A stretch of 64,000 nt of DNA from Culicoidibacter larvae (GTDB lineage Bacteria; Bacillota_I; Bacilli_A; Culicoidibacterales; Culicoidibacteraceae): NCBI RefSeq assembly GCF_005771635.1, contig NZ_VBWP01000001.1, positions 310,001 through 374,000 of the forward strand. Direction: 5' to 3'. Positions within the stretch are counted from its first letter, which is position 1. Each line of letters begins with the position of its first letter. The notes beneath the pieces are model-generated. The model ran no database searches. It was given only the letters and a program-made list of their open reading frames with translations, and was not told where the DNA came from. The position numbers and the translations under genes are program-made. This document shows, piece by piece, positions 1 to 64,000 of the stretch.

Positions 1-2
1 GC

Positions 3-557
3 AAGGAGTTCTTTGGACCGGCAATGGTTTTAGGTGGAACAATCAAAACTAAATATAATGAAGCAGTTCAGTATGCAAGAACACATCGTCAAGATAAGTT
101 TTATAGAAATGGTAATAATACAAATGGGCCAGACAATAAGCCCGAACCAAAGGATCCACCGAATAAACCACCAAGTAAGCCAAAGGGTGCTACGCTTTCT
201 AAAACTCCAAGTAGAGCTGAATTTAGAAAGAATAAAGGTAAACTTGTTGCCGGCGCAGCAGCAACGGCTAAAAATGCAAGAAACACGGTTCAAGCAGGTA
301 ATGCAAAAGCGAAAGCAGCTACTAGTGCGGTGAGTGCTGCAGCAAATAAAAAGAACAGCGTGAAGACAGATAAACCACGAAAACCGAGAACCTTACCACC
401 AATGGCTAAGGTAACCCCAAAAGAAAACATTCGACCACGTAGTGTGGTAACTGATAGTTTACTGTCAAAACCAACTCCTGCGAAACCATTGTATTACACC
501 GAAAATGGTGGCACTGATAAAAAATATGTCAATAACAAAAAAGGTGATCAGTCATGA
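3..557 (+). CDS. C-terminal tail of a conjugative-transfer membrane protein (partial, start outside window)
   Basis: The reading frame is open to the left edge of the window (in-frame residues KEFFGPA precede the first ATG at 24), so this is probably the end of a longer protein. What is visible is a hydrophilic tail rich in Lys, Pro and Ala (the PEPKDPPNKPPSKPK stretch, then Ala/Lys repeats) with no membrane segment or enzyme motif. Such basic tails end VirB6/TrbL-type channel subunits of Gram-positive conjugation systems, and the M23 hydrolase gene starts inside its stop codon (ATGA overlap), which fits a transfer operon. The family assignment is inference. An independent small basic protein starting at 24 is the alternative. 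Confidence 0.45.
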   Translation, partial: KEFFGPAMVLGGTIKTKYNEAVQYARTHRQDKFYRNGNNTNGPDNKPEPKDPPNKPPSKPKGATLSKTPSRAEFRKNKGKLVAGAAATAKNARNTVQAGNAKAKAATSAVSAAANKKNSVKTDKPRKPRTLPPMAKVTPKENIRPRSVVTDSLLSKPTPAKPLYYTENGGTDKKYVNNKKGDQS

Positions 558-1180
558 GTGAGCGTTCGGAATATAGACGGGTCGCTGCAAAGAAGGCAAC
601 AAATAAAGTAGTAAAAAAAGTCGCGTACGGCTGTTTGGGGAGTGTGCTAAGTTTGCCGGTGCTGCTTGTATTGTTAATTGTGGTGATTGCTGCCGCTGCT
701 TTTTCTGGTGGCAGCAGCGATACACCTGACGGTAGCGATGTGGTTGCCAGTCAATCCGGATTCATCCAGCCGATTGGTGGCGTGATGACTGAACGATATG
801 GAAATGTAGAAAACCCCTTCGGTCCGGGTGGTCGATTTCACGCTGGAATGGATATTGGGTGTAATAAAGATGATCCAATTAGAGCGGCTGCTGATGGCAT
901 GGTCGATCGTGCTGATAGTGGTGGTTTTTATAATGGTGGTTGGGGTAATTATATTATCATCGGACATGGTAACAATTTAAAGACCGGGTATGCCCATCTC
1001 AATACAGTCGGAGTTACTTTAGGTCAACAAGTCAAGCAAGGTCAGGTTATTGGCTATTGCGGGACAACCGGTGCCAGTACGGCGCCACATTTACATATAG
1101 AAGTGTATTCAAATGGAACGAGAATTGATCCAGAACCATATTTTCCAAAGTATGAACGAAGTTCAATTGTGAGTCCGTAA
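554..1180 (+). CDS. Membrane-anchored M23 (LytM-type) peptidoglycan endopeptidase of the transfer system
   Basis: A 208-residue protein with a basic N-terminus, one membrane anchor at about residues 31-50 and an extracellular M23 domain. The zinc-site residues are visible: H96 and D100 (HAGMD), H148 (GYAHLN) and the HLH pair at H179/H181. M23 enzymes cut peptide cross-links in peptidoglycan; in conjugation operons they open the wall locally for the mating channel. It overlaps the preceding gene by 4 nt and lies upstream of the coupling-type ATPase. The single anchor and lack of a cleavable signal suggest it stays at the membrane beside the channel. Confidence 0.85.
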   Translation: MSERSEYRRVAAKKATNKVVKKVAYGCLGSVLSLPVLLVLLIVVIAAAAFSGGSSDTPDGSDVVASQSGFIQPIGGVMTERYGNVENPFGPGGRFHAGMDIGCNKDDPIRAAADGMVDRADSGGFYNGGWGNYIIIGHGNNLKTGYAHLNTVGVTLGQQVKQGQVIGYCGTTGASTAPHLHIEVYSNGTRIDPEPYFPKYERSSIVSP

Positions 1181-1201
1181 TTATGAAAGGAGCAAAAATG
1201 T

Positions 1202-1576
1202 ATGGAGTATAGATATATTAATTTAACAGACCATGATATACGCATTGCTGATGGGGGCACGGATGTAGTTATACCGCCATCAGGAATGATAGCCAGAATA
1301 AAGAGTAAAGAACGCCGGTTAATTGGTGTTCATTCAGGCATTAAACAGTACTTACTTGGTGGTCGGCAAATAGAATATCTGCCAGCGCCAGTTGATGGAA
1401 CTATCTATATCGTTTCGAAAGTAGTTCTATCAGCATTAAATGGCCGCAGGAAAGATGTTTATGCCCCGGAACGTATTAAGCGTAAAGGTGGAAGAGTAGT
1501 TAGTGCCAGCGGATTGGTTCAGTTTGAGCGTGTAAAAAAACAAGGTATGCCAATATCAGGAGGTGAAGGGCGGTGA
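1202..1576 (+). CDS. Small conserved mobile-element protein, function unknown
   Basis: A 124-residue soluble protein. It begins with an NLTDHDI motif, followed by a PPSG turn and later IYIVS. This pattern recalls small hypothetical proteins of phages and plasmids that start NLTPH and carry a PPSG turn. No catalytic residues, membrane segment or nucleic-acid-binding motif is evident; the C-terminal half is basic. The start at 1202 is supported by the AAAGGAG just upstream. It sits inside the transfer operon and its stop overlaps the GTG start of the next gene. Role unknown. Confidence 0.6.
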   Translation: MEYRYINLTDHDIRIADGGTDVVIPPSGMIARIKSKERRLIGVHSGIKQYLLGGRQIEYLPAPVDGTIYIVSKVVLSALNGRRKDVYAPERIKRKGGRVVSASGLVQFERVKKQGMPISGGEGR

Positions 1577-2103
1577 GCAATAAAAAAATATTTGTCGCTG
1601 TTTTACTAATATTAAGCTTATCGATTCTAGCGAATGTATATCTAGTTATGACTCGAGGTGTTGATCCAGGAGAACTTAGTGACCGTGCAACGTTACAGGA
1701 ACAAATAAATGAGCTGCAGCAACAACTTGATGATAAAAATGCGACTACAACAACAAATGATGCTATTCAAGTTCGTGATGGAATTGCGGCCGCAAAAGAT
1801 TTTGTGTATGCCTATTATGGCTATTCTAATTATGATGAGCATCAGGAACGATTGAAGCGGATTAGTAATGTGAGTCCAAATGTACAGGATCGAATTAATG
1901 CGGAACTCGCGTTAAAAGATGTTGGTGTGAGCGAACTCAATATTATTCGTGCAAGCGCTGAACCACTCAGTGAAACGAAGTTTCGTGTCTATATTCAGAT
2001 TCATTTTTTGATGGATTCACCGGTTCCGGTTGTGAGCGAAGCGTGGGTTGATGTTACGTATGATGGCAGCATTTGGCAGATTGCCGATTTTGGACTTAGT
2101 TAG
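1573..2103 (+). CDS. Single-pass membrane protein of the transfer operon (VirB8/TcpC-like layout)
   Basis: A 176-residue protein starting with GTG at 1573, 4 nt inside the previous gene. One membrane segment (about residues 7-25) is followed by a short coiled-coil stretch rich in Gln (about 40-58) and an extracellular domain of about 110 residues ending in a beta-rich segment. The anchor, short coil and NTF2-sized outer domain resemble VirB8/TcpC-class scaffold proteins of Gram-positive conjugation machines, but I see no diagnostic motif, so the function is inferred from layout and position only. Confidence 0.5.
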   Translation: MSNKKIFVAVLLILSLSILANVYLVMTRGVDPGELSDRATLQEQINELQQQLDDKNATTTTNDAIQVRDGIAAAKDFVYAYYGYSNYDEHQERLKRISNVSPNVQDRINAELALKDVGVSELNIIRASAEPLSETKFRVYIQIHFLMDSPVPVVSEAWVDVTYDGSIWQIADFGLS

Positions 2104-2114
2104 GAGAAATATGT

Positions 2115-3197
2115 ATGAATGATGCAAATGAAGAACTAAAAGAAATCGTTAGAAGTATTGGAGCTTTTTGGATCCTACTTATTCCGGCCGTATTATTTGG
2201 AATTTGGTGGTTTTTACCTGCAGATTTTAAGTCGAATATTGAAGGAAGAATTCCAATTGAAACAATAACATCAATCCTTGAAACATTGATCTACGTAATT
2301 GTTGTTCTTTTAATTGTAGGAATAGTGTTATTAGTCATTCGTGCAATCTTAATTGGTGTTCTAGAGAAGAAACGGATGCGATATTATCTGTGGTTACCAC
2401 ACGCTGATGATAGTGTGAGTTTAACAAGCCTTACAGCGATTACAAAAGATTTATACTCGCAGAAGCGAATGTGGTATGAACGTTTACTAAAAGGGAAAGA
2501 ACAGTTTATCTTAATCATTCATAATGATTCAGACAACATTGTCCGTTTCTATGTTGGTATGCCGCTTGATCGCCGCCGTAATGTACTAACAAGCTTGCGT
2601 GGTCTTTACCGGCTCTCAGAGTTTTATGAAGTAGATCCAGCAAAAGTATATCCGAATGTTAAAACGTATAAGCGGCAGCTGCATACAAATCGTTTGACAA
2701 GCTTGCAGCGGAATTATCAGTTTGATCCAGTAGGAGCGCTTATTGATAAGATGGAAGATGATTCATGGATTGAAATCCGTGTAACTCCAGATAAGAGCGG
2801 CGTTTTAGAGCGAGCAGTAAAGCTTGAAGACAAGAAACAGAAGTTTGATCAGAAGCAAGCACGAAAGAATCAAAATGAATCTGGTCAAGTTGATGGTGTT
2901 TCAATGGATGATGCCAGAAGACTTGTTAAACGTTTGCGACCTGCAGCTGGTGACGTGGAGATGGTATTTGATGTTGTTATCCAGATTGAGAGCAAACGCA
3001 AATTAGTGGCGACTGACCTTGGTATGACAATTACCTCGCTTACTCAACATAGTGCAAATAGCTTAAAGCTTAAACGAACACCTTGGTACCAGCATGTTAT
3101 TACTCAAGCACCATTTTTGATTGGAAAAACATTCAAAATGACGACCAGTGAACTGGCTGCCTTTTTCCATTTGCCAGACATAGATGAAAATGAATAG
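2115..3197 (+). CDS. Two-TM membrane subunit preceding the coupling ATPase
   Basis: A 360-residue protein with two N-terminal membrane segments (about residues 15-33 and 55-77) and a cytoplasmic region of about 280 residues. Its end carries TTSELAAFFHLPD, close to a short signature seen before the ATP-binding domain in some long HerA/TraG-type pumps. It may therefore be the separated N-terminal half of such a pump, with the ATPase encoded at 3574. A charged helix rich in Lys and Gln lies at about residues 236-255. Similarity is recognised by pattern only. It overlaps no catalytic motif and should not be an enzyme by itself. Confidence 0.5.
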   Translation: MNDANEELKEIVRSIGAFWILLIPAVLFGIWWFLPADFKSNIEGRIPIETITSILETLIYVIVVLLIVGIVLLVIRAILIGVLEKKRMRYYLWLPHADDSVSLTSLTAITKDLYSQKRMWYERLLKGKEQFILIIHNDSDNIVRFYVGMPLDRRRNVLTSLRGLYRLSEFYEVDPAKVYPNVKTYKRQLHTNRLTSLQRNYQFDPVGALIDKMEDDSWIEIRVTPDKSGVLERAVKLEDKKQKFDQKQARKNQNESGQVDGVSMDDARRLVKRLRPAAGDVEMVFDVVIQIESKRKLVATDLGMTITSLTQHSANSLKLKRTPWYQHVITQAPFLIGKTFKMTTSELAAFFHLPDIDENE

Positions 3198-3210
3198 GAG
3201 TGTGGAATTC

Positions 3211-3471
3211 ATGCAGAAGAAGATGTTTTTAACTAAACTTGAGCTTGAAGTCTTTGGCGCACTGCAGTGGGATCAATGTTTGAAAAATGAGGAAATTGCT
3301 GAGCGCATTAAGATGAAAAAGCAAAGTGTTGATAATGCAGTTGGACACTTGTACAAATATGGATTAATCAAGGATACATATAATTATCGGCGAGGACAGG
3401 AGCGAATCATTAAAGTAATCGGTGTCGTAGATTTCACAAGCGGTGCTGTTCTTGAGACGTTCCTAGATTAG
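3211..3471 (+). CDS. Small winged-helix DNA-binding protein
   Basis: An 86-residue protein consisting essentially of one helix-turn-helix domain. The segment from LELEVFGALQWDQ through ERIKMKKQSVDNAVGHLYKYGLI has the spacing of a winged helix: helix, recognition helix, then wing. I chose the ATG at 3211 because AGGAG at 3196-3200 lies 10 nt upstream; an earlier in-frame ATG at 3184 lies inside the previous gene. Its position between two transfer genes suggests a regulator of the operon, but its target is unknown. Confidence 0.65.
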   Translation: MQKKMFLTKLELEVFGALQWDQCLKNEEIAERIKMKKQSVDNAVGHLYKYGLIKDTYNYRRGQERIIKVIGVVDFTSGAVLETFLD

Positions 3472-3475
3472 TGCT

Positions 3476-3561
3476 TTTATTTTGAGTGAGAATGGAGCTA
3501 AGAGAAAAGCCTCTAATTAATCCGCTTTAAATATGGAAACTTTATTTTGAATGAGAATAGA
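3476..3561 (+). repeat. Duplicated leader segment around the ATPase ribosome-binding site
   Basis: Two 21-nt direct copies beginning TTTATTTTGA lie at 3476-3496 and 3541-3561 and differ at two positions. The second copy leads directly into the AAAGGGTGA ribosome-binding region of the ATPase gene. This looks like a local duplication of an upstream translation leader. Confidence 0.5.
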
Positions 3562-3573
3562 AAGGGTGAAAAA

Positions 3574-5208
3574 ATGGAGTTAAACAATATAAAACGCAAA
3601 GACCGAATTATCCATTTAATGAAGGGGCAAGGAATGATTCCAAACTACCTATTAAATAGTGGTATTAGTTTTGGAGTCTTGTATCATCCGGTTGTTGTCG
3701 ATCGTGAGTTACTGATTGATGAAAATGTCTTAACAACACATGTCTATGTTGAAGGCATCACCGGTAGTGGTAAGACCAGTCTTGTGTATGTGGTGCAGGA
3801 TGGTATTTTCATCAAAAAGTTAGAAGATCCAAACGCAACCGGATCGATGTATATAGATCCATTAACCAATGGTGCGAATGGATTGATTACCAGAGTGCTG
3901 CACGCTGCGAAAGAAAAAGGATTAAGGGCCACGGATTTGGACTATTTCCATTACATGAAATTTGCGGATGATGTACCTCTTGGTTACAAAGCGGATCATA
4001 TACCTGGACTTAATCTGCTTTATTATGAGCCGGGTGACGACCTGCAGGAACTGATAGATTCAACAATGAGCATTATTGATACCGCCATTCCAACTTCACC
4101 AGGTGGAGCAGTGCGAATGGAAAAATTCCTAAAAAATACATTCGGTTTGTTGCTGCTGGATAATAGACTGCGAAGTGAAGAGGGCGACTTACAACATACT
4201 ATTCTTGATGCCGCAAAAGCAATTAAGAGTAAAGCTTTCAGAAGAGCAATTCTTGAACGAATAGAACCACTTGGATTAGATGCCAAGCCATTTATTGACT
4301 TCTGGGCGGAGTATGAAGAGACCGATATTAAACCGGAGACGCTGGATGCGATTGAAACCCGGTTGAATATTTTTGCGGTCAGTCCGGTGTTGCGCCGGGT
4401 ATTCGGTCAGGCTTCGATGATCCCCTTAACGAAGTGGCTTGATGAAGGGCACATTGTGTATGTTGATCTTGGGCGCTTATCAGAGACCGCGAAGAAACTC
4501 ATCAGCTGCAGTTTAACTGAACGTTGTTACCGGGCCGGTAAGAACAAGCGCAAGAATAAAAATTTATACATTCTGATGATTGATGAAGTGGCTCAAGCAC
4601 AGGTGCCATGCATTCCTGATATCACGATGGATGGTCGGCAATTTGGATTGGGACTCTTTCCGTTGAATCAGTATCATACTCAGCTCAATGATAAAATTCG
4701 AGTCGCACTACTCAATAATACCGGCACTCAGTGCTTTGGAAAATTAAGTGGATCCGTTGCGAAAGAAGCCAGCAATGCCAGTGGAAACCGGTTTAGTGCG
4801 GCTCAACTTGAAGCGATGCCGACCAGTGTTTTTGGGTTAGTGACGCAAGTCAAAATGAATGGTGAAATGGTTAAAATGAATACCATGCTGAAAAGTCCAC
4901 CGCCATACATTTATACCAAGCAAGGCAAGATTGCCGATTACAAAAATGAGCTTGAAATGCGCCAAGCACGCATCGATGCTTTTGTTGCGATCAAGCCATT
5001 GATTGAACGTGACTTCCAATCTGTCGCTGAAATTGATGCTCAGATTAAAGCATCATTCGGTATGGTTGATGAAAGTAAATTAGATGGCGATGGCATTGCG
5101 ATGATGCAACAAGAAGCCCGGATAGCGGAGCATGAAAATGTTCAAAGTTTTGACATGATAGAGGCTGCAAAAAGTGCCGGATTATCAGTTGTTCCAGACT
5201 TCAATTAA
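3574..5208 (+). CDS. HerA/TraG-like DNA-transfer ATPase (coupling-type)
   Basis: A 544-residue P-loop ATPase. Walker A is GITGSGKTS near residue 60 and Walker B is YILMIDEVAQ near residue 335. The pattern fits the HerA/FtsK/TraG group: a long domain, an aspartate-ended Walker B, and a later TQCFGKLSG segment. Such ATPases pump single- or double-stranded DNA through the conjugation channel. The usual membrane segments are missing here but are present in the protein just upstream, suggesting a split pump. The start at 3574 is chosen for the AAAGGGTGA upstream; a TTG at 3547 is possible but has no ribosome-binding site. Confidence 0.75.
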   Translation: MELNNIKRKDRIIHLMKGQGMIPNYLLNSGISFGVLYHPVVVDRELLIDENVLTTHVYVEGITGSGKTSLVYVVQDGIFIKKLEDPNATGSMYIDPLTNGANGLITRVLHAAKEKGLRATDLDYFHYMKFADDVPLGYKADHIPGLNLLYYEPGDDLQELIDSTMSIIDTAIPTSPGGAVRMEKFLKNTFGLLLLDNRLRSEEGDLQHTILDAAKAIKSKAFRRAILERIEPLGLDAKPFIDFWAEYEETDIKPETLDAIETRLNIFAVSPVLRRVFGQASMIPLTKWLDEGHIVYVDLGRLSETAKKLISCSLTERCYRAGKNKRKNKNLYILMIDEVAQAQVPCIPDITMDGRQFGLGLFPLNQYHTQLNDKIRVALLNNTGTQCFGKLSGSVAKEASNASGNRFSAAQLEAMPTSVFGLVTQVKMNGEMVKMNTMLKSPPPYIYTKQGKIADYKNELEMRQARIDAFVAIKPLIERDFQSVAEIDAQIKASFGMVDESKLDGDGIAMMQQEARIAEHENVQSFDMIEAAKSAGLSVVPDFN

Positions 5209-5781
5209 TGGTTCAGAATTGAGGTGAATTAGCAACCGAAATTGATTGATTATGTGATTGAAATGGTCTTTTTAACCTAATAATTACAATCAAACAGTTA
5301 ATCAACTAGTTTGCCGACGTAAATCCTTATGGAATATAGGCTCGTAGTTTTGGTGTTTTCGCAGATATCTGGATATTGAGGCCTGTTTTTAAGGCTCTAT
5401 TCTTGAATACAAAATTCAACTATAAATAGTAACCAAAAATACAACAAATAAAACACTATTTATATGTCAAAAAAACGGTACTTCATTCTAATAAATTCCA
5501 TACCATATCCAAATACTCACTTTACTCAATTCTCTATTTTCAATCAGTCAATAAACTATTCGTATTTTTGAAGAACATCAATACAAGTAGTCTATTGCAA
5601 ACACCAAAACTAAACAGTTTACATCTAACTGTTAATCAGAAATCTGATACTTTCTTTTAAAAGAAACAAACCTCAGTCAATCCTCTCCGCCGGTGTTGCT
5701 GCTCCCGTGCTTGGTTGTTAAGGGCGCGGCCGGCGAGGAGATGCGACATGTGAGGTGGGCCAAATGAAGGGAGTGAAGCTC
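5209..5781 (+). other. Noncoding stretch dense in inverted repeats: candidate oriT/oriV
   Basis: No convincing gene is present in about 570 nt, yet several dyads cluster at its right end: AACAGTT/AACTGTT (5613-5633, 7-nt spacer), ATCAGA/TCTGAT (5635-5648), a perfect 16-nt palindrome (5651-5666), and a GC-rich two-tier stem with arms at 5684-5693 and 5730-5741 enclosing a second stem (5701-5706 with 5722-5727). The left part is AT-rich. The position directly upstream of two replication-relaxation-like genes suggests a transfer or replication origin. The function is inference; the inverted repeats are seen directly. Confidence 0.5.
5755..5766 (+). repeat. Single 12-nt copy of the parS iteron core
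   Basis: GTGGGCCAAATG here matches 12 consecutive bases of the 26-bp iteron array at 7809-7984, about 2 kb away. It overlaps the ribosome-binding region of the first relaxase-like gene, so a partition protein bound here could affect its expression. It lacks the second palindrome arm. Confidence 0.5.
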
Positions 5782-6561
5782 ATGCAGCGACCAATAACAA
5801 TCGTCCTCAATGAAGAAGACATTCGGCTCTTCTTTGCGATTGATGATTTTAAATATTTGGACCGAGTGTATATTGATGGAGTCATTTATGCCGATCGCTC
5901 AAAGCAATATATAACAAACAGACTTTGGAAATTAGTGCGGAGCGGTTATTTGGACCGTATACCGAAAGTTGGTGTCCTGGATTGGAATTATATAAACACA
6001 GAGCAAACAATCCGCATGTTGGATTATTTAGAACGTGGTGATGAGCTTGATGCGATCCGACAACTCATCTATGCAGATGAACCCCAACCACAGATGCAGC
6101 ATCAACTTGAATTGAGTTATATTGTTGCAGCCATTCAAAATAGATTCCCGGATGCTATTTATATGAATGAGCGGATCGCAACATTTAAATACGGTGTCAA
6201 GAAGCATGAGGTGATCAGACCGGACGGACAAGTTCTTATTCCGATAGCTAATAATTGTTATATCAGTTATTGGCTGGAATTAGAACGAGCAACTACCGGG
6301 CAGAAAGGAAATATCTATAAAATTAGAAGATACAATTCCTTCCTGCAGCAGTCATGCTTTTTAGACCAATATTTTTATCCCGGAGAAGTAGTTGAGTTTC
6401 GTTGCTTATATATTGGAGCACGTCGTGTAGATATTGAACGTCTAGGACGATATGCGACAAGTGGACAACCACAATTTACAATTGAATACATGAACATGGA
6501 AGAAGGAACGTTGCCGATTCATTTTGGAGCGTTTGAGAGGAGGTTGCATCTATGCGAATAA
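5782..6561 (+). CDS. Replication-relaxation family protein, copy 1
   Basis: A 259-residue protein. An N-terminal winged-helix region (LNEEDIRLFFAIDDFKYLDR, then RLWKLVRSGYLDRI) is followed by a domain with VIRPDGQVLIP and YWLELERAT, the pattern of the Replic_Relax family found on Bacillota plasmids and integrative elements. These proteins are linked with plasmid replication or nicking, though the biochemistry is poorly defined. The ATG at 5782 follows GAAGGGAG at a normal distance; earlier in-frame starts at 5755 and 5764 lie in the noncoding leader. A paralogue follows with a 10-nt overlap. Confidence 0.7.
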   Translation: MQRPITIVLNEEDIRLFFAIDDFKYLDRVYIDGVIYADRSKQYITNRLWKLVRSGYLDRIPKVGVLDWNYINTEQTIRMLDYLERGDELDAIRQLIYADEPQPQMQHQLELSYIVAAIQNRFPDAIYMNERIATFKYGVKKHEVIRPDGQVLIPIANNCYISYWLELERATTGQKGNIYKIRRYNSFLQQSCFLDQYFYPGEVVEFRCLYIGARRVDIERLGRYATSGQPQFTIEYMNMEEGTLPIHFGAFERRLHLCE

Positions 6562-7370
6562 CCGAACAAGATGAAAAGCTATTTATGTCGCTCTATCAAT
6601 TTGAATACCTTGATCTTGGGTTTATTCAAAAATATGTGTACATTGATATGCATCTTACATATATCAACAAGCGGATTAAGATGTTGACGATTACTGGATA
6701 TGTTGAAGCGATTGCTTGTTGGCATAAAAGTCCGGTAAGCAATCAGAACTATAAACAAGTATACACGATTGGTGTTACCGGTTATGACTGGTTATGCAGC
6801 ACGATTGGTGAAGGGACACAATTGAAACCAATTGCGAAAGACCAAGCAACAATTACGCGCATGATTGAGATTGCGCACATGGTATCTCGTTATCAACAAA
6901 GTGGTCGTGGAATTATCTATATGAATGCTGAACGTGCTGTGTTCCAATATGGGCTCAATCAACGCGGGCAGATACGACCAGCAGGTCAATTACTGGTGCC
7001 GGTTCTATTTAATAATCAATCAATGTATATTAGTTATTGGATTGAACTTGAACGAACACGCGGAAGTATTGAGAATTTAGCATTAAATCTAAAACGATAT
7101 AATCAGTTCCTGCATTTTAAAGCGTATGAAAAACAACTCATTTATGATCGGCCGGTTTTTGCATTCAGAGTATTATCAATTGCACGTGATGAAACATCAA
7201 TGTATCAACAGTTACATAGGACAAAAGATCTAAAACTTGATGTTCCAATTTATTTTGCGATAAAGCAAGATGTTTTTGTAAATCCACTTGGACATATTTA
7301 TAATACCTTTGATGAAAAGGGCGTCGACTTATTTGGTAATTCTAAAAACAAAGGAGGTGCAATTATATGA
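6552..7370 (+). CDS. Replication-relaxation family protein, copy 2
   Basis: A 272-residue paralogue of the preceding protein with the same order of elements: an N-terminal HTH (TEQDEKLFMSLYQFEYLDLGF), IYMNAERAVFQYG, IRPAGQLLVP (Gly-Gln where copy 1 has the acidic RPDGQ) and SYWIELERTR. The Asp of RPDG is therefore replaced by Ala in this copy, which may mean the two have diverged in activity or act as a heterodimer. It overlaps the first gene by 10 nt, and the next gene begins inside its TGA stop, so the three are translationally coupled. Confidence 0.68.
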   Translation: MRITEQDEKLFMSLYQFEYLDLGFIQKYVYIDMHLTYINKRIKMLTITGYVEAIACWHKSPVSNQNYKQVYTIGVTGYDWLCSTIGEGTQLKPIAKDQATITRMIEIAHMVSRYQQSGRGIIYMNAERAVFQYGLNQRGQIRPAGQLLVPVLFNNQSMYISYWIELERTRGSIENLALNLKRYNQFLHFKAYEKQLIYDRPVFAFRVLSIARDETSMYQQLHRTKDLKLDVPIYFAIKQDVFVNPLGHIYNTFDEKGVDLFGNSKNKGGAII

Positions 7371-7783
7371 TGGTTTTTAATAGCGTGCAGCGATTGGCAC
7401 GAATGGTTATCGGCAGTGTCGCGAGCATCTTCCCCCGCCCTATCCGGCGACCAATTTATTTTATGTTAGGAATTTGGGGAACGTATGCGATGCTGTGGGT
7501 GATCTATTTTTTGTTATCGAGCGCGATACCAGGAGCAACGGTATTCTTAGAGGTTCTGCAGCTGATACTTACAACGATGAAAAATTTCTTCTTATTGGGA
7601 TATACACTAGCAAGAGAATATCTTGGACTGAATGAGTTGCTAGCTTGGATTGTTTACTTTGTTCTTTTATTTGGAATTAGTTATATATTGAGTGTGGGGC
7701 TTGGTGTGAATAGTCGAACAATTCGCGGACTTGTGATACTTGGACTTATTGGGCTTTACATATATCTGTATTACTTACAGTAA
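7367..7783 (+). CDS. Small multi-pass membrane protein of the mobile element
   Basis: A 138-residue very hydrophobic protein with about three membrane segments (residues about 24-46, 83-104 and 112-137) and a short basic N-terminus. A strong AAAGGAGGTG lies just upstream of the overlapping ATGATG start. No family motif was recognised. Its coupling to the relaxase-like genes and its position before the partition locus suggest a membrane component of the element, but nothing more can be said from sequence. Confidence 0.6.
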   Translation: MMVFNSVQRLARMVIGSVASIFPRPIRRPIYFMLGIWGTYAMLWVIYFLLSSAIPGATVFLEVLQLILTTMKNFFLLGYTLAREYLGLNELLAWIVYFVLLFGISYILSVGLGVNSRTIRGLVILGLIGLYIYLYYLQ

Positions 7784-7808
7784 TGCGCTGTGTGGTAAAC
7801 ACCAGCGC

Positions 7809-7984
7809 AAAAGTGGGCCAAATGGCCCGGCAGGAAAAGTGGGCCAAATGGCCCGGCAGGAAAAGTGGGCCAAATGGCCCGGCAGGAAAAGTGGGCCAAA
7901 TGGCCCGGCAGGAAAAGTGGGCCAAATGGCCCGGCAGGAAAAGTGGGCCAAATGGCCCGGCAGGAAAAGTGGGCCAAATGGCCC
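7809..7984 (+). repeat. 26-bp palindromic iteron array (candidate parS centromere)
   Basis: Six exact head-to-tail copies of a 26-bp unit plus a seventh partial copy of 20 bp. Each contains the dyad GGGCCA-AA-TGGCCC. The array ends 19 nt before the parA start, where its last bases run into the GGAAGGAG ribosome-binding site. Iterons upstream of parAB operons are typical centromere or repressor-binding sites, so binding by the ParB-like protein or ParA is likely. The ORFs that read through the array merely translate the repeat in rotating frames. There are no spacers, so this is not a CRISPR. Confidence 0.85.
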
Positions 7985-8003
7985 ACTGGAAGGAGTGTAA
8001 AAA

Positions 8004-8783
8004 ATGAAACAAACTAAAACAATAGCGCTGTTAAATCAAAAAGGCGGTGTGAATAAAACCACAGCTGCCATCATTTTAGCAACTTATCTTTCAAATAGAG
8101 GTAATAAAGTTGGCTTTGTTGGTGCTGATGCACAACTGCATGCGACTGGAACGTTGCTAAAAGACGAGTATGTTGAATATGGCTTGTATGACTTAATAAG
8201 TGGAACCAAGATGTTTGATGAAGTAGTTGTCCATATCAATGAAAACTTAGATTTTATTCCAGAAACATTGATGCTTTCAACAGCGGATATTCTGCTTTCG
8301 CAAAAGATGGGTGGGGAAATGTACCTTGCACAACTCTTTGATGATTTGTTTTCTGCTAAAGACTATGACTACATCATTTTCGATTGCCCACCGGCAATTA
8401 ATAAAATTACTAGCGGTATTATTTTGTATGCACAATACTTTGTCATTCCAGTATCTCCATCGAAATACTCGCAAAAAGGGTTAGAAATTCTATTAGAGTA
8501 CTTAGCTCAAGTCTTTCATATCTCGAAGAAAGAACAGAAGAAGTTCTTTCGGGTTTTAAAAACCTTTCATAATCCGAATGAAATCGCCAGCCAAAAGATT
8601 AGTCGATATTTGGATGAAAAGCGCTTTAATATGTTCCATACATATATTTCAAAAGCAACTGAATTTGATACGCTCACCTTTACCAATGATGTAATTATCG
8701 AGGCGAAGCCAAATCATCCGGTCGCTAAAGAATATGTGTTACTTATGGATGAGGTTCTAGAGTGGATAAGTGATAATAATTAG
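8004..8783 (+). CDS. parA: ParA-family partition ATPase
   Basis: A 259-residue ParA/Soj-type ATPase that moves or positions plasmid DNA on the nucleoid. The deviant Walker A is KGGVNKTT at residues 13-20, with the signature Lys13 and Lys18 present but Asn17 in place of the usual Gly. The A-prime region reads GADAQLHAT instead of the more usual DPQ form, and Walker B is YIIFDCPPA. It lacks an N-terminal DNA-binding extension, so it is of the short type. GGAAGGAG precedes the ATG. It forms an operon with the ParB gene 12 nt downstream, and the iteron array upstream completes a standard partition locus. Confidence 0.85.
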   Translation: MKQTKTIALLNQKGGVNKTTAAIILATYLSNRGNKVGFVGADAQLHATGTLLKDEYVEYGLYDLISGTKMFDEVVVHINENLDFIPETLMLSTADILLSQKMGGEMYLAQLFDDLFSAKDYDYIIFDCPPAINKITSGIILYAQYFVIPVSPSKYSQKGLEILLEYLAQVFHISKKEQKKFFRVLKTFHNPNEIASQKISRYLDEKRFNMFHTYISKATEFDTLTFTNDVIIEAKPNHPVAKEYVLLMDEVLEWISDNN

Positions 8784-8795
8784 GAGGTTCCGAAC

Positions 8796-9551
8796 ATGTC
8801 GAACAAAGATCATGATATTTACGAACAATTACGAGAAGTAAATCGCCCGTCAAGTGGGCAGAGCGCTCGTGTAGCCGAGTTGATGCTCGGGAATCCAGAA
8901 GAAATGCAGCTGACAACCATCAAACTTTCGGTGCTAAACCCTAGTAAATATAACCGTATGCCAATTGTTAAAGTTGAGGAGCTGATGGAACAAATTAAGG
9001 CTGACGGCTTGCAGAATCCAATACATGTGCGCTTTATTAGTGATGATAATATTATCAATATTGCTGGCCATCGCCGAGCGGAAGCATATAGACGCTTGGG
9101 ATATGACGAAATTCCTGCTTTTATTCGTAGGGATATCAAAACAGATTTGGACGAACAAAGAGCGGTCGCAATCAATAATGTGCAACGCGAGGAGACGAAA
9201 GAAATCGTCAAACAAAAAGTTTTGGAGTGGGGTGATATTTACGAAATTGAAAAGAGTCGAGGAAATATTCCTGCCGGAATCCGAAAGCGTGTGTGGATTG
9301 CGCAGTTTACTAATTTAAGTGAACGGAGTGTCCAGCGGTACTTAACTGAATATGAGGCGATTGAAGGTGACGTTATTGAAAAACCAGAAATTGATCCATT
9401 AATGGCTGCTGAGCAAAAAGTCATTAAACAAGCACAATCGTTTAGCAAACATTTAGCCAAATATGCGAAACTGACGGATAAGCGACAGAGTGCTGCAGTT
9501 ATTCAAGAACTTGAAAAACTAATTAACATAGTCAAAGATAACATGAAATAA
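8796..9551 (+). CDS. parB: ParB-family centromere-binding protein
   Basis: A 251-residue ParB/Spo0J-like protein. The N-terminal ParB/sulfiredoxin-like domain includes PSKYNRMPIV and a GHRRAEAYRRLG box (the usual GERR has His here), a CTP-binding region in the family. A central helix-turn-helix (FTNLSERSVQRYLTEYEAI) and a helical C-terminus follow. It should bind the iteron array upstream of parA and recruit ParA. A strong TTAGGAGG site precedes the ATG, and a perfect terminator follows the stop. Confidence 0.83.
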   Translation: MSNKDHDIYEQLREVNRPSSGQSARVAELMLGNPEEMQLTTIKLSVLNPSKYNRMPIVKVEELMEQIKADGLQNPIHVRFISDDNIINIAGHRRAEAYRRLGYDEIPAFIRRDIKTDLDEQRAVAINNVQREETKEIVKQKVLEWGDIYEIEKSRGNIPAGIRKRVWIAQFTNLSERSVQRYLTEYEAIEGDVIEKPEIDPLMAAEQKVIKQAQSFSKHLAKYAKLTDKRQSAAVIQELEKLINIVKDNMK

Positions 9552-9555
9552 CTGA

Positions 9556-9590
9556 AAAAGCCGAGCAACAATTTTTGCTCGGCTTTTTTT
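9556..9590 (+). terminator. Rho-independent terminator after parB
   Basis: Stem GCCGAGCAA/TTGCTCGGC with a 6-nt loop and a run of seven T. The flanking A-run makes it potentially bidirectional. Confidence 0.9.
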
Positions 9591-9704
9591 GTTACCGCTC
9601 TAATTCTCTTATTTCGCTATATTTATGGTTAACGTGATAAGTTTCTTGCTAAATTGTGAGAATAATATTATAGTTAATTTAGATTAGAAGAAGGAAGTGT
9701 GTAG

Positions 9705-10400
9705 ATGTTATTAGAAGAGCCGATTGCTTTTTTGAAATTCTTAAATATTATATTGTTTGGGAGTGTTTTTTGTTTTTACATTTTGTCATCAATAATAAGT
9801 TACTGGTTTCGAAAAAAAAGAAAATTGAAAGTTAATAAAAGTTTTAGGTATGACAATGGGAAACCTACTCTTGAATTCAGAGTACCCTTATATTACTCTA
9901 CACCAATGGAAGATGAGGTTTGGTCAACGTTTGAACAGGATCAGCTATTTACTTATAAAAATAATGATTATATTATTGCTCAAATCGTTGAAGAGCAAAA
10001 CAAAAAAACTATTGCAAACTGCATTGTTTTTGCATTTATATGTAAAAAAATTGTTGTGTCACTTGTTCCAAAACATCAACTGAGTAAGGCAGAAGTACAG
10101 AATGGGGACAGATATATTACACATGGTGATGGTTCACCAATTATCAAAGACTCTAAAAATGTTACTATTAATAATAATGCTTTAAATAGCCTAAAAGAGT
10201 TGAATGATTTTTTCTTAAATGCTAATTTGCAAGATGTTCCGGATAAATCGTTTATTCTGGAGTGTATATCATTAATTAAGAATAATCATAATTTAGGAGA
10301 TAAGAAAACAGATTTTATTATTACTCTAGGTAATTACGCTAAAACAGTGCCTGCAATTGCTACTGCTATTGCAAGTGTTATCAGTTTACTAACTAACTAA
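9705..10400 (+). CDS. Unrecognised membrane protein with a central GDGSPIIKDSKNV segment
   Basis: A 231-residue protein not recognised as a known family. An N-terminal membrane segment (about residues 10-31) is followed by a basic stop-transfer, a mostly soluble middle, and a second hydrophobic stretch at the very C-terminus (about 212-230). The middle holds GDGSPIIKDSKNVTINNN, a pattern reminiscent of beta-solenoid-like linkers found between effector and sensor parts of defence proteins. AAGGAAG precedes the start. It is followed after 63 nt by a HEPN-like protein with its own AAGGAGAG site; the pair may form one unit. Confidence 0.5.
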   Translation: MLLEEPIAFLKFLNIILFGSVFCFYILSSIISYWFRKKRKLKVNKSFRYDNGKPTLEFRVPLYYSTPMEDEVWSTFEQDQLFTYKNNDYIIAQIVEEQNKKTIANCIVFAFICKKIVVSLVPKHQLSKAEVQNGDRYITHGDGSPIIKDSKNVTINNNALNSLKELNDFFLNANLQDVPDKSFILECISLIKNNHNLGDKKTDFIITLGNYAKTVPAIATAIASVISLLTN

Positions 10401-10463
10401 ATTAATTGAGGTTACATATTATTTTTACTGTTGTAAATATATTATTTTTTAAGGAGAGTATAG

Positions 10464-11255
10464 ATGAATGATAAAGAATTAAATGATTTAAAAGTGCTAC
10501 TTGAAAATTTGGTTCAAATTCCACCATACATTTTATCGGATGAACAGCAAGCACTAATTAGTAAATTTTTTAGTATTGTTCGTCCCGATAGTGTTTTTCC
10601 TAGATCATCAAATGCGCTCGTTAGTATTATGGGTAAGAAAATTTATGTTGATATATATCACCCTGTGATTTGTAGAGTTGAGACCTTTCATGTATTGAGT
10701 GTTGATGATTACCCTAAAAGTATTACTTTTACGGCTAATGATAGCTATTCTATTGTGGTATTCTTTGATAAGGATTTTCAAAAAATGGGTCAAACACCAT
10801 CTCATTCACACTTCAAAGTTATTGATGTAGATATCAAAAAAATAAATAAATATTTAGGAGATGATTCTAAATATTTATATAAAGCAGATTTATCTTCAGA
10901 TAATAACTTGTATATAGGTGCGTTTGTATATTTAAGAAGAATATTTGAAAATATTATTGATTCAAAACTTAAAGAGTTATCAAATAAAGGTAAATCAACA
11001 TCAGATAATCGTATGAAAGAGAAAGTATCTTTTTTAGTCAATGAACATCAGTTAGATTCAACATTTAAAGAACAGGGATTTGCAAAAATGTACTCTCTAT
11101 TGAGTGATGCTGTTCATAATCTTTCGGAAGCGGAGTGTAAAGAAAACTTTCTTATTCTTCGTGAAGCAATAATGATGATTATTAAGGATCAGATTGCTCA
11201 TGAACAACAACAACAAAGAAAAAAGAATCTGCAAGCTACCTTAAACTCTTTGTGA
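10464..11255 (+). CDS. Unrecognised protein with HEPN/DUF4145-like C-terminal helical domain
   Basis: A 263-residue soluble protein. The C-terminal half (YIGAFVYLRRIFENIIDSKL, then KMYSLLSDAVHNLSEAECKENFLILREAI) has the helical spacing of HEPN-type domains of the DUF4145 group, which often occur in phage-defence and toxin-antitoxin proteins. A canonical R-x4-6-H ribonuclease motif is not clear, so catalytic activity cannot be claimed. The N-terminal half looks like a separate alpha/beta domain. AAGGAGAG precedes the ATG. With the preceding membrane protein it may form a two-gene accessory unit. Confidence 0.5.
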   Translation: MNDKELNDLKVLLENLVQIPPYILSDEQQALISKFFSIVRPDSVFPRSSNALVSIMGKKIYVDIYHPVICRVETFHVLSVDDYPKSITFTANDSYSIVVFFDKDFQKMGQTPSHSHFKVIDVDIKKINKYLGDDSKYLYKADLSSDNNLYIGAFVYLRRIFENIIDSKLKELSNKGKSTSDNRMKEKVSFLVNEHQLDSTFKEQGFAKMYSLLSDAVHNLSEAECKENFLILREAIMMIIKDQIAHEQQQQRKKNLQATLNSL

Positions 11256-11290
11256 GCACCAGAAAATTAAAGTAAATAAAGTACTACTTT

Positions 11291-11320
11291 AGAGTAACTT
11301 GAAGAAGTTACTCTTTTTTA
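11291..11320 (+). terminator. Terminator after the HEPN-like gene
   Basis: Stem AGAGTAACTT/AAGTTACTCT with a 4-nt loop followed by six T. Confidence 0.88.
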
Positions 11321-11437
11321 TTTTTTTGAAGAGTTCAACTTTCGTAGTCAAGTTCTCGCTTAGTTGTCTTATTTGCTCACTAATGAATTTATGCCCAATT
11401 ATTGGCGATTTACTGACTATCAGCATTTTTCGCATAT

Positions 11438-11698
11438 TTGGTAATGAAAGAGAGTAGTTATACCTGCCAGCGGATCCAGTGGGCAAATAGGATTCTTTTT
11501 GAATATGATACTACTCTGGGTGATAGTTACGATCGCAAAGTTGCTATCATCTTTTTAGATGGACGAAACTTCAACTTGGAGTTAGTTGAAGTCGGATTTG
11601 CTAATCTGAAATATTTAAAAGATACCATGCCGTATGTCACGGAATATTGTGCGGCATTGATAGAGGCGCAAGTGGCCGGAGTTGACCGCTGGAAGTAG
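11438..11698 (+). pseudogene. 5'-truncated staphylococcal-nuclease-like fragment
   Basis: About 80 codons encode a clear SNase-family C-terminal half: LFEYDTT, DSYDRKVAIIFLDGRNFNLELVEVGFANLKYL matches the usual DKYGR-LAYVFLDG-NLELV-GYA progression. The N-terminal half of the barrel, including its first catalytic Arg and Asp region, is missing and no good start or ribosome-binding site is present (the open frame begins at a TTG). The preceding 100 nt hold no in-frame continuation. It is therefore read as a decayed remnant. Confidence 0.65.
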
Positions 11699-11784
11699 TT
11701 AAAACCATATTGTTGCTGTTGTGTTCATTTGAGAAGAAATTAGTTTGCTTGTATCCATTAAAAGTAGAGTTGGTTAATAAAAAA

Positions 11785-11842
11785 TTGAAATAATTTATAG
11801 TTAATTTCAAATAGTGAAATGTCAACTTATTTTTGATATAAT
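11785..11842 (+). promoter_or_regulatory. Promoter with upstream dyad for the zinc-ribbon-like gene
   Basis: An extended -10 (TG-A-TATAAT, with TATAAT at 11837-11842) precedes the gene at 11871. Upstream lies TTGAAAT-N12-ATTTCAA (11785-11810), a possible operator. No good -35 is apparent. Confidence 0.5.
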
Positions 11843-11870
11843 GTTATTAGGAGTTTGAAGAGGCGATAAT

Positions 11871-13310
11871 ATGGATAGAAATAAAACAATTTTAACAAAA
11901 AAACAAACGGCACTATTACTATACAGTGAACATTTAAGGCAGATAGTTGACTATAACTTTTTTCATAAAATAATTCGAGATAAAGAAAAGCTCACATGTG
12001 GGAAAATGTTAGATTATAGTATGTCAGAAAATCAAATTTATTTAATTAAATCTAATAGAGACATGCTTTTGCATTCCGCTGGTGAGGAATGGAGTTATAG
12101 AAGACGTAATGCAGTTGTTAGGGAAAAAGAGAAAGATCCTAAATTGCGTCCGAAGTGTCAATTATGTGGTGCAAGAATACTTGAAAAGCACTATATAGTT
12201 AATAAGTATAATAAAAAAGAATTATTTGTAGGTTCAGAGTGCATAAAAGAATTTTATAATGAAAACCTTTCAAGTGATTATTATAATTACTATAGAGGCA
12301 AAAAGGCTAGAAAGTTTGTAAAACTTGCAGAAGAATATCCGACCATTCGAAGAATTGTCGAAAGTTCGAAGTACAAGCAGTATGATATCGCTTATCCTTT
12401 GAAACTTGAAAAACAATCTATGAATGAGAAGTTACTTGTGAGAAAGTGTTTGGAAAAGTATTTAGCTGTTTCTAGTCTTGATAAGGAGGATGTTCATTAT
12501 GTCAAACTTAAACATTATATCGAGGCGTTTTTATCTGTTCAAAAGCAGATAGATAATTTCTGTGAAAAAAATTCAAATAATAAATTTATTCTGACCAATA
12601 AGTTAAGTGAAAGTATTATTTCGAATCAAATTAATGGAAAGGCCTTGGTTGAAAATATAAGAGGTCAACATGATAGTGTAATTGATAAGCGTACTGCGTC
12701 AAAAATTACGGTTGTTAGTTTTTTAGAAAATTATAAATTATGGTTCAATGAGAATTTTTCAAATCAGAATTTTAATATAACAAAAGTCGCCAATGGGAAA
12801 ATTTACTTTAGCTATAAAGTAAATAATGTTGATTATAATTTTCTAGCCAACTCACAAGATTTTATTTTATGTATTAATGGTATTTTTGATGATGTGAATA
12901 CTAGTAAAAGAAGAGACGTCAGCAAGATAATAGATAAAATTATGGTTAGTAAATCAGATAATGAAAATTTATTCAAATATTTTGATAAACATTTTTCAAA
13001 CTTATTTGAATACAGATTAAATGCAACACAACTATTGACGCGTACTTTAGATAGTAGAAAGAGAAGCGTTAGAGAGTTGTTTATAGAAAATACTTCATAT
13101 GATTATTATTTCGTAATTAATTCAGAGGAGTTGTCAGTTATCAGTAGAGATACAGTGAAACTATTCGCGCTTGGTGAATTGTTCGGAAATAGCAATAAAC
13201 AAGTTTTTGCAGATGTATTGTTTCGAAACAAATATCCAAGACAGGTTGTCTTGAAAAAATTAAGAACAATTTTAGCTGAAGCTGAGGATATATACGGTGA
13301 CTTGCAATAA
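11871..13310 (+). CDS. Unrecognised 479-residue protein with a zinc-ribbon-like Cys cluster
   Basis: I do not recognise the family. Around residues 96-125 the protein has KCQLCGARILEKHYIVNK...LFVGSECIKEF: a CxxC pair, a His and a later Cys, arranged like a treble-clef or zinc ribbon. The rest is basic and helical, with no P-loop, nuclease or methyltransferase motif. GAAGAGGCG precedes the ATG. It is AT-rich like the CBASS genes and ends 108 nt before the SLATT gene with no terminator between, so it may be an accessory to that defence locus or an independent gene. This is inference. Confidence 0.5.
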   Translation: MDRNKTILTKKQTALLLYSEHLRQIVDYNFFHKIIRDKEKLTCGKMLDYSMSENQIYLIKSNRDMLLHSAGEEWSYRRRNAVVREKEKDPKLRPKCQLCGARILEKHYIVNKYNKKELFVGSECIKEFYNENLSSDYYNYYRGKKARKFVKLAEEYPTIRRIVESSKYKQYDIAYPLKLEKQSMNEKLLVRKCLEKYLAVSSLDKEDVHYVKLKHYIEAFLSVQKQIDNFCEKNSNNKFILTNKLSESIISNQINGKALVENIRGQHDSVIDKRTASKITVVSFLENYKLWFNENFSNQNFNITKVANGKIYFSYKVNNVDYNFLANSQDFILCINGIFDDVNTSKRRDVSKIIDKIMVSKSDNENLFKYFDKHFSNLFEYRLNATQLLTRTLDSRKRSVRELFIENTSYDYYFVINSEELSVISRDTVKLFALGELFGNSNKQVFADVLFRNKYPRQVVLKKLRTILAEAEDIYGDLQ

Positions 13311-13351
13311 ATTACTTAAATTATAATTATTTGAGAGTATGTGTTAAGAAC

Positions 13352-13398
13352 TTCGAAAGAAAATATTGTTTCGAATAATCTTTAACTATTGATATTAT
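13352..13398 (+). promoter_or_regulatory. CBASS promoter with an overlapping inverted-repeat operator
   Basis: TTCGAAA (13352-13358) and TTTCGAA (13369-13375) form a 7-nt-arm dyad with a 10-nt spacer. The right arm coincides with a weak -35 (13370-13375), spaced 17 nt from TATTAT at 13393-13398. A repressor bound here would block the promoter of the SLATT/CD-NTase operon. Confidence 0.55.
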
Positions 13399-13418
13399 AG
13401 ATATAACTGGAGGTAGAA

Positions 13419-13982
13419 ATGGAAACGACAAAATATTTAGATGATGAACTAAAAAATTTTATAGTTAATGTAGGATGGACTCATAAAATACAGATATGTC
13501 AATCAGATATTTATATTGAGTACACCAAAAAGCTAAAGTGGGTAAAGATTGTATTAACATCTCTAACCTCTGTCGGGCTCGGAAGTTTTCTGTTGAAAAT
13601 TTCTTCTGATTTTCAAAACATTTCAATGATTTTAACATTTGCCTTGTCTTTGTCTATGACAATAGTGGTTGCATTAGATAAGGAAAATGATTATAAAGAA
13701 TTAGCGAATCAAAATAAATTAGCTGCAGATAAATTTTTAGAAATCAGAGAGAAGGCTTTAGAACTGCTATATGAACTAAACATGGGCAAGGATGCTGATG
13801 TTATTCAACAAGAATTTAAAGAATTAAAAGAGGTTAGAAATCAAGAAAACTCGATGTTACCACATACTTCTTTGGAGGCTGTAGAAGTTGCTAGTATAAA
13901 AATAAAAGATAAAAGAGATAATGATTACTCAGAAGATTATGAGTACTTCATTCCTAAAAATTTAAGAAATTTAGAGGATTGA
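13419..13982 (+). CDS. SLATT-type two-TM effector of a CBASS system
   Basis: A 187-residue protein with an N-terminal helical region, two adjacent membrane segments (about residues 45-62 and 67-85), and a long C-terminal helix (DKENDYKELANQNKLAADKFLEIREKALELLYEL). This is the layout of SLATT domains, 2-TM effectors predicted to form membrane pores when activated by a cyclic nucleotide. The gene directly downstream encodes a CD-NTase, which supports the assignment. GGAGG lies just before the ATG. Its stop lies 2 nt before the most likely start of the next gene, so the two are coupled. Confidence 0.75.
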   Translation: METTKYLDDELKNFIVNVGWTHKIQICQSDIYIEYTKKLKWVKIVLTSLTSVGLGSFLLKISSDFQNISMILTFALSLSMTIVVALDKENDYKELANQNKLAADKFLEIREKALELLYELNMGKDADVIQQEFKELKEVRNQENSMLPHTSLEAVEVASIKIKDKRDNDYSEDYEYFIPKNLRNLED

Positions 13983-13984
13983 TT

Positions 13985-15211
13985 ATGATTATAAACTATG
14001 CTAAGACTTTGCAGCGGTCAAAGGAAGAATCGGAAAAATGGCAGGCAAGGATAACGAGGATAAATAATAAGTTATGTGACGAATATTATCCAGAAAGAGA
14101 GAATCACACAATAATTGTTGGATCCGTTGGGCGTGGTACTGCAGTATCCAATACTAGTGATTATGATGTGATTTTCAAATTGCCCTATTCAGTTTTTAAG
14201 AAGTTTGATAGTTATGAGTCAAATGGACAATCACAATTGCTTCAAGAAATTAGAAACATAATTATGGATTTACATCCAAAAACAGATATTAAAGGAGATG
14301 GGCAGGTAGTTTCAATTGAATATAAAGATGGGGTTATTGAATTGGTTCCTGGATTTGAACAAACTGATGGTAGTTATAAGTATCCAGATAGTAAAGATGG
14401 AGGGAGTTGGAAAATTACAAAACCAATTCCTGAAATTGAAGAATCGAACAAGCAATCAAAGAATTCAACACAGTACTTTAATTATTTGTGTTACCTAATA
14501 CGCCAGTGGAAAAATTATATGGGATTTTCTTTCAAGGGATTACTTATTGACACGTTGATTGCTAAATATTTGGATGAAGAAACTTATGCGAATAAAACAG
14601 AACTAAAACTGTTGGAAGATTGTTTTGTTTTCTTTTCAAAGGAGAATAAAGAGCAGGCATTTTGGTATGCATTGGGTAGCAATCAAAAAATATATAATCG
14701 AGATGAAGGTTTATTTGTAACTAAAGCAAAAAAGATTGTAAAAAAATTTGAAGATTGTACAGAAGAAGAAATTTTGAAAGAAGTATTTGGATATAAGCAA
14801 AGTGAAAGTAAATCTGCAAATGAAGAATTCATAGAGGACAAGTTTATAGTAGATATTCAATACAATTTGATAATAGATTGTGATGTATTTCAAGACGGAT
14901 TTAGAGGAATGAAGCTTTCGAAGTATATTAATAGTAAGTTTAGATTGGGGCGAGGGAAGACGTTGAATTTCAGCGTTGTTAGTACCAATATCCCAACCAA
15001 TTTATCAATAAAATATTTTTGGAAGGTTAGGAATGTCGGAAGAGAGGCCGTTGGTAAAGAACGCGGTCAAATATTTTTAGGAGAATTTAGTTTAACTGAA
15101 CATACGAATTTTAATGGTAATCACTATGTGGAGTGTTATGCAGTTCATGAGGATATCGTAATAGCACGAAGTAAAATAAAAGTCCCTATTGATGTAGTGA
15201 AAGGAATATAA
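13985..15211 (+). CDS. CD-NTase (SMODS-type) with C-terminal AGS-C sensor-like domain, CBASS
   Basis: A 408-residue cyclic-oligonucleotide synthase. The nucleotidyltransferase core shows GSVGRGT (Gly46, Ser47) followed by SDYD, giving metal ligands D59 and D61, and VIELVP, where the third acidic position is Glu119 rather than the common Asp. GSWKITKP and QYFNYLCYLIRQWK continue the family pattern. From about residue 280 the sequence resembles the AGS-C ligand-sensing domain (a beta-sandwich ending near VPIDVV). In CBASS this enzyme senses phage and makes a cyclic nucleotide that opens the SLATT effector. The ATG at 13985 follows AGAGG; a TTG at 13979 is possible. No Cap2/Cap3 genes adjoin, so this is a minimal type I-like locus. 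Confidence 0.8.
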   Translation: MIINYAKTLQRSKEESEKWQARITRINNKLCDEYYPERENHTIIVGSVGRGTAVSNTSDYDVIFKLPYSVFKKFDSYESNGQSQLLQEIRNIIMDLHPKTDIKGDGQVVSIEYKDGVIELVPGFEQTDGSYKYPDSKDGGSWKITKPIPEIEESNKQSKNSTQYFNYLCYLIRQWKNYMGFSFKGLLIDTLIAKYLDEETYANKTELKLLEDCFVFFSKENKEQAFWYALGSNQKIYNRDEGLFVTKAKKIVKKFEDCTEEEILKEVFGYKQSESKSANEEFIEDKFIVDIQYNLIIDCDVFQDGFRGMKLSKYINSKFRLGRGKTLNFSVVSTNIPTNLSIKYFWKVRNVGREAVGKERGQIFLGEFSLTEHTNFNGNHYVECYAVHEDIVIARSKIKVPIDVVKGI

Positions 15212-15230
15212 TTTAAGTTCTGAATTAATA

Positions 15231-15261
15231 AGAACCGGCATTTTTTGCCGGTTCTTTTTTA
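15231..15261 (+). terminator. Terminator after the CBASS operon
   Basis: Stem AGAACCGGCA/TGCCGGTTCT with a T-only loop and trailing T-run. Confidence 0.9.
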
Positions 15262-15336
15262 TTTGTCGCAATCGAGTCTATTTCCTGGCCAGTTCAGATA
15301 TATTAATATGGTACATTACTTTTAGGAGGTCATTCT

Positions 15337-16086
15337 ATGTTAGATAACTTAAAGATTGGCGATTGTATCCGTATCGATGGCAAACATCTTTTAGTGTATG
15401 ACGATGCAACAAAAATAGAAACATATTCAAGTATAGAGAAACATGGCGGCGCTGTTCAGTTGTTGCTGACTGATCCACCATACAATGTAAATTATTCGGG
15501 AACAAAACGGAAGAATCGCCGGCGGATCATAAATGATAATCTTGGCGATCGATATACTGATTTTTTGACGAAGCTATTAAGCAATGCGGAGAGAGTGATG
15601 GAGCCAGGAGCAAGTTATTATGTGTTCATGGCATCGTCATCAATAACAGAACTTTATGCTGCATGCGATGTTGCCGGCTTATATCGCTCAAGTTTGTTGT
15701 TATGAATCAAAAATCATTTTGTATTGTCGTTTGCAGATTACAAAGCGAAGCATGAGTGTATACAGTATGGATGGAAGAAAGGTGCGGCACATAAGTTCTA
15801 TGGGCCTAAAAACGCATCTACAGTGTTTAATTACTCTAAACCAGTAAAATCCCTGTTACACCCGACTATGAAGCCGCTGGAGCTTGTTAAGGAGCTTTTA
15901 CAGCATTCAACACTGAAAGGTGATGTTGTTTTAGATCCCTGTGGAGGAAGTGGCACAACGATGTTGGCGGCTGAAGAGCTTGGTCGCATGTGCTATATGA
16001 TCGAGATTGATCCAGAGTATATAAAATCAATTATAAATCGGTACTTACATTTTTATCCAGATGCCAAGATTGAAATTTTGTTATGA
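15337..16086 (+). pseudogene. DNA methyltransferase (beta-class, N4/N6) interrupted by one in-frame TGA
   Basis: Two open segments in the same frame are separated only by TGA at 15703-15705 (codon 123). Read through, the 249-residue product is a complete amino-MTase: catalytic TDPPYNV at about residues 46-52, then HPTMKP, then the AdoMet loop DPCGGSGTTMLAAE near the C-terminus. That order of motifs is typical of the beta class. The TGA precedes IKNHFVLS, where relatives usually have Trp, so TGG to TGA is the simplest explanation. AGGAGG precedes the ATG. It is probably inactive unless the stop is suppressed. TGA ends other genes here, so it is not a recoded Trp. Confidence 0.8.
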
Positions 16087-16121
16087 GTTAATTGAATAAT
16101 TTACGTCACAATATCTTATTA

Positions 16122-16150
16122 TTGAGCAGTCTTTTAAAAAATTGTATAAT
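16122..16150 (+). promoter_or_regulatory. Sigma-A promoter of the Rgg-like regulator
   Basis: TTGAGC at 16122-16127, a 17-nt spacer and TATAAT at 16145-16150, about 30 nt before the gene start. Confidence 0.75.
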
Positions 16151-16177
16151 AAAGAAAGATAGAAAAAAGATGGTGAG

Positions 16178-17056
16178 ATGATGAGTGGATTAGGAAAAGC
16201 CATTATGCAACGACGTATTGCAAAGAAGATGAGCCGCAATCGGCTCGCAGCAGGAATATGTAGTCCAAATGCGGTTCAAAAAATTGAGCTATATGGAACG
16301 ATTCCTAGATTTGATACATTAGCGAAGTTGTTAGCTAAATTAAATTGTTCAATCGATGAAGTGTGGCAAGAAGCCAATGTAGAAAACTATTCTGAATATA
16401 CGACAATTCGGAAAGAGATTGCATATTATAACAAGAAGCATAATTATATACATGTTGAGCATCTAATAAACGGGATAGATCCAGAAATTTATAACTCTTT
16501 GCCGCTCGATGAACAACAATATTTATTATATAATCAAGCAGCGGTTTTACTGAAGGTTCATGGTAAGACAGATGAGGCTTGTACAGTTGCTGAGAATGCT
16601 CTAGAATTGACACTTATAGCTGAAGGAGATCGCTTCTCGGAAAATGAAATGTTATTGATTAATTTGATTACCTCAATTAGGCAAAATGATTATTTTTGGT
16701 ATTTGCTGAAGAAGGCTTATATATATTACTTGAATGATCGAATAAATATTGCAGATAAAACTTATATGACTATTGCTAATGGAATGCTACAGTATTATTT
16801 CAAGAATCAGGAGTGGCAGAAATTGCTCGAGGTCTCAATTGAAACTGAAGAAGATGGCTTAGAAGAAGATATGCTTATGTATGTTACCAATATTTGGTTT
16901 TCGAAGGGTGTTGCTTTATATAAATTAAACAGTTGCGATAAGGGTCGAGAATATATTAAAAATGCAATGGAGCACTGCTTGTTGCTTAAGCAAATGAGGA
17001 ATTATAACTACTTTCAACAGCATCTTGTCAATTTAGGTATAAATATAAAAGAGTAG
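16178..17056 (+). CDS. Rgg/RRNPP-like transcriptional regulator (HTH plus TPR-like repeats)
   Basis: A 292-residue protein with an N-terminal XRE-type helix-turn-helix (GKAIMQRRIAKKMSRNRLAAGICSPNAVQKIELYGTIPRFDTLAKLLAKL, about residues 6-56) and a C-terminal region of about 220 residues made of paired amphipathic helices. This fits the TPR-like peptide-binding domain of Rgg/PlcR/MutR regulators. Such proteins are controlled by short peptides taken up from outside. The gene faces, tail to tail, a 13-codon peptide gene with an excellent ribosome-binding site (17088-17129, minus), a natural candidate ligand. Two ATGs (16178, 16181) are possible starts. Confidence 0.72.
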   Translation: MMSGLGKAIMQRRIAKKMSRNRLAAGICSPNAVQKIELYGTIPRFDTLAKLLAKLNCSIDEVWQEANVENYSEYTTIRKEIAYYNKKHNYIHVEHLINGIDPEIYNSLPLDEQQYLLYNQAAVLLKVHGKTDEACTVAENALELTLIAEGDRFSENEMLLINLITSIRQNDYFWYLLKKAYIYYLNDRINIADKTYMTIANGMLQYYFKNQEWQKLLEVSIETEEDGLEEDMLMYVTNIWFSKGVALYKLNSCDKGREYIKNAMEHCLLLKQMRNYNYFQQHLVNLGINIKE

Positions 17057-17079
17057 CCGGATTTTATATCCGGCTACTC
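17051..17079 (+). terminator. Bidirectional-looking terminator between regulator and peptide gene
   Basis: Stem GAGTAGCCGGAT/ATCCGGCTACTC with a 5-nt loop. It begins inside the end of the regulator gene and lies just beyond the stop of the minus-strand peptide gene, so it may serve both transcripts. Confidence 0.8.
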
Positions 17080-17087
17080 TTACTTTC

Positions 17088-17129
17088 TTATACCCACCAT
17101 TCCATTAATGCAACGATCCACTTGAACAT
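17088..17129 (-). CDS. 13-residue hydrophobic WW peptide, candidate leaderless pheromone
   Basis: Minus-strand micro-ORF encoding MFKWIVALMEWWV. A perfect AGGAGG (17138-17143 on the plus strand as CCTCCT) sits 8 nt before the ATG, a stronger start signal than most genes in the window. One Lys near the start followed by a hydrophobic stretch and a Trp-Trp pair resembles known Rgg ligands, either short hydrophobic peptides or leaderless communication peptides. The convergent placement beside an Rgg-like gene matches known rgg-peptide layouts. No signal sequence is present. Function is inference; the ORF and its ribosome-binding site are seen directly. Confidence 0.6.
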   Translation of the reverse strand: MFKWIVALMEWWV

Positions 17130-17160
17130 TTCGCCCACCTCCTGATCATGATATATTTCA

Positions 17161-17223
17161 ATTGTAGTCCTTTTAAAAAGTTGTATCTATCCAAAATGTA
17201 TGAAAGTTTTAATACATTGTATT
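17161..17223 (-). promoter_or_regulatory. Putative activator-dependent promoter of the WW-peptide gene
   Basis: On the minus strand a TACAAT -10 (complement of 17161-17166) lies about 30 nt before the peptide start without a recognisable -35 at 16-18 nt. Upstream sits the dyad AATAC-ATT-GTATT (17211-17223). A poor -35 plus an upstream dyad is what a regulator-activated promoter would show; the operator role is inferred. Confidence 0.4.
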
Positions 17224-17278
17224 TATTTCATTGATTTATAAGGGTTTGTAACTGTTGAAAGTTATTAAAACAATCATA

Positions 17279-17307
17279 TTTACAGACGTTTTCTTAACAC
17301 CTATACT
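17279..17307 (+). promoter_or_regulatory. Promoter of a candidate small RNA
   Basis: TTTACA (17279-17284), a 17-nt spacer and TATACT (17302-17307) point into an intergenic stretch without a normal ORF. Confidence 0.6.
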
Positions 17308-17313
17308 AAAAGT

Positions 17314-17440
17314 AGGGAAAAGACATTGCAAGATTGCAATAAAAGCGTTTGTTTGTGAGTCAGAACGGGAGTTTCTACTCATCTTCGTCAGCAGACGCTA
17401 ATACAGGAAAAATGGGGCTCTGGGGAGAGCCCTTTGTGTT
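17314..17440 (+). ncRNA. Candidate structured small RNA between peptide gene and transposase
   Basis: From the expected start of the 17279-17307 promoter to a GGGCTCT/AGAGCCC hairpin with a T-rich tail (17415-17432) there are about 125 nt. Inside are a dyad ATTGCAA-GA-TTGCAAT (17325-17340) and a larger stem from GCGTTTG pairing with CAGACGC about 50 nt on. No plausible peptide is encoded. I do not recognise a known RNA family. Promoter, folded body and terminator together support a real transcript. Confidence 0.45.
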
Positions 17441-17533
17441 TATATTCGATATTCATCAATTACATGCTATATAAACACATACAGGGGTAGCGCAGATAAA
17501 AATAGTGGGATTAATCAATTTGTATTGTCTAAT

Positions 17534-17567
17534 GCTCTTTTTAGCTATTGCTAAAGAGAGCTTTTTT
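17534..17567 (+). terminator. Terminator-like hairpin upstream of the transposase
   Basis: GCTCTTTTTAGC pairs with GCTAAAGAGAGC (one mismatch), followed by a run of T. It would shield the transposase gene from upstream transcription. Confidence 0.7.
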
Positions 17568-17643
17568 ATATAATAGATATAAAATACAAAGATTGTTTTT
17601 ATTTAGGCTGCATAAGTTAAGTGTTTATCGCGAAAGGGTAAAC

Positions 17644-18924
17644 ATGTCGATGGATAAGCAGATAGGTATTCAGGAGTTAAGAGAACAATATAGCCAGAAA
17701 ATGGTTGGAGAATTTGTAAAATCAATAGAAGCAGCAGATGATGCTTTTTTTCAGTCTGAAGAACGAACCCAAAAGTATGTTTCTTTAGGAAACCGCAAGA
17801 GACAAATTCGGTATAAATTTGAGACATTTACAATCAATCGTCGGGTATATAGAAATAAGGAAACTGGCGAACTATATTATCATGTTGATCAGCTTTTTGA
17901 ATTGCTGCCGTATAAATGGTATCAAAAAGAGGTGAGAGAGGATATTTATAATAGCTATGGAAATGAAAGCATCCAAAGTATCGCTCACCGGCTTGGAATG
18001 AGTCGGATGGCTGTGTATGATGTGCTTTATGAAATTGGAGTTGTTGAACGAAAAGAGTTGGTTGAATCTAGCATAGAAACCTCGGTCCATGTTCAGGGTG
18101 ATGAAAAATACTTTAGTCATCAAAAGAGTACTAGGAAAAAAGGCCAAATCAGATTAATGACGGTATTTACAGATAAGGTTGAGGTGTGTAGGAACAAACA
18201 TAGATTGGTCAATAAAAAAACATTCTTATTTAATGATAGAAAAAAACCAGAAGCCATTCAAGATGAAATCATGCAATATTTACAATTACGCTATCCGAAC
18301 TTAAATAGAATTTATTTCTCATCTGATGCTGGTAAATGGTTGATCCAGGTGCAGGAAGCATTTCCGAAAGCAACATTTATTTATGATTTGTTTCATTACA
18401 AACAATACTTGATGATTATATTTAGCGGTCATAGAAAGTTGGCGAAGAAAGCAAATCAATTCGTGCGAGAAGATAGAGCGTATGATTTTATTCAGTATTG
18501 TTTTAATTTCATTGAGGAGTATAAACCGGATAATGGAAAAGCAATTGAAGCTGTCCAAACAATAGCTAACTTATGGGGGCCGATTCAAAATAATTTTAAA
18601 TTACGGGGTTATTTAGGCAGTAACACGGAAGCACAGATTAGCCATATAGCGACCAAGTACTTTGCGGCAAGGCCAAAGGGGTTTTCTCAAAGGCGGATGA
18701 ATGCCTATCTACGAGTCGTTGAATATAAAGTTAATGGATGGAGTTATGAACAAATCAAGGATGCTCAAATAAAGAAAAAGAGTGAATGCCGATTTGAGTC
18801 AATATCTGAACGAGAGAGAAAACCGGTTCCAGGAAGGAGCTCGCCAGGCAACGCAAATAATATACCAACAATGAATTCCTCTAAAACTGGATTTAAACAA
18901 GTTTTGAAGCGATTAACTAGATAA
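17644..18924 (+). mobile_element. ISLre2-family (UPF0236-type) transposase
   Basis: A 426-residue protein with the ISLre2 layout: an N-terminal region, FETFTINRRVYRNKETGELYY, the HTH SIAHRLGMSRMAVYDVL, then acidic blocks VQGDEKYF, YFSSDAGKW and FIYDLFHYKQYL (the DDE-type Asp positions), and later SNTEAQISHIATKYFAARPKGFSQ. The ATG at 17644 follows AAAGGG at 5 nt; a TTG at 17548 opens the frame earlier but has no ribosome-binding site. It is full length and may be active. I could not find clear terminal inverted repeats, so the element borders are not defined. It marks the right end of the accessory region before pgk. Confidence 0.8.
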
Positions 18925-19116
18925 GGTAATGTCGCAGCAATGACGTTTTTTTGTCATGCAATTTAGTGTGAAATATGTTAGAATAATATCAAGATTTATA
19001 TATGGTTAGTGTAATCAGGTGAAAATCATTATTTATTGTGCTATTCTCTGCTTAAAAATATTATTTTTTTCAGATTTCGTCCAAATTAATTTGACAAAAT
19101 CCTGAAGAGATATAAC

Positions 19117-19145
19117 TTGTGAGAAAGCGTGATTTACGTTATAAT
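19117..19145 (+). promoter_or_regulatory. pgk promoter
   Basis: TTGTGA (19117-19122), a 17-nt spacer, TATAAT (19140-19145). A second possible -35 (TTGACA, 19091-19096) lies upstream. Confidence 0.65.
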
Positions 19146-19182
19146 AGCAATGTATAAAATCATGAAGGAGGCGTCATGTAAA

Positions 19183-20373
19183 ATGGCTAAAAAAGTAATT
19201 ACTGATTTAGATTTGAAAGACAAAAAGGTATTGGTTCGGGTGGACTTCAATGTACCTATGAAAGATGGAAAGATTACTAACGATAATCGTATTGTTGCGG
19301 CATTGCCTACAATTAACTACATTATCGAACAAGGTGGGAAAGCAATTTTATTCTCACACTTAGGAAAAGTGAAAACTGAAGAAGATAAAGCTTCTAAAAC
19401 ACTTCGCCCGGTTGCCGGACGTTTAAGTGAGTTATTAAATAAAGAAGTGAAATTTGTTCCGGTTACACGCGGAGCTGAGTTGGAAGATGCAATCGCTGCA
19501 ATGAATGATGGAGATGTTATTCTTTTTGAAAACACACGTTTTGAAGACCTTGATGGTAAAAAAGAGAGCGGTAATGATTCAGAACTTGGAAAATACTGGG
19601 CATCATTAGGTGATGTATTTGTAAATGACGCATTCGGAACGGCTCACCGTGCCCATGCTTCAAACGTAGGAATTGCAGCTAACCTTGATAGTGCAGCGGG
19701 ATTCTTGATGGATAAAGAAATTAAATTCATCGGTGGTGCAGTTGATGCGCCGGTACGTCCTTTAGTAGCGATTTTAGGTGGAGCAAAAGTTTCAGATAAA
19801 ATCGGTGTTATTGAAAACTTGATTGAAAAAGCAGATAAAATCCTTATCGGTGGCGGCATGATGTTTACATTCTACAAAGCACAAGGGAAAAACATTGGTA
19901 AATCTTTAGTTGAAGAAGATAAAGTAGCTTTAGCAAAAGAATTATTAGTAAAAGCAAAAGGGAAAATTATTTTACCAATTGATACTGTCGTTGCTAAAGA
20001 ATTCAGTAATGATGTACCATTCCATACGACAGCAATCGACGGTATTGCTGATGATGAAATGGGATTAGATATTGGTGCTGAAACAATACAAATGTTTACT
20101 GCTGAGCTTGCTGGTGCAAAAACAGTTGTTTGGAACGGACCAATGGGTGTATTCGAAATGTCAAACTACGCAAACGGAACAATCGGTGTTTGTGAAGCGA
20201 TTGCTAACTTAAAAGATGCAACAACAATTATCGGTGGTGGCGATTCAGCAGCTGCAGCAATGCAACTTGGATTCGCGGATAAATTTACTCACATCTCAAC
20301 TGGTGGCGGAGCATCACTTGAGTACTTAGAAGGTAAAGTGTTGCCAGGTGTAGATTCTTTATCAAATAAATAA
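19183..20373 (+). CDS. pgk: Phosphoglycerate kinase
   Basis: A 396-residue phosphoglycerate kinase, the ATP-forming glycolytic step from 1,3-bisphosphoglycerate. Family segments in order: [14 protein letters not shown] (residues about 15-28), [56 protein letters not shown], and the C-terminal nucleotide loop WNGPMGVFE and GGGDSAAA. The start at 19183 follows AAGGAGG (19165-19171); the open frame extends 18 codons upstream but with poor context. Between the ribosome-binding site and the start lies a minimal ATG-TAA ORF. It is adjacent to tpiA, as often in Bacillota. Confidence 0.97.
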
Positions 20374-20475
20374 AATCAGTTGCAAAGCGCTTGCAATCTG
20401 ATTTTACCCATGGATGCTGGCGGACCGGAGACGGCCGACGGCATCCCAAATTTTATAATAATGAGGTGTCAAAAA
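20374..20475 (+). promoter_or_regulatory. Structured pgk-tpiA intergenic region
   Basis: Two hairpins: AATCAGTTGCAA pairing with TTGCAATCTGATT, and GGATGC...GCATCC enclosing CCG-GAGA-CGG with unpaired flanks. The first contains the box also seen in the rpsL-rpsG gap and after nadV. Possibly a processing or attenuation site setting the relative expression of pgk and tpiA. Confidence 0.55.
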
Positions 20476-21231
20476 ATGAGAAAACCAATCATTGCCGGAA
20501 ACTGGAAAATGTTTAAGTTAAAAGGTGACGCTTTAGCATTTGTTGAAGCAGTTAAAAATAATGTGCCAGCAGCAGACAAAGCTGATAGTATTGTTTGTGC
20601 GCCATTCGTATTCTTAGATGCATTAGTTGAAGCTACTAAAGGAACAAACTTAGGTGTAGCGGCACAAAATATGCATTTTGAAGAAGAAGGGGCATTCACT
20701 GGTGAAATCGCTCCACGTATGCTTGCTGATTTAGGCGTGAATGCGGTAGTTATCGGACATAGTGAGCGTCGTGAAATGTTTAATGAAACTGACGAAACAG
20801 TAAATAAAAAAGTACATGCTGCTTTTAAACATAACTTGTTGCCAATCGTTTGTGTTGGTGAAAGTTTAGAAGTTCGTGAAAATGGAACAACGAATGATGT
20901 TGTTGATGCGCAAACAGTTAAAGCTTTAGCAGGTTTAACTGCTGAGCAAGTTGCCGGAACTGTTATTGCTTATGAACCAATCTGGGCAATCGGTACCGGA
21001 AAAACCGCTACTAGTGAACAAGCAAACGAAACTTGCGGATATATCCGTAGTGTTGTTGCTCGTGAATATGGGCAAGCAACTGCTGACGCGGTTCGCATTC
21101 AATATGGTGGTTCGGTAAAACCGGATAATGTTGTTGAATTAATGGCACAATCTGATATTGATGGTGCATTAGTTGGTGGTGCGTCACTTGATTCAGAAAG
21201 CTTCTTGGCTTTATTGGATGCAGTGAAGTAA
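20476..21231 (+). CDS. tpiA: Triosephosphate isomerase
   Basis: A 251-residue TIM-barrel enzyme interconverting dihydroxyacetone phosphate and glyceraldehyde 3-phosphate. Signature segments: [10 protein letters not shown] with the substrate Lys near residue 12, VIGHSERR (electrophilic His near residue 95), and the catalytic Glu within [15 protein letters not shown] (near residue 167), whose flexible loop 6 follows. YGGSVKPDN and GALVGGASL complete the phosphate site. ATG 20476 follows GAGGTG. The upstream open frame covers the hairpin leader and is not coding. Confidence 0.97.
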
Positions 21232-21250
21232 TATATTGTAAAAATTTTGA

Positions 21251-21284
21251 AAACCGGATCGCTTATGGCGGTCCGGTTTTTTTC
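21251..21284 (+). terminator. Terminator after tpiA
   Basis: AACCGGATCGC pairs with GGCGGTCCGGTT (one bulge), followed by seven T. Confidence 0.85.
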
Positions 21285-21386
21285 TTTCCAAAAATGGTTA
21301 ATAATGTGTTTTTCGTGTGTTTTTTGTTGTTTTTGAACGCGGATTATTATATAATTAAGATAATTTAAGTGTTCGGGGGAATAATA

Positions 21387-24300
21387 ATGAATAATTCGAT
21401 AGCGAAAAAGTTTATTCGCATCTTTTTAGCAACAACGATACTTTCTGGGAGTAGTGTTGTTTTTTTTGATATTCTGGCAAATAGTATGCCGGTGAGTGCT
21501 GCAAGTGAACCAATTACGATTGATAGCGGGACTGAGCATGAATATACGATTCCGGTAGATAGTAGCGAGAAGATTGAAACAGAAATTCCTGATGGTTATG
21601 TGCAAAGTAATACTAAGAAACCGAATTTTAATAAAGAGAATCTAAAAGCGTATAGCGGGCCGGTACCCAGCGAAATAAAAAATGCTTTTCAGATTAGTGA
21701 TAATCAATTTATTAACATTTTAGCAATGGAGGGTACAGTCTCTCAAGAGCCTGCCGTAGGCATTTCAACAATGTATGCTGTGCTTACTGATAAACAGGGG
21801 AATATTCTCTCAAGTAAGTCAATTCCTAAAAATATTAATGAAAGTAGTCCGCCCCTAGTTGATTCTGAAAGCATCGGAGAATATGCCAGATATTCAATGA
21901 GTACTCAAAATGGTAATTCAGTTCAGGTTTTTTATCGTGGCCAGATTCCTGGGGATAATAATATTGATAATCGGATTGCAACAATTACTGTAGATGGCAG
22001 CAATAATATTTCGACTATTTATAGCACTATTTCTAAGGGAACATATGTGCCTCAGCAACCAGTGCAAATGTTTAATTTTATTAAAGGTATAAATCAAAAT
22101 GTTGTAACTGGTGATTTACAAAAGTCTGTATGGAATCTGAAACATTTTGAGGTGTATTATATTAATGATTCAGGAGTATACTCAGAACAGAAAGTGTTAA
22201 CTGCTCCAGATTATTCACAAATGCTTCCTGGTTATGATGATGAAAACAAATTCTTATTTATAACTTCAGATAATATGGTGAGTACTGCTGATGGTGGGTT
22301 TGCTGCCACTGTTATAGCGTATGATCCAACAATTTCGAGATACGCTGTTGTTGTTTGGAATGCAGATGGCAGCATTAAGTATCAGTATAATTTAAATGCA
22401 GGAGATCGCATTACCAGTCAAAGTGATCTTTCGGATAGCAATACTTATTATTTCTTAGAACGCAAGAGTTCAGGGGGAGCAACACTGTTACAGAAGATGG
22501 ATTTGGTAACTGGTGATGTCTCTACTTTGCAGGAGTTTCCGTCTGGAACAAATATTCGGATTTATCCAGATTATGATTCTACTTACGGAACAGAATATTC
22601 TTATTATGGATCTATTAAGTCTGCCACTGGTCCCTTTGCTGGGATTGACGATAGTGGAAACGGTGGAGCAGTCACTGGGACAATGAGTCAAGATTTTAGT
22701 ATTTATAATGCAAGCTTAATAAGTGCTAATGGTACTGTTCAACAAAACTTTAGTAAAAATATTGATGGTGCACTTTATTTTACCGGCGGAAGAACTTCGG
22801 CAACAGATTTTGCTGAGAAGCCTGCTGGCGGTTGGGTTAGTACAAACAACGCTTTCTTTGGAACCATGACTTTAATTGATGATTATGCTCCAGCATTAAA
22901 AGTAGGCTCGCCAGTCATGATAAATAAAGACAGTGTGACTAATTGGGATAGCGAATTGCTTAACGGCGTAAGTGTTATAGATGTTTTTGATTTAACTAAA
23001 GATTTAGGGAATCGAGATCAGTCCTGGCTGGATGAACGCATCAATCGTAATCCTTTAGATGTAGAGCTGGGTTATGATTGGGCAGCACTTGGTTTAGATA
23101 AAACTAAAGTTGGACCGAATACCGTTACCTATTTTGTGACCGATAGTTCAATGCAAATTACGGCTGATTCAAAAATTGTTAACGTTGTTGCTAATTCGAC
23201 AAAATATGATTCCGGTAAGATTGTGGCTTTAGATGCACATAGTTTTGCGATTAGTTTGCAAGAGGCAAAGGATTTAACTGATACACAAGCGAAAGATGCG
23301 ACTTATGGAAATGTGGTTTCATGGGATATGTTGACGGGAACAGCGCTTGATGGAAATGTTACTGTTGATCCAGCAGAGCTTGCAACGATTACTAATGCTA
23401 CGGCTGCCGGAGTATACCCATTAACATACAGTATTGTGGAAAATGGTGTTACAGTTACTAATACAATCAAGGTATTTGTAACTGATAGCAGCACAATTGT
23501 TGATCCGGCTAATGATGTAGTGTTATATGCAAATGATTTCTCGGTTCAATTAAATGTTGTTGCGTCATTTGATAGCAATGCGGCTTTAAGTGAATCAAGT
23601 GCTAAAGCATATTCATATTCAACTGGTGATCAATATCCGATAACGAGTTTGAGTGCAGATGTTAGTGCAGTTCGGGTGGCAACGACAGTCGGTCCGGTAA
23701 ATATGGATATCACGTTTACTGGTTCAAGTACAACAACCACTAGTGTTATTGCCTCGGTTTTAAATGAGGACACAGATATTGCTTCGGATAATTCGTTGGC
23801 ATTATTTGCACAAAATTTCACCATCAACCTGGATGACGTTACAACCCTTGATGCTAAAGCTGCGGCAGAGGTTAAGGCTTGGAATATGAATACAGGTAAT
23901 GATTTAACTTATAAAGTAAAACCTGACTCAACAGAACTGGCTGCAATTACTGGTGCTCAAAATGCTGGACTCTATAACTTAACATTTTTAGTTCAAGATG
24001 ATCAAGGTGATCCTGATGCTCAACCTGGACCTGTAGTTAGCAATACGATAACGGTATTCGTAACCGATGATAATACAAAAGTAAATGGCGATTTGATTTT
24101 GTTCGCAAATGATTTTAATTTGCACTTGGATGAAGTAGCGGATGCGACAAGCGATAGTTTGAAAAACTTGAGCGGAGCTAAGGCGTATAAGATTTCAACG
24201 GCAGGAGAGTTACCTGATGCCAATATTACCGCAGATACAACTGCAGTTAAAGGAGCGACTGCTGTCGGGCCGGTTAACGTAAGTATTACTTATAGTGATG

Positions 24301-27300
24301 GTACGGATACGGTGACAACGGTGGTTGCTTCGATTATTGATGATAACACGGTTATTAATGATAGTGAAGCGATTTATGCAACCAACTTTAAGGTTGCTGT
24401 AAATGATGTGGCTGGGTTGGATGATGATGCGATTATTACGCGGGCCAACGCAAAAGCTTGGAATATGAAGGATGGTACGGGAATAGATATTTCAGTAAAT
24501 GGTGCTATTCAAGCAACTGCTGGAGCATATTCGGTGACTTTTTCAACTGATGCAGGTACTGAAAAGACTATTATTGCAACTGTTTTTGATGATGATATGG
24601 TGATTGATGATGCTAAGGGCAAAGCGATTTATGCTAGGAGCTTCACTGTGGATATCGCTCAAGTAGATACTTTGAATAGTGCGGCGATTATTGATTTAGC
24701 TGGTGCGCGGGCATGGAGCACAATTGATGGCAGCGATATTGATGTGAGCGTTGCTTCAAATGGTATTCAGAAACTTGCCGGTGTTTATGACGTTACGTTT
24801 ACTACGGATGCTGGAACAACCCGAGCTGTAAAGGTGACGGTTAAAGATGACAATACCGTGATTGATAATGGTGAGGCTTTATATGCAACTGATTTTAGAA
24901 TAAGCAGTGATGAAGTTGATGGTCTGGATGATGTTACTGTCAATGCCAAAGCTGGGGCAAAAGCTTGGAAACTGAATGACGGTTCGTCAGTCAGTTTCAC
25001 TACGGAGTTTTCCTCAATAGTAAAAACACCAGGAACATACCCGGTTACTTTTACAACTGATGCTGGAACAAGTGCGGTCATTTATGCGACTGTTTATGAT
25101 GAGGATACAGTAATCGATGATAATAATGACGAAGCAATATATGCGCGTGATTTTATTGTGGATAAGTCAGCAGTTGCGACATTGGATAAAACTGCTGTTG
25201 ATGATTTGGCAGCGGCTAAGGCTTGGAAACTTGAAGATGGCAGTACAGTGACTTTTGCTACCGATTTTGCTGCAATTCAAGATCAGGTTGGTGCGTATCC
25301 GGTTGCGTTTACTACAACAGCAGGGACAACTATAAGCGTAATTGCTTCAGTTGTTGATGCGGATACAACTTTTGATGATGTAAATAAAGAAGCAATATAT
25401 GCACATAATTTTACAGTGACAACAGATGAAGTGGCAACGTTATCAAAAACAATTGTGGATGGTAAAGCTGAGACGAAAGCTTGGAATACTGATACGGGAG
25501 CTTTGTTAACTTGGGTAACTGATTTTAGTGCTGTGCAAAGTGCAGCTGGTGCGTATCCGGTGATATTTACTACAACAGCAGGAACGACACGGACAATTAT
25601 GGTTAGCGTTACTGATGATGAAACGATTGTTGATCCGGTAACGAATGAAGCGCTTCGGGCAACTGATTTTATTGTTAATTTAAATAATGTTGCTACCCTC
25701 GATAAAACCGCTGTGGATACTTTAGCTGGTGCAAAAGCATGGAAACTTGAAGATGGTAGTCCGGTTACATTTACAACTGCCTTTAGTATTGCTGAGCAAG
25801 TCGGGGTTTATCCGGTAACCTTTACAACTGATGCGGGAACGAGCAAGACAGTTCTGGCTTCGGTTGTAGATGGTAATACTAATTATGATGTTAATCATAC
25901 TGTGGCACTTTATGCCAATAATTTTAGTGTCGCACTTGAAGATGCAGCAAATCTAAATGAGGCTATGGTTAAAGACGCAACTCATGCAGCTGTGAAAGCA
26001 TGGAATATGACGAGCGGCGCAGATGTTACTGCCAATATAACTGTGAATAGCAGTGAGTTACAAGCGATTCAAAATGCATCTAATGCTGGACCGTATTCAC
26101 TGACGTTTGAAGTTGTTGAAGCGGGAGCAACAGTGAATAAAGTTATTACAGTTTTTGTTACTGATGATAATACTATTGTTGATCCGGATAAGAATGTTGT
26201 GTTGTATGCAAATGATTTTACAATGCAATTAATTGACGCGGCATCAGCAACGAGTGCTCAAGTTAAGACTTTAACTGATGCAAAAGCATATAACTATGCG
26301 ACTGGAGCGCAACTTTCAGACACTAATATTAGTGCAGATGTTTCGGCGCTAAATACGGCATCGGTCGCTGAGCCGGTGAATGTGCCGGTTATATTTAATG
26401 ATGGTAATATAATTACTCAGGTAGTGATTGGCTCACTCATTGATGAAGATACCGCGCTTGATCCAGATAAAAATGAGGCTTTGCATGCGGCGAACTTCAC
26501 GCTTGATAAGAGTGAAGTCAGTGGCTTAACCAAAACAATTGTTGATGGAAAAGCCGGTGCGAAAGCGTGGAAACTTTCGGATGGAAGTACAGTGACTTTT
26601 GATACTGACTTTACAGCGATTGCCGAGGCAGCTGGTGCTTATCCAGTGACATTTACAACGACAACTGGAGTGACGAAAACTGTCTACGCAACTGTGACTG
26701 ACAGCGATACAATAGTAGACCCTGCTAAAGATACGGCAGTATATGCAGCGAACTTTACGCTTGATAAGAGTGAAGTGAGCGGCTTAACTAAAATGATTGT
26801 TGATGGAAAAGCCGGCGCGAAAGCATGGAAACTTTCGGATGGAAGTGAAGTGACTTTTGACACTGACTTTACCGCAATCCAAGCACAGGCTGGCGTGTAT
26901 CCAGTAAGTTTTACAACGACAACTGGAGTAAGCAAAACAGTTTATGCAACGGTAACTGATGCGGATACAATTGTAGATCCGGATAAAGATACCGTGTTAT
27001 ATGCAGCAAACTTTACTCTTAATAAGAGTGAAGTCAGCGGCTTAACCAAAGCAATTGTTGATGGAAAAGCTGAGGCAAAAGCATGGAAATTATCAGACGG
27101 AAGTGAAGTTGCTTTCGATACTGATTTCACAGCAGTTGCCGAGGCAGCTGGTGCGTATCCGGTGACCTTTACGACGACAACAGGAGTGACGAAAACAGTT
27201 TATGCAACAGTAAGTGATGCAGATACAGTTGTTGATCCAGCTAAAGACACGGCATTATATGCACATGGCTTTATGATTGATAAAACTGAAGTAGCTGGTT

Positions 27301-28376
27301 TAACAAAAGCAATTGTTGATGGAAAAGCTGAGGCAAAAGCATGGAAGTTATCAGATGGAAGTGAAGTTGCTTTCGATACTAATTTCACAGCGGTTACCGA
27401 AGCAGTTGGCGTGTATCTGATAGTCTTCACTACGACAACCGGAGTGGAGCAGACAGTTTATGTGACGGTAACTGATAATAATACTGTTATTAATGGTGAT
27501 GAAGCATTGTATGCGCGTAACTTCAGCATGGAAGCGAGTGATGTGGCAAGTTTAGATGATACCCAAATCATTTTGCTTGCCGAAGCAAAAGCATGGAATA
27601 TTAATGATGGTAATAGCATTCCATTCACAGTAGATGCCAGCCAATTGCTTGCGGAAGTCGGAACGTATCCGGTCACATTTGCTACAGCGGCAGGAACAGA
27701 GCGAACTATTTATGTTACGGTTGTTGATGATAACACCGTAGTTGTTAATGATGAAGCGTTGTATGCCCATAGTTTTATTATAAATATTGATGAAGTAGCT
27801 GGGTTGGATGAAGCAACGGTTCTTGCGAAATCTGAAGCGAAAGCGTGGAATGTTAATGATCTTTCGCCAGTCAGTGTATCAGCTGATTTCAGCATGATTT
27901 CAGCAAAAGCTGGCGCGTATCCAGTGCAAGTGAAAACGGTGCATGGAACAACAAGAACAGTTTATGCTACAGTAGTTGATGATAAGACGGTAGTAACCGG
28001 TGATGTTGCGGTTCGTGCTGACAACTTTGAACTTTTGGTAAGCCAAGTTGCCGGACTGAGCGATGCGCAAGTACGGGAATTAGCTGGATTCCAGGCGTGG
28101 CTAGTTAACGGCGGACAAGATGTCAGCGATTACTTCAATGTTGATTACTCACAGGTTGTAGGGGCTGTTGGCAGCTATGCAGTTATTTTTGATGGAACTG
28201 CCATACAGCAGTACAGTGGTGATTTGATTAGTAAGACGGTTATTGCTAATGTAGTTGCCGATCCAATCAATCCAGATTTGCCAATTACCGGAGGTAACGA
28301 GTTTGAGTTTGGGCTTATTGGCTTGCTGAGTGTTATAGCTGGTGCAGCTTTGATTATTCGTCGAAAAAACCGATAA
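21387..28376 (+). CDS. Giant LPXTG-anchored repeat adhesin
   Basis: A 2,329-residue surface protein. A long signal peptide (basic start, hydrophobic core, VSAA cleavage region near residue 36) precedes an N-terminal non-repeat domain of about 550 residues and then about 19 tandem Ig-like units of 70-90 residues (about residues 600-2,290). The unit pattern is ALYAxxF, AKAW, DGSxVxF, AGAYPVTFTTxxGT, VxDxDTxVD. Four successive units (nt about 26,460-27,480) are almost identical, evidence of recent duplication. The end carries LPITG (about residue 2,297), a membrane segment and RRKNR, the sortase sorting signal. It probably projects a binding head from the wall. Start chosen at 21387 after GGGGGA. 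Confidence 0.88.
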   Translation: MNNSIAKKFIRIFLATTILSGSSVVFFDILANSMPVSAASEPITIDSGTEHEYTIPVDSSEKIETEIPDGYVQSNTKKPNFNKENLKAYSGPVPSEIKNAFQISDNQFINILAMEGTVSQEPAVGISTMYAVLTDKQGNILSSKSIPKNINESSPPLVDSESIGEYARYSMSTQNGNSVQVFYRGQIPGDNNIDNRIATITVDGSNNISTIYSTISKGTYVPQQPVQMFNFIKGINQNVVTGDLQKSVWNLKHFEVYYINDSGVYSEQKVLTAPDYSQMLPGYDDENKFLFITSDNMVSTADGGFAATVIAYDPTISRYAVVVWNADGSIKYQYNLNAGDRITSQSDLSDSNTYYFLERKSSGGATLLQKMDLVTGDVSTLQEFPSGTNIRIYPDYDSTYGTEYSYYGSIKSATGPFAGIDDSGNGGAVTGTMSQDFSIYNASLISANGTVQQNFSKNIDGALYFTGGRTSATDFAEKPAGGWVSTNNAFFGTMTLIDDYAPALKVGSPVMINKDSVTNWDSELLNGVSVIDVFDLTKDLGNRDQSWLDERINRNPLDVELGYDWAALGLDKTKVGPNTVTYFVTDSSMQITADSKIVNVVANSTKYDSGKIVALDAHSFAISLQEAKDLTDTQAKDATYGNVVSWDMLTGTALDGNVTVDPAELATITNATAAGVYPLTYSIVENGVTVTNTIKVFVTDSSTIVDPANDVVLYANDFSVQLNVVASFDSNAALSESSAKAYSYSTGDQYPITSLSADVSAVRVATTVGPVNMDITFTGSSTTTTSVIASVLNEDTDIASDNSLALFAQNFTINLDDVTTLDAKAAAEVKAWNMNTGNDLTYKVKPDSTELAAITGAQNAGLYNLTFLVQDDQGDPDAQPGPVVSNTITVFVTDDNTKVNGDLILFANDFNLHLDEVADATSDSLKNLSGAKAYKISTAGELPDANITADTTAVKGATAVGPVNVSITYSDGTDTVTTVVASIIDDNTVINDSEAIYATNFKVAVNDVAGLDDDAIITRANAKAWNMKDGTGIDISVNGAIQATAGAYSVTFSTDAGTEKTIIATVFDDDMVIDDAKGKAIYARSFTVDIAQVDTLNSAAIIDLAGARAWSTIDGSDIDVSVASNGIQKLAGVYDVTFTTDAGTTRAVKVTVKDDNTVIDNGEALYATDFRISSDEVDGLDDVTVNAKAGAKAWKLNDGSSVSFTTEFSSIVKTPGTYPVTFTTDAGTSAVIYATVYDEDTVIDDNNDEAIYARDFIVDKSAVATLDKTAVDDLAAAKAWKLEDGSTVTFATDFAAIQDQVGAYPVAFTTTAGTTISVIASVVDADTTFDDVNKEAIYAHNFTVTTDEVATLSKTIVDGKAETKAWNTDTGALLTWVTDFSAVQSAAGAYPVIFTTTAGTTRTIMVSVTDDETIVDPVTNEALRATDFIVNLNNVATLDKTAVDTLAGAKAWKLEDGSPVTFTTAFSIAEQVGVYPVTFTTDAGTSKTVLASVVDGNTNYDVNHTVALYANNFSVALEDAANLNEAMVKDATHAAVKAWNMTSGADVTANITVNSSELQAIQNASNAGPYSLTFEVVEAGATVNKVITVFVTDDNTIVDPDKNVVLYANDFTMQLIDAASATSAQVKTLTDAKAYNYATGAQLSDTNISADVSALNTASVAEPVNVPVIFNDGNIITQVVIGSLIDEDTALDPDKNEALHAANFTLDKSEVSGLTKTIVDGKAGAKAWKLSDGSTVTFDTDFTAIAEAAGAYPVTFTTTTGVTKTVYATVTDSDTIVDPAKDTAVYAANFTLDKSEVSGLTKMIVDGKAGAKAWKLSDGSEVTFDTDFTAIQAQAGVYPVSFTTTTGVSKTVYATVTDADTIVDPDKDTVLYAANFTLNKSEVSGLTKAIVDGKAEAKAWKLSDGSEVAFDTDFTAVAEAAGAYPVTFTTTTGVTKTVYATVSDADTVVDPAKDTALYAHGFMIDKTEVAGLTKAIVDGKAEAKAWKLSDGSEVAFDTNFTAVTEAVGVYLIVFTTTTGVEQTVYVTVTDNNTVINGDEALYARNFSMEASDVASLDDTQIILLAEAKAWNINDGNSIPFTVDASQLLAEVGTYPVTFATAAGTERTIYVTVVDDNTVVVNDEALYAHSFIINIDEVAGLDEATVLAKSEAKAWNVNDLSPVSVSADFSMISAKAGAYPVQVKTVHGTTRTVYATVVDDKTVVTGDVAVRADNFELLVSQVAGLSDAQVRELAGFQAWLVNGGQDVSDYFNVDYSQVVGAVGSYAVIFDGTAIQQYSGDLISKTVIANVVADPINPDLPITGGNEFEFGLIGLLSVIAGAALIIRRKNR

Positions 28377-28381
28377 TGGTC

Positions 28382-28416
28382 AAAACCAGGTCTTCCGCGG
28401 AAGACCTGGTTTTTTA
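28382..28416 (+). terminator. Terminator after the adhesin
   Basis: A perfect inverted repeat (AAAACCAGGTCTTCC and its complement) with a minimal loop and T-run. Confidence 0.92.
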
Positions 28417-28434
28417 TTTTTCTTTAAAAAAGTA

Positions 28435-28465
28435 TTGACCTTCACGTAACGTAAGGGTTTATGAT
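28435..28465 (+). promoter_or_regulatory. MerR-type promoter with 19-nt spacer and dyad operator
   Basis: TTGACC (28435-28440), a 19-nt spacer and TATGAT (28460-28465). The spacer contains the dyad CCTTCACGTAACGTAAGG. An overlong spacer with a central dyad is the hallmark of promoters twisted open by MerR proteins, so the downstream gene is probably autoregulated. Confidence 0.85.
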
Positions 28466-28490
28466 ATGATTATCAGGAGGTGACGAGATT

Positions 28491-29249
28491 ATGGAGTATA
28501 CAGTGCAGAAACTGGCGCAACTGGCAGGAGTGAGCAGCAGGACGCTGCGTTATTATGATGAAGTTGGTATTTTGAAGCCGGCACGAATTAATTCATCCGG
28601 TTATCGGATTTATGGTGCTCTTGAGGTTGAGCGGTTGCAACAAATTTTATTATATCGCGAGCTTGATGTCAGTTTGGAGACGATTAAGTCAATTATGTTG
28701 GATCCACAATTTGATATGCAGTCAGCATTGGCACATCATCTCGCTCAGTTGCTGAAAAAGAAAATGCGGTTAGAGTTACTTATTAATAATGTTGAGAAAA
28801 CGATGGCTGCCAATAAAGGAGATGAAACTATGACTGATAAAGAACGTTTTGAAGGATTGAAGCAGCAACAGTTGGCTGATAATGAGGCTAAGTATGGTGC
28901 TGAGGTTCGTGAAAAATATGGTGAAGCGGCAGTGGCGGCTTCAAATAAGATGTATGCCAATATGTCGTTTGAAGAGCATGCCGAGGTTGAGCGTATTAAT
29001 GATGAAATGTTTGTGGCGCTTAAAGCAGGCTTTGCGACTGGCGATGCCGGGAGCGAAGCGGCGCAACAGGCGGCTGATCTACATCGCCAATGGCTGCAGT
29101 TTTTTTGGCCGGAATATAGTGCAGAGGCACATCGAGGGATTACCCAGATGTATGTTGATGATGAGCGGTTTGCGACTTTCTATGATAAGGAGCAGCCGGG
29201 CTTAGCTGAGTTTTTGCGTGATGCAGTTTTGATTTATACGAGTAAATAG
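28491..29249 (+). CDS. MerR-family regulator with TipAS ligand domain
   Basis: A 252-residue regulator with an N-terminal MerR winged helix (MEYTVQKLAQLAGVSSRTLRYYDEVGILKPARINSSGYRIYG), a dimerising coiled coil (about 75-105) and a C-terminal TipAS domain (about 115-250; GITQMYVDDERFATFYDK is typical). TipAS domains bind drugs such as thiopeptides. In the Mta/TipAL group, binding activates the gene itself and sometimes efflux pumps. No pump gene is adjacent. The MerR-type promoter just upstream supports autoregulation. AGGAGG precedes the start. Confidence 0.88.
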   Translation: MEYTVQKLAQLAGVSSRTLRYYDEVGILKPARINSSGYRIYGALEVERLQQILLYRELDVSLETIKSIMLDPQFDMQSALAHHLAQLLKKKMRLELLINNVEKTMAANKGDETMTDKERFEGLKQQQLADNEAKYGAEVREKYGEAAVAASNKMYANMSFEEHAEVERINDEMFVALKAGFATGDAGSEAAQQAADLHRQWLQFFWPEYSAEAHRGITQMYVDDERFATFYDKEQPGLAEFLRDAVLIYTSK

Positions 29250-29260
29250 GTTGTTTGAAA

Positions 29261-29295
29261 AGCGCTGCCGCCGGTTGAACGGCGGTGCTTTTTTT
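29261..29295 (+). terminator. Terminator after the TipAS regulator
   Basis: A GC-rich stem of GCCGCCG with CGGCGG plus a T-run. Confidence 0.8.
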
Positions 29296-29391
29296 GTTTC
29301 TTTAAATAAAAAAGCTATTATAGTTGACATTGTGTAAGAAATATTATACATTATGTATGTAATAAATTACTTTTGAAAGGGGTTATTGATT

Positions 29392-29880
29392 ATGACTTAT
29401 AGTAGTAAGAAGACTATTGCTAGTGTATTTGGTGGTATTTTGTTAGTTATTGCATATATTATTTATGGATTTAGCGCTTGGGCGCCAGCCGGTGATGATT
29501 TGCAGGGGTGGGCGATTGCGTTGCTGATTTTTATTAGTGCCGGGATTGTTGTTAGTATTGTGATTCAGATTTTATTTAATATCGGAGCTTCAATTGGCAT
29601 TGCGATTCAACAGCGTGATCGTGATGACAAGGAAGTTGAAAGGGATATTGAGCGGGTTATTAAGTCGAGCGATCTGGAAGATGAAATGTATAAGTTGATT
29701 AGTATGAAGGCTTTGCGGGTAAGTTTTGTTATTGTTAGTGCTGGGTTTATGGTTACGCTTGGTTTATTTGCTTTAGGATTTTCACCGGTGTTTGGTTTAA
29801 ATGTTTTGGCGGCAGCATTCTTTGTTGGTTCAATTGCTGAGGGGATAATGAAAGTGTATTTGAACGAGAGAGGTGTGTAA
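29392..29880 (+). CDS. Four-TM membrane protein of a regulator-linked operon
   Basis: A 162-residue integral membrane protein with two pairs of membrane segments (about 11-29, 38-60, 104-124 and 128-148) separated by a charged cytoplasmic loop ([18 protein letters not shown]). No enzyme motif. It is directly followed by a short XRE regulator, an arrangement common in Bacillota in which the regulator controls the membrane protein in front of it. GAAAGGGG precedes the ATG at 29392. Function unknown. Confidence 0.65.
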
Positions 29881-29881
29881 C

Positions 29882-30118
29882 ATGGCAGAAAAGTTGCATA
29901 TAATTAATCATATTCGCAAGCTACGCTTTTTCGCTGATGAAATGACGCAACTGGAATTGGCGGAAAAGGCTGGTGTTTCGCGGCAAACAATTGTTGCACT
30001 TGAAGCCGGTAAATACTCGCCATCACTTGAACTTGCTTTTAAGATTGCTAATGTATTTGCGGTGCCGATTGGTGAGGTTTTTGAATGTCAGCCGAAAAAT
30101 AGTGAGGTGATAAAATGA
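29882..30118 (+). CDS. Small XRE-family transcriptional regulator
   Basis: A 78-residue single-domain helix-turn-helix protein: [57 protein letters not shown] spans the five helices of the XRE/Cro fold. It belongs to the short YozG/YgzD-like group usually encoded beside a small membrane protein. The start at 29882 lies 2 nt after the membrane-protein stop, and its own stop overlaps the flavodoxin start, so all three are coupled. Confidence 0.82.
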
Positions 30119-30579
30119 GTGGTAAAGCGTTAATAGTTGTTTATTCATATCATCATGGCAATACTGCTAAAGTTGCACAAGCAATGGCGAAGACAGCTCA
30201 TGCAGAAGTGAAGCAAATTGATGAAGTCACTGAAGATGACATCTTGAATTGCACTTTGCTTGGGCTAGGTGCCGGCATTGATAGTGCCAAACATTATCAG
30301 CCGATGCTGGATTTTGCTGAAACGCTCCCGGCAGCTGGTGGACAAAAAGTATTCTTGTTTTCTACTGCGGCTTTAGCGAGTGAGAAGAAGATGGTTAGTG
30401 ACCATAACACCCTTCGTGATATTGTAACTAAAAAGGGTTATAAGGTTGCTGGCGAGTTCAGTTGCAAAGGATATAATACTAATAGTTTTTTGAAGTTTAT
30501 CGGTGGAATGAATAAGCGTCATCCTGATGCTGAGGATTTGCGCGCTGCCGAAAATTTTATTGATACTCTGATTGACTGA
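30115..30579 (+). CDS. Flavodoxin-family protein
   Basis: A 154-residue flavodoxin-fold protein. [22 protein letters not shown] at residues 5-26 is the FMN phosphate loop (usual form S-x-x-x-GNTxKxA). The middle [18 protein letters not shown] and VFLFSTAAL contribute the flavin-flanking loops, and the C-terminus has [26 protein letters not shown], as in the short flavodoxins of Bacillota. It probably carries electrons or reduces quinones. It is the last gene of the operon and overlaps the regulator by 4 nt. Confidence 0.82.
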
Positions 30580-30594
30580 TTGGAGTGAAGGTTG

Positions 30595-30635
30595 ATCCCG
30601 GTCAAGAGCCACCCTCTTGACCGGGATTTCTTTTA
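30595..30635 (+). terminator. Terminator after the flavodoxin operon
   Basis: A 14-bp stem (ATCCCGGTCAAGAG and its complement) with a 4-nt loop and a T-rich tail. Confidence 0.9.
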
Positions 30636-30643
30636 AAAAAATA

Positions 30644-30672
30644 TTGACGTAAGACGCTGGCTATACTATAAT
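30644..30672 (+). promoter_or_regulatory. str operon promoter
   Basis: TTGACG (30644-30649), a 17-nt spacer, TATAAT (30667-30672). A leader of about 115 nt follows, with a CACCC/GTGGGT-type hairpin, before rpsL. Confidence 0.82.
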
Positions 30673-30792
30673 ATATAAGTCTGGGTTGCTATATGCCCCT
30701 GATTATTTTTAAACCTTATTGATACACCCGGAAGTGTGGGTCAAGAGGATATAATTAACGTCAAGGAATGACGAAAGAGAGGAGGACCTTAA

Positions 30793-31203
30793 ATGCCTAC
30801 AATCAATCAACTTGTTCGCAAAGGCCGTGAATCAAAAGTAAGAAAAACAAAAGCTCCAGCGTTAGGTGTTGGAATTAACAGCTTGAAAAAGAAACAAACT
30901 GAAGTAAATTCACCGCAAAAACGTGGCGTATGTACTCGTGTTGGTACAATGACACCGAAGAAACCAAACTCGGCGCTTCGTAAATATGCCCGTGTGCGTT
31001 TATCAAATAGTATTGAAGTTACAGCGTATATTCCTGGTGAAGGACACAACCTTCAAGAACATAGTGTTGTGTTAATCCGTGGAGGACGTATCAAAGACTT
31101 ACCTGGGGTACGTTACCGTATTATCCGTGGTGCACTTGATACTGCTGGGGTTAATAACCGTAAGCAATCACGTTCACGTTATGGTACTAAACGTCCTAAG
31201 TAA
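30793..31203 (+). CDS. rpsL: 30S ribosomal protein S12
   Basis: A 136-residue S12 of the ribosomal decoding centre. Conserved segments: [45 protein letters not shown] (with the streptomycin-region Lys in PKKPNS), [35 protein letters not shown], ending [11 protein letters not shown]. The common K42 and K87 resistance sites appear wild type (Lys). GAGAGGAGG precedes the ATG. First gene of the str block, driven by the promoter at 30644-30672. Confidence 0.98.
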
Positions 31204-31513
31204 TTTTTGAAGCATTGAGAAGCGCTCGCAATCTTTGAAAATTGCATAAAATTATTCGGTTACGTATATTTAGATACGCGCCCTCATAATTTTATACAAT
31301 TTCCTTTGATTTCAATCGCTTTCAAATACTTCAAAATAATAACAATAAACGTAACAAAAATATGAATAAAATTAAAATGGATTAGACTGTGGCGTATTTG
31401 AGGAAAAGCCGTGAGATGAAGGAGGAGCGTATCTAAATATACGTGACGACTGAGGCGAGGGGCTTTGACGATGAAGACGACCAGTATCATTCATTTTGAA
31501 GGGAGGAAATGAC
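31204..31513 (+). repeat. rpsL-rpsG intergenic region with two long hairpin elements
   Basis: A 310-nt gap, long for a str operon and without a gene. Element R1 (31215-31325) folds as a three-tier hairpin: TTGAGAAGCG/CGCTTTCAA, a 19-nt stem (31237-31255 with 31286-31304, 17 pairs), and an apical CGTAT/ATACG stem. Element R2 (31405-31466) has an AAAGCC/GGCTTT base and an apical segment (31427-31444) that is the exact reverse complement of the R1 apex (31262-31279). R1 aligns without gaps to an element after nadV at 62409-62601. Confidence 0.75.
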
Positions 31514-31984
31514 ATGCCACGTAAAGGAGCAGTCGCAAAACGCGATGTATTGCCAGATCCGATTTATAACTCGAAAATGGTGACACGCCTTATTAATAAA
31601 ATTATGATCGACGGTAAACGTGGAACTGCACAAAACATTTTATATGGTGCGTTCAACATTATCGCTGAAAAAACTGAGCAAGAGCCAATGGCAGTTTTCG
31701 AACAAGCGTTAGAAAACATTATGCCGATTCTTGAAGTAAAAGCTCGCCGTGTTGGTGGTGCAAACTACCAAGTACCGATCGAGGTAACACCTGAGCGTAA
31801 AGTTACATTAGGACTTCGTTGGTTAGTTAATTATTCACGTCTTCGTGGAGAGAAAACTATGGAAATCCGTCTTGCTAACGAAATCATGGATGCTGCTAAT
31901 GGAAATGGAGCATCAGTGAAAAAACGTGAAGATACACATAAGATGGCAGAAGCAAACCGTGCGTTTGCACACTACCGTTGGTAA
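31514..31984 (+). CDS. rpsG: 30S ribosomal protein S7
   Basis: A 156-residue S7, which nucleates assembly of the 30S head. Conserved segments: [93 protein letters not shown], and a C-terminal [20 protein letters not shown]. Start at 31514 after AGGGAGG. It is preceded by an unusually long structured gap and followed by fusA after 118 nt. Confidence 0.98.
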
Positions 31985-32102
31985 TAAACTTTGCTTTGCA
32001 AGGAGTTTATTAATGGAAAGATTGCAAAATTCTTTATTTGATTGGGCTTTATGTATTTAGAGCACATCAAAGAAATAATTTTGAAAGGAGAGAAAAAATT
32101 CT

Positions 32103-34175
32103 ATGGGACGTAAGTTTTCACTAGAAAAAACACGTAATATCGGGATTATGGCCCACATCGATGCTGGGAAAACGACAACAACAGAACGTATTTTGTTCTA
32201 TACTGGTCGTATTCACAAAATTGGTGAGACTCATGAAGGTGCATCTCAGATGGACTGGATGGAGCAAGAACAAGAACGCGGGATTACAATTACTTCGGCA
32301 GCTACAACTGCTGAGTGGAAAGACCACCGTGTAAATATTATCGATACCCCAGGTCACGTTGACTTCACTATTGAAGTTGAACGTTCATTACGTGTACTTG
32401 ATGGCGCAGTTGCCGTTTTGGATGCTCAATCTGGTGTTGAGCCGCAAACAGAAACTGTTTGGCGTCAAGCAACAACTTATGAAGTACCACGTATCGTATT
32501 TATTAATAAGATGGATAAAATCGGTGCTGATTTCAACTACTCTGTTGGAACATTACATGACCGTCTTGCAGCGAATGCACACCCTATCCAATTACCGATT
32601 GGTGCGGAAAATACATTCACTGGTATGATCGATTTAGTTGAAATGCATGCTTTATTTTATGAAGATGAATTAGGAAATGATCCTCATATTAAAGAAATTC
32701 CTGCTGATATGTTAGCAGAAGCTGAAGAGGCTCGCGCGAACTTAGTTGAAGCAGTTGCAGAATTAAACGAAGATTTAATGGAAAAATACCTTGAAGGTGA
32801 AGAAATCACTAAGGAAGAACTGAAAGCAGGTATCCGTAAGGCTACACTTGCAGTTCAATTCTACCCAGTAGTTTGTGGTACAGCCTTCAAAAATAAAGGT
32901 GTTCAGCCAATGCTTGATGCAGTAATTGATTACTTGCCGGCACCAACTGATATTCCTGCGATTAAAGGTACTTTACCAAATGGTGAAGAAGCTGAGCGTC
33001 ACGCTTCAGACTCTGAACCATTCTCAGCATTAGCATTTAAGATTATGACTGACCCGTATGTAGGGAAATTAACATTCTTCCGTGTATACTCAGGTGTCTT
33101 AAAATCAGGATCTTATGTACTGAATGCAACTAAAGGTAAAAAAGAACGTATCGGACGTATCTTACAGATGCATGCGAACAGTCGTGAAGAAATCAGCGAA
33201 GTATACGCTGGGGATATCGCTTCTGCTGTAGGTTTGAAAGATACTACGACTGGTGACTCATTAACTGATGAGAAACATGAAATCATTCTTGAGACTATCC
33301 ATATTCCGGAACCGGTTATCCAGGTAGCTATTGAACCAAAATCAAAAGCTGACCAAGATAAAATGGGTATTGCTTTATCTAAATTAACTGAAGAGGATCC
33401 AACTTTCCGTGCGGAAACAAACTCTGAAACCGGACAAACAATTATTGCTGGTATGGGTGAGTTACACTTGGATGTTCTTGTAGACCGTATGCGTCGTGAA
33501 TTCAACGTTGAGGCTACTGTTGGTGCTCCTCAGGTTGCTTATCGTGAAACATTCCGTCAAGCAGCTGAAGTTGAAGGTAAGTTCGTTCGCCAATCTGGTG
33601 GACGTGGACAATATGGACACGTTTGGGTTAAATTTGAACCACAAGAAGAAGGTGCTGGATACGAATTCGTTGATGCTGTAGTTGGTGGGGTTGTTCCTCG
33701 TGAATACATTAACTCAGTTGATGCTGGTATCCGTAATGCTATGGAAGGCGGCGTTCTTGCCGGATTCCCATTAGTAGATATTAAAGCAACTTTATTCGAT
33801 GGTTCTTACCATGATGTCGATTCATCGCAAATGGCGTTCGAAATCGCTGCAAGTATGGCTTTGAAAGCTGCTGCTACAAAATGTAAGGCAGTATTGTTAG
33901 AGCCAATTATGAAAGTTGAAGTTATTATTCCGGAAGAGTACATGGGAGATATTATGGGTGACATTACATCTCGTCGTGGACGCGTTGACGGAATGGAAGC
34001 TCGCGGAAACGCTCAAGTTGTTCGTGCTTTCGTACCACTTGCAGAAATGTTTGGTTATGCAACTACACTTCGTTCATTGACTCAAGGTCGTGGCGTTTAT
34101 GTAATGCAATTTGACCATTACGAAGACCTGCCAAAATCATTGGCAGAAGAAGCAATTAAAAAAGTGAAAGGATAG
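32103..34175 (+). CDS. fusA: Translation elongation factor G
   Basis: A 690-residue EF-G, the GTPase that translocates the ribosome. G motifs: [12 protein letters not shown] (G1, about 17-28), [10 protein letters not shown] (G2), DTPGHVDF (G3), NKMDK (G4). Domain II ([15 protein letters not shown]), domain IV ([14 protein letters not shown]) and the C-terminal domain V ([27 protein letters not shown]) are complete. GAAAGGAG precedes the ATG. The preceding gap holds a partial hairpin around TTTGCTTTGCAA. Nothing unusual in the coding sequence. Confidence 0.98.
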
Positions 34176-34390
34176 TCAAAAATTTTGGCTTCCGGCAATG
34201 AATTTTATTGCTATACAGACTTTAAAATAACTTGTCGTGTCGGTAAATTTGCCGATTTGCCGACATGCTCAGCTAAAAATATCGTTTTTGGCTAAAAATT
34301 ATTGATTTTAGAAGAAATGTTGTTGTATTTTGTAATCAATTTGGTTACAATGATAGCGACAATGTTTAATAAATTTAGGAGGAATTAATA
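34176..34390 (+). promoter_or_regulatory. fusA-tuf intergenic region with hairpins and tuf promoter
   Basis: Two hairpin-prone segments (GTCGG...CCGAC, and AGCTAAAAA-TATCG-TTTTTGGCT) precede a promoter TTGTAT (34323-34328), N17, TACAAT (34346-34351). This gives tuf its own promoter besides readthrough from fusA. Confidence 0.6.
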
Positions 34391-35575
34391 ATGGCAAAAG
34401 AAAAATTTGACCGTTCAAAACCCCATGTTAATATCGGAACTATCGGACACGTTGACCATGGGAAAACAACTTTAACAGCAGCTATTACTACTGTATTAGC
34501 TAAAAATGGTGGAGGACAAGCAATGGGTTACGACCAAATTGATGGTGCTCCTGAAGAACGTGAACGTGGTATTACAATCAATACTTCACACGTTGAATAT
34601 GAAACAGCAAATCGTCACTATGCACACGTTGACTGCCCAGGCCATGCTGACTACGTTAAAAACATGATCACTGGTGCTGCTCAAATGGACGGAGCTATCT
34701 TAGTAGTTTCTGCATCTGACGGACCTATGCCACAAACTCGTGAGCATATCTTACTTTCTAACCAAGTTGGTGTTGGATATATCGTTGTATTCATGAACAA
34801 ATGTGACATGGTTGATGACGAAGAATTACTTGAATTAGTAGAAATGGATATTCGTGACTTATTAAGCGAATATAACTTCCCTGGAGATGATACTCCAGTA
34901 ATCCAAGGTTCAGCTTTAAAAGCTCTTGAAGGAGATGCTGGTTATGAAGCGAAAATTCTTGAATTGATGGAAGCTGTTGATACTTATATCCCAACTCCAG
35001 AACGCGATACTGACAAACCATTCTTAATGCCAGTTGAAGATGTATTAACAATCACTGGACGTGGAACAGTTGCTACAGGACGTGTTGAGCGTGGACAAAT
35101 CAACTTGAACGACAACGTTGAAATCGTAGGTTTCGGTGAAACTCGTACAGTTGTAGTTACAGGAATCGAAATGTTCCGTAAATTATTAGACTTCGCTGAA
35201 GCAGGAGACAATATCGGAGCATTGCTTCGTGGGGTTGACCGTAACGAAATCGAACGTGGACAAGTATTATCTAAACCAGGTTCAGTTACACCACACAAAA
35301 AATTCAAAGCACAAGTTTATGTTTTGAGTAAAGAAGAAGGTGGACGTCATACTCCATTCTTCAATAACTATCGTCCTCAATTTTATTTCCGTACAACTGA
35401 CGTAACAGGTGTTGTTACATTACCAGAAGGTACAGAAATGGTTATGCCAGGCGACAACGTTGAAATGATCGTTGAATTGATCACTACAATCGCGGTAGAA
35501 AACGGAACTAAGTTCTCAATCCGTGAAGGTGGACGTACTGTAGGTGCGGGTTCAGTTGTTGAAATCATGGAATAA
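34391..35575 (+). CDS. tuf: Translation elongation factor Tu
   Basis: A 394-residue EF-Tu, which delivers aminoacyl-tRNA to the ribosome. G1 is [10 protein letters not shown]2 is [15 protein letters not shown]3 is DCPGHADY, G4 is NKCDM and G5 is SALK. Domain II ([21 protein letters not shown]) and domain III ([34 protein letters not shown]) are complete. AGGAGG precedes the ATG. The long AT-rich leader contains a separate promoter. Codon use (frequent GGA, CGT, GAA) fits a highly expressed gene. Confidence 0.98.
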
Positions 35576-35596
35576 TCCTGATTTGGATAAATAATA

Positions 35597-35627
35597 AAAA
35601 GACCTCTTGTTACAAGAGGTCTTTTTT
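35597..35627 (+). terminator. Terminator after tuf
   Basis: Stem AAGACCTCTTG/CAAGAGGTCTT with a 3-4-nt loop and a T-run. Confidence 0.92.
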
Positions 35628-35670
35628 GTGTTATACTGAGTGCAGAAAAACATTCAAGGTGGTATCAAGC

Positions 35671-36711
35671 ATGGATAAGGAAGAAATACGAACACGCAGA
35701 TTGTTAAACCAGAAAATTTTGTCATCAGACTTGAAAACGCCACAAGCAGTAGTCGCTCATATGGGTGCAATGCAAGCGCAAGAATATGCAATGGCTAAAT
35801 GGGCTGTTGGTCTGCGGGCGCCGGGATTGAAAGATAGCGATATTGAAGCAGCTTTTAATAGCGGCGAGATACTTCGAACGCATATCTTGCGTCCGACCTG
35901 GCATTTCGTTGCTCCAGCGGATATTCGTTGGCTCATTGCATTGAGTGCACCTCGAGTACAACAGCAGAATGCCGGTTATTATCGTAAGGTCGGTGTTGAT
36001 GAGCATTTGTTTGCCAAGGCAAATGCGGTGCTTGAAGCCAAGTTAAGCGGTGGTGTGCAGATGACGCGTACGCAGCTTGCTGAGGAGTTTGCGGCGGCAG
36101 GAATTGAAGCTAAAGGCATGGCACTTGCTTATTTGTTGATGAATGCTGAGCTTTGCGGACTTATCTGTAGTGGTGCGCGCGTGGGCAAGCAGTTTACTTA
36201 TGCATGGCTTGATGATGTGGTGCCAACAACTGCTCCGTTGGCGCACGAAGAAGCGTTAGCGATGTTGTCAGAGCGCTATTTCGCCAGTCGTGGTCCGGCA
36301 ACGGTGCATGATTTTGCTAACTGGTCAGGACTTACATTAAGCGACGCACGTTTAGGCGCTAGACTGCTTGATGCTTCCTTTGCGGTTGTGACTTTTGATG
36401 GCAAAGATTACATTTTCAGGGATAATGGGATGTCATTAGAGGGCTTAAAGGCAACAACGTTTTTGATGCCTGATTATGATGAGTATGGCATGAGCTATAA
36501 AGATCGCAGTGCGCTTTCAGCCGGCAGCGAGCTAGTTGCCAGCCAGTCAGATTATAGTCATTGGCTGGTTGCTGAGGGTATGATTGCCGGCACTTGGGAG
36601 AAGCAGGTAAAGGGTAAGCACACAGCAGCTATTGTAAAGCCGCTGGTTACAATTGCCAGTGAAGAAGTGGTCGATGCTGCGGTACAACGATACTGTGATT
36701 TCTGGGAGTGA
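35671..36711 (+). CDS. AlkZ-like winged-helix DNA-binding protein (HTH_42 superfamily)
   Basis: A 346-residue protein of the winged-helix HTH_42/AlkZ-like group. RRLLNQKIL, then AHMGAMQAQEYAMAKWAVGLR (about residues 25-45), ILRPTWHFVAPADIRWL and a C-terminal LMPDYDEYGMSYKDR are characteristic. The Q-x-Q in MQAQE matches the catalytic motif described for AlkZ-type DNA glycosylases that unhook interstrand cross-links or remove alkylated bases; many relatives are unstudied, so a repair role is inference. AAGGTGG precedes the ATG at 35671; the frame opens earlier without a ribosome-binding site. Confidence 0.8.
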   Translation: MDKEEIRTRRLLNQKILSSDLKTPQAVVAHMGAMQAQEYAMAKWAVGLRAPGLKDSDIEAAFNSGEILRTHILRPTWHFVAPADIRWLIALSAPRVQQQNAGYYRKVGVDEHLFAKANAVLEAKLSGGVQMTRTQLAEEFAAAGIEAKGMALAYLLMNAELCGLICSGARVGKQFTYAWLDDVVPTTAPLAHEEALAMLSERYFASRGPATVHDFANWSGLTLSDARLGARLLDASFAVVTFDGKDYIFRDNGMSLEGLKATTFLMPDYDEYGMSYKDRSALSAGSELVASQSDYSHWLVAEGMIAGTWEKQVKGKHTAAIVKPLVTIASEEVVDAAVQRYCDFWE

Positions 36712-36715
36712 AAAA

Positions 36716-36748
36716 ACACCTGGGCCGCCCAGAAGGCGGCCCGGGTGT
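36716..36748 (+). terminator. GC-rich hairpin after the AlkZ-like gene
   Basis: ACACCTGGGCCGCC pairs with GGCGGCCCGGGTGT (one wobble) around a 5-nt loop. The T-run is weak, so termination may be partial. Confidence 0.7.
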
Positions 36749-36819
36749 ATAATTTTAACATAAGCCATAGAGATGGTAGTTCATTGCATTTTGCGTTATA
36801 ATAAGGGCAGCGGAGATGG

Positions 36820-37620
36820 ATGACAATGTGGAATACAAGATATTTTGAGATTAATGAACATGAAATTGAATCTGAACGTTTGCCGGAGCATTTCGCCGGA
36901 TTTTCGATTATGCAGATTTCTGATTTACATGATAAAGAATATGGTGCTGATAATGAGCTGTTGTTAGCGGCAATTCGTGCTCATCGCACCGATATTTTTG
37001 TGGTGACCGGAGATTTGTATGATCATGAAGAGCGAGTTGCTTTGCATTTGATGAGTGAACTGGTGAAATTGGGACCTACTTATTATTGTACCGGCAATCA
37101 TGAGGCTCGGGTTGAACCGGCTTATTTGGCAGTTGAAGCAGAGATGCGCAAGCTTGGTGTTCATGTGTTGCGGAATGAAGCCGAGGTTATTGAGCGTGGC
37201 AATGATCGATTGATTATTGCCGGGGTTGATGATCCTGAGTTTTATTTGAAAACAATTGATGATTCGGTCGTTATTAATGATGAAATACAGGAGGCTTTGG
37301 CAATGGTTAAGCCTGGTTTTACGGTGTTGCTGAGTCACAGACCGGAGTTGTTTGCTGATTATGTTGCCAATCATATTGATGTAGTATTTTCCGGTCATGC
37401 ACATGGCGGGCAGATTCGTTTGCCTTTTAAACCATTTAAAGAAGGTATAGCATCGGTAAATCAGGGATTAGCACCTAAATATACAGCGGGAATTCATACT
37501 ATGAATCAGACTAATATGGTTGTTAGTCGTGGTTTGACTAATCATGTTTGGCTGCCACGAATCATGAATCCGGCTGAGTTAGTTATTGTTCGTTTGCAGA
37601 TAAAAAAAGTAGCCGAATAA
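36820..37620 (+). CDS. Metallophosphoesterase (YkuE/calcineurin-like)
   Basis: A 266-residue binuclear metallophosphoesterase. The metal-ligand motifs appear in order: QISDLHD (DxH), FVVTGDLYDH (GD), YCTGNHEARV (GNHE), VLLSHRPE and FSGHAHGGQIR (GHxH). Related YkuE-type enzymes act on membrane-linked or wall-related phosphates, but here there is no signal peptide, so a cytoplasmic phosphodiesterase role is likelier. Starts at 36820 or 36826 are both possible. Single gene between a hairpin and the uvrA leader; the substrate is not deducible. Confidence 0.85.
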   Translation: MTMWNTRYFEINEHEIESERLPEHFAGFSIMQISDLHDKEYGADNELLLAAIRAHRTDIFVVTGDLYDHEERVALHLMSELVKLGPTYYCTGNHEARVEPAYLAVEAEMRKLGVHVLRNEAEVIERGNDRLIIAGVDDPEFYLKTIDDSVVINDEIQEALAMVKPGFTVLLSHRPELFADYVANHIDVVFSGHAHGGQIRLPFKPFKEGIASVNQGLAPKYTAGIHTMNQTNMVVSRGLTNHVWLPRIMNPAELVIVRLQIKKVAE

Positions 37621-37735
37621 GCGAAGCAAATCAGTTGAGAATAATTCTGTTTTGCACTATAATAAGTGGAGTGGCAATTTCAGTTTGTAGGGGGACATGG
37701 TTGCCATTGTTAAAAAATAACTTTTGTGCTTAACT

Positions 37736-37772
37736 GTGTGTTGCGTAAGGCAATACACTTTTTTTCTACGTT
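37736..37772 (+). terminator. Hairpin with T-run upstream of uvrA
   Basis: GTGTGTTGC pairs with GCAATACAC (one wobble) and is followed by seven T. It may terminate the metallophosphoesterase transcript or attenuate uvrA. Confidence 0.6.
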
Positions 37773-37840
37773 TCAGTGACGCTTATTTGTCGTGAAATTG
37801 CACCATAGTTATGATAGAATAAGAACAGGTGATATTTATT

Positions 37841-40690
37841 ATGAGTCAAGAATATATAGTGGTAAAAGGTGCTCGTGAGAACAATTTAAAGAACATTGAT
37901 ATTAATGTTCCGAAGAACCAATTGGTGGTCATGACCGGACTATCTGGTTCGGGAAAAACTTCATTGGCATTCGATACTATTTACGCAGAGGGGCAACGTC
38001 GTTATGTTGAATCATTATCAGCATATGCGCGGCAATTTTTAGGGAATGCTGAAAAACCCGATGTTGATACAATAGAAGGTCTTTCGCCGGCAATTTCGAT
38101 TGACCAAAAAACAACAGGTCGTAACCCGCGGTCAACCGTGGGAACGATGACCGAAATTTATGATTATTTACGGTTATTATTTGCTCGTGTTGGTGTACCT
38201 TATTGTCCGAACCATCATATTCGGATTGAAGCGCAGTCAGTACAGGAAATGGTAGACCGTTTATTGCAATATCCAGAAGCAACTAAAATGCAGGTTTTAG
38301 CACCGGTTGTTGACGGACAAAAAGGAACGCATGTTAAAGTTTTAGACCAATTACGGAAAGACGGATATATTCGTTTGCGTATTAATGGTGAAATGATGAT
38401 GATTGATGACAATATCCAGCTTGAGAAAAACAAGCGCCACACTATTGAAGTAGTCGTGGACCGGATAGCAATCAAAAGCGGCATTGAGTCACGATTATTT
38501 GATTCATTGGAAACGGCATTGAAACTTGCTCATGGGCGAATTAAGGTTGATGTTATTGGTGATCAGGAATTAATCTTCAGTGAACAATTCGCTTGTCCGA
38601 TTTGTGGATTTACAGTTGGTGAGTTAGAACCAAGATTATTCTCGTTCAACTCTCCTTTTGGTGCTTGTCCTACATGTAAAGGTCTTGGTGTTGACTTAAA
38701 AGTTGACCCCGAGTTAATTTTAAAACACAAAAATTTAACTGTTGCAGAAAACTTACGTAAAGTTTCTAATGGTATGGGCTGGTCACCGGAATCAATCTAT
38801 TATTCAATGTTGCGACAAACTTGTGAATCACTAGGTATTGATTTAAGTAAGAAGATTGAAGATTTCACTAAAAAAGAATTAGATGTTATTTTATATGGCT
38901 CAAATAAATTGATTGATTATGAGTTCCAGACTGAGTCTGGACGGGTACATCAACGACGTGATACTTTTGAAGGTTTGGTACCAAACCTGGAACGTCGGTA
39001 TGGTGAAACAACCAGCGAATGGGTTCGTGAACAGATTCGCGGTTGTATGAGTGAACAATCATGTCCTGATTGTCACGGGTTGCGGCTTTCGCCGCAAGCG
39101 TTGTCGGTTATCGTTGATAAACGCAATATTGCGGAAGTGACTTCACTTTCAGTTGAGGATGCCTTGCACTATGTGAAGCATTTAGAGCTTAATGAGCGGG
39201 AACGCAAGATTGCCAACCTGATCGTTAAGGAGATTCGTGATCGCTTGACGTTCCTTGAGAATGTTGGGATTGGTTATTTGAATTTAAGCAGGATGGCAGC
39301 GACGCTTTCTGGTGGTGAGTCGCAACGGATCCGTTTGGCGACGCAAATCGGATCGCGCTTGACCGGAGTTACTTATGTACTTGATGAACCGTCAATCGGC
39401 TTACATCAGCGTGATAATGACCGTTTGATTGAAACCTTACAAGGCATGCGTGACCTGGGCAACAGCGTTATTGTTGTTGAACATGATGAAGATACGATGT
39501 TAGCGGCAGATACTTTAATTGATATCGGACCGCGTGCCGGAGTTCATGGTGGTGAAGTTGTTGCCATGGGGACACCGGAAGAGGTTATGAAAAACAAGAA
39601 TTCAATTACCGGGCAATACTTGTCAGGTAAGGAATATATTCCGCTTCCTAAGGCGCGCCGCCAAGGGAACGGACAAACGATAAAGGTTGTTGGGGCAACT
39701 GAAAATAACTTGAAAGATATTAATGTTGAGTTTCCATTAGGAACATTGACTTGTATTACCGGTGTTTCTGGTTCAGGAAAATCAACCTTAATCCATGACA
39801 TCTTATATCGTTCACTTTCAAGCCACTTTTATTCTTCGAAAGAGAAGCCAGGTGCGCATAAGAAAATTGAAGGTTTGGATCAATTGGAAAAAGTTATTGA
39901 TATTGACCAGTCAGCAATTGGCCGGACACCACGATCAAATCCGGCGACATATACCGGAGTATTCGATGATATTCGTGACTTATTTGCACAAACAAATGAG
40001 GCGAAGATGCGTGGTTATCAAAAAGGACGCTTCTCATTTAATGTTAAGGGCGGTCGTTGTGAAGCCTGTCAAGGTGACGGGATAGTTAAGATTGAAATGC
40101 ACTTCTTACCAGATGTTTATGTTCCATGCGATGTCTGTCATGGAAAACGTTATAACCGTGAAACACTGGATATTCGCTATAAAGGTAAAAATATTTTTGA
40201 AGTTTTAGATATGACGATTGATGAAGGATTAGAATTCTTTGATAAAATTCCTAAAATTAAACGTCGTTTACAAACAATTGTTGATGTTGGACTTGGTTAT
40301 GTAAAATTAGGTCAGTCAGCAACAACGCTTTCTGGTGGGGAAGCACAACGGGTGAAACTCTCAAGTGAGCTGCACCGTCGTTCTAACGGCCGCAGTATTT
40401 ATATTCTTGATGAGCCAACAACCGGACTTCATATTGATGATGTGAAGCGCCTGATTGAAGTATTGCAACGAATTGTTGATACTGGCGATACGGTAATTGT
40501 TATTGAGCATAATCTTGAAGTTGTAAAAGTAGCCGATCATATTATTGACTTAGGGCCTGAAGGCGGGGACCGTGGTGGACAAGTGATTGCTACCGGTACA
40601 CCTGAAGAAGTTGCTCAAGTAAAAGGCTCATATACCGGGTTATACTTGGCAAAAATTCTTGAACGGGATAAAGATCATCCGCGGATTTAA
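37841..40690 (+). CDS. uvrA: Excinuclease ABC subunit A
   Basis: A 949-residue UvrA, the damage sensor of nucleotide-excision repair and a double ABC ATPase. Walker A motifs are GLSGSGKTSLA (N-terminal) and GVSGSGKSTLI (near 645). Signatures LSGGESQRIRLA and LSGGEAQRVKLSSEL are intact. Zinc modules CPICGF...CPTCKG and CEACQGDG...CDVCHG are complete. The ATG at 37841 follows AGGTG. No uvrB is in the window. The length is normal for the family and no frame defects are seen. Confidence 0.98.
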   Translation: MSQEYIVVKGARENNLKNIDINVPKNQLVVMTGLSGSGKTSLAFDTIYAEGQRRYVESLSAYARQFLGNAEKPDVDTIEGLSPAISIDQKTTGRNPRSTVGTMTEIYDYLRLLFARVGVPYCPNHHIRIEAQSVQEMVDRLLQYPEATKMQVLAPVVDGQKGTHVKVLDQLRKDGYIRLRINGEMMMIDDNIQLEKNKRHTIEVVVDRIAIKSGIESRLFDSLETALKLAHGRIKVDVIGDQELIFSEQFACPICGFTVGELEPRLFSFNSPFGACPTCKGLGVDLKVDPELILKHKNLTVAENLRKVSNGMGWSPESIYYSMLRQTCESLGIDLSKKIEDFTKKELDVILYGSNKLIDYEFQTESGRVHQRRDTFEGLVPNLERRYGETTSEWVREQIRGCMSEQSCPDCHGLRLSPQALSVIVDKRNIAEVTSLSVEDALHYVKHLELNERERKIANLIVKEIRDRLTFLENVGIGYLNLSRMAATLSGGESQRIRLATQIGSRLTGVTYVLDEPSIGLHQRDNDRLIETLQGMRDLGNSVIVVEHDEDTMLAADTLIDIGPRAGVHGGEVVAMGTPEEVMKNKNSITGQYLSGKEYIPLPKARRQGNGQTIKVVGATENNLKDINVEFPLGTLTCITGVSGSGKSTLIHDILYRSLSSHFYSSKEKPGAHKKIEGLDQLEKVIDIDQSAIGRTPRSNPATYTGVFDDIRDLFAQTNEAKMRGYQKGRFSFNVKGGRCEACQGDGIVKIEMHFLPDVYVPCDVCHGKRYNRETLDIRYKGKNIFEVLDMTIDEGLEFFDKIPKIKRRLQTIVDVGLGYVKLGQSATTLSGGEAQRVKLSSELHRRSNGRSIYILDEPTTGLHIDDVKRLIEVLQRIVDTGDTVIVIEHNLEVVKVADHIIDLGPEGGDRGGQVIATGTPEEVAQVKGSYTGLYLAKILERDKDHPRI

Positions 40691-40708
40691 TTTTTGGGGA
40701 AAAGTTGG

Positions 40709-40746
40709 GCCGGAGCCAGCAGTTTACTGCTGGCTCCGGCTTTTTT
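40709..40746 (+). terminator. Terminator after uvrA
   Basis: A 14-bp perfect stem (GCCGGAGCCAGCAG and its complement) with a 4-nt loop and six T. Confidence 0.93.
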
Positions 40747-40814
40747 GTTAGGTGCAATAAAGCTTTGATGTGCTATAATGGGTATAAGATTTTTCAATGA
40801 AAGCTGGGATAGTA

Positions 40815-41183
40815 ATGTTTGAAACACCGCAACAATATATTGAGTCGTTGCCGGAGATTGCGCAGGCTTGGATGAATGAGTTTATTGATTATACGGCAGC
40901 AAAATATCCGCAGGTGCCTTTGGTGATGTTTCGCCAGCGGCCGATGTTTAAGTTCAGCGATAAGTACACTGAGGGTTATGTGATGTTTACTGCGGCTTCG
41001 ACGCATTTTACCGTGCATTCAATGGAGTTTGATTTGGTGGAAGCGATGAAAGAAAAGTTGCCGAAGGCGAGTTTTGGCAAGGGTAGCATTAAGGTGAAAT
41101 TTAATGATGAGGCGGCGAAGCCGGCGCTATATGAGTATGTTGATGCGGTTATGGCGCGACACGGTTATGCGGAGGCGAAGTGA
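40815..41183 (+). CDS. DUF1801/YdhG-like small protein
   Basis: A 122-residue protein. The sequence QQYIESLPEIAQAWMNEFIDYTAAKYPQVPLVMFRQRPMFKF, followed by YVMFTAASTHFTVHSMEFDLVEAMKEKLPKASFGKGSIKVKF, matches the DUF1801 (YdhG/YdeI-like) fold, whose members are small and of uncertain function. An upstream ATG at 40797 exists, but the residues match from 40815. It overlaps the biotin ligase start. Its role is unknown. Confidence 0.7.
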   Translation: MFETPQQYIESLPEIAQAWMNEFIDYTAAKYPQVPLVMFRQRPMFKFSDKYTEGYVMFTAASTHFTVHSMEFDLVEAMKEKLPKASFGKGSIKVKFNDEAAKPALYEYVDAVMARHGYAEAK

Positions 41184-41896
41184 TGGAGTTCAAAAAGCAG
41201 TTTTTTGAAGTGATTGATTCGACGAATCGGTATGCCCTTGAGCATGAGTGTGCACACGGAATGGTTATTTATACTGATGAGCAGACTGCCGGGATAGGTC
41301 GTTTTAAACGACCGTGGCAAGCTGCGGCGGGTATGAATGTGATGATGAGTATTTGTGTCGATATTCCTGAGGAGAGCCGAGCGGTTATTGGCCGGTTGGC
41401 GCTCTTCTGCGGGTTGGCGGTTACTGCGGCTTTGCAGCAGTTAGGTGTTGAAGCGCAAGTGAAGTGGCCGAATGATGTGCTTGTTGCCGGTAAGAAGCTT
41501 GCCGGTATTTTGGTTGAGACGCGTGGTAGCAAGGCAGTTATTGGCATTGGTCTCAATGTAAATCAGCTTGATTTTCCTGATGAGGTTGCTGCGAAGGCGA
41601 CGTCACTTGCTTTAGTCACGGGTACGGAGCTTGACCGAGATGTTGTGATGGATGCTGTGTTAGGGCAGTTTGCGATATATTTTGATCGATTTGTTGCCGG
41701 CACCACGGATTTTGTTGCTGAGTATGAGCGGATTATGTATGGTCTTGGTTCTTGGGTTAAGGTTGATGCCGATCAGGTGTTGTTGCTTGGTATTGATGCA
41801 AGTGGTACTTTACGGATTCGGGATGAGATTGGAATGGAGCGTTTGGTGTATAGCGGAGCGATAAGTTTTGAGTCGGTGTATGCAGATATGCTATAA
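41183..41896 (+). CDS. birA: Biotin--protein ligase, monofunctional (no repressor domain)
   Basis: A 237-residue enzyme that attaches biotin to carboxylase carrier proteins. Core motifs: DSTNRYA, QTAGIGRFKRPWQAAAGMNVMMSI (the usual GRGRxGRxW loop is degenerate here as GIGRFKRPW), VKWPNDVLVAGKKLAGILVE and GIGLNVNQ. The N-terminal winged helix that makes BirA a repressor is absent, so it should not regulate biotin genes. It overlaps the stop of the preceding gene by one base. The hprK promoter begins inside its end. Confidence 0.88.
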   Translation: MEFKKQFFEVIDSTNRYALEHECAHGMVIYTDEQTAGIGRFKRPWQAAAGMNVMMSICVDIPEESRAVIGRLALFCGLAVTAALQQLGVEAQVKWPNDVLVAGKKLAGILVETRGSKAVIGIGLNVNQLDFPDEVAAKATSLALVTGTELDRDVVMDAVLGQFAIYFDRFVAGTTDFVAEYERIMYGLGSWVKVDADQVLLLGIDASGTLRIRDEIGMERLVYSGAISFESVYADML

Positions 41897-41897
41897 T
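41868..41897 (+). promoter_or_regulatory. Promoter of the hprK operon with hairpin leader
   Basis: TTGAGT (41868-41873), an 18-nt spacer, TATAAT (41892-41897), overlapping the end of birA. A hairpin GCCGCT/AGCGGC at 41916-41933 and a second TTGAAG/CTTCAA dyad follow in the leader. Confidence 0.65.
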
Positions 41898-41997
41898 AGA
41901 ATTGGTTTTGAAATAGCCGCTTATTTGAGCGGCATTTCGAGCGGGATTGAAGTTTTTTTAAGCTTCAAATTTTACGAGAATAGAGAGGATGTCGTCG

Positions 41998-42969
41998 ATG
42001 TCACATACTATTGAGAGAATGACTGTTGGTGAGTTACAAATTACTTTGGGACTTACAGCCTTATATGAAGGTTTTGATGATCAGCGGATTATTAATGATG
42101 ATTCGGTTTCACGACCTATTTTGGAGATGACTGGTATTTTTGAATACTTTAATAGTACGCGGGTACAGGTTATTGGAAATCAGGAAATGGAGTTACTTGA
42201 CTCTTTGGAGCCGCATGTAGCTGAAGAGCGAATTAGTAAGTTATGTAGCTATACCGATATTCCGGCAATCGTGCTTTCGCGTTCGCGTCAGGCACCACAA
42301 TATATGATTGATCGTTGTCGTGAGAGCGGGATTCCGCTTTTTTCTTCGGCGTCAATTACAACGATGCTGATTGCTAACTTGTCACGCATTTTACGGGAGT
42401 ATTTTGCCCCGCAGACTAATATGCATGGGGTTATGCTTGATGTTAAAGGTATTGGTGTAATTATCACCGGCGAGAGCAGTATCGGGAAAAGTGAGACTGC
42501 GCTTGAGTTGGTAACGCGTGGCAATCAGTTGATTAGTGACGACCGGGTTATTGTATATGAAGTTGAACCGGGGATGTTGATCGGTAAGGCGCCGCGAGTT
42601 TTAGAGCGGATGATGGAAATTCGTGGCTTGGGCATTGTTGATATTATGACGATGTACGGTGCGGGTTCATTCCGGCAGAAGAAAAGTTTATCACTAGTCA
42701 TTCAGTTGGTTGAGTGGACGAAGCAGATTGATTACGATCGAATTGGTTTACAGACCCAGCAGATGCAGATTTTGAATACGATGGTGGACCGCATTATCTT
42801 GCCGGTTCGTCCGGGACGAAACACGGCAACTTTAATCGAGTCAGCGGCGCTGAATCAAAAGTTGCGGCGGCTCGGTATCAATAGTGCGGAAGCATTTATT
42901 GAGCGTTTGAGTCAGTCGATTTCGCAAAGCGAAATCGGTGAGGAAGGTACAGGTGTTGACAATGAGTAA
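41998..42969 (+). CDS. hprK: HPr kinase/phosphorylase
   Basis: A 323-residue bifunctional enzyme that phosphorylates Ser46 of HPr and removes it by phosphorolysis, the sensor step of carbon catabolite control. ITGESSIGKSETALELV is the P-loop, LISDDRV follows, and EIRGLGIVDIMTMYG plus QTQQM-type C-terminal residues complete the signature. AGAGAGG abuts the ATG at 41989, so the ATG at 41998, 9 nt downstream, is the functional start. It heads an operon with lgt (8-nt overlap), ppaX and trxB; PpaX uses the pyrophosphate this enzyme makes. Confidence 0.96.
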   Translation: MSHTIERMTVGELQITLGLTALYEGFDDQRIINDDSVSRPILEMTGIFEYFNSTRVQVIGNQEMELLDSLEPHVAEERISKLCSYTDIPAIVLSRSRQAPQYMIDRCRESGIPLFSSASITTMLIANLSRILREYFAPQTNMHGVMLDVKGIGVIITGESSIGKSETALELVTRGNQLISDDRVIVYEVEPGMLIGKAPRVLERMMEIRGLGIVDIMTMYGAGSFRQKKSLSLVIQLVEWTKQIDYDRIGLQTQQMQILNTMVDRIILPVRPGRNTATLIESAALNQKLRRLGINSAEAFIERLSQSISQSEIGEEGTGVDNE

Positions 42970-43828
42970 TCCGGCATTGGATTTAGGCATATTTAAAATA
43001 CACTGGTATGCGATTATTATTGTAGTTGGGGCGATTATAGGGTTGTTCTTTGCGTATCGCGAGGCCAAAAGATTTAAGGTATCGTTGGATACGGTTATGG
43101 ATTTATTCTTATATATTTTTATTGCCGGTATTATTGGAGCGCGTATATATTATGTCGTTTTTGAATGGCAGCAATTTGCCAGTGATCCGATGAAAGTCTT
43201 TGCGATTTGGAATGGTGGTTTGGCAATTTACGGCGGCATTATCGGCGGTGGAATTGCCGGACTAGTGTATTGTTATGTGAAGAAAGTTAATTTCTGGCTT
43301 TTCACTGATATAGCGATGCCATCGGTATTGTTGGCTCAAGCAGTCGGTCGTTGGGGTAACTTTGTAAACATTGAGGCTTATGGCGGCATTGTTCCGGGTA
43401 TTGATTTGGCAGCACAACATGATTTCTTGAAGGGATTATTTTTGCCGGATTTCATTATTGACCGGATGTTGATTAATGGCGCATACCATCACCCAACCTT
43501 TTTATATGAAAGTATTTGGAGCGTTATTGGCGTATTAATTATCTTTCTGATTTTACGACGCTGGAAAGGTTTGCTTTTGGGCGAAATTACAGCATTTTAC
43601 TTTATATGGTACGGGATTGGTCGTTTCTTTATTGAAGGAATGCGTACTGATAGTCTCTACATTTTCGACACTTTCAGAGTTTCGCAATTGTTATCATTAC
43701 TGTTGATAGCAGTAGCACTCGGGATTGTCATTTGGCGACGAGTCGCCCGTAAGTATATGACGCCATATCGCGAGGCTAAGCCATATCTAGGAATAACAAA
43801 CGAAGCGGAGGAAACTGCACATGTATGA
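42962..43828 (+). CDS. lgt: Prolipoprotein diacylglyceryl transferase
   Basis: A 288-residue integral membrane enzyme that attaches diacylglycerol to the lipobox Cys of prolipoproteins. Seven membrane segments are apparent. Signature QAVGRWGNFVNIEAYGG lies at about residues 127-143, preceded by WNGGLAIYGGIIGG, and FIEGMRTDSLY near the end. Start at 42962, overlapping hprK. Co-location with hprK and ppaX matches the Bacillus subtilis gene order. Confidence 0.96.
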   Translation: MSNPALDLGIFKIHWYAIIIVVGAIIGLFFAYREAKRFKVSLDTVMDLFLYIFIAGIIGARIYYVVFEWQQFASDPMKVFAIWNGGLAIYGGIIGGGIAGLVYCYVKKVNFWLFTDIAMPSVLLAQAVGRWGNFVNIEAYGGIVPGIDLAAQHDFLKGLFLPDFIIDRMLINGAYHHPTFLYESIWSVIGVLIIFLILRRWKGLLLGEITAFYFIWYGIGRFFIEGMRTDSLYIFDTFRVSQLLSLLLIAVALGIVIWRRVARKYMTPYREAKPYLGITNEAEETAHV

Positions 43829-44453
43829 TACTTATTTATTTGATGTTGATGGGACATTGTTGGATACAAATGAATTGATTTTAAATTCATTTGAGTACGT
43901 ATTGAAAAAATACTTCCCGGCGCGGACCTATGATCGTAAAGATTTAGTCCAATTTACCGGACCAACGCTGATCCAAAGTTTTAGTGCTTTGAATCCGGAA
44001 CATGCTGAACAAATGGTGATTGATTACCGCAAATATAATTTAGAGCATCATGATGAAATGGTGAAAATTTTTCCCAATGTTGAGTTGACTTTGGAGCAAC
44101 TGAAGCAAGACGGCAAACAACTCTCGGTTGTTTCCTCTAAAAAGAACGATGTGGTTATGCGCGGTTTGAAATTATTTAACATCGACCAATATTTTGATAT
44201 TGTAATTGGTGCGGATGATGTTGAAAAACATAAGCCGGAGCCGGAACCGTTATTGAAAGCATTACAATTTTATAACGAACCAAATTATGCTATAATGATA
44301 GGTGACAACAGCCACGATATTGACGGCGCAAAAAATGCCGGCATTGATTCTGTTGGTGTTGCCTGGAGTTTGCGCGGGCGCGACTTTATAGCCGCACTGC
44401 AACCGACATATGTTATTGATGATATGAAGGAATTGCTGAATCTTCGCAAATAA
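43821..44453 (+). CDS. ppaX: Pyrophosphatase PpaX (HAD family)
   Basis: A 210-residue HAD phosphatase. Motif I FDVDGTLLDTNELI (nucleophile Asp near residue 8), motif II VVSSKK, motif III K in EKHKPEPEPLL, and motif IV IGDNSHDIDGAKNAG. In Bacillota this enzyme destroys pyrophosphate released when HPrK dephosphorylates HPr-Ser-P; the operon position after hprK and lgt supports PpaX over other HAD enzymes. GGAGG lies before the start, which overlaps the lgt stop. Confidence 0.92.
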   Translation: MYDTYLFDVDGTLLDTNELILNSFEYVLKKYFPARTYDRKDLVQFTGPTLIQSFSALNPEHAEQMVIDYRKYNLEHHDEMVKIFPNVELTLEQLKQDGKQLSVVSSKKNDVVMRGLKLFNIDQYFDIVIGADDVEKHKPEPEPLLKALQFYNEPNYAIMIGDNSHDIDGAKNAGIDSVGVAWSLRGRDFIAALQPTYVIDDMKELLNLRK

Positions 44454-44499
44454 AAAAGCAGATGTTTTGAAAAATTAAAGTATAAAGGTGGAACAATAA

Positions 44500-45423
44500 A
44501 TGGAAATTTATGATGTAATAATTATTGGTGCCGGTCCTGCAGGGATGACGGCAGCCGTATATGCCAGCCGGGCAGAACTAAAAACGCTTATTCTTGAAGC
44601 GGGAGCTCCCGGTGGAAAAATGTTGAAAACAATGGAAATTGGTAACTGGCCGGGGATTGTTGAAGCAAAAGGACCTCAGTTAGCAATGGAAATGTATAAA
44701 CATTCAACAGCTTTCGGAGCGAAATTTGATATGGGCGATGTTGAACGCATTGATCTTGATGGCGATATTAAAGTTGTTAAGTTAGCGAACGGCAAAGAGT
44801 TCCGTGCTAAAACAGTAATTTATGCAACCGGAACTAAAGAACGGACATTGCATATTCCCGGACGTGAAAAAATGGAAGGCCGCGGAATTTCTTATTGTGC
44901 GATTTGTGATGGTGCATTCTTCCGTAATCGTGATGTTGTCGTTGTTGGTGGCGGTAACTCAGCGCTTGAAGAATCACTACACTTAACTAGCTTAGTCAAT
45001 AAAGTGTACTTGATTCAAATTATGGACAGCTTTAATGCTGAAAAAATTACTGTCGATAAAGTTATGGCAAACGATAAAATCGAAATCCATATGGAAAGCG
45101 AAGTTATCGAAGTGCTTGAACGCGAAAATAAAATGGGCGGCGTATTAGTACGCAACAATAAAACAGGTGACGTAGACGAGATTATGGCTGATGGGATGTT
45201 TATTTACATCGGTGCTGATCCGGTAACTGCACCGATTGCGCATCTAGGAATTACTGATGAACATGGATACATTTTGGTGAATGACAAAATGGAAACCAGT
45301 GTTCCGGGAATTTACGGTGCCGGTGACGTGAACTCGAAAGTGTTACGTCAGATTGTAACTGCCGTGAATGATGGTGCGATTGCGGCGCAAGAAGCATTAG
45401 CATACATTCAAAAATCTGAATAA
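44500..45423 (+). CDS. trxB: Thioredoxin reductase
   Basis: A 307-residue FAD/NADPH enzyme reducing thioredoxin. FAD-binding GAGPAGMTAAVYASRA at the N-terminus, the redox pair in ISYCAICDGAFF (about 133-144), the NADPH Rossmann GGGNSALEESLHL, and the C-terminal GIYGAGDVNSKVLRQIVTA are all present. Normal length. AAAGGTGG lies before the start. Last gene of the hprK operon, 46 nt after ppaX. Confidence 0.96.
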   Translation: MEIYDVIIIGAGPAGMTAAVYASRAELKTLILEAGAPGGKMLKTMEIGNWPGIVEAKGPQLAMEMYKHSTAFGAKFDMGDVERIDLDGDIKVVKLANGKEFRAKTVIYATGTKERTLHIPGREKMEGRGISYCAICDGAFFRNRDVVVVGGGNSALEESLHLTSLVNKVYLIQIMDSFNAEKITVDKVMANDKIEIHMESEVIEVLERENKMGGVLVRNNKTGDVDEIMADGMFIYIGADPVTAPIAHLGITDEHGYILVNDKMETSVPGIYGAGDVNSKVLRQIVTAVNDGAIAAQEALAYIQKSE

Positions 45424-45435
45424 AATGAAGTTTGA

Positions 45436-45475
45436 GATGAAAGTCGGGGTTGGCCCGACTTTCATCTTTTTTTTC
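45436..45475 (+). terminator. Terminator after trxB
   Basis: Stem GATGAAAGTCGGG/CCCGACTTTCATC, 5-nt loop and nine T. Confidence 0.93.
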
Positions 45476-45528
45476 GTCATAAAAGTGATATAATAGGGAG
45501 TAAATGAGCGTTAGAAAGAAGGATTCTT

Positions 45529-46461
45529 GTGCAAAAATTTTATTTTGATGATGCCGAAGCCGGTCTGGTTCGGGCATCATGCCATCCGTTATTCCGTAAG
45601 TATTTCAGTGATGATTTCTATTATGATATTTTGGATGATTATTCACCTTTTGGCAATGATGATGGCGCCGATACTTTATATGAGCTTGAAGAGTGGCTAA
45701 AGAAGTATGCCGATACTGAGCCGTTGCGTGATTTCCTTGAGGACTTAGCAGTAAAATGGGATTTTGAGATAGATGAGAGTGAATGGGACTTACTCGAGCG
45801 CGAACGAATTGTTGATATTTTGCATGATGCACCGTATGCTTTTGATTTAACTGATCGGATTTTTATTGCTACTGCTTTTGGTCAGATAAAAGTGAGCGGT
45901 ACTTTGAGTGCTGATATTAAAGCATTGGCTGATTGTGCTTTTGAGCGGCAATTAATGATTGTTGATATTTATCAGTATGATGAACCACTTTTAGTTGAGC
46001 GCTTAAAGCAGATGCAAGGCGATTTGACTGCCTGTTATGAGGAAATCTGGGCACAAGGATTTCCTAAGTTATACATTCATCGTGGCGAGAAGCTTGAAGA
46101 AATTGAACATATTTCATGGAATAACCTTGATAGCTATATTGATGTTTTGAACGAGACGACAATTGCAACTTATTTTATTTTCGAGAATGAGGCTGGATTT
46201 CTGCAATGCGCCGGTGCTGACGATGAGTTTATTGTTGAATTTCGTGATGTTGATGAGAATGATTTTCATCACTATATTCTTGGGAAAGAGCCAATTACTA
46301 AGAAGCATCAGACCTTCAGTTATGGCGGCGTTAGCCGGGATTTGTTCGGCTACGAAGTTTTAAGTATCGATGACGTCACGTATATTTTAGAAACGTTTTA
46401 TAATCATCATATGGTACCGCGTGAGTATTTGCTACGAAATATTTCCAGGGAATTTCAATAG
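45529..46461 (+). CDS. Unrecognised acidic protein
   Basis: A 310-residue strongly acidic soluble protein starting with GTG at 45529 after an AAGG site. No membrane segment, signal or catalytic motif is recognised. Acidic and aromatic residues dominate (for example DDFYYDILDDYSPFGNDDGAD and FRDVDENDFHHYILG). Acidic composition and lack of motifs are common to immunity proteins and phage anti-defence proteins, but there is no toxin or contact-dependent system nearby. It stands alone between two terminators. Function unknown. Confidence 0.55.
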   Translation: MQKFYFDDAEAGLVRASCHPLFRKYFSDDFYYDILDDYSPFGNDDGADTLYELEEWLKKYADTEPLRDFLEDLAVKWDFEIDESEWDLLERERIVDILHDAPYAFDLTDRIFIATAFGQIKVSGTLSADIKALADCAFERQLMIVDIYQYDEPLLVERLKQMQGDLTACYEEIWAQGFPKLYIHRGEKLEEIEHISWNNLDSYIDVLNETTIATYFIFENEAGFLQCAGADDEFIVEFRDVDENDFHHYILGKEPITKKHQTFSYGGVSRDLFGYEVLSIDDVTYILETFYNHHMVPREYLLRNISREFQ

Positions 46462-46470
46462 GATAATCGG

Positions 46471-46503
46471 GAACCCTCTGCGAGTCAAGCTCGCAGAGGG
46501 TTC
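46471..46503 (+). terminator. Strong hairpin after the acidic protein gene
   Basis: A 14-bp perfect stem GAACCCTCTGCGAG with a 5-nt loop; no T-run follows, so termination may depend on the adjacent palindrome. Confidence 0.6.
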
Positions 46504-46504
46504 T

Positions 46505-46536
46505 GCACATTTTGCGGGTGCACCCGCAAAATGTGC
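46505..46536 (+). repeat. Perfect 32-bp palindrome
   Basis: Fully self-complementary, beginning GCACATTTTGCGGG and centred on GTGCAC. It follows directly after another strong stem-loop. Confidence 0.85.
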
Positions 46537-46595
46537 GCTTCTACCAGTAAAGAAAAAGCGCTATACTTGAGTTACAAAGAAAAGGGGTTTTTAAA

Positions 46596-47057
46596 ATGAC
46601 AAAGACGTTAAAGGGTATGACGTTGGCACTTGGGTTAGCAACTTTACCGATGTTGCTGGGGCTGGTTGTAATGATACTTACTGGTTGGACATGGATTGAT
46701 ACTGATAAGGGATTGGAAAAAATAATTGTTGGTGGCTTGGCATTAATAGTTATTTCGTTTGTTTTATTTGTTCTATTTATTTGGCTGATTGCTGATACTG
46801 TGTACGCCATTGTTGTATTGGTACGCGCGTCAACTGAATCAAGCGTTGGCGGAATTGTTAGCACGATTATCACATTGGTTTACAATGCGGTTGTGTTTGC
46901 TTGTGTGATAATATTTTTTATGATTTTTGATTACGGGATAGAAATTTGTATGGTGCTGCTGGTTCTGGGGGTTGCAACGATGCTGATGAATATAATTGTC
47001 AGTCTTGCTAGTGTTGAGCAGTCGTTGTTGGAAAATGAGAAAACTCCGACCTTCTAG
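46596..47057 (+). CDS. Small four-TM membrane protein
   Basis: A 153-residue hydrophobic protein with four predicted membrane segments (about 11-30, 43-68, 84-110 and 119-140) and short loops. No motif or family recognised. AAAAGGGG lies about 13 nt before the ATG. It is transcribed alone between the hairpin pair at 46471-46536 and its own terminator. Function cannot be inferred. Confidence 0.6.
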   Translation: MTKTLKGMTLALGLATLPMLLGLVVMILTGWTWIDTDKGLEKIIVGGLALIVISFVLFVLFIWLIADTVYAIVVLVRASTESSVGGIVSTIITLVYNAVVFACVIIFFMIFDYGIEICMVLLVLGVATMLMNIIVSLASVEQSLLENEKTPTF

Positions 47058-47071
47058 AGGTCGGGGTTTTT
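47041..47071 (+). terminator. Terminator after the four-TM gene
   Basis: Stem CCGACCT/AGGTCGG overlapping the stop codon, followed by a T-run. Confidence 0.85.
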
Positions 47072-47160
47072 GCTTTTTCATAGGAGTTATTGACAGGAAA
47101 ACATTTTTTGCGTATCCTTAATTTAACAGCTAAAACTTGAATGATAACGAGGTGAGCAAT

Positions 47161-47904
47161 GTGAAGGGGAAAGTGGCTATAATTTTATTACTGGTAATTG
47201 CTCTTGGCGGTTTAGGTTTCGGTGTGGTATATTTCTTTTTAAATCAGCCGGAAACAGATAAGAATGTTGCGACTGCAACCGCTGCTAACTCTAGTGATAA
47301 CAATCAAGTTAGTACACAGAACAATGTAAATTTCAGTGAGTTGTTTGCTGAACTTGGGTTGGATAATAATGGTGGCGAAACCAATGCGTCGGGAGTATTT
47401 TACAAAGATGGCATTTTGGTTGCCAGTAAAACGTATTGTTTACCTTCAGATTATGCTCCCGGTGAGAGCTGGGAGGCACGCAGTGCATTTGAAAGTATGG
47501 CTGAGGATGCTCGTAATCAGGGCATTGAGCTGACCGCGTTTAGTACTTATCGTGATTATGCCACTCAAGAGCGAATTTATAATCGTTATGTACAGGCGGA
47601 TGGTCAGGCGGCCGCGGATCGTTATAGTGCTAAGCCGGGATGCAGCGAGCATCAAACCGGACTGGCTTTTGATATTGGCGGACCGGATAGTTCGCGTTGG
47701 GCCGAGACAACTTTTGATGGTACCCGTGAAGCTGTTTGGTTGGAGCAAAATGCACATAAATATGGTTTTATTATGCGCTATCCACAAGGAAAAGAGCATA
47801 TTACCGGATATATGCCGGAATCATGGCACTATCGGTATATCGGCAGTCAAGCCACAGACATTTACAATAGCGGACTCACCTTGGAAGAATATTTAGGAAT
47901 ATAA
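47161..47904 (+). CDS. VanY-type D-alanyl-D-alanine carboxypeptidase (M15B)
   Basis: A 247-residue surface peptidase with an N-terminal signal anchor (KVAIILLLVIALGGLGFGVVYFF), a Ser/Thr/Asn-rich linker and an M15B domain. The zinc site is visible: GCSEHQTGLAFDIGG supplies the first His and Asp, and ESWHYRYIG the second His. It trims the terminal D-Ala from peptidoglycan stem peptides. I chose GTG 47161 because GAGGTGAG lies just before it. No vanS/vanR or D-Lac ligase genes are adjacent, so a housekeeping wall role is likely rather than glycopeptide resistance. Confidence 0.87.
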   Translation: MKGKVAIILLLVIALGGLGFGVVYFFLNQPETDKNVATATAANSSDNNQVSTQNNVNFSELFAELGLDNNGGETNASGVFYKDGILVASKTYCLPSDYAPGESWEARSAFESMAEDARNQGIELTAFSTYRDYATQERIYNRYVQADGQAAADRYSAKPGCSEHQTGLAFDIGGPDSSRWAETTFDGTREAVWLEQNAHKYGFIMRYPQGKEHITGYMPESWHYRYIGSQATDIYNSGLTLEEYLGI

Positions 47905-47940
47905 AAAAGCGACAGAGCCAAATCGGCTCTGTCGCTTTTT
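47904..47940. terminator. Bidirectional terminator between VanY-like and TtcA-like genes
   Basis: Stem AAAAAGCGACAGAGCC/GGCTCTGTCGCTTTTT between convergent genes. Confidence 0.92.
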
Positions 47941-47943
47941 GTT

Positions 47944-48774
47944 TTATTTATCATCGGCACGCCAACCAAGAATTTTTTCGAGGTTAACATTGCGGGTGCT
48001 TGAAAGAATGTTATTTTTAATGGCCGGATCAACCGTATCAAGTTGCTTGATGAGCTGCTTAATCTCGCTGCGTTTAGAAGCCGTTCTTCCGGCTGCCACA
48101 GTGCAGCCGCAATTCATCGCCTGAATACCATTTTGTTTGGTATAGCGGATGATGTCAGCTTCTTCAACATAATAGAGCGGTCGAATCAATTGCACATCGA
48201 AATTTTTTGCCGGCAGAATTGGCAGCATCGATTCAAACTTCCCGGCATAAAAGATGTTGAGCAGAATTGTTTCCAGGACATCATCATAATGATGTCCGAG
48301 GGCCAATTTGTTGCAACCATGTTCCGTCGCTTTGGCGTACAGACTGCCACGCCGCATCTGCGCGCACTGGTAGCAAGGGAATTCCTTACTGCGTGCCTCA
48401 GCGCGTTCAAAGATGTTATCAGCATAAATCTCTGCCGGTATCTCAAGATGTTTGAGGTTAGCTTCGAGTGCTACCAGGTTTTCTTGATGAAAACCTGGGT
48501 TCATAGCGATCAAGACAAGCTCGAAGTCAAAGAGCTTGGTCCGTTGCAAAGCTTGGAACAATTTTGCCAGCAGTAGGCTATCCTTGCCGCCGGAGATGGC
48601 GACAGCGATGCGGTCGCCGTCTTCAACGAGGTTGAATTCCTTGATGGCGCGGATAAATGGCGCCCAGAGATGGCGGCGGTAAGTTTTATGGATGCTGCGC
48701 TCGATGGTTTGGCAGTCCTGAAGTTCAACTTCGGGAATGATTATCGGGCAGTTAGGGGTTGCGAGTGTTGACAT
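47944..48774 (-). CDS. ttcA: TtcA-like tRNA 2-thiolation PP-loop enzyme
   Basis: A 276-residue PP-loop ATPase on the minus strand. SGGKDS near residue 65 is the ATP-pyrophosphatase loop, followed by FPCYQCAQMRRGSLYAKATEHGCNKLALGHHYDDVLETILLN, close to TtcA with its CxxC pair; a later Cys-rich NCGC replaces the second CxxC. TtcA thiolates C32 of certain tRNAs using an Fe-S cluster. The start at 48774 follows GGAGAGAA; the frame opens 22 codons earlier without a site. Other PP-loop thiolases are the alternative. Confidence 0.75.
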   Translation of the reverse strand: MSTLATPNCPIIIPEVELQDCQTIERSIHKTYRRHLWAPFIRAIKEFNLVEDGDRIAVAISGGKDSLLLAKLFQALQRTKLFDFELVLIAMNPGFHQENLVALEANLKHLEIPAEIYADNIFERAEARSKEFPCYQCAQMRRGSLYAKATEHGCNKLALGHHYDDVLETILLNIFYAGKFESMLPILPAKNFDVQLIRPLYYVEEADIIRYTKQNGIQAMNCGCTVAAGRTASKRSEIKQLIKQLDTVDPAIKNNILSSTRNVNLEKILGWRADDK

Positions 48775-48936
48775 GGTTTTCTCTCCTTTTTCATGTTTTA
48801 TTATACTTGAATTTGTGGTTGAGGGAAAGGGCTGTTGCAAGACTAGGTGGAGTACATAATTTTAATTATGTACTTTTGGTTTTCTCAAAAAGAATATATA
48901 ATGAAGGTAATGGGAGAAGTAGCGGAGGTTGATGAA

Positions 48937-50127
48937 ATGGAAAATAAGAAGCCGGAGTATTTATATCACTATACTAATATGGCAAGTTTTAAAAGTATTT
49001 ATGACAGCGGGACGTTGCGCTTGCATGAACATAAACATTTGAATGATTATAATGAAATCAGATTATTCTTTAAATTAATTCGTCGGGCTGTTGAGGAGTT
49101 GTCTGAGGGTGATGTTTTATTTAAGCAATATTATAGCGGTAAACGTTTTTATCCGGAAATTTCAAAGCAGCAGGGGTTAGATACGGTTGATTATTTTGAA
49201 CAAATGATTATTAGCAATGATTGTTTTAATGTATTTATCCTGTCGCTTTCGGAGTTACCGGATGAGCAAGTGTTATGGAATAATTTTGCTAAGGATTACG
49301 GGCTGAACTTTGAGTTATCTTTTGATTTCCTGGAGAGTAAAGTAAATAGCCGGCTGGCTGATGCCAGTGAGTGGGTGCTGCCGCAATATTTTTTACAAAA
49401 AGTACATTATATTGATACATTAAGCGATGCAGCTTTGACGGAGTTTCTTGATAAGTGGATTATTGTGCGAAATTATGCCAAGGTAAGCGATTTTGATATG
49501 CAGAATGAACATGTTCATCTTGGCGAGAAAGGCAACTTGCCGGGTTATCGCACGGGGATGGATGCACTAAAAGCCTTTAAGTGTACGCCTGATTGTAATT
49601 GCGCAAAATGCGACGACTTGGTGACTAAAGCTATCTTGTATGATGGTGATGAACATCGAAACGCAATTTCAACGCTTAAGACCTTAATTAATGATGTGCT
49701 CTTCGTCTTAACCCGGTCAACATTTGAGAGCTATGAGGCATTTAAAGATAATTTCGAGGCGCGCTTTTTAAACCGGAGTTCGGATGAACAAAATCAATTA
49801 GCGCTCTTTAAAATTTACACCTTACTTTCATATATGGGAACAATTAAAGATAAATTTTACCGCGGTGAAGCAGAATGGCGGATCATCGCTTCTTATGTTC
49901 AAGAGGACAGCGCGATTAAGTACGAGTATTACGGAGAGCAATTGCTAACTGCATTTGTCAATTTGGCATGGGATGCTGATGAATATATTACTCAGCGAGT
50001 GATGTTGTCAGGGATTTATAATTATATGCACATTGATAAGTTCATTCAACAAGAGAAGAATCTGACAAATTATATAAAAGATACTGAAATAAGCGTAAGC
50101 ATTTCTCGGGCTTTTTTAAGAAAATAA
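48937..50127 (+). CDS. DUF2971 family protein
   Basis: A 396-residue soluble protein. YLYHYTNMASFKSIYDSGTLRLHEHKHLNDYNEIRLFF at residues about 7-44 is the DUF2971 signature (YHYT near the start and a LND motif). The C-terminal IKDKFYRGEAEWRII and SGIYNY resemble the rest of that family. Function is unknown; the fold may resemble ADP-ribosyl-transfer enzymes, which is speculation. GGAGG before 48937 decides the start over the more upstream ATGs. Followed by a strong terminator. Confidence 0.78.
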   Translation: MENKKPEYLYHYTNMASFKSIYDSGTLRLHEHKHLNDYNEIRLFFKLIRRAVEELSEGDVLFKQYYSGKRFYPEISKQQGLDTVDYFEQMIISNDCFNVFILSLSELPDEQVLWNNFAKDYGLNFELSFDFLESKVNSRLADASEWVLPQYFLQKVHYIDTLSDAALTEFLDKWIIVRNYAKVSDFDMQNEHVHLGEKGNLPGYRTGMDALKAFKCTPDCNCAKCDDLVTKAILYDGDEHRNAISTLKTLINDVLFVLTRSTFESYEAFKDNFEARFLNRSSDEQNQLALFKIYTLLSYMGTIKDKFYRGEAEWRIIASYVQEDSAIKYEYYGEQLLTAFVNLAWDADEYITQRVMLSGIYNYMHIDKFIQQEKNLTNYIKDTEISVSISRAFLRK

Positions 50128-50133
50128 TCATAG

Positions 50134-50168
50134 CGGAGATACTTCCAGCGTTGCTGGAAGTATCTCCG
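50134..50168 (+). terminator. Terminator after the DUF2971 gene
   Basis: A perfect 16-bp stem around a 3-nt loop and a T-rich tail. Confidence 0.92.
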
Positions 50169-50263
50169 TTTATTTTTGGTAGCCGACTGCGCTAAAAATT
50201 ATGCTTGTGGACGGCAATCGGGTTTGTTATAATTGGAACAATATATTAAAAGAGGTGATTTGT

Positions 50264-50815
50264 ATGAATGAGATTTTAGCAAAGTTTGCAGTGATTGACG
50301 GAGAGCGGATTATGTTGCGACCGGTTAAGGTAAGTGATGCTGAAGCTATGTTTGCATACACCAGTAAGCCGGAGGTAGTTAAGTTTATTACTTTACTGGT
50401 GAGTGAGAGTGTAGAGCAGACGCGTAAGGGGATTGCTGATTATTTTGAAGTAGCGCCTTTAGGCAAGTACGGACTTGCATTGAAATCAAGCGGAGCCTTT
50501 ATGGGGACGCTTGATATTCGGGTTGATGAAGAGAATAAGTCAGCTGAGATTGGTTACGCTTTGAATCCTGAGTTTCAAGGGCATGGCTATATGAGTGAAG
50601 CGGTTGATTTGTTGTTATCGCTTGGTTTTAAAGAGCTTGGTTTGGAGCGGATGTTCGCCATGTGTGCGGCACAGAATACGCCGTCTGAGCGAGTGATGAT
50701 TCGGGCCGGGATGACTTATGAGGGAACGTTGCGTAAGGCTTCGTTCCATAAGGATATGTTTTTGGATATGAAGTATTATTCGATATTGAAAGACGAGTAT
50801 TTTGCTGCGAAGTAG
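50264..50815 (+). CDS. GNAT N-acetyltransferase (RimJ/RimL type), copy 1
   Basis: A 183-residue GNAT. RIMLRPVKVSDAEAMFAYTSKPEVVKFI is the RimL-type N-terminus, and IGYALNPEFQGHGYMSEAV supplies the acetyl-CoA Q/RxxGxG/A loop (QGHGYM). It may acetylate a ribosomal protein or a small molecule; the substrate is not deducible. AGAGGTG precedes the ATG. A divergent paralogue follows after 15 nt, indicating tandem duplication. Confidence 0.88.
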   Translation: MNEILAKFAVIDGERIMLRPVKVSDAEAMFAYTSKPEVVKFITLLVSESVEQTRKGIADYFEVAPLGKYGLALKSSGAFMGTLDIRVDEENKSAEIGYALNPEFQGHGYMSEAVDLLLSLGFKELGLERMFAMCAAQNTPSERVMIRAGMTYEGTLRKASFHKDMFLDMKYYSILKDEYFAAK

Positions 50816-50830
50816 TGAGCGGGTGGTTGT

Positions 50831-51388
50831 ATGAGTAGTTATAATGAGGTGCTTGCGGAGCACCGTTATCTTGAAAGTGAACGCTTGCATTTGCGTCCGG
50901 CGCACCTCGATGATGCGCCGGCGTTGTTTGCTATGAGCCAGAGTGCTGAGTTCCTGAGGTATATGACGTGGAGTGCTGATAGGGATCTGGCTGGCGCCGA
51001 GCGACGCCTGGCTTCTTACTATATTGGTGCGCCGCTTGGTAAGTACGCGGTGGAGCTGAAAGCGACAGGGGCGTGTATTGGTTTTGTTGATTTACATTTT
51101 TTTGATGAGGTGGCGCGCAGTGCTGAGATAGGTTATTTGCTGAATCCCGAGTTTCAGGGGCATTGCTATGTGACAGAAGCGTGTAAGTGTTTGCTTGCAC
51201 TTGGATTTGAGGTGCTAGATCTGGTGCGGATAAGTGCGCGTTGTGATGTGCGCAATGAGGCATCGCTTGCTGTGATGGAGCGTATCGGGATGCAGCGCGA
51301 GGCTTTGATGCGGCGGCAGGAGTTCTGCAAGGATGAGTTTTGTGATATGTTGCATTACTCGATTTTGGATACAGACTATTTTGGGTAG
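50831..51388 (+). CDS. GNAT N-acetyltransferase (RimJ/RimL type), copy 2
   Basis: A 185-residue paralogue of the preceding gene with the same order of motifs (ERLHLRPAHLDDAPALFAMSQSAEFLRYM, then IGYLLNPEFQGHCYVTEACKCLLALGFEVLDLVRISARC). The acetyl-CoA loop reads QGHCYV, with Cys in place of the central Gly of copy 1 (QGHGYM). This may weaken cofactor binding. The ribosome-binding site is modest (GGGTGG). Both genes lie in one transcript ending at the terminator near 51396. Confidence 0.85.
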   Translation: MSSYNEVLAEHRYLESERLHLRPAHLDDAPALFAMSQSAEFLRYMTWSADRDLAGAERRLASYYIGAPLGKYAVELKATGACIGFVDLHFFDEVARSAEIGYLLNPEFQGHCYVTEACKCLLALGFEVLDLVRISARCDVRNEASLAVMERIGMQREALMRRQEFCKDEFCDMLHYSILDTDYFG

Positions 51389-51395
51389 AATGTTG

Positions 51396-51430
51396 AAAGC
51401 AACGGGTGCTTGTCACCCGTTGCTTTTTCT
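51396..51430 (+). terminator. Terminator after the GNAT pair
   Basis: Stem AAAGCAACGGGTG/CACCCGTTGCTTT with a T-rich tail. Confidence 0.92.
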
Positions 51431-51491
51431 TTTCCTCCCATAGACTTTGGGCAGTAAAATTGTTACAATAGAGGCAGAATATTTTTTGTAG

Positions 51492-53510
<2,019 letters not shown>

Positions 53511-53521
53511 GAAGCTTAAAA

Positions 53522-53549
53522 AGAACACCCATATGGGTGTTCTTTTTTT
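53522..53549 (+). terminator. Terminator after metG
   Basis: Stem AGAACACCC/GGGTGTTCT with an ATAT loop and T-run. Confidence 0.92.
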
Positions 53550-53636
53550 ATTAAAGTGAAATTTTCATTACAGTAATAATATTATGGTTTAAAATGTGAT
53601 AAAAGCGGTAAAATAATGTTAAGAAGATGATAGATT

Positions 53637-53954
53637 ATGAAGAAACTCATTTCGACATTGACAGTTACAGCTTTGATAACAGTATTTGGCTCGGGACTTT
53701 TCCAACCGCTACATACTTATGCATTTTCTGATGAAGGTAGTCATACTGAGATTATCCTTAATCAGTCGCCGACAGTACTGGATAGAGGGCAAGGGCCGAA
53801 TGGCCGGCCACCGAAAGCGGGGGCAATTTATTTAACTCCAAAACAAGCAAGATGTGTTATAGCAACGTATAGTGCAATCGGAGCATTAGTAATAAGCGGT
53901 GGCTCAGCTTGGTGGACAGGACCATGGGCTATTATATCTGGTTGCCTAATTTAA
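53637..53954 (+). CDS. Small secreted hydrophobic peptide precursor (bacteriocin-like)
   Basis: A 105-residue protein. A classical signal peptide (MKKLISTLTVTALITVFGSGL, cleavage near the HTYA region at about residue 29) is followed by a Pro/Gly-rich linker and a hydrophobic C-terminal segment with two Cys (ARCVIATYSAIGALVISGGSAWWTGPWAIISGCLI). A small mature Gly-rich amphipathic segment and a 2-TM partner gene 27 nt downstream are the layout of a Sec-exported bacteriocin with an immunity protein. I do not recognise a named bacteriocin, so this is inference. No strong ribosome-binding site is visible. Confidence 0.5.
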   Translation: MKKLISTLTVTALITVFGSGLFQPLHTYAFSDEGSHTEIILNQSPTVLDRGQGPNGRPPKAGAIYLTPKQARCVIATYSAIGALVISGGSAWWTGPWAIISGCLI

Positions 53955-53980
53955 GAATCTTATAGATGAGGTGGTTTATT

Positions 53981-54157
53981 ATGAATAAGAGACTGCTCAG
54001 AAGAATTTTGTTCTTGGTCGGCTATACTATTTATATGTTTGTTATTTTTACTTGGCTGGGTGGAATATCAACATGGTCGGTAATTCTTCTGCTTATTGGT
54101 TTAGTTGGCGGAATTGCTATAGAATTAGTTTTGGCCAAGAAACGAAATGATATTTAG
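53981..54157 (+). CDS. 58-residue two-TM protein (possible immunity protein)
   Basis: A 58-residue hydrophobic protein with a basic start (MNKRLLRR), two membrane segments (about 9-27 and 32-51) and a short basic tail. GAGGTGG lies a few nt before the ATG at 53981. Its size and tight linkage to the upstream secreted peptide fit a bacteriocin immunity protein, though no sequence family was recognised. Confidence 0.5.
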   Translation: MNKRLLRRILFLVGYTIYMFVIFTWLGGISTWSVILLLIGLVGGIAIELVLAKKRNDI

Positions 54158-54162
54158 AAGTA

Positions 54163-54195
54163 AAAAAACAGTGAGATTTATCTCACTGTTTTTTT
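54163..54195. terminator. Terminator after the peptide/2-TM pair
   Basis: Stem AAACAGTGAGA/TCTCACTGTTT with A- and T-runs on both sides, so usable in both directions. Confidence 0.9.
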
Positions 54196-54199
54196 GTTT

Positions 54200-54305
54200 C
54201 TCCTGAGTCTTCAGCAACAACTAAATGTATTTAATCGCTTTTTGGATATTTTCACTAGCTCGTTAAATTTGATTAGAGCGAGTTAGTAGTTGATGCTAAT
54301 ACTGT
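54200..54305 (-). pseudogene. Degenerate partial copy of the XRE regulator at 55355-55690
   Basis: On the minus strand this stretch decodes to ENIQKAIKYI, a stop, then LLLKTQE, nearly the same as the C-terminal ENIQKAIEYIELLLKTQE of the intact regulator, and the DNA is similar beginning with TCCTGAGTCTTCAGCAACAA. The middle of the gene is deleted. It is an old partial duplication, adjacent to a terminator just as in the intact copy. Confidence 0.7.
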
Positions 54306-54504
54306 AAAAGAGTAGAAAAATATTGCTTTTTTGCTGAGTATAGTGTACATTTACACTATACAATAACTAATTTTTGGGAAATTGAAAATAATATGTTTTG
54401 AAATAATAATGTTATTTTATTCAAAAGGAACTGTAAAAATCTCCAATTTTAAATATCTGACACATTTCCAATGTCCGTATATTGAAAAAATGGAGTGTTT
54501 TATA

Positions 54505-55317
54505 ATGAAAAACGTAAATAAAATTTGGAATAAAAGTTTATTATCAGCGGTCTTAGCTAGTTTACTCATGGTGAGCTCAATGGCTCTGCTGGGACAAGGT
54601 GCAAGTGCAATGGCTACACCAACAGTTAGTAAGGTGAATGTTGAGACAATATCAGTTGATGCTATCTTTCCGGAATTAACGCTGACTAAACCAACAACGA
54701 TATTTACTGGTACTAAAACTATTTCGATTCCGATTCCTGCTGAACTGCTTCCAGCAGCTGCTCTGATTGGTGATGCTAAACTTGAAATTACCTATGAACT
54801 GGCGCAAGTATTACTTCAGAATTTAGGTATCAATAATTTGATTAGAACAGTTGATAATGCAGCATCCAAAATTATGGAGTTTCTTAATGAAAGTGAACTT
54901 TTGGGATTTAATGTCAATTTTGATGAAGTATATGCAGCCTTAGACGTGCAAAATTTTTGGGAATCTATGCCAACAGCTTTAATTAATTCACCAATTACGT
55001 TGTCAACCGATGGTGTAAATGTAAATGTTACATTTGAAGAGACTGCATTTGCTAACATCATGGTGCTTGTTGAAGCGGCACTTGCTAACATTAGCAATGC
55101 TATTCATGCTGTTCAGCTTACCGGACAAGGTGTTGTTGGAACTTTTATAGCTAGAACAGTTATGGATTTATGGGTTGTGGTAGAAGATGTTTATGACTTA
55201 TTTGCCCAAACGGTAAGTGATATTGTAGAAACAGTAGACTTTCTGACATTGATGGAACATCATATTTTAGATATAATAGCTGAAATCGAAGAATTTTATG
55301 CAATACCGGCAGAATAA
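54505..55317 (+). CDS. Secreted protein of unknown function
   Basis: A 270-residue exported protein: a basic start (MKNVNKIWNKS), a hydrophobic core (LLSAVLASLLMVSSMALLGQG) and a signal-peptidase site near ASAMA at about residue 32. The mature part (about 235 residues) is mostly helical with Ala/Leu/Asn repeats and no anchor, Cys pair or enzyme motif. GGAG lies 9 nt before the ATG; the frame extends upstream without a site. It faces the XRE regulator tail to tail. Possibly a surface or effector protein of the accessory region. Confidence 0.6.
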   Translation: MKNVNKIWNKSLLSAVLASLLMVSSMALLGQGASAMATPTVSKVNVETISVDAIFPELTLTKPTTIFTGTKTISIPIPAELLPAAALIGDAKLEITYELAQVLLQNLGINNLIRTVDNAASKIMEFLNESELLGFNVNFDEVYAALDVQNFWESMPTALINSPITLSTDGVNVNVTFEETAFANIMVLVEAALANISNAIHAVQLTGQGVVGTFIARTVMDLWVVVEDVYDLFAQTVSDIVETVDFLTLMEHHILDIIAEIEEFYAIPAE

Positions 55318-55321
55318 TAAT

Positions 55322-55356
55322 AAAAAGATATAAGAGTCTAACTCTTATATCTTTTT
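55322..55356. terminator. Bidirectional terminator between secreted protein and XRE gene
   Basis: Stem AAAAAGATATAAGAGT/ACTCTTATATCTTTTT between convergent genes. Confidence 0.9.
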
Positions 55357-55690
55357 ATTTTTCCTGAGTCTTCAGCAACAATTCAATATACTCAATTGCT
55401 TTCTGAATATTTTCATCGGATAATTGGTCGATGTGATCAATTATCTCTGCATTGGTGGGATTCTCCACGAGAACATTCACCGGTTCTTTGAATTTAGTTA
55501 GACCGAGTAAGTAGTCAGTGCTGACGTTGAAGATTTTGCTGATGTTGACGATCGTTTTCATGTCGGGTTCGTTGCGATTGGTTTCATATTTTGAATATGA
55601 CTGTTGACTAATGTTGAGTTTCTTGCTGATTTTGTCCTGGGACCAATCATTTTTCTCTCGTAGATTTGCAAGTCGCTTTCCAAAGTTCAT
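55355..55690 (-). CDS. XRE-family repressor
   Basis: A 111-residue repressor. The helix-turn-helix GKRLANLREKNDWSQDKISKKLNISQQSYSKYETNRNEPDMKTIVNISKIFNVSTDYLLG occupies residues 4-63 and a charged tail, perhaps for dimerisation, follows. The Cro/CI-like form is typical of phage and element repressors. It is divergent from a mini-transcript at 55776-55967; the interval contains two clear dyads that share GGTTGT, likely its own operators. A degenerate copy lies 1 kb away. Confidence 0.85.
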   Translation of the reverse strand: MNFGKRLANLREKNDWSQDKISKKLNISQQSYSKYETNRNEPDMKTIVNISKIFNVSTDYLLGLTKFKEPVNVLVENPTNAEIIDHIDQLSDENIQKAIEYIELLLKTQEK

Positions 55691-55725
55691 GCTATCACGC
55701 TCCTATGGTTATTTTACGCTAAAAG

Positions 55726-55790
55726 GTTGTAACCTATATTGACTTATTCTCTAAAAGCGTGATAAAATATTATTACAACCTATGGTTGTT
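55726..55790. promoter_or_regulatory. Divergent promoter with operators of the XRE repressor
   Basis: Dyads GGTTGTAACC (55726-55735) and ACAACCTATGGTTGT (55776-55790) share a half-site, and a related CCTATGGTTA lies at about 55703. Between them is a rightward promoter TTGACT (55740-55745), N18, TAAAAT (55764-55769). The second dyad covers the expected start point, so the repressor probably shuts off both directions. Confidence 0.7.
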
Positions 55791-55967
55791 GAAAGGTGGC
55801 TGGTAGAGGTATAGAGGAAAGAGTTCCGGGGGATGCGTGTTCAATATTTTCTGGGGGAATGCAACTTAATTCGCGGGGGATAAGTAATTGAATCGGACAT
55901 ACTTATTTTGCAACCGATTGTTACTTTATAAATATAAAAAAAGAGATTGATGGGCAATCTCTTTTTT
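55776..55967 (+). ncRNA. Repressor-controlled mini-transcript with GGGGGA repeats and a 16-codon ORF
   Basis: Between the operator-covered promoter and a strong terminator lies about 190 nt with no normal gene. Three GGGGGA motifs occur at about 55829, 55853 and 55875. The ORF 55833-55883 would encode MRVQYFLGECNLIRGG with a weak GAGGAAAG site about 13 nt upstream. It is either a regulatory RNA or a mini-peptide gene. Function unknown. Confidence 0.5.
55936..55967 (+). terminator. Terminator of the mini-transcript
   Basis: Stem AAAAAGAGATTG/CAATCTCTTTTTT with a 5-nt loop. Confidence 0.9.
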
Positions 55968-56108
55968 GTTTATCTAAACGTATTTGTGGATCGCATAAAT
56001 CAATAATTGTATTCTGTTATCCACCTCAGAAGTTTATTATACGGGATGCAATCAGTAGAAGCAATAATGTTAAAAAGTTCAGCGTAATTGACGATTTTGT
56101 GAAAACGC

Positions 56109-56137
56109 TTCACTAGTGTGTGAAAAAATTGTATAAT
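56109..56137 (+). promoter_or_regulatory. Promoter of the type IV restriction/Hachiman operon
   Basis: TTCACT (56109-56114), a 17-nt spacer, TATAAT (56132-56137); about 45 nt before the restriction gene. Confidence 0.6.
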
Positions 56138-56183
56138 GAAATTATATTATTAGAATCTTTATATTATTGGGATGTAGTTATAG

Positions 56184-57017
56184 ATGGATATTAGTAGTTT
56201 TTCATTATGGGAAAAATATACCAACGCTGAAGTGGCGGATGGTTTTTCGTGTGCACCTCAAGGTGGAATGCGGAAATCAAATAAGAATAATTGTTTGGTG
56301 CTGATTGTGAATCATACGAAAGGTCTCTATGATGATCAATGGCAAAATGATAGAGTTATTCATTATACCGGAATGGGGATGACTGGAGATCAGAAGTTAA
56401 GTGGACAAAATTCAACTTTAGCTGATTCGAATACAAATGGAGTCACTGTTCACTTGTTTGAGGTTTTTCATGCAAATGAATACATATATTGTGGAACTGC
56501 TACGCTTGTAGATGAGTTCTTCTGGTCTGAACAACTAGATAGTGATAATGTGGTGCGAAACGTTATTATGTTTCCGCTTGAGCTAGATGTAAAAGAAATA
56601 CCGAATGATATTATTGAATTACGAAGTATAGCAAAAGGTAATACTTTTGAGCGAGGAATAAAAAAAGTAAAGAAACTGAACTATGATGAATTGGCAAGGT
56701 TGGCACATAAAAGAAGCGAGATTAATAGGTTTACTTTACGTGAAACCACAACTAAAGTTTATGGGCGAGATCCTGTTATTGCAACATTTACCAAACAAAG
56801 AGCTAAAGGTGTTTGTGAGTTATGTGGCGAGGATGCACCATTTAAAGATAAACAAGGAGAACCATATTTAGAATGTCATCATATTGTATGGCTCTCTAGA
56901 GGTGGAGAAGATACGATAGAGAATACTGTTGCCTTATGTCCTAATTGTCATCGGAGGGTGCATGTTTTGGAGATTGATTTAGATATAAAAATGTTGATCG
57001 GATTAATAGAGGAATAG
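56184..57017 (+). CDS. SRA-like/HNH modification-dependent (type IV) restriction endonuclease
   Basis: A 277-residue protein. The N-terminal half (GGMRKSNKNNCLVLIVNHTK, GDQKLSGQNSTLADSNTNGVTVHLFEVF, YIYCGTATL) resembles the ScoMcrA-like SRA fold that flips out modified bases. The C-terminal HNH module is complete: CELCGED, ECHHIVWLSRGGEDTIENTVALCPNCHRRVH, with two zinc CxxC pairs and the catalytic His in HHI. Such enzymes cut DNA carrying modified cytosines, common in phages. It is 3 nt upstream of HamA, so restriction and Hachiman are co-transcribed. The exact modification recognised is not deducible. Confidence 0.78.
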   Translation: MDISSFSLWEKYTNAEVADGFSCAPQGGMRKSNKNNCLVLIVNHTKGLYDDQWQNDRVIHYTGMGMTGDQKLSGQNSTLADSNTNGVTVHLFEVFHANEYIYCGTATLVDEFFWSEQLDSDNVVRNVIMFPLELDVKEIPNDIIELRSIAKGNTFERGIKKVKKLNYDELARLAHKRSEINRFTLRETTTKVYGRDPVIATFTKQRAKGVCELCGEDAPFKDKQGEPYLECHHIVWLSRGGEDTIENTVALCPNCHRRVHVLEIDLDIKMLIGLIEE

Positions 57018-57020
57018 TGT

Positions 57021-57755
57021 ATGAAGTATGAACTAATTTTTACAGGGACAAATGAAGCACAACAGAATTTTTTTGATTCAAATATATATATATTAACTGC
57101 TGTTCCAGAAAATAAAAAGGAACTAATCTCAATTATGAAAGAGATTACCACTCAAAAATATAAAAACTCGTGGCTTAGTAAAATTTCAGACGAAATAGAT
57201 TATGAGTCATTCTCTATAAGAATTGATGAAACAGTGGAAATGATTCAAAAGATAATTAATAAAAATGAAAATGTTGTTGGTGTTAATTGTGAGATGGCTG
57301 AATACTTAGTATCGATGATCGCAATGCTAACACTAGAGGATCGATTAAAACACCAACGAGTAATTCTGCCAGAACTTATAAAAGACAAAAAATCTGGTAA
57401 TCCTGGATTCGACTTTTTAACTATATGTGCAGATGATAATATTGTTTTTGGAGAAGCAAAATACAAAAATGGCAGCAGCCATTATATTGCTGCATTGCAA
57501 CAAGTAGAAAAATTTTTGGCCTTAAAGAAAACTAATAGAGACGTAACAGAAATTAGAAGTTTTTTACCAGAAAAATCAATAATAAATTTTCGTGAAAAAA
57601 GTTATAAGATTGCGATTGGATTTTCAAATATATCAAAAGATGAACAACTTATTAAAAAACTGTCAAAGCATCCGTCAGTAAATAGTATACTCTCCAAAAC
57701 AAGTATAAAAGCATTGTTTTGTGTTGGAGTGAAATTGAGAGGGATTGGGGATTAA
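57021..57755 (+). CDS. hamA: HamA (DUF1837) nuclease-like subunit of the Hachiman defence system
   Basis: A 244-residue DUF1837-type protein. A PD-(D/E)xK-like active site is visible as GNPGFD...FGEAKYK: D131, E145 and K147. In Hachiman, HamA is held by the HamB helicase and is released to degrade DNA when phage-induced damage is sensed. GAGGAATAG precedes the ATG. Its stop (TAA) overlaps the helicase ATG by one base, which fits a stoichiometric complex. The DNA is AT-rich. Confidence 0.82.
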   Translation: MKYELIFTGTNEAQQNFFDSNIYILTAVPENKKELISIMKEITTQKYKNSWLSKISDEIDYESFSIRIDETVEMIQKIINKNENVVGVNCEMAEYLVSMIAMLTLEDRLKHQRVILPELIKDKKSGNPGFDFLTICADDNIVFGEAKYKNGSSHYIAALQQVEKFLALKKTNRDVTEIRSFLPEKSIINFREKSYKIAIGFSNISKDEQLIKKLSKHPSVNSILSKTSIKALFCVGVKLRGIGD

Positions 57756-60088
57756 TGGGAACATTACTGAATGAATTATTAGATGGTACTATGAACTTTG
57801 ATGAAATCATGAATGAGTGTGAAAGAGATATTTTTTTTAACGGTCCAATTGGTGCAGACACGCTTGAAAAACTTGCCTATATAAAAGAATATTATCCAGA
57901 AATATTTAAACCTTGGGAAGAAAAAATATTAAATATAATGGGATTGTTTTACAAAGATATTTCGCCAGATTTTGATGATTTAGAAGGACTAATTTTTTCT
58001 CTATATAATAAAACTATTAATGCTAATGTGAATAATATAAAATTTACTCCTGTTCAAAACAGTATTAGAGCAAAGATTGACTCAAATAAAGTTTACAGTT
58101 TCTCTGCCCCTACTGGTATTGGGAAATCTTATGTATTTACTTCTTTAATAACTAAAGCAACCGGCGATATTGTTATTATCGTTCCATCGAGGGCGCTAAT
58201 AAATGAATACTTAATTAAACTTGATACTTTGAATTTAGCTAAAAATGTAAGTGTTCTACCATTTGTAGACATTATTAATAAAAAAAACACTTCCCGTAGG
58301 ATATTTGTTTTGACCCCAGAACGTGCCAGAATGTTGTTTAAGTTCAAGTCGGATATTCAACTAGAACTAGTCTTAGTTGATGAAGCACAATTAATAAATG
58401 ATGCAGGTTTTAGGAGTGTACTATATGATTCTGTGATTAGAAGAATTAATAAATTTTTTTTGAAAGCAAAGATTGTTTTTGCACATCCCTTTGTGGCTAA
58501 TCCTGAAGCGCAAATATCGAGAAATAAACTAGACTTAAACCAGAAAAGCTCATCTACCTTATACAAAGAGAAATCGGTTGGCCAGATGTTTTTGGCCTAT
58601 GATGAGAATAATGATGAATTTTTCCACTTTGGAATTAACATAAAAGTATTTGGCAATAGAAGGGTTAAAACTATCCAAGATCCTATTAAGCGGAAACTCC
58701 TTAATGGATCAACATTGTTGGTGTATACTTCTAAGGCTAAGATATATAGACATGAATATTTGCAAAGTAAATGGTTCAAAGAATATATCGATTCAATTAA
58801 TGTCCCATATAATAAAGTTGCTCCCTATGTTGAAAAGCTAGAAAAAATTATAGGCGGAGATGTTGAAGAAAGCAAGTTAGAGTACTCTGCTACACTAAGT
58901 TTACTTAAACAAGGGGTAGCCATGCACCATGGTTCTTTACCTCTAAATGCTCGAGTTGTCATTGAAGAGTTTATTAAATCTGGGTATTGTAAAATATGTT
59001 TTTGTACATCAACATTAGCTCAAGGGATAAATATGCCATTTGATATTGTTTGGATTGATAAATGGGAGGGGGAAGCGCTACTATTAAAGAATATTATAGG
59101 TAGAGCTGGACGGCCAACAATAAATGATGAATTTGACTATGGGTTAGTAGTTTTAGGGAAATTAAGTCATATTCCTAAAATGCGTAAATTGATAACAGTA
59201 GAACCAACCCTAAATAGTACTTCTTTGTTAGACATTGATCAAGAAGATCAAAGTTTAGATACTGAATTCACTGAATTTATTTCAGCAATAATAACGGATG
59301 ACTTTAATGATGACTTTTCTTTGCCTAATAGTGTTATAGAGAGATTTTCCGGTATTGAATTAGATCAATTATTAGAAAGGATATTAATGATTTTATTTCC
59401 AGTTGATAGTAAAACAATAATTTCTCCTATACAGTATAAAGAAATGACTAAAGCTCGTAGAGAAGAGTTAAAAGAGTGTTTTCGTTCTTTATATGAGAAT
59501 TACTTATTGAGAAAGTTAACAAAAACAGAGAAATCTGTTTTATCAACTGCTATACAAATTTTTATCTGGAAAATTGGTGGGAAAACCTTTCGTGAGATTG
59601 TTCGTTATAGATATCGGTATATTCTCTCCAAAGATGAGACGGGTAGTATGAAATTAAGATTTACTCATAAAGTTGTAAATTTTCCAGATAAAGAAGCAAA
59701 GAACCTGATACCATTATTTCATATTGAAAATGGAATAGATGCATTTAGTTATGACCAACTTATTTTTGATACTTATGACTATTTAGATAAGATAATAGAT
59801 TTCAAGCTGTTAGATGTTTTTTGGGCACAATTTATGAAATACGCAGAAAGAAATAAAATTACAGAACCAGTATACTTTGAAAAAGCAATAACCTTTTGTA
59901 ATCTAATAAAGTATGGTAGATTTGAAGAAAAAGAAATATTACTTTTAAGATATGGTATATCTTCTGACAATATTGAACAGGTTATCAAGTGTGTGGAAGA
60001 AATATCAGATGAAGAACTAATTTTAGATAGAGAAAAAGTGATGGAGTTAGAGGAAGAAGTAATTAAGGAAGTCAAAAGGTATTTATAA
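57755..60088 (+). CDS. hamB: HamB superfamily 2 helicase of the Hachiman defence system
   Basis: A 777-residue DExD/H-type helicase. Walker A SAPTGIGKS ends at residue 125; DEAQ-type motif II is LVLVDEAQLIND; AMHHGSLP, FCTSTLAQGINMP and the arginine-finger motif VI IIGRAGRP follow in Ski2-like order. The C-terminal ~300 residues are helical without a known enzyme domain. With the adjacent HamA this is a standard Hachiman pair. The start at 57755 lies at the TAATG overlap. Compared with the core genes the AT-richness suggests transfer. The operon ends without a strong terminator. Confidence 0.85.
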   Translation: MGTLLNELLDGTMNFDEIMNECERDIFFNGPIGADTLEKLAYIKEYYPEIFKPWEEKILNIMGLFYKDISPDFDDLEGLIFSLYNKTINANVNNIKFTPVQNSIRAKIDSNKVYSFSAPTGIGKSYVFTSLITKATGDIVIIVPSRALINEYLIKLDTLNLAKNVSVLPFVDIINKKNTSRRIFVLTPERARMLFKFKSDIQLELVLVDEAQLINDAGFRSVLYDSVIRRINKFFLKAKIVFAHPFVANPEAQISRNKLDLNQKSSSTLYKEKSVGQMFLAYDENNDEFFHFGINIKVFGNRRVKTIQDPIKRKLLNGSTLLVYTSKAKIYRHEYLQSKWFKEYIDSINVPYNKVAPYVEKLEKIIGGDVEESKLEYSATLSLLKQGVAMHHGSLPLNARVVIEEFIKSGYCKICFCTSTLAQGINMPFDIVWIDKWEGEALLLKNIIGRAGRPTINDEFDYGLVVLGKLSHIPKMRKLITVEPTLNSTSLLDIDQEDQSLDTEFTEFISAIITDDFNDDFSLPNSVIERFSGIELDQLLERILMILFPVDSKTIISPIQYKEMTKARREELKECFRSLYENYLLRKLTKTEKSVLSTAIQIFIWKIGGKTFREIVRYRYRYILSKDETGSMKLRFTHKVVNFPDKEAKNLIPLFHIENGIDAFSYDQLIFDTYDYLDKIIDFKLLDVFWAQFMKYAERNKITEPVYFEKAITFCNLIKYGRFEEKEILLLRYGISSDNIEQVIKCVEEISDEELILDREKVMELEEEVIKEVKRYL

Positions 60089-60134
60089 AATAAGTGGGTT
60101 TACATTGTGATTTAATGGCAAAAAACCATTTATA

Positions 60135-60169
60135 TTGACACCTTTATTTTTAAATGGTATTATACCATT
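60135..60169 (+). promoter_or_regulatory. pnuC-nadV promoter with palindromic operator (likely NrtR site)
   Basis: TTGACA (60135-60140), a 17-nt spacer, TATTAT (60158-60163). The dyad AATGGTATTATACCATT (60153-60169) is a 7-nt-arm palindrome covering the -10, so a bound repressor would block RNA polymerase. An additional half-site ACCATT occurs upstream (60125-60130). The NrtR-like gene in the same cluster is the natural candidate. Confidence 0.75.
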
Positions 60170-60173
60170 AAAA

Positions 60174-60218
60174 GGGCGGTGGTATTGCGGATGCATTGGG
60201 CGTCCGTAAACACCGCCC
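60174..60218 (+). promoter_or_regulatory. Two-tier hairpin in the pnuC leader
   Basis: GGGCGGTG (60174-60181) pairs perfectly with CACCGCCC (60211-60218); inside, GCGGATGC (60187-60194) pairs with GCGTCCGT (60200-60207) with two wobbles. It lies between promoter and ribosome-binding site (AGAGGTG). Possibly a 5' stability element or an attenuator; a ligand-binding role is not demonstrable from sequence. Confidence 0.6.
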
Positions 60219-60243
60219 CAGGAGAAATAGAGGTGTTTTTCTT

Positions 60244-60948
60244 ATGAATAAGCTGATGGATTATTTGACGAATGATGAGCGTGGGCAGAAGGCCTACGCG
60301 ATAGGGTTCTTAGTTAGTGGTGTACTGCTTTCGATTTTGATTTCGGTGTTATTTTTTGATCCGCAGACTTCGACGGTTTGGTTTGAGGCGTTTAAGTTGG
60401 CGGTGGCTTGTGGTGGGTACTTGTGTGTGTACTTGCTGGCGATTCGTCGGAATAGCGGGAATGTGACCGGGTTCGTGGTGAATATTGGTGAGATTATTAT
60501 TCAGGCGAGTTATGGTGCTTTTGGGCTGGCAATTAATCCGATTTTCTATGGTGCGACACATTTGTGGGGGATGATTGCCTGGAACAAGAGCAAGCAGGAT
60601 GATGGTACGATTCAGACGAAGAAGGCGCACAAGGTGGGCTTGGTCGTGAGTGGTATCTTCTTGGTGATTGCGGCAGCGATTGTTGGCTACTTGTGGTTTA
60701 ATGGTTATTTCGTAGAAATGACCGGGATGTTTATTGGGTTGAATATTTTAGCAATCATCCTCGGGACGATTGCGCAGGGGACAATGATTGCGCAGTTTAA
60801 GTTTGCGTGGTGGTTCTGGTTCGCCAGCAATATTGTTTGGTTCATTATTAATGTTACGACCGGGAATGCGATTTTTGCGTTGCAAACGGTGCTGTATCAA
60901 GTGAATGTTGTATTTGCTTTGTATGATCAGTATAAGAATAACAAGTAG
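60244..60948 (+). CDS. pnuC: PnuC-type nicotinamide riboside transporter
   Basis: A 234-residue membrane protein with seven to eight membrane segments. Family motifs are present: ATHLWGMIAWNKSK in the middle and WWFWFASNIVWFIINV near the C-terminus, lining the substrate channel. PnuC carries nicotinamide riboside into the cell. The start at 60244 follows AGAGGTG; the upstream open frame covers the leader hairpin. It forms an operon with nadV 13 nt downstream, so import and conversion of NAD precursors are coupled. Confidence 0.92.
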   Translation: MNKLMDYLTNDERGQKAYAIGFLVSGVLLSILISVLFFDPQTSTVWFEAFKLAVACGGYLCVYLLAIRRNSGNVTGFVVNIGEIIIQASYGAFGLAINPIFYGATHLWGMIAWNKSKQDDGTIQTKKAHKVGLVVSGIFLVIAAAIVGYLWFNGYFVEMTGMFIGLNILAIILGTIAQGTMIAQFKFAWWFWFASNIVWFIINVTTGNAIFALQTVLYQVNVVFALYDQYKNNK

Positions 60949-60961
60949 GGAGTTGTTTCTT

Positions 60962-62413
60962 ATGAAAGAGAAAAATTTAATTTTACAGACGGATAGTTAT
61001 AAGTTGTCGCATTTTCAGCAGTTTCCTGATGGTATGACGTATATGTTTGATTATATCGAGAGTCGTGGCGGGGCGTATGGCTACACGCGATTTTTCGGTT
61101 TGCAGTATTTGCTGAAGGAATATTTGGAACGTCGGGTGACGATGGCGATGGTTGACGAGGCGGCAGCTATCGCGGCTTGGCATGGGGTGCCGTTTAATTA
61201 CGATGGCTGGAAATATATTGTTGAGGTTCTTGACGGAAAGTTGCCGTTGTTAATTCGTGCGGTGCCGGAGGGTGCGATTGTGCGCAATCATAATGCGTTG
61301 GTGACGGTTGAGAGTACTGATGCGAATGTGCCGTGGATTGTTGGCTGGGCGGAGACTTTGTTGATGAAGGTGTGGTATCCGGTGACGGTGACGACGTTTA
61401 GTTATAAGGTGCATCGGATGATTGGTGCGTTTTTGGAGCTGACGAGTGATAATGCTGAGAGTGAGTTGCCGTTTAAGCTGCATGATTTTGGTTATCGCGG
61501 GGCGTCGAGTGAGGAGAGCGCCGGTATTGGCGGGATGTCACACTTGGTGAATTTTATGGGTACTGATACTTTGGCAGCGTTGCTGTATGCGCGTGATTAT
61601 TATGGTGCGGAGCAGGCCGGCTTTAGCGTGCCGGCGAGTGAGCATTCGACGATGACGTCGTGGGGACGCGAGCGTGAGAGCGATGCGTTCCGGAATATGA
61701 TTGAGAAGCATGATGAATTTCCGTTGATTAGTATTGTTTCGGATTCGTATAATTTTTATGAGGCGGTTGAGAATAAGTTTGGTGTTGAGTTGCATGATGT
61801 GATTATGGCGCATGATGGTTTTGTGGTGATTCGTCCGGATAGTGGTGATGCTTTGACGAATATTTTGTTTACGTTGGAGAGTGCTGAGAAGCATTTTGGC
61901 GTGACGCTGAATTCCAAAGGCTACAAGGTGTTGAATAAAATCCGTATTTTGCAGGGCGATGGCGTTTCTGAGAATGTGATTTATGATATCTTGCTGACGA
62001 TGAAGAAGGAAGGGTACTCGGCAGAGAATATTGCTTTTGGAGTCGGTGGTGCTTTGTTGCAAGGTAATTATCAGTCGTCAATTAATCGCGATACCCATAA
62101 GTTTGCGATGAAGTGTTCGGCAATTGGTTTAGGTGCTGGTGATGCGTTTAAGCTGCAAGATGTGTATAAGTCGCCGATTACTGATCGCGGTAAGGTGTCT
62201 AAACGTGGGCGTTTGGACACGATTGTCAATGGGGACGGTCGCGTCGAAACCGTCAACATTGACCAGCTTCCTCTAGGGGAATATCATCCGGACACGATTT
62301 TGCAGACGGTGTATCGTGATGGTGGCATTGTGAAGTTGTATGGTTGGGATGAGGTTAAGGAAAATGAGGATTTGGTGCCACATGCGTTCCCGTCTGGACT
62401 GGAGGGAAAATAG
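60962..62413 (+). CDS. nadV: Nicotinamide phosphoribosyltransferase
   Basis: A 483-residue type II PRTase making NMN from nicotinamide and PRPP. Family segments: QTDSYKLSHFQQFPDGMTYMFDYIESRGG at the N-terminus, KLHDFGYRGASSEESAGIGG with the catalytic His region, IVSDSYNFYEAV and VIRPDSGDALTNILFTLE, GVGGALLQ, and DAFKLQDVYKSPITDRGKVSKRGRLD. Normal NAMPT/NadV length. GGGAG precedes the ATG. With pnuC and the downstream Nudix regulator it forms an NAD salvage cluster. Confidence 0.95.
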   Translation: MKEKNLILQTDSYKLSHFQQFPDGMTYMFDYIESRGGAYGYTRFFGLQYLLKEYLERRVTMAMVDEAAAIAAWHGVPFNYDGWKYIVEVLDGKLPLLIRAVPEGAIVRNHNALVTVESTDANVPWIVGWAETLLMKVWYPVTVTTFSYKVHRMIGAFLELTSDNAESELPFKLHDFGYRGASSEESAGIGGMSHLVNFMGTDTLAALLYARDYYGAEQAGFSVPASEHSTMTSWGRERESDAFRNMIEKHDEFPLISIVSDSYNFYEAVENKFGVELHDVIMAHDGFVVIRPDSGDALTNILFTLESAEKHFGVTLNSKGYKVLNKIRILQGDGVSENVIYDILLTMKKEGYSAENIAFGVGGALLQGNYQSSINRDTHKFAMKCSAIGLGAGDAFKLQDVYKSPITDRGKVSKRGRLDTIVNGDGRVETVNIDQLPLGEYHPDTILQTVYRDGGIVKLYGWDEVKENEDLVPHAFPSGLEGK

Positions 62414-62601
62414 ATTGTTGAAAAACGTTCGCAATCTATGCAAACTGACAAAAATTGCTCAATCACGTATCTTTGGATACGCTCAATCACAATTTTTGCC
62501 AGTTTCCTACGATTTCCGACGCGCTTGTGCTAGTACCTTGCGTGAATCGTTTTTCGACGCAAATCTTTGATTTGCTAGTCCCTTGTGGAAATCAATCTAT
62601 T
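62409..62601 (+). repeat. Large branched hairpin element (R3) after nadV
   Basis: AATAGATTG (62409-62417, across the nadV stop) pairs with CAATCTATT (62593-62601). Inside, AAACTGACAAAAATTG (62442-62457) pairs with CAATTTTTGCCAGTTT (62490-62505, 15 of 16), enclosing CGTATC-TTTG-GATACG and two identical unpaired CTCAATCA segments. A further GCAAATC/GATTTGC hairpin lies near 62560-62575. It aligns without gaps to R1 at 31215-31325. Confidence 0.75.
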
Positions 62602-62618
62602 AATAAGGTGTGATAAAT

Positions 62619-63383
62619 ATGAATAATACTGAGAAAGATTTTTTGCAGGAGTATAAGATTACTGATTATGAGCAGCCGTCAGTGACGGTGGATATTGTGC
62701 CGTTTGCGTATGATGATGCCCATGAACAGTTGCAGATATTGTTGGTGAAGCGGAAGCGTCATCCATTTCAGGATTGTTGGGCTTTGGCGGGTGGATTCAT
62801 TAACTCGGATGAATCGGCGCCGGAGGCAGTGATGCGTGAAACGCTGGAAGAAACCGGGGTTGCGGTTTCGCGCGAGAGTATCGAGCAGTTGTATACTTTT
62901 ACGCGTCCGGGGCGTGATCCGCGCGGTTGGATTATGTCGATTGCGTATTTAGCATTTCTGGAAGAGGCAAGTGTTGTTCGGGCAGCTGATGACGCGGCGG
63001 ATTCAGCTTGGTTTGCAGTGCGGGTGCGTGCTGATTATTTGGAGCTATATTCAGCTGAGAAGGATGTGCGCTTGGAGATTGCTTTTGAGGGTGCTGAGCA
63101 GACAGCGGTGCGGCCGGATGATGCGGCGCTTGCTTTTGACCATGACCGGATTGTACGGATGGCATATTTGCGGATTAAAAATAAGTTGTATTATGAGCCG
63201 ATTTTGTTGCATGCTTTGAAGGCACCTTTTGATTTGAAGACGACTAATCGCTTGTACCAGGCGTTCTTAGGGATTCCGGTTGAGTATGAAAATCATTGTC
63301 GGAAGTTGAAACCGTATTTGGAAAAAGTTGGCAAGGCTAAAGGAAATGTTGGCCGGGCAGCTTTTGTCTATCGGTTGAAGTAA
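62619..63383 (+). CDS. nrtR: NrtR-like Nudix-domain transcriptional regulator
   Basis: A 254-residue protein with an N-terminal Nudix domain (GGFINSDESAPEAVMRETLEETGV is an intact Nudix box) and a C-terminal winged-helix part (FDLKTTNRLYQAFLGIPVEYENHCRKLKPYLEKVGKAKGNVGRAAFVYRL). NrtR proteins repress NAD salvage genes and release DNA on binding ADP-ribose-type ligands. Many have lost Nudix activity, but here the acidic residues are kept, so it may hydrolyse ADP-ribose. Located just after pnuC-nadV. Start at 62619 after AAGGTGTG. Confidence 0.85.
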   Translation: MNNTEKDFLQEYKITDYEQPSVTVDIVPFAYDDAHEQLQILLVKRKRHPFQDCWALAGGFINSDESAPEAVMRETLEETGVAVSRESIEQLYTFTRPGRDPRGWIMSIAYLAFLEEASVVRAADDAADSAWFAVRVRADYLELYSAEKDVRLEIAFEGAEQTAVRPDDAALAFDHDRIVRMAYLRIKNKLYYEPILLHALKAPFDLKTTNRLYQAFLGIPVEYENHCRKLKPYLEKVGKAKGNVGRAAFVYRLK

Positions 63384-63395
63384 GTGGGTGCTTGC

Positions 63396-63656
63396 ATGGA
63401 GTTGTTAATTATATACGTCGTTATGATGAGTGTTGCGCTTTTGATTGCGATGGTTGTGGATAAGCGTCGGGCGATTAAGCATAAGTCACGTGTTGCTGAG
63501 CAGACTTTATTGTTCTTGGCGGTCGCTGGCGGAGCACCGGGTGGGCTGGTCGGCATGTATTTATGGCGCCACAAATGCCGGAAGTGGTATTTCGTGCTGG
63601 TCTATTGGCTGGCAGCAATCGTCTGGGTTGGCGGTTTGTTTTATATAGGAAAATGA
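63396..63656 (+). CDS. DUF1294 small membrane protein
   Basis: An 86-residue protein with membrane segments at about residues 2-20 and 63-82. Between them lies the DUF1294 pattern KSRVAEQTLLFLAVAGGAPGGLVGMYLWRHKCRK (R-x-x-E, GG, then RHK). Function unknown. The start at 63396 is 12 nt after the preceding stop; an upstream GTG at 63384 overlaps that stop and is unlikely. Confidence 0.8.
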   Translation: MELLIIYVVMMSVALLIAMVVDKRRAIKHKSRVAEQTLLFLAVAGGAPGGLVGMYLWRHKCRKWYFVLVYWLAAIVWVGGLFYIGK

Positions 63657-63690
63657 AAGCGGTGCAAGTCTCGACTTGCACCGCTTTTTT
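63656..63690. terminator. Bidirectional terminator between DUF1294 and anchored nuclease genes
   Basis: Stem AAAGCGGTGCAAGT/ACTTGCACCGCTTT between convergent genes. Confidence 0.92.
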
Positions 63691-63693
63691 CTT

Positions 63694-64000
63694 TTATTCA
63701 GATTTACGAGTTTTGAACCAAACAGTAGTACCTAAGGCTACAATGATGATACCGACGATAATAGTTTCGGCCGGAGTGCCACCAGTTTGTGGCAGGTTTG
63801 AGTTACTGTTTGAACCGGTTTGGTTTTCAGTCGTTTTGTCAGTATTGTTGTTGCTAGAATCCTCAATGTCATTCGCTTTTACTTGCATACTGATAATCAT
63901 TGGGTCGTGGTCACTGACTTGACCGTTTTTCACAGTGAAATCAGCATTCATGTGGATAGCTTCAATTTGGGTTTGCGCCAGGTGTTTGCTGTTGACTAAG
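63694..64000 (-). CDS. C-terminal end of an LPXTG-anchored extracellular nuclease (partial)
   Basis: Minus-strand frame open to the right window edge. The last ~100 residues read LVNSKHLAQTQIEAIHMNADF, then SDHDPMIISMQVK (the terminal SDHDP motif of endonuclease/exonuclease/phosphatase-type DNases), a Ser/Asn-rich spacer, LPQTG, a membrane segment and a KTRKSE tail. It is thus a wall-anchored secreted nuclease, probably for nutrient DNA or biofilm/NET DNA. The catalytic core and start lie outside the window. The in-frame ATG at 63951 is internal. Confidence 0.78.
   Translation of the reverse strand, partial: LVNSKHLAQTQIEAIHMNADFTVKNGQVSDHDPMIISMQVKANDIEDSSNNNTDKTTENQTGSNSNSNLPQTGGTPAETIIVGIIIVALGTTVWFKTRKSE

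Follow-up and report, generated by a model that had tools for sequence, protein, structure and literature searches.

Candidate leaderless peptide-receptor pairs of the RRNPP superfamily in Culicoidibacter larvae

The regulator and the facing micro-ORF

The window, which is the entire 64,000-nucleotide stretch of Culicoidibacter larvae DNA analyzed in this work, carries a regulator gene and a micro-ORF that converge from opposite strands. The following features were assigned to this locus.

16178 to 17056, plus strand: RRNPP-type regulator of 292 amino acids, with a Cro/C1-type HTH at the N-terminus and a C-terminal domain that is all helical
17049 to 17081, no strand assigned: bidirectional terminator, a hairpin of 14 bp with a U-rich tail on either strand, between the converging regulator and micro-ORF
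17088 to 17129, minus strand: micro-ORF of 13 amino acids, MFKWIVALMEWWV, candidate leaderless signal peptide gene
17136 to 17143, minus strand: Shine-Dalgarno (SD) sequence AGGAGGTG, with AGGAGG 8 nt before the ATG of the micro-ORF
17161 to 17189, minus strand: candidate micro-ORF promoter, with a -10 TACAAT (17161-17166), a weak -35 TAGATA (17184-17189) and a 17-nt spacer
17195 to 17218 and 17211 to 17223, no strand assigned: overlapping dyads in the upstream region of the micro-ORF, a possible operator

The micro-ORF reads ATG TTC AAG TGG ATC GTT GCA TTA ATG GAA TGG TGG GTA TAA, and its product, which ends in EWWV, is very hydrophobic (GRAVY of 1.15), aromatic plus aliphatic residues making up 85% of its 13 amino acids. 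The SD match extends over 8 nt, and the gene is of a size that most gene finders would miss. A preliminary description of this DNA had placed the ORF behind an AGGAGG at 8 nt and tail to tail with the regulator; this anatomy proved right, the stop codons of the two genes being 31 nt apart. No adjacent gene in the sense direction was found as a target of the micro-ORF, and since there is no sense gene beyond the terminator, its transcript probably ends there.

The upstream region had been described as having a -10 without a -35. The -10 is present, but a -35 with four of six matches also exists at the normal spacing of 17 nt. The associated argument for an activator-dependent promoter did not hold, as eight promoter-like sites were found in this stretch versus 8.9 expected from shuffles. 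Likewise, the dyad at 17211-17223 (AATACA-T-TGTATT) exists, but the same arm length was obtained in 292 of 1000 shuffles (about 29%). Since neither exceeds chance, the operator dyad and the activator-type promoter were dropped as evidence. A TATAAT-like hexamer is also located 22-26 nt before the ATG of the other convergent micro-ORFs described below, and no operator common to the micro-ORF upstream regions was seen.

The N-terminus of the regulator matches HTH_3 (E 1.2e-8), as expected of an RRNPP protein, and a short peptide gene adjoins it, as is also typical of this superfamily. Alone, the protein had no match at E 0.01 among PDB sequences and none at E 0.1 to either Rgg_C (PF21259) or TIGR01716. 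A profile of six paralogues (the window protein and five others) matched ComR (2.2e-14), PlcR (1.9e-13), Rgg2 (9.5e-11) and PrgX (5.6e-10), with nearly full-length alignments to ComR and PlcR; ComR is thus the best solved relative of this profile, which relates the TPR-like helical C-terminal domain to those of known receptors. Among seven paralogues, three match PF21259 and one TIGR01716. A single-sequence AlphaFold model of the window regulator is all helical but of low confidence (pLDDT of 57); its top fold match in the PDB is Rgg2 (E 7.6e-3, low TM-score), and the model is too weak for fold inference. Of the earlier assignment to an HTH-TPR regulator of the Rgg/RRNPP type, the RRNPP part is therefore sustained by the paralogue profile and the Rgg part is not: matching neither Rgg_C nor TIGR01716, the protein is by sequence a member of the superfamily but not of the Rgg family proper.

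Further pairs in the genome

The genome of C. larvae encodes 12 regulators of the RRNPP superfamily, and six of them adjoin an ORF of 10-16 residues that starts with M[FL] and has a Trp near its C-terminus. The six pairs are as follows.

Window pair: MFKWIVALMEWWV, convergent, with a terminator-like hairpin immediately behind the stop codon of the peptide
C10 pair (L002): MLRFLLLIWIGH, convergent, with a terminator-like hairpin immediately behind the stop codon of the peptide
C2 pair (L003): MLNFLKWISTFAWYSV, convergent, with a terminator-like hairpin immediately behind the stop codon of the peptide, slightly weaker SD AGGGGGTGA
C8 pair: MFWFLIAWFV, convergent, with a terminator-like hairpin immediately behind the stop codon of the peptide
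C18 pair: MLSIFSILVPYIWYWE, convergent, with a terminator-like hairpin immediately behind the stop codon of the peptide
C9 pair: MFGLMPWAWWLE, divergent

In all six peptides, a Trp near the C-terminus precedes another Trp, a Tyr, a Phe or an Ile. The convergent pairs, five of the six, all have a hairpin behind the peptide stop; in the four outside the window this hairpin has 14-19 bp or is a shorter, interrupted stem. The central proposal of the preliminary description, namely, that an RRNPP-type receptor is paired with a translated peptide gene rich in Trp, gains support from similar micro-ORFs at five other receptors, four of them convergent.

In a tree of 16 receptors, all five receptors of convergent pairs fall into one clade of seven, together with L041 and L005. 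L041 flanks the C10 micro-ORF on its other side, so that the MLRFLLLIWIGH gene lies between two receptors, and L005 has no micro-ORF within 330 nt downstream. The receptors L042-L045 have no micro-ORF in their flanks that passes the strict test given below, and they are placed outside the seven-receptor clade, near the C9 receptor. In all, six of the 12 receptors lack their own micro-ORF.

Some of these loci have further features. At L008 (5666-7028), MLRFLLLIWIGH has an RRNPP receptor gene on each side, one in convergent and one in divergent orientation, and a MucBP surface protein is encoded downstream. The receptor with MLSIFSILVPYIWYWE (L012, G000:C18) resides on a plasmid-like contig with a ParA-like gene; about 4.6 kb from MLSIFSILVPYIWYWE, this contig also encodes an ABC transporter and two radical SAM enzymes, which may form a RiPP cluster.

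Different counts were used to judge whether these associations exceed chance. About 25.5 kb of non-coding DNA of this genome contain four ATG-started ORFs of 8-20 amino acids with an SD match of at least 7 nt, and all four adjoin RRNPP-like regulators. A strict test (6-nt SD match, ATG, 8-20 amino acids, within 300 nt on either side of each regulator) identified five micro-ORFs at the 24 flanks of the 12 regulators, all with Trp, versus a dinucleotide-shuffle expectation of 0.89 for any such ORF and 0.12 for those with Trp; as this test was framed after the window ORF had been seen, the other four are its independent part. Trp accounts for 13 of the 73 non-start residues of the six peptides (P about 3e-12 versus the random TGG frequency). 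A genome-wide GGAG-ATGTT-TGGT pattern had 13 forward and 29 reverse sites, versus 16 and 13 for a reversed-pattern control, and the only in-frame Trp micro-ORFs of up to 30 amino acids among the sites checked in sequence were three RRNPP ones and one 27-amino-acid ORF.

A hydrophobic ORF of 27 amino acids, MLDKILEFIWLIFCVFLAFILWILGIF, with the SD AAAGGAGG, was noted upstream of L047 (G000:C4, near 180452), where it adjoins a small HTH-membrane protein; its product resembles a small toxin or a membrane peptide.

Other genomes and known systems

At the thresholds used, no relatives of the window regulator were found in the other genomes of the order, of which four were searched with the window genome included. 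At the E-values used, close relatives were likewise absent from the family, order, class, genome contigs, phages and viral contigs, and these collections contain no close orthologue of the pair. A plasmid search returned only two weak Macrococcus/Macrococcoides matches; no strong-SD small ORF adjoins the pLI0213a receptor, and a 34-amino-acid candidate ORF is located downstream of the pMCCL1 receptor.

The search for micro-ORFs beside relatives of the regulator, which had been put forward as a check, was successful in this genome and also in Turicibacter sp. Nc150P1bin9 (G055), a distant MAG of another family in the class, in which MGWLIGFLVDWWL and MAFLLALIGRDVWWV are encoded divergently from two RRNPP receptors. 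The starts of these two micro-ORFs are ambiguous, since each overlaps a further ATG from which another short ORF can be read. A third receptor of this MAG has the Trp-free MLNFLRDI. The genes downstream of the MGWLIGFLVDWWL micro-ORF encode an FtsX-type permease and a small protein that looks secreted, candidate targets of the kind to be expected. In G024, an ORF of 43 amino acids with a signal-like N-terminus adjoins another RRNPP receptor and ends in ELPWWL. Given these loci in G055 and G024, a C-terminal WW recurs with RRNPP receptors across families, in some cases with a leader and in others without. A literature search found no paper covering both Turicibacter and RRNPP. Two other receptors, L016 and L021 (G439, G428), have a divergent ORF of 31 or 39 amino acids, MFLFCSDFDDLFPRLGGQPSALWNIIISVFF and MFSFVLTHPGPCSGEGSGGLSPPVAAPVFRLLRLIFSLI, with the very strong SDs AAAGGAGGTGA and AAAGGAGGT.

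By profile, PlcR-PapR and PrgX-cCF10 belong to the same receptor superfamily, but their peptides have secretion leaders or longer precursors, unlike those described here. A closer likeness exists to the streptococcal ComR-ComS system (XIP, type II), whose receptor is the best solved match of the paralogue profile. Its precursor is also very short with a C-terminal WW, S. mutans ComS being MFSILTSILMGLDWWSL (PMC5167397), of which the WW motif is required (PMC5131902); MFKWIVALMEWWV, with its C-terminal EWWV, and the C18 peptide MLSIFSILVPYIWYWE are comparable to it. However, comS is located directly downstream of comR (PMC5167397), whereas the window genes are convergent with a terminator between them, and the lineage is distant and the window receptor alone has no PDB match.

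Another similar system is that of the LCP/SIP peptides with RopB-clan receptors, which share the missing leader, the aromatic/aliphatic make-up, the strong RBS and the cytosolic HTH-TPR receptor (PMC10518010); MFKWIVALMEWWV is likewise leaderless, ultra-short and of aromatic/aliphatic make-up, with a strong RBS. LCPs are mostly of 8-10 amino acids and preferably divergent (PMC10518010), whereas the peptides here have 10-16 and are mostly convergent, as is the 13-residue window peptide. Assignment of a receptor to the RopB clan requires at least 25% identity to RopB and a TIGR01716 E-value below 1e-5, and the window protein lacks the TIGR01716 part. The Rgg-SHP systems of group III have the peptide gene convergent to the receptor, as here, but their SHPs overlap the 3' end of rgg (PMC13361665), whereas 31 nt and a terminator intervene in the window, and MFKWIVALMEWWV is Trp-rich and of only 13 residues. 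Most likely, the window pair would work like ComRS or LCP systems, while departing from LCP systems in length, orientation and TIGR01716 membership, from ComRS in gene order and from Rgg-SHP group III in that its genes do not overlap.

So far, leaderless RRNPP signals have come from six families of Bacillales and Lactobacillales, namely, Streptococcaceae, Lactobacillaceae, Enterococcaceae, Carnobacteriaceae, Bacillaceae and Staphylococcaceae (PMC10518010). To these are added six candidate pairs in one genome of a sparsely sampled order and at least two more in a Turicibacter-like MAG. As such micro-ORFs are below the usual gene-calling limits, their receptors would look orphaned, and the data suggest that a simple search for a receptor with a convergent strong-SD ORF and a Trp before the stop would find more. 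The six pairs offer a ready-made set for studying specificity, leaderless export and the role of C-terminal Trp residues.

Proposed signaling and genomic setting

The 13-residue ORF is probably a translated peptide gene whose product, or its C-terminal stretch around EWWV, would bind to the adjacent regulator as ligand; we assign this reading a probability of roughly 0.7. It draws on the gene anatomy, the repeated association, the peptide signature, the terminator layout, the receptor family by profile and the Opp-type binding proteins, and leaderless ComS/LCP-like peptide-receptor signaling pairs are the best reading of these sequences. Against it count the missing close orthologue, the six receptors without their own micro-ORF, the upstream dyad at chance level, the lack of a common operator and of an adjacent sense target, the weaker SD at L003 and the ambiguous starts in the Turicibacter-like MAG. 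The peptide would be made without a Sec or SHP-type leader, may exit the cell or act within it, and in the former case could return through an Opp-type importer; two Opp-type SBP_bac_5 binding proteins are encoded in the genome. It is predicted to dock in the groove of the C-terminal domain of the regulator with its Trp residues as anchors, and the peptide-bound regulator would then switch at the micro-ORF promoter, giving autoinduction, and perhaps also at genes of the surrounding element. Given the five further pairs of the same design, the window pair probably belongs to a family of private chemical signals in this little-studied lineage, about six receptor-peptide pairs that would operate in parallel with differing peptide codes.

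It is much less probable that the peptide binds its receptor mainly inside the producing cell, which would make the pair a positive-feedback or bistable switch and not a secreted quorum signal. The missing leader of MFKWIVALMEWWV fits this, and unprocessed S. mutans ComS activates ComR within cells (PMC6211226); however, leaderless LCPs can act between cells (PMC10518010), and this genome encodes binding proteins of the Opp type. An improbable alternative is that the micro-ORF encodes a membrane peptide or a small hydrophobic toxin and that the regulator represses it: the hydrophobicity of the peptide and the frequency of HTH neighbors in toxin-antitoxin pairs would agree, but 10-16 residues are short for a membrane-spanning toxin, and both the recurring C-terminal Trp signature and the membership of the receptors in the RRNPP superfamily point to ligands. 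Short ORFs are common and a close orthologue for comparison is absent, yet a chance ORF in intergenic DNA is very improbable in view of the SD counts at regulators given above and of a signature repeated at six loci of this genome and two of a MAG of another family. A trp leader-like attenuator peptide, suggested by the tandem TGG codons and the terminator just after the stop, was rejected as scarcely credible, since beyond the terminator there is no gene but that of the regulator, which is encoded on the opposite strand, no leader family reaches the gathering score (Rfam matches near the locus are all far below it) and the peptides of L002 and L004 have no tandem Trp.

The left 16 kb of the window resemble a conjugative-type element. 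Positions 1-11255 are conjugative-element-like, with an M23 peptidase, ParA and ParB, and an AAA_10 ATPase gene is located just upstream of the window (L114:14439-16889). A CBASS-type pair at 13419-15211, consisting of a SLATT_4 two-TM effector and an SMODS/AGS-C oligonucleotide cyclase (CD-NTase), lies just upstream of a methyltransferase gene and the RRNPP pair. The peptide-receptor pair lies at the right end of this region and is followed by an ISLre2-like transposase and by genes that we take, from their translated sequence, to be pgk and tpi. Some LCP systems are located on ICEs or plasmids (PMC10518010), and by analogy with those on ICEs it is plausible that the pair controls the element. 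A wider proposal is tentative and rather unlikely as a whole: the lineage may have evolved at least six parallel leaderless pheromones that share a C-terminal Trp signature and are mostly convergent behind a shared bidirectional terminator, and the window pair may serve the conjugative-type element by linking cell density with transfer or with the neighboring CBASS-type defense.

Interruption of a target by the insertion sequence was considered and set aside, as the transposase region is present in a single copy in the assembly and its ends are therefore not definable. The N6/N4 DNA methyltransferase gene at 15337-16086 is split into two reading frames near 15705-15724 and is probably a pseudogene. 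Finally, an ORF of 15 amino acids, MERLQNSLFDWALCI, with the SD AAGGAG, is located at 32013-32060 of the window, in the gap immediately preceding an elongation-factor-G-like gene (start near 32103); no other strict-SD micro-ORF with Trp was found near a control gene.

Follow-up and report, generated by a model that had tools for sequence, protein, structure and literature searches.

ERIC-like Imperfect Palindromes in Culicoidibacter larvae: A Dispersed Element, Probably Mobile and Probably Read as a Folded Single Strand

Introduction

What kind of element occupies the gap between the ribosomal protein genes rpsL and rpsG of Culicoidibacter larvae? The window analyzed here, a 64,000-nt stretch of contig NZ_VBWP01000001.1, carries in this gap a hairpin segment that recurs farther along the same stretch with stems that differ in sequence and still pair. 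The initial annotation, made from the letters alone, proposed two alternatives: a family of structured RNAs not yet described, or a repeat of the MITE/REP kind. This work examines the fold, the strand, the genomic position, and the distribution of the element, and compares it with known systems, above all with the ERIC repeats.

Palindromic Elements in the Window

Two covariance models were employed: R1, built from 15 copies of the C. larvae element, and R2, a generic model built without any ERIC or TTAC-type copy. As the initial annotation had reported, the two segments align without gaps, over 114 nt (31214–31327 and 62417–62530); the stems that it quoted for the second copy are found there, the apical CGTAT/ATACG lies at the tip of both, and stem-pairing exceeds chance in each (z = −4.5 and −3.0 on the plus strand). 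Its plus-strand reading gave way to the minus strand, which folds better and is the selected one, and its extent of 31215–31325 proved too short, the paired element being about 125 nt long with pairing out to approximately 62–66 nt from the apex. Beyond these two segments, a third, inverted and divergent member was found in the rpsL–rpsG gap, along with two additional small modules in the right arm of the copy at 62417–62530. The features are as follows:

30793–31203, plus strand: rpsL (S12; TIGR00981)
31205–31336, minus strand (the folding strand): ERIC-like element 1, the whole palindrome between rpsL and rpsG, with conserved core 31214–31327 (covariance models)
31263–31278, minus strand: apex of element 1, a CGTAT/ATACG stem with a 6-nt loop (sequence and fold)
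31374–31497, plus strand: ERIC-like element 2, divergent and in opposite orientation (R2 match 31388–31483, 44.5 bits, E = 4e-8)
31514–31984, plus strand: rpsG (S7; TIGR01029), downstream neighbor of elements 1 and 2
60905–62413, plus strand: nicotinate phosphoribosyltransferase (NF006629)
62409–62601, minus strand: ERIC-like element 3, the whole palindrome, with core 62417–62530 (R1 and R2)
62466–62481, minus strand: apex of element 3, CGTAT/ATACG with a 6-nt loop (sequence)
62517–62546, plus strand: M1 (CGACGCGCTTGTGCTAGTACCTTGCGTGAA), a module nested within the right arm of element 3 and recurring at the same place in other copies
62555–62588, plus strand: M2 (CGACGCAAATCTTTGATTTGCTAGTCCCTTGTGG), a second module nested within that arm

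The 310-nt rpsL–rpsG gap holds two of these hairpins. Element 1, whose right (minus-strand 3') end adjoins the rpsL stop codon, has inverted arms (31205–31267 and 31274–31336) that are 73% complementary, and R1 scores it at 124.1 bits on the minus strand versus 68.8 on the plus strand (R2, 57.1 bits). On the minus strand, a G.U pair and tandem non-Watson–Crick pairs adjoin its apex (variant GGCGCGTAT..ATACGTAACC). Element 2 ends just ahead of the rpsG Shine–Dalgarno sequence; its apex, GAGCGTAT..ATACGTGAC at 31425–31447, matches the generic apex pattern, and its plus strand folds at −41.8 kcal/mol. Element 3 lies between the nicotinate phosphoribosyltransferase gene and a Nudix/NtrR-like gene, and the stop codon of the former sits within its outer stem, in which AATAGATTGTT (62409–62419) pairs with AATCAATCTATT (62590–62601), as read from the sequence. 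Its scores are 99.8 bits on the minus strand versus 37.6 on the plus strand with R1, and 57.3 bits with R2; on the minus strand, a UU/UU-type two-base step and tandem G.A mismatches flank the apex.

Module M1 occupies the same place in six other copies (L011, L019, L023, L025, L045, and L057). Inserts of about 26–60 nt are found at fixed hairpin places in several copies, and all end in AGTACYCTTGGGGT, TAGTACCTTGYGTGAA, or TAGTCCCTTGYGG. Small nested modules occur in L010, L011, L016, L018, L019, L023, L025, L026, L045, L046, and L057, several of them containing a mini-hairpin, and they look like a smaller mobile unit living inside the larger element.

Two repeats of other kinds were observed in the window: a 26-nt tandem repeat (AAAAGTGGGCCAAATGGCCCGGCAGG, about eight copies) between two genes at 7783–8016, and tandem repeats of about 258 bp (86 aa) within a 2335-aa ORF at 21369–28376 that perhaps encodes a surface protein.

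Copy Number and Spread

The element is not confined to the copies first noticed. In the 2.5-Mb C. larvae genome (G000), R1 finds 39 distinct loci at E < 0.01, and blastn with either copy of the window returns more than 20 strong matches each. No element was found in relatives, neither in 39 searched by pattern nor in 29 searched with R2, and in a tip-pattern scan of 392 genomes of the phylum G000 alone stands out with 28 matches, the others having at most three, which is background.

A tip-pattern scan of 84,980 species genomes, a collection from which the genome of the window and its nearest kin may be missing, yielded 39 stretches in unrelated phyla, in many of which the motif caps a long hairpin whose stem is different. 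The carriers other than C. larvae include Pseudomonadales, an alphaproteobacterium, Clostridia, and a cyanobacterium. With a looser tip pattern (GAGC-NTAN-loop-NTAN-GTGAY), the multi-copy carriers show 4–20 matches each versus 0–3 for the reversed control. Seven tip matches in viral contigs, none at the tip of a long hairpin, were taken as chance, and pattern loci without a hairpin (e.g., L072–L074, L079, L084, and L093) were treated likewise. Rfam gave no match at the gathering threshold in the window and, at relaxed thresholds on related loci, only weak sub-threshold matches, nothing convincing.

Tandem arrangements were also recorded. Four ERIC-like elements follow one another at a spacing of about 172 bp between two genes of Clostridiaceae M8S5 (L253; G054:C1:1077420–1077956). 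Two related alphaproteobacterial MAGs carry tandem arrays in which several hairpin types are arranged in 256–258-bp units; CCTAGCGTAT..ATACGTGG and GTGTAT..ATACAC are among their tip variants, and at one locus the MAGs differ in copy number. The arrays of hairpins are located as follows:

L063, 3990–4640: tandem hairpin array
L065, 5000–5530: tandem hairpin array
L085, 2050–2480: tandem hairpin array
L087, 2030–2600: tandem hairpin array

Fold and Covariation

Covariation between the stems, claimed from two copies, was evaluated across 15. A 41-pair structure is formed in 93.2% of cells versus 84.8% in shuffled controls, and double changes affect 19 of the 41 pairs, amounting to 60 cells against 18.4 in shuffles (0 of 500 as high), counts that are not independent, as copies within one genome are related. 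Sliding the pairing by 1–3 columns lowers it to 35–46%. The two arms of one copy pair better than arms taken from different copies (p = 0.0005) as far as about 62–66 nt from the apex; farther out this excess is null, and conservation falls below 0.5 bit per position past 55 nt.

On the minus strand, the tip reads 5'-GA-nn-GA-G-CGTAT-N6-ATACG-U-GA-nn-GA, with a G.U pair at position 6 from the tip in all 29 copies and tandem G.A mismatches at positions 7–8 and 11–12. Outward from it follow a variable matched stem (14–31), a 3×3 loop (32–34), and then a short helix that is conserved and an outer stem that varies. The same architecture, built on different stems, is present in unrelated genomes. 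In a mixed alignment of 35 sequences, the G.U pair is found in 35/35, the closing tip pair shows 12 double changes (U-A/C-G/G-C), and the AGG of the second loop (AGG/AACG) is nearly invariant; MAFFT/RNAalifold recovers only the tip of this set, as the stems slide. The tip pairs themselves covary (GTAT/ATAC, GTAC/GTAC, GTAG/CTAC, TTAC/GTAA, and ATAC/GTAT), and one Pseudomonadales genome (G040) carries TTAC/GTAA, ATAC/GTAT, and GTAT/ATAC tips together.

A further change was seen next to the tip, where the non-canonical pair on both sides changes jointly from A.G to C.A (GGAGCG..CGTGAC to GGCGCG..CGTAAC) in copies L001, L005, L138, and L149, from at least three unrelated genomes; this is covariation of a non-Watson–Crick pair. 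As for the outer stems, variable yet paired, the idea that they are pre-existing terminators or target palindromes was rejected, given that outer ends recur between copies within G051 and G054; more likely, they belong to the element itself, as ends that have diverged.

The Selected Strand

The inner stem contains 451 Watson–Crick pairs and 50 mismatches that are G.U on the minus strand; read on the plus strand, A.C occurs 50 times and G.T three times (bias p = 5.5e-12), whereas arms permuted between copies would give 81.5 and 35.6. Minimum free energies favor the minus strand in 30 of 31 copies of C. larvae, by a mean of 15.7 kcal/mol, and the corresponding strand in 32 of 38 loci of other genomes. 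After correction for composition, the mean z is −7.63 on the minus strand versus −4.85 on the plus strand, the former being better in 28 of 29 copies. The strand-biased wobbles and the better minus fold indicate that selection for pairing acts on one strand, and this speaks against covariation having arisen by mutation alone. As far as the letters go, the selected strand may be RNA or single-stranded DNA, since either fits.

Position Next to Stop Codons and Mobility

In the Pseudomonadales genome G040, a stop codon lies 57–66 nt from the apex in 12/12 copies, with the gene antisense to the folding strand. The ERICs of Escherichia coli are oriented likewise, about 65–71 nt away from the stop codons of ybhI and cusC. 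In C. larvae, an upstream stop codon lies at 54–67 nt in this orientation for 12 of 31 copies, and further copies stand near stop codons in the reverse one; counting all 31, 19 have a folding strand antisense to the upstream gene beside them, and both orientations occur beside genes (17 vs. 8 for tandem gene pairs). The flanks past about 55 nt from the apex are not conserved, and hence no promoter is shared.

Filled and empty sites are available for the ERIC between cusC and cusF: other E. coli have CAATAACTTTTAACTCC, versus a 125-bp insertion within the TAA stop codon of cusC. The insertion sits in TA-A, and a single base deviates from what a perfect duplication would give. This polymorphism implies that one member of the superfamily can move and has done so into a stop codon. 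In E. coli E2865 (L284, ~19936–20093), which has an ERIC in the cusC stop codon, a TGG-to-TGA change also ends cusC three codons earlier. Orthologous sites compared between the two alphaproteobacterial MAGs were both filled, with tandem copies instead of an empty site.

The tight spacing from stop codons may reflect selection against insertions elsewhere. We infer such a bias because TAA and TAG offer a TA target and operon gaps are short.

Matches Between the Generic Model and ERIC

The TTAC/GTAA tip is that of ERIC; this tip also forms in the fold of the E. coli ERIC, whose better-folding strand is the same as that of the C. larvae element. On a 40-kb stretch of E. coli, R2 recovers both ERIC sites at 25.8 bits, a modest score that would be borderline in a whole-genome search, the next best being 15.3 bits. 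Other ERICs score 28.3 bits (Salmonella), 18.4 (Rahnella), and 16.6 (Klebsiella), and among divergent ERICs three were missed; the best control score was 17.6 bits in 128 kb, including loci picked for chance tip matches. R1 does not match ERIC. In G040, R2 finds all eight TTAC (ERIC-type) copies (E from 1e-5 to 3e-11), and there ERIC-type and C. larvae-type tips stand side by side with the same second loop. Variants of ERIC covary at the tip as well (ATAC/GTAT and ATAG/CTAT), with AAGGC/AACG as the second loop. The joined ERIC primer sequences match 5375 of 5426 E. coli genomes.

Discussion

The copies fold on a defined strand, keep two loops, and are dispersed in intergenic spots, mostly beside stop codons. 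Taken together, the evidence makes it probable that these segments are copies of a non-autonomous mobile element of about 120–130 nt, belonging with ERIC to one superfamily of imperfect palindromes and read as a folded single strand. A trans-acting factor would recognize this strand through the two loops and would move or copy the element, and insertions would survive mainly at gene ends. The recognized strand would most likely be single-stranded DNA, as with attC sites or REPs; what favors DNA over RNA is that transcription of the upstream gene mostly does not yield the folding strand and that the copies have no promoter in common. Thus, the MITE/REP-like alternative of the initial annotation holds as regards a dispersed palindromic and probably mobile element, of the ERIC type rather than REP (about 125 nt vs. 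20–40, and without a Y1 transposase).

The other alternative, a transcribed structured RNA (an sRNA or a cis-regulatory element) under RNA-level selection on the minus strand, would be undescribed as far as Rfam goes. Tolerance of G.U together with tandem G.A loops is typical of RNA. In addition, element 2 is co-directional with rpsG, and the Yersinia ERIC alters mRNA stability depending on its orientation (PMC2229807). However, the selected strand is mostly antisense to adjacent genes (the upstream gene in 19/31 copies of C. larvae and 12/12 of G040), the sequence past about 55 nt carries no shared promoter, and the element is absent from all the relatives searched, whether 39 by pattern or 29 by R2. 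An RNA of this kind is therefore unlikely.

The likeness to ERIC could be convergence between two unrelated mobile hairpins with a similar tip, in keeping with the failure of R1 on ERIC and the modest R2 scores. The coexistence of both tip types with one second loop in G040, the recovery of all eight ERIC-type copies there, and the shared strand and stop-codon position speak against convergence, which we hold to be improbable. The stems could also be neutral palindromes in which template switching copies one arm onto the other, so that covariation would reflect mutation and not selection. Quasi-palindrome correction of this sort would yield stems that vary widely yet stay paired, as they do, but it predicts Watson–Crick pairs without strand bias, against the 50 versus 3 wobbles observed, and the internal loops stay the same across unrelated phyla; this origin is very unlikely.

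Regarding the mobilizing enzyme of the preferred ERIC-like element, Y1, reverse transcriptase, and DDE_3 were considered as candidates, and none is common to the carriers. Y1_Tnp (PF01797) is absent in G000, G042, G051, G052, and G057; DDE_3 (PF13358) is absent in all nine carriers tested, C. larvae included, and RVT_1 (reverse transcriptase) in G000, G040, G044, G047, and G052. With these absences, and with such a transposase gene seen inside no element copy, a derivative of REP/RAYT or IS200/IS605 (Y1 HUH), an IS630-type MITE (TA target), or a reverse-transcriptase-driven element is highly improbable, despite the resemblance of intergenic hairpins beside stop codons to REPs and the TA duplication reported for ERIC (PMC2759123). 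The enzyme may since have been lost from the carriers, several of which are draft MAGs.

A wider reading, which we offer as possible rather than probable, is that of a cross-phylum mobile class: a folded-strand unit with two fixed loops at a set spacing and exchangeable stems, which lands at stop codons, has ERIC as its best-known enterobacterial branch, and depends on a kind of enzyme not yet tied to repeats. ERIC repeats have served strain typing for decades; we know of no mover for them, and to our knowledge they have been described from Gammaproteobacteria only. Grouping them with the elements of other phyla, on the strength of the two common loops and the known folding strand, provides a searchable signature, in which the constrained part is the tip with the second loop rather than terminal repeats, and the carrier genomes provide material for a comparative search for the mobilizing enzyme. 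There is also a warning in this case: covarying hairpins may stem from mobile elements and need not be regulatory RNAs.

Comparison with Known Systems

In integron attC sites, a hairpin directly follows the stop codon, the template strand folds, and structure is kept while the stem sequence varies. The ERIC-like hairpins likewise lie beside stop codons, with a specific folding strand and variable stems. In contrast, attC keeps its ends (R boxes) and varies the tip, whereas the ERIC-like element keeps the tip and varies its ends: with less than 0.5 bit per position past 55 nt from the apex, it has no R'/R'' boxes there, and its copies are scattered instead of forming cassette arrays. RUP, Correia/NEMIS, and other bacterial MITEs are similar in being palindromic, non-autonomous, and 100–160 bp long. 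The conserved parts of these MITEs are terminal inverted repeats tied to IS transposases (PMC2229807), unlike the ERIC-like element, which is conserved at the tip and internal loop and whose carriers lack the DDE_3 domain of IS630-type systems. REPs and BIMEs with their RAYT (TnpA_REP) are also dispersed extragenic palindromes near gene ends that form strand-specific hairpins. They measure 20–40 bp and carry a GTAG or CGTC tag (PMC3733652), as opposed to an element of about 125 nt in a genome, that of C. larvae, without a Y1 transposase.

The closest likeness is to ERIC (IRU, RU-1), a ~125-nt imperfect palindrome that is intergenic, beside stop codons, multi-copy, and mobile without genes of its own. 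ERIC is reported from Enterobacteriaceae and Vibrionaceae (PMC10969869), with families in E. coli, Y. pestis, and V. cholerae (PMC2267715), and published accounts give copy numbers of 30 to 711 per genome and mention TA duplications as well as an influence on mRNA stability in Yersinia (PMC10969869, PMC2229807, PMC2759123). No report of ERIC-like elements outside Gammaproteobacteria was found in the open-licence literature searched; C. larvae lies outside Enterobacteriaceae and Vibrionaceae, and the carriers belong to several phyla. Differences exist: the C. larvae element has a second tandem G.A step at the tip, and outside the two loops the sequence is unrelated, lacking identity to the full-length ERIC consensus. 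A symmetric TA at the termini, a feature of ERIC, occurs in 6/22 copies, short of significance (p = 0.1). Nevertheless, the single long hairpin of ERIC, an imperfect palindrome of about 127 bp, corresponds to arm pairing out to 62–66 nt here and to the 125-bp insertion of E. coli; the core GAGC..GTGAC with its internal 2×2 loop is present in the ERIC-like elements, and they share with ERIC the tip GAGC-NTAN..NTAN-GTGAC with tandem G.A and the second loop AAGGC/AACGnAG. Since the likeness thus resides in the two loops, the architecture, the strand, and the length, and not in the overall sequence, we name the group the ERIC-like superfamily and not ERIC.
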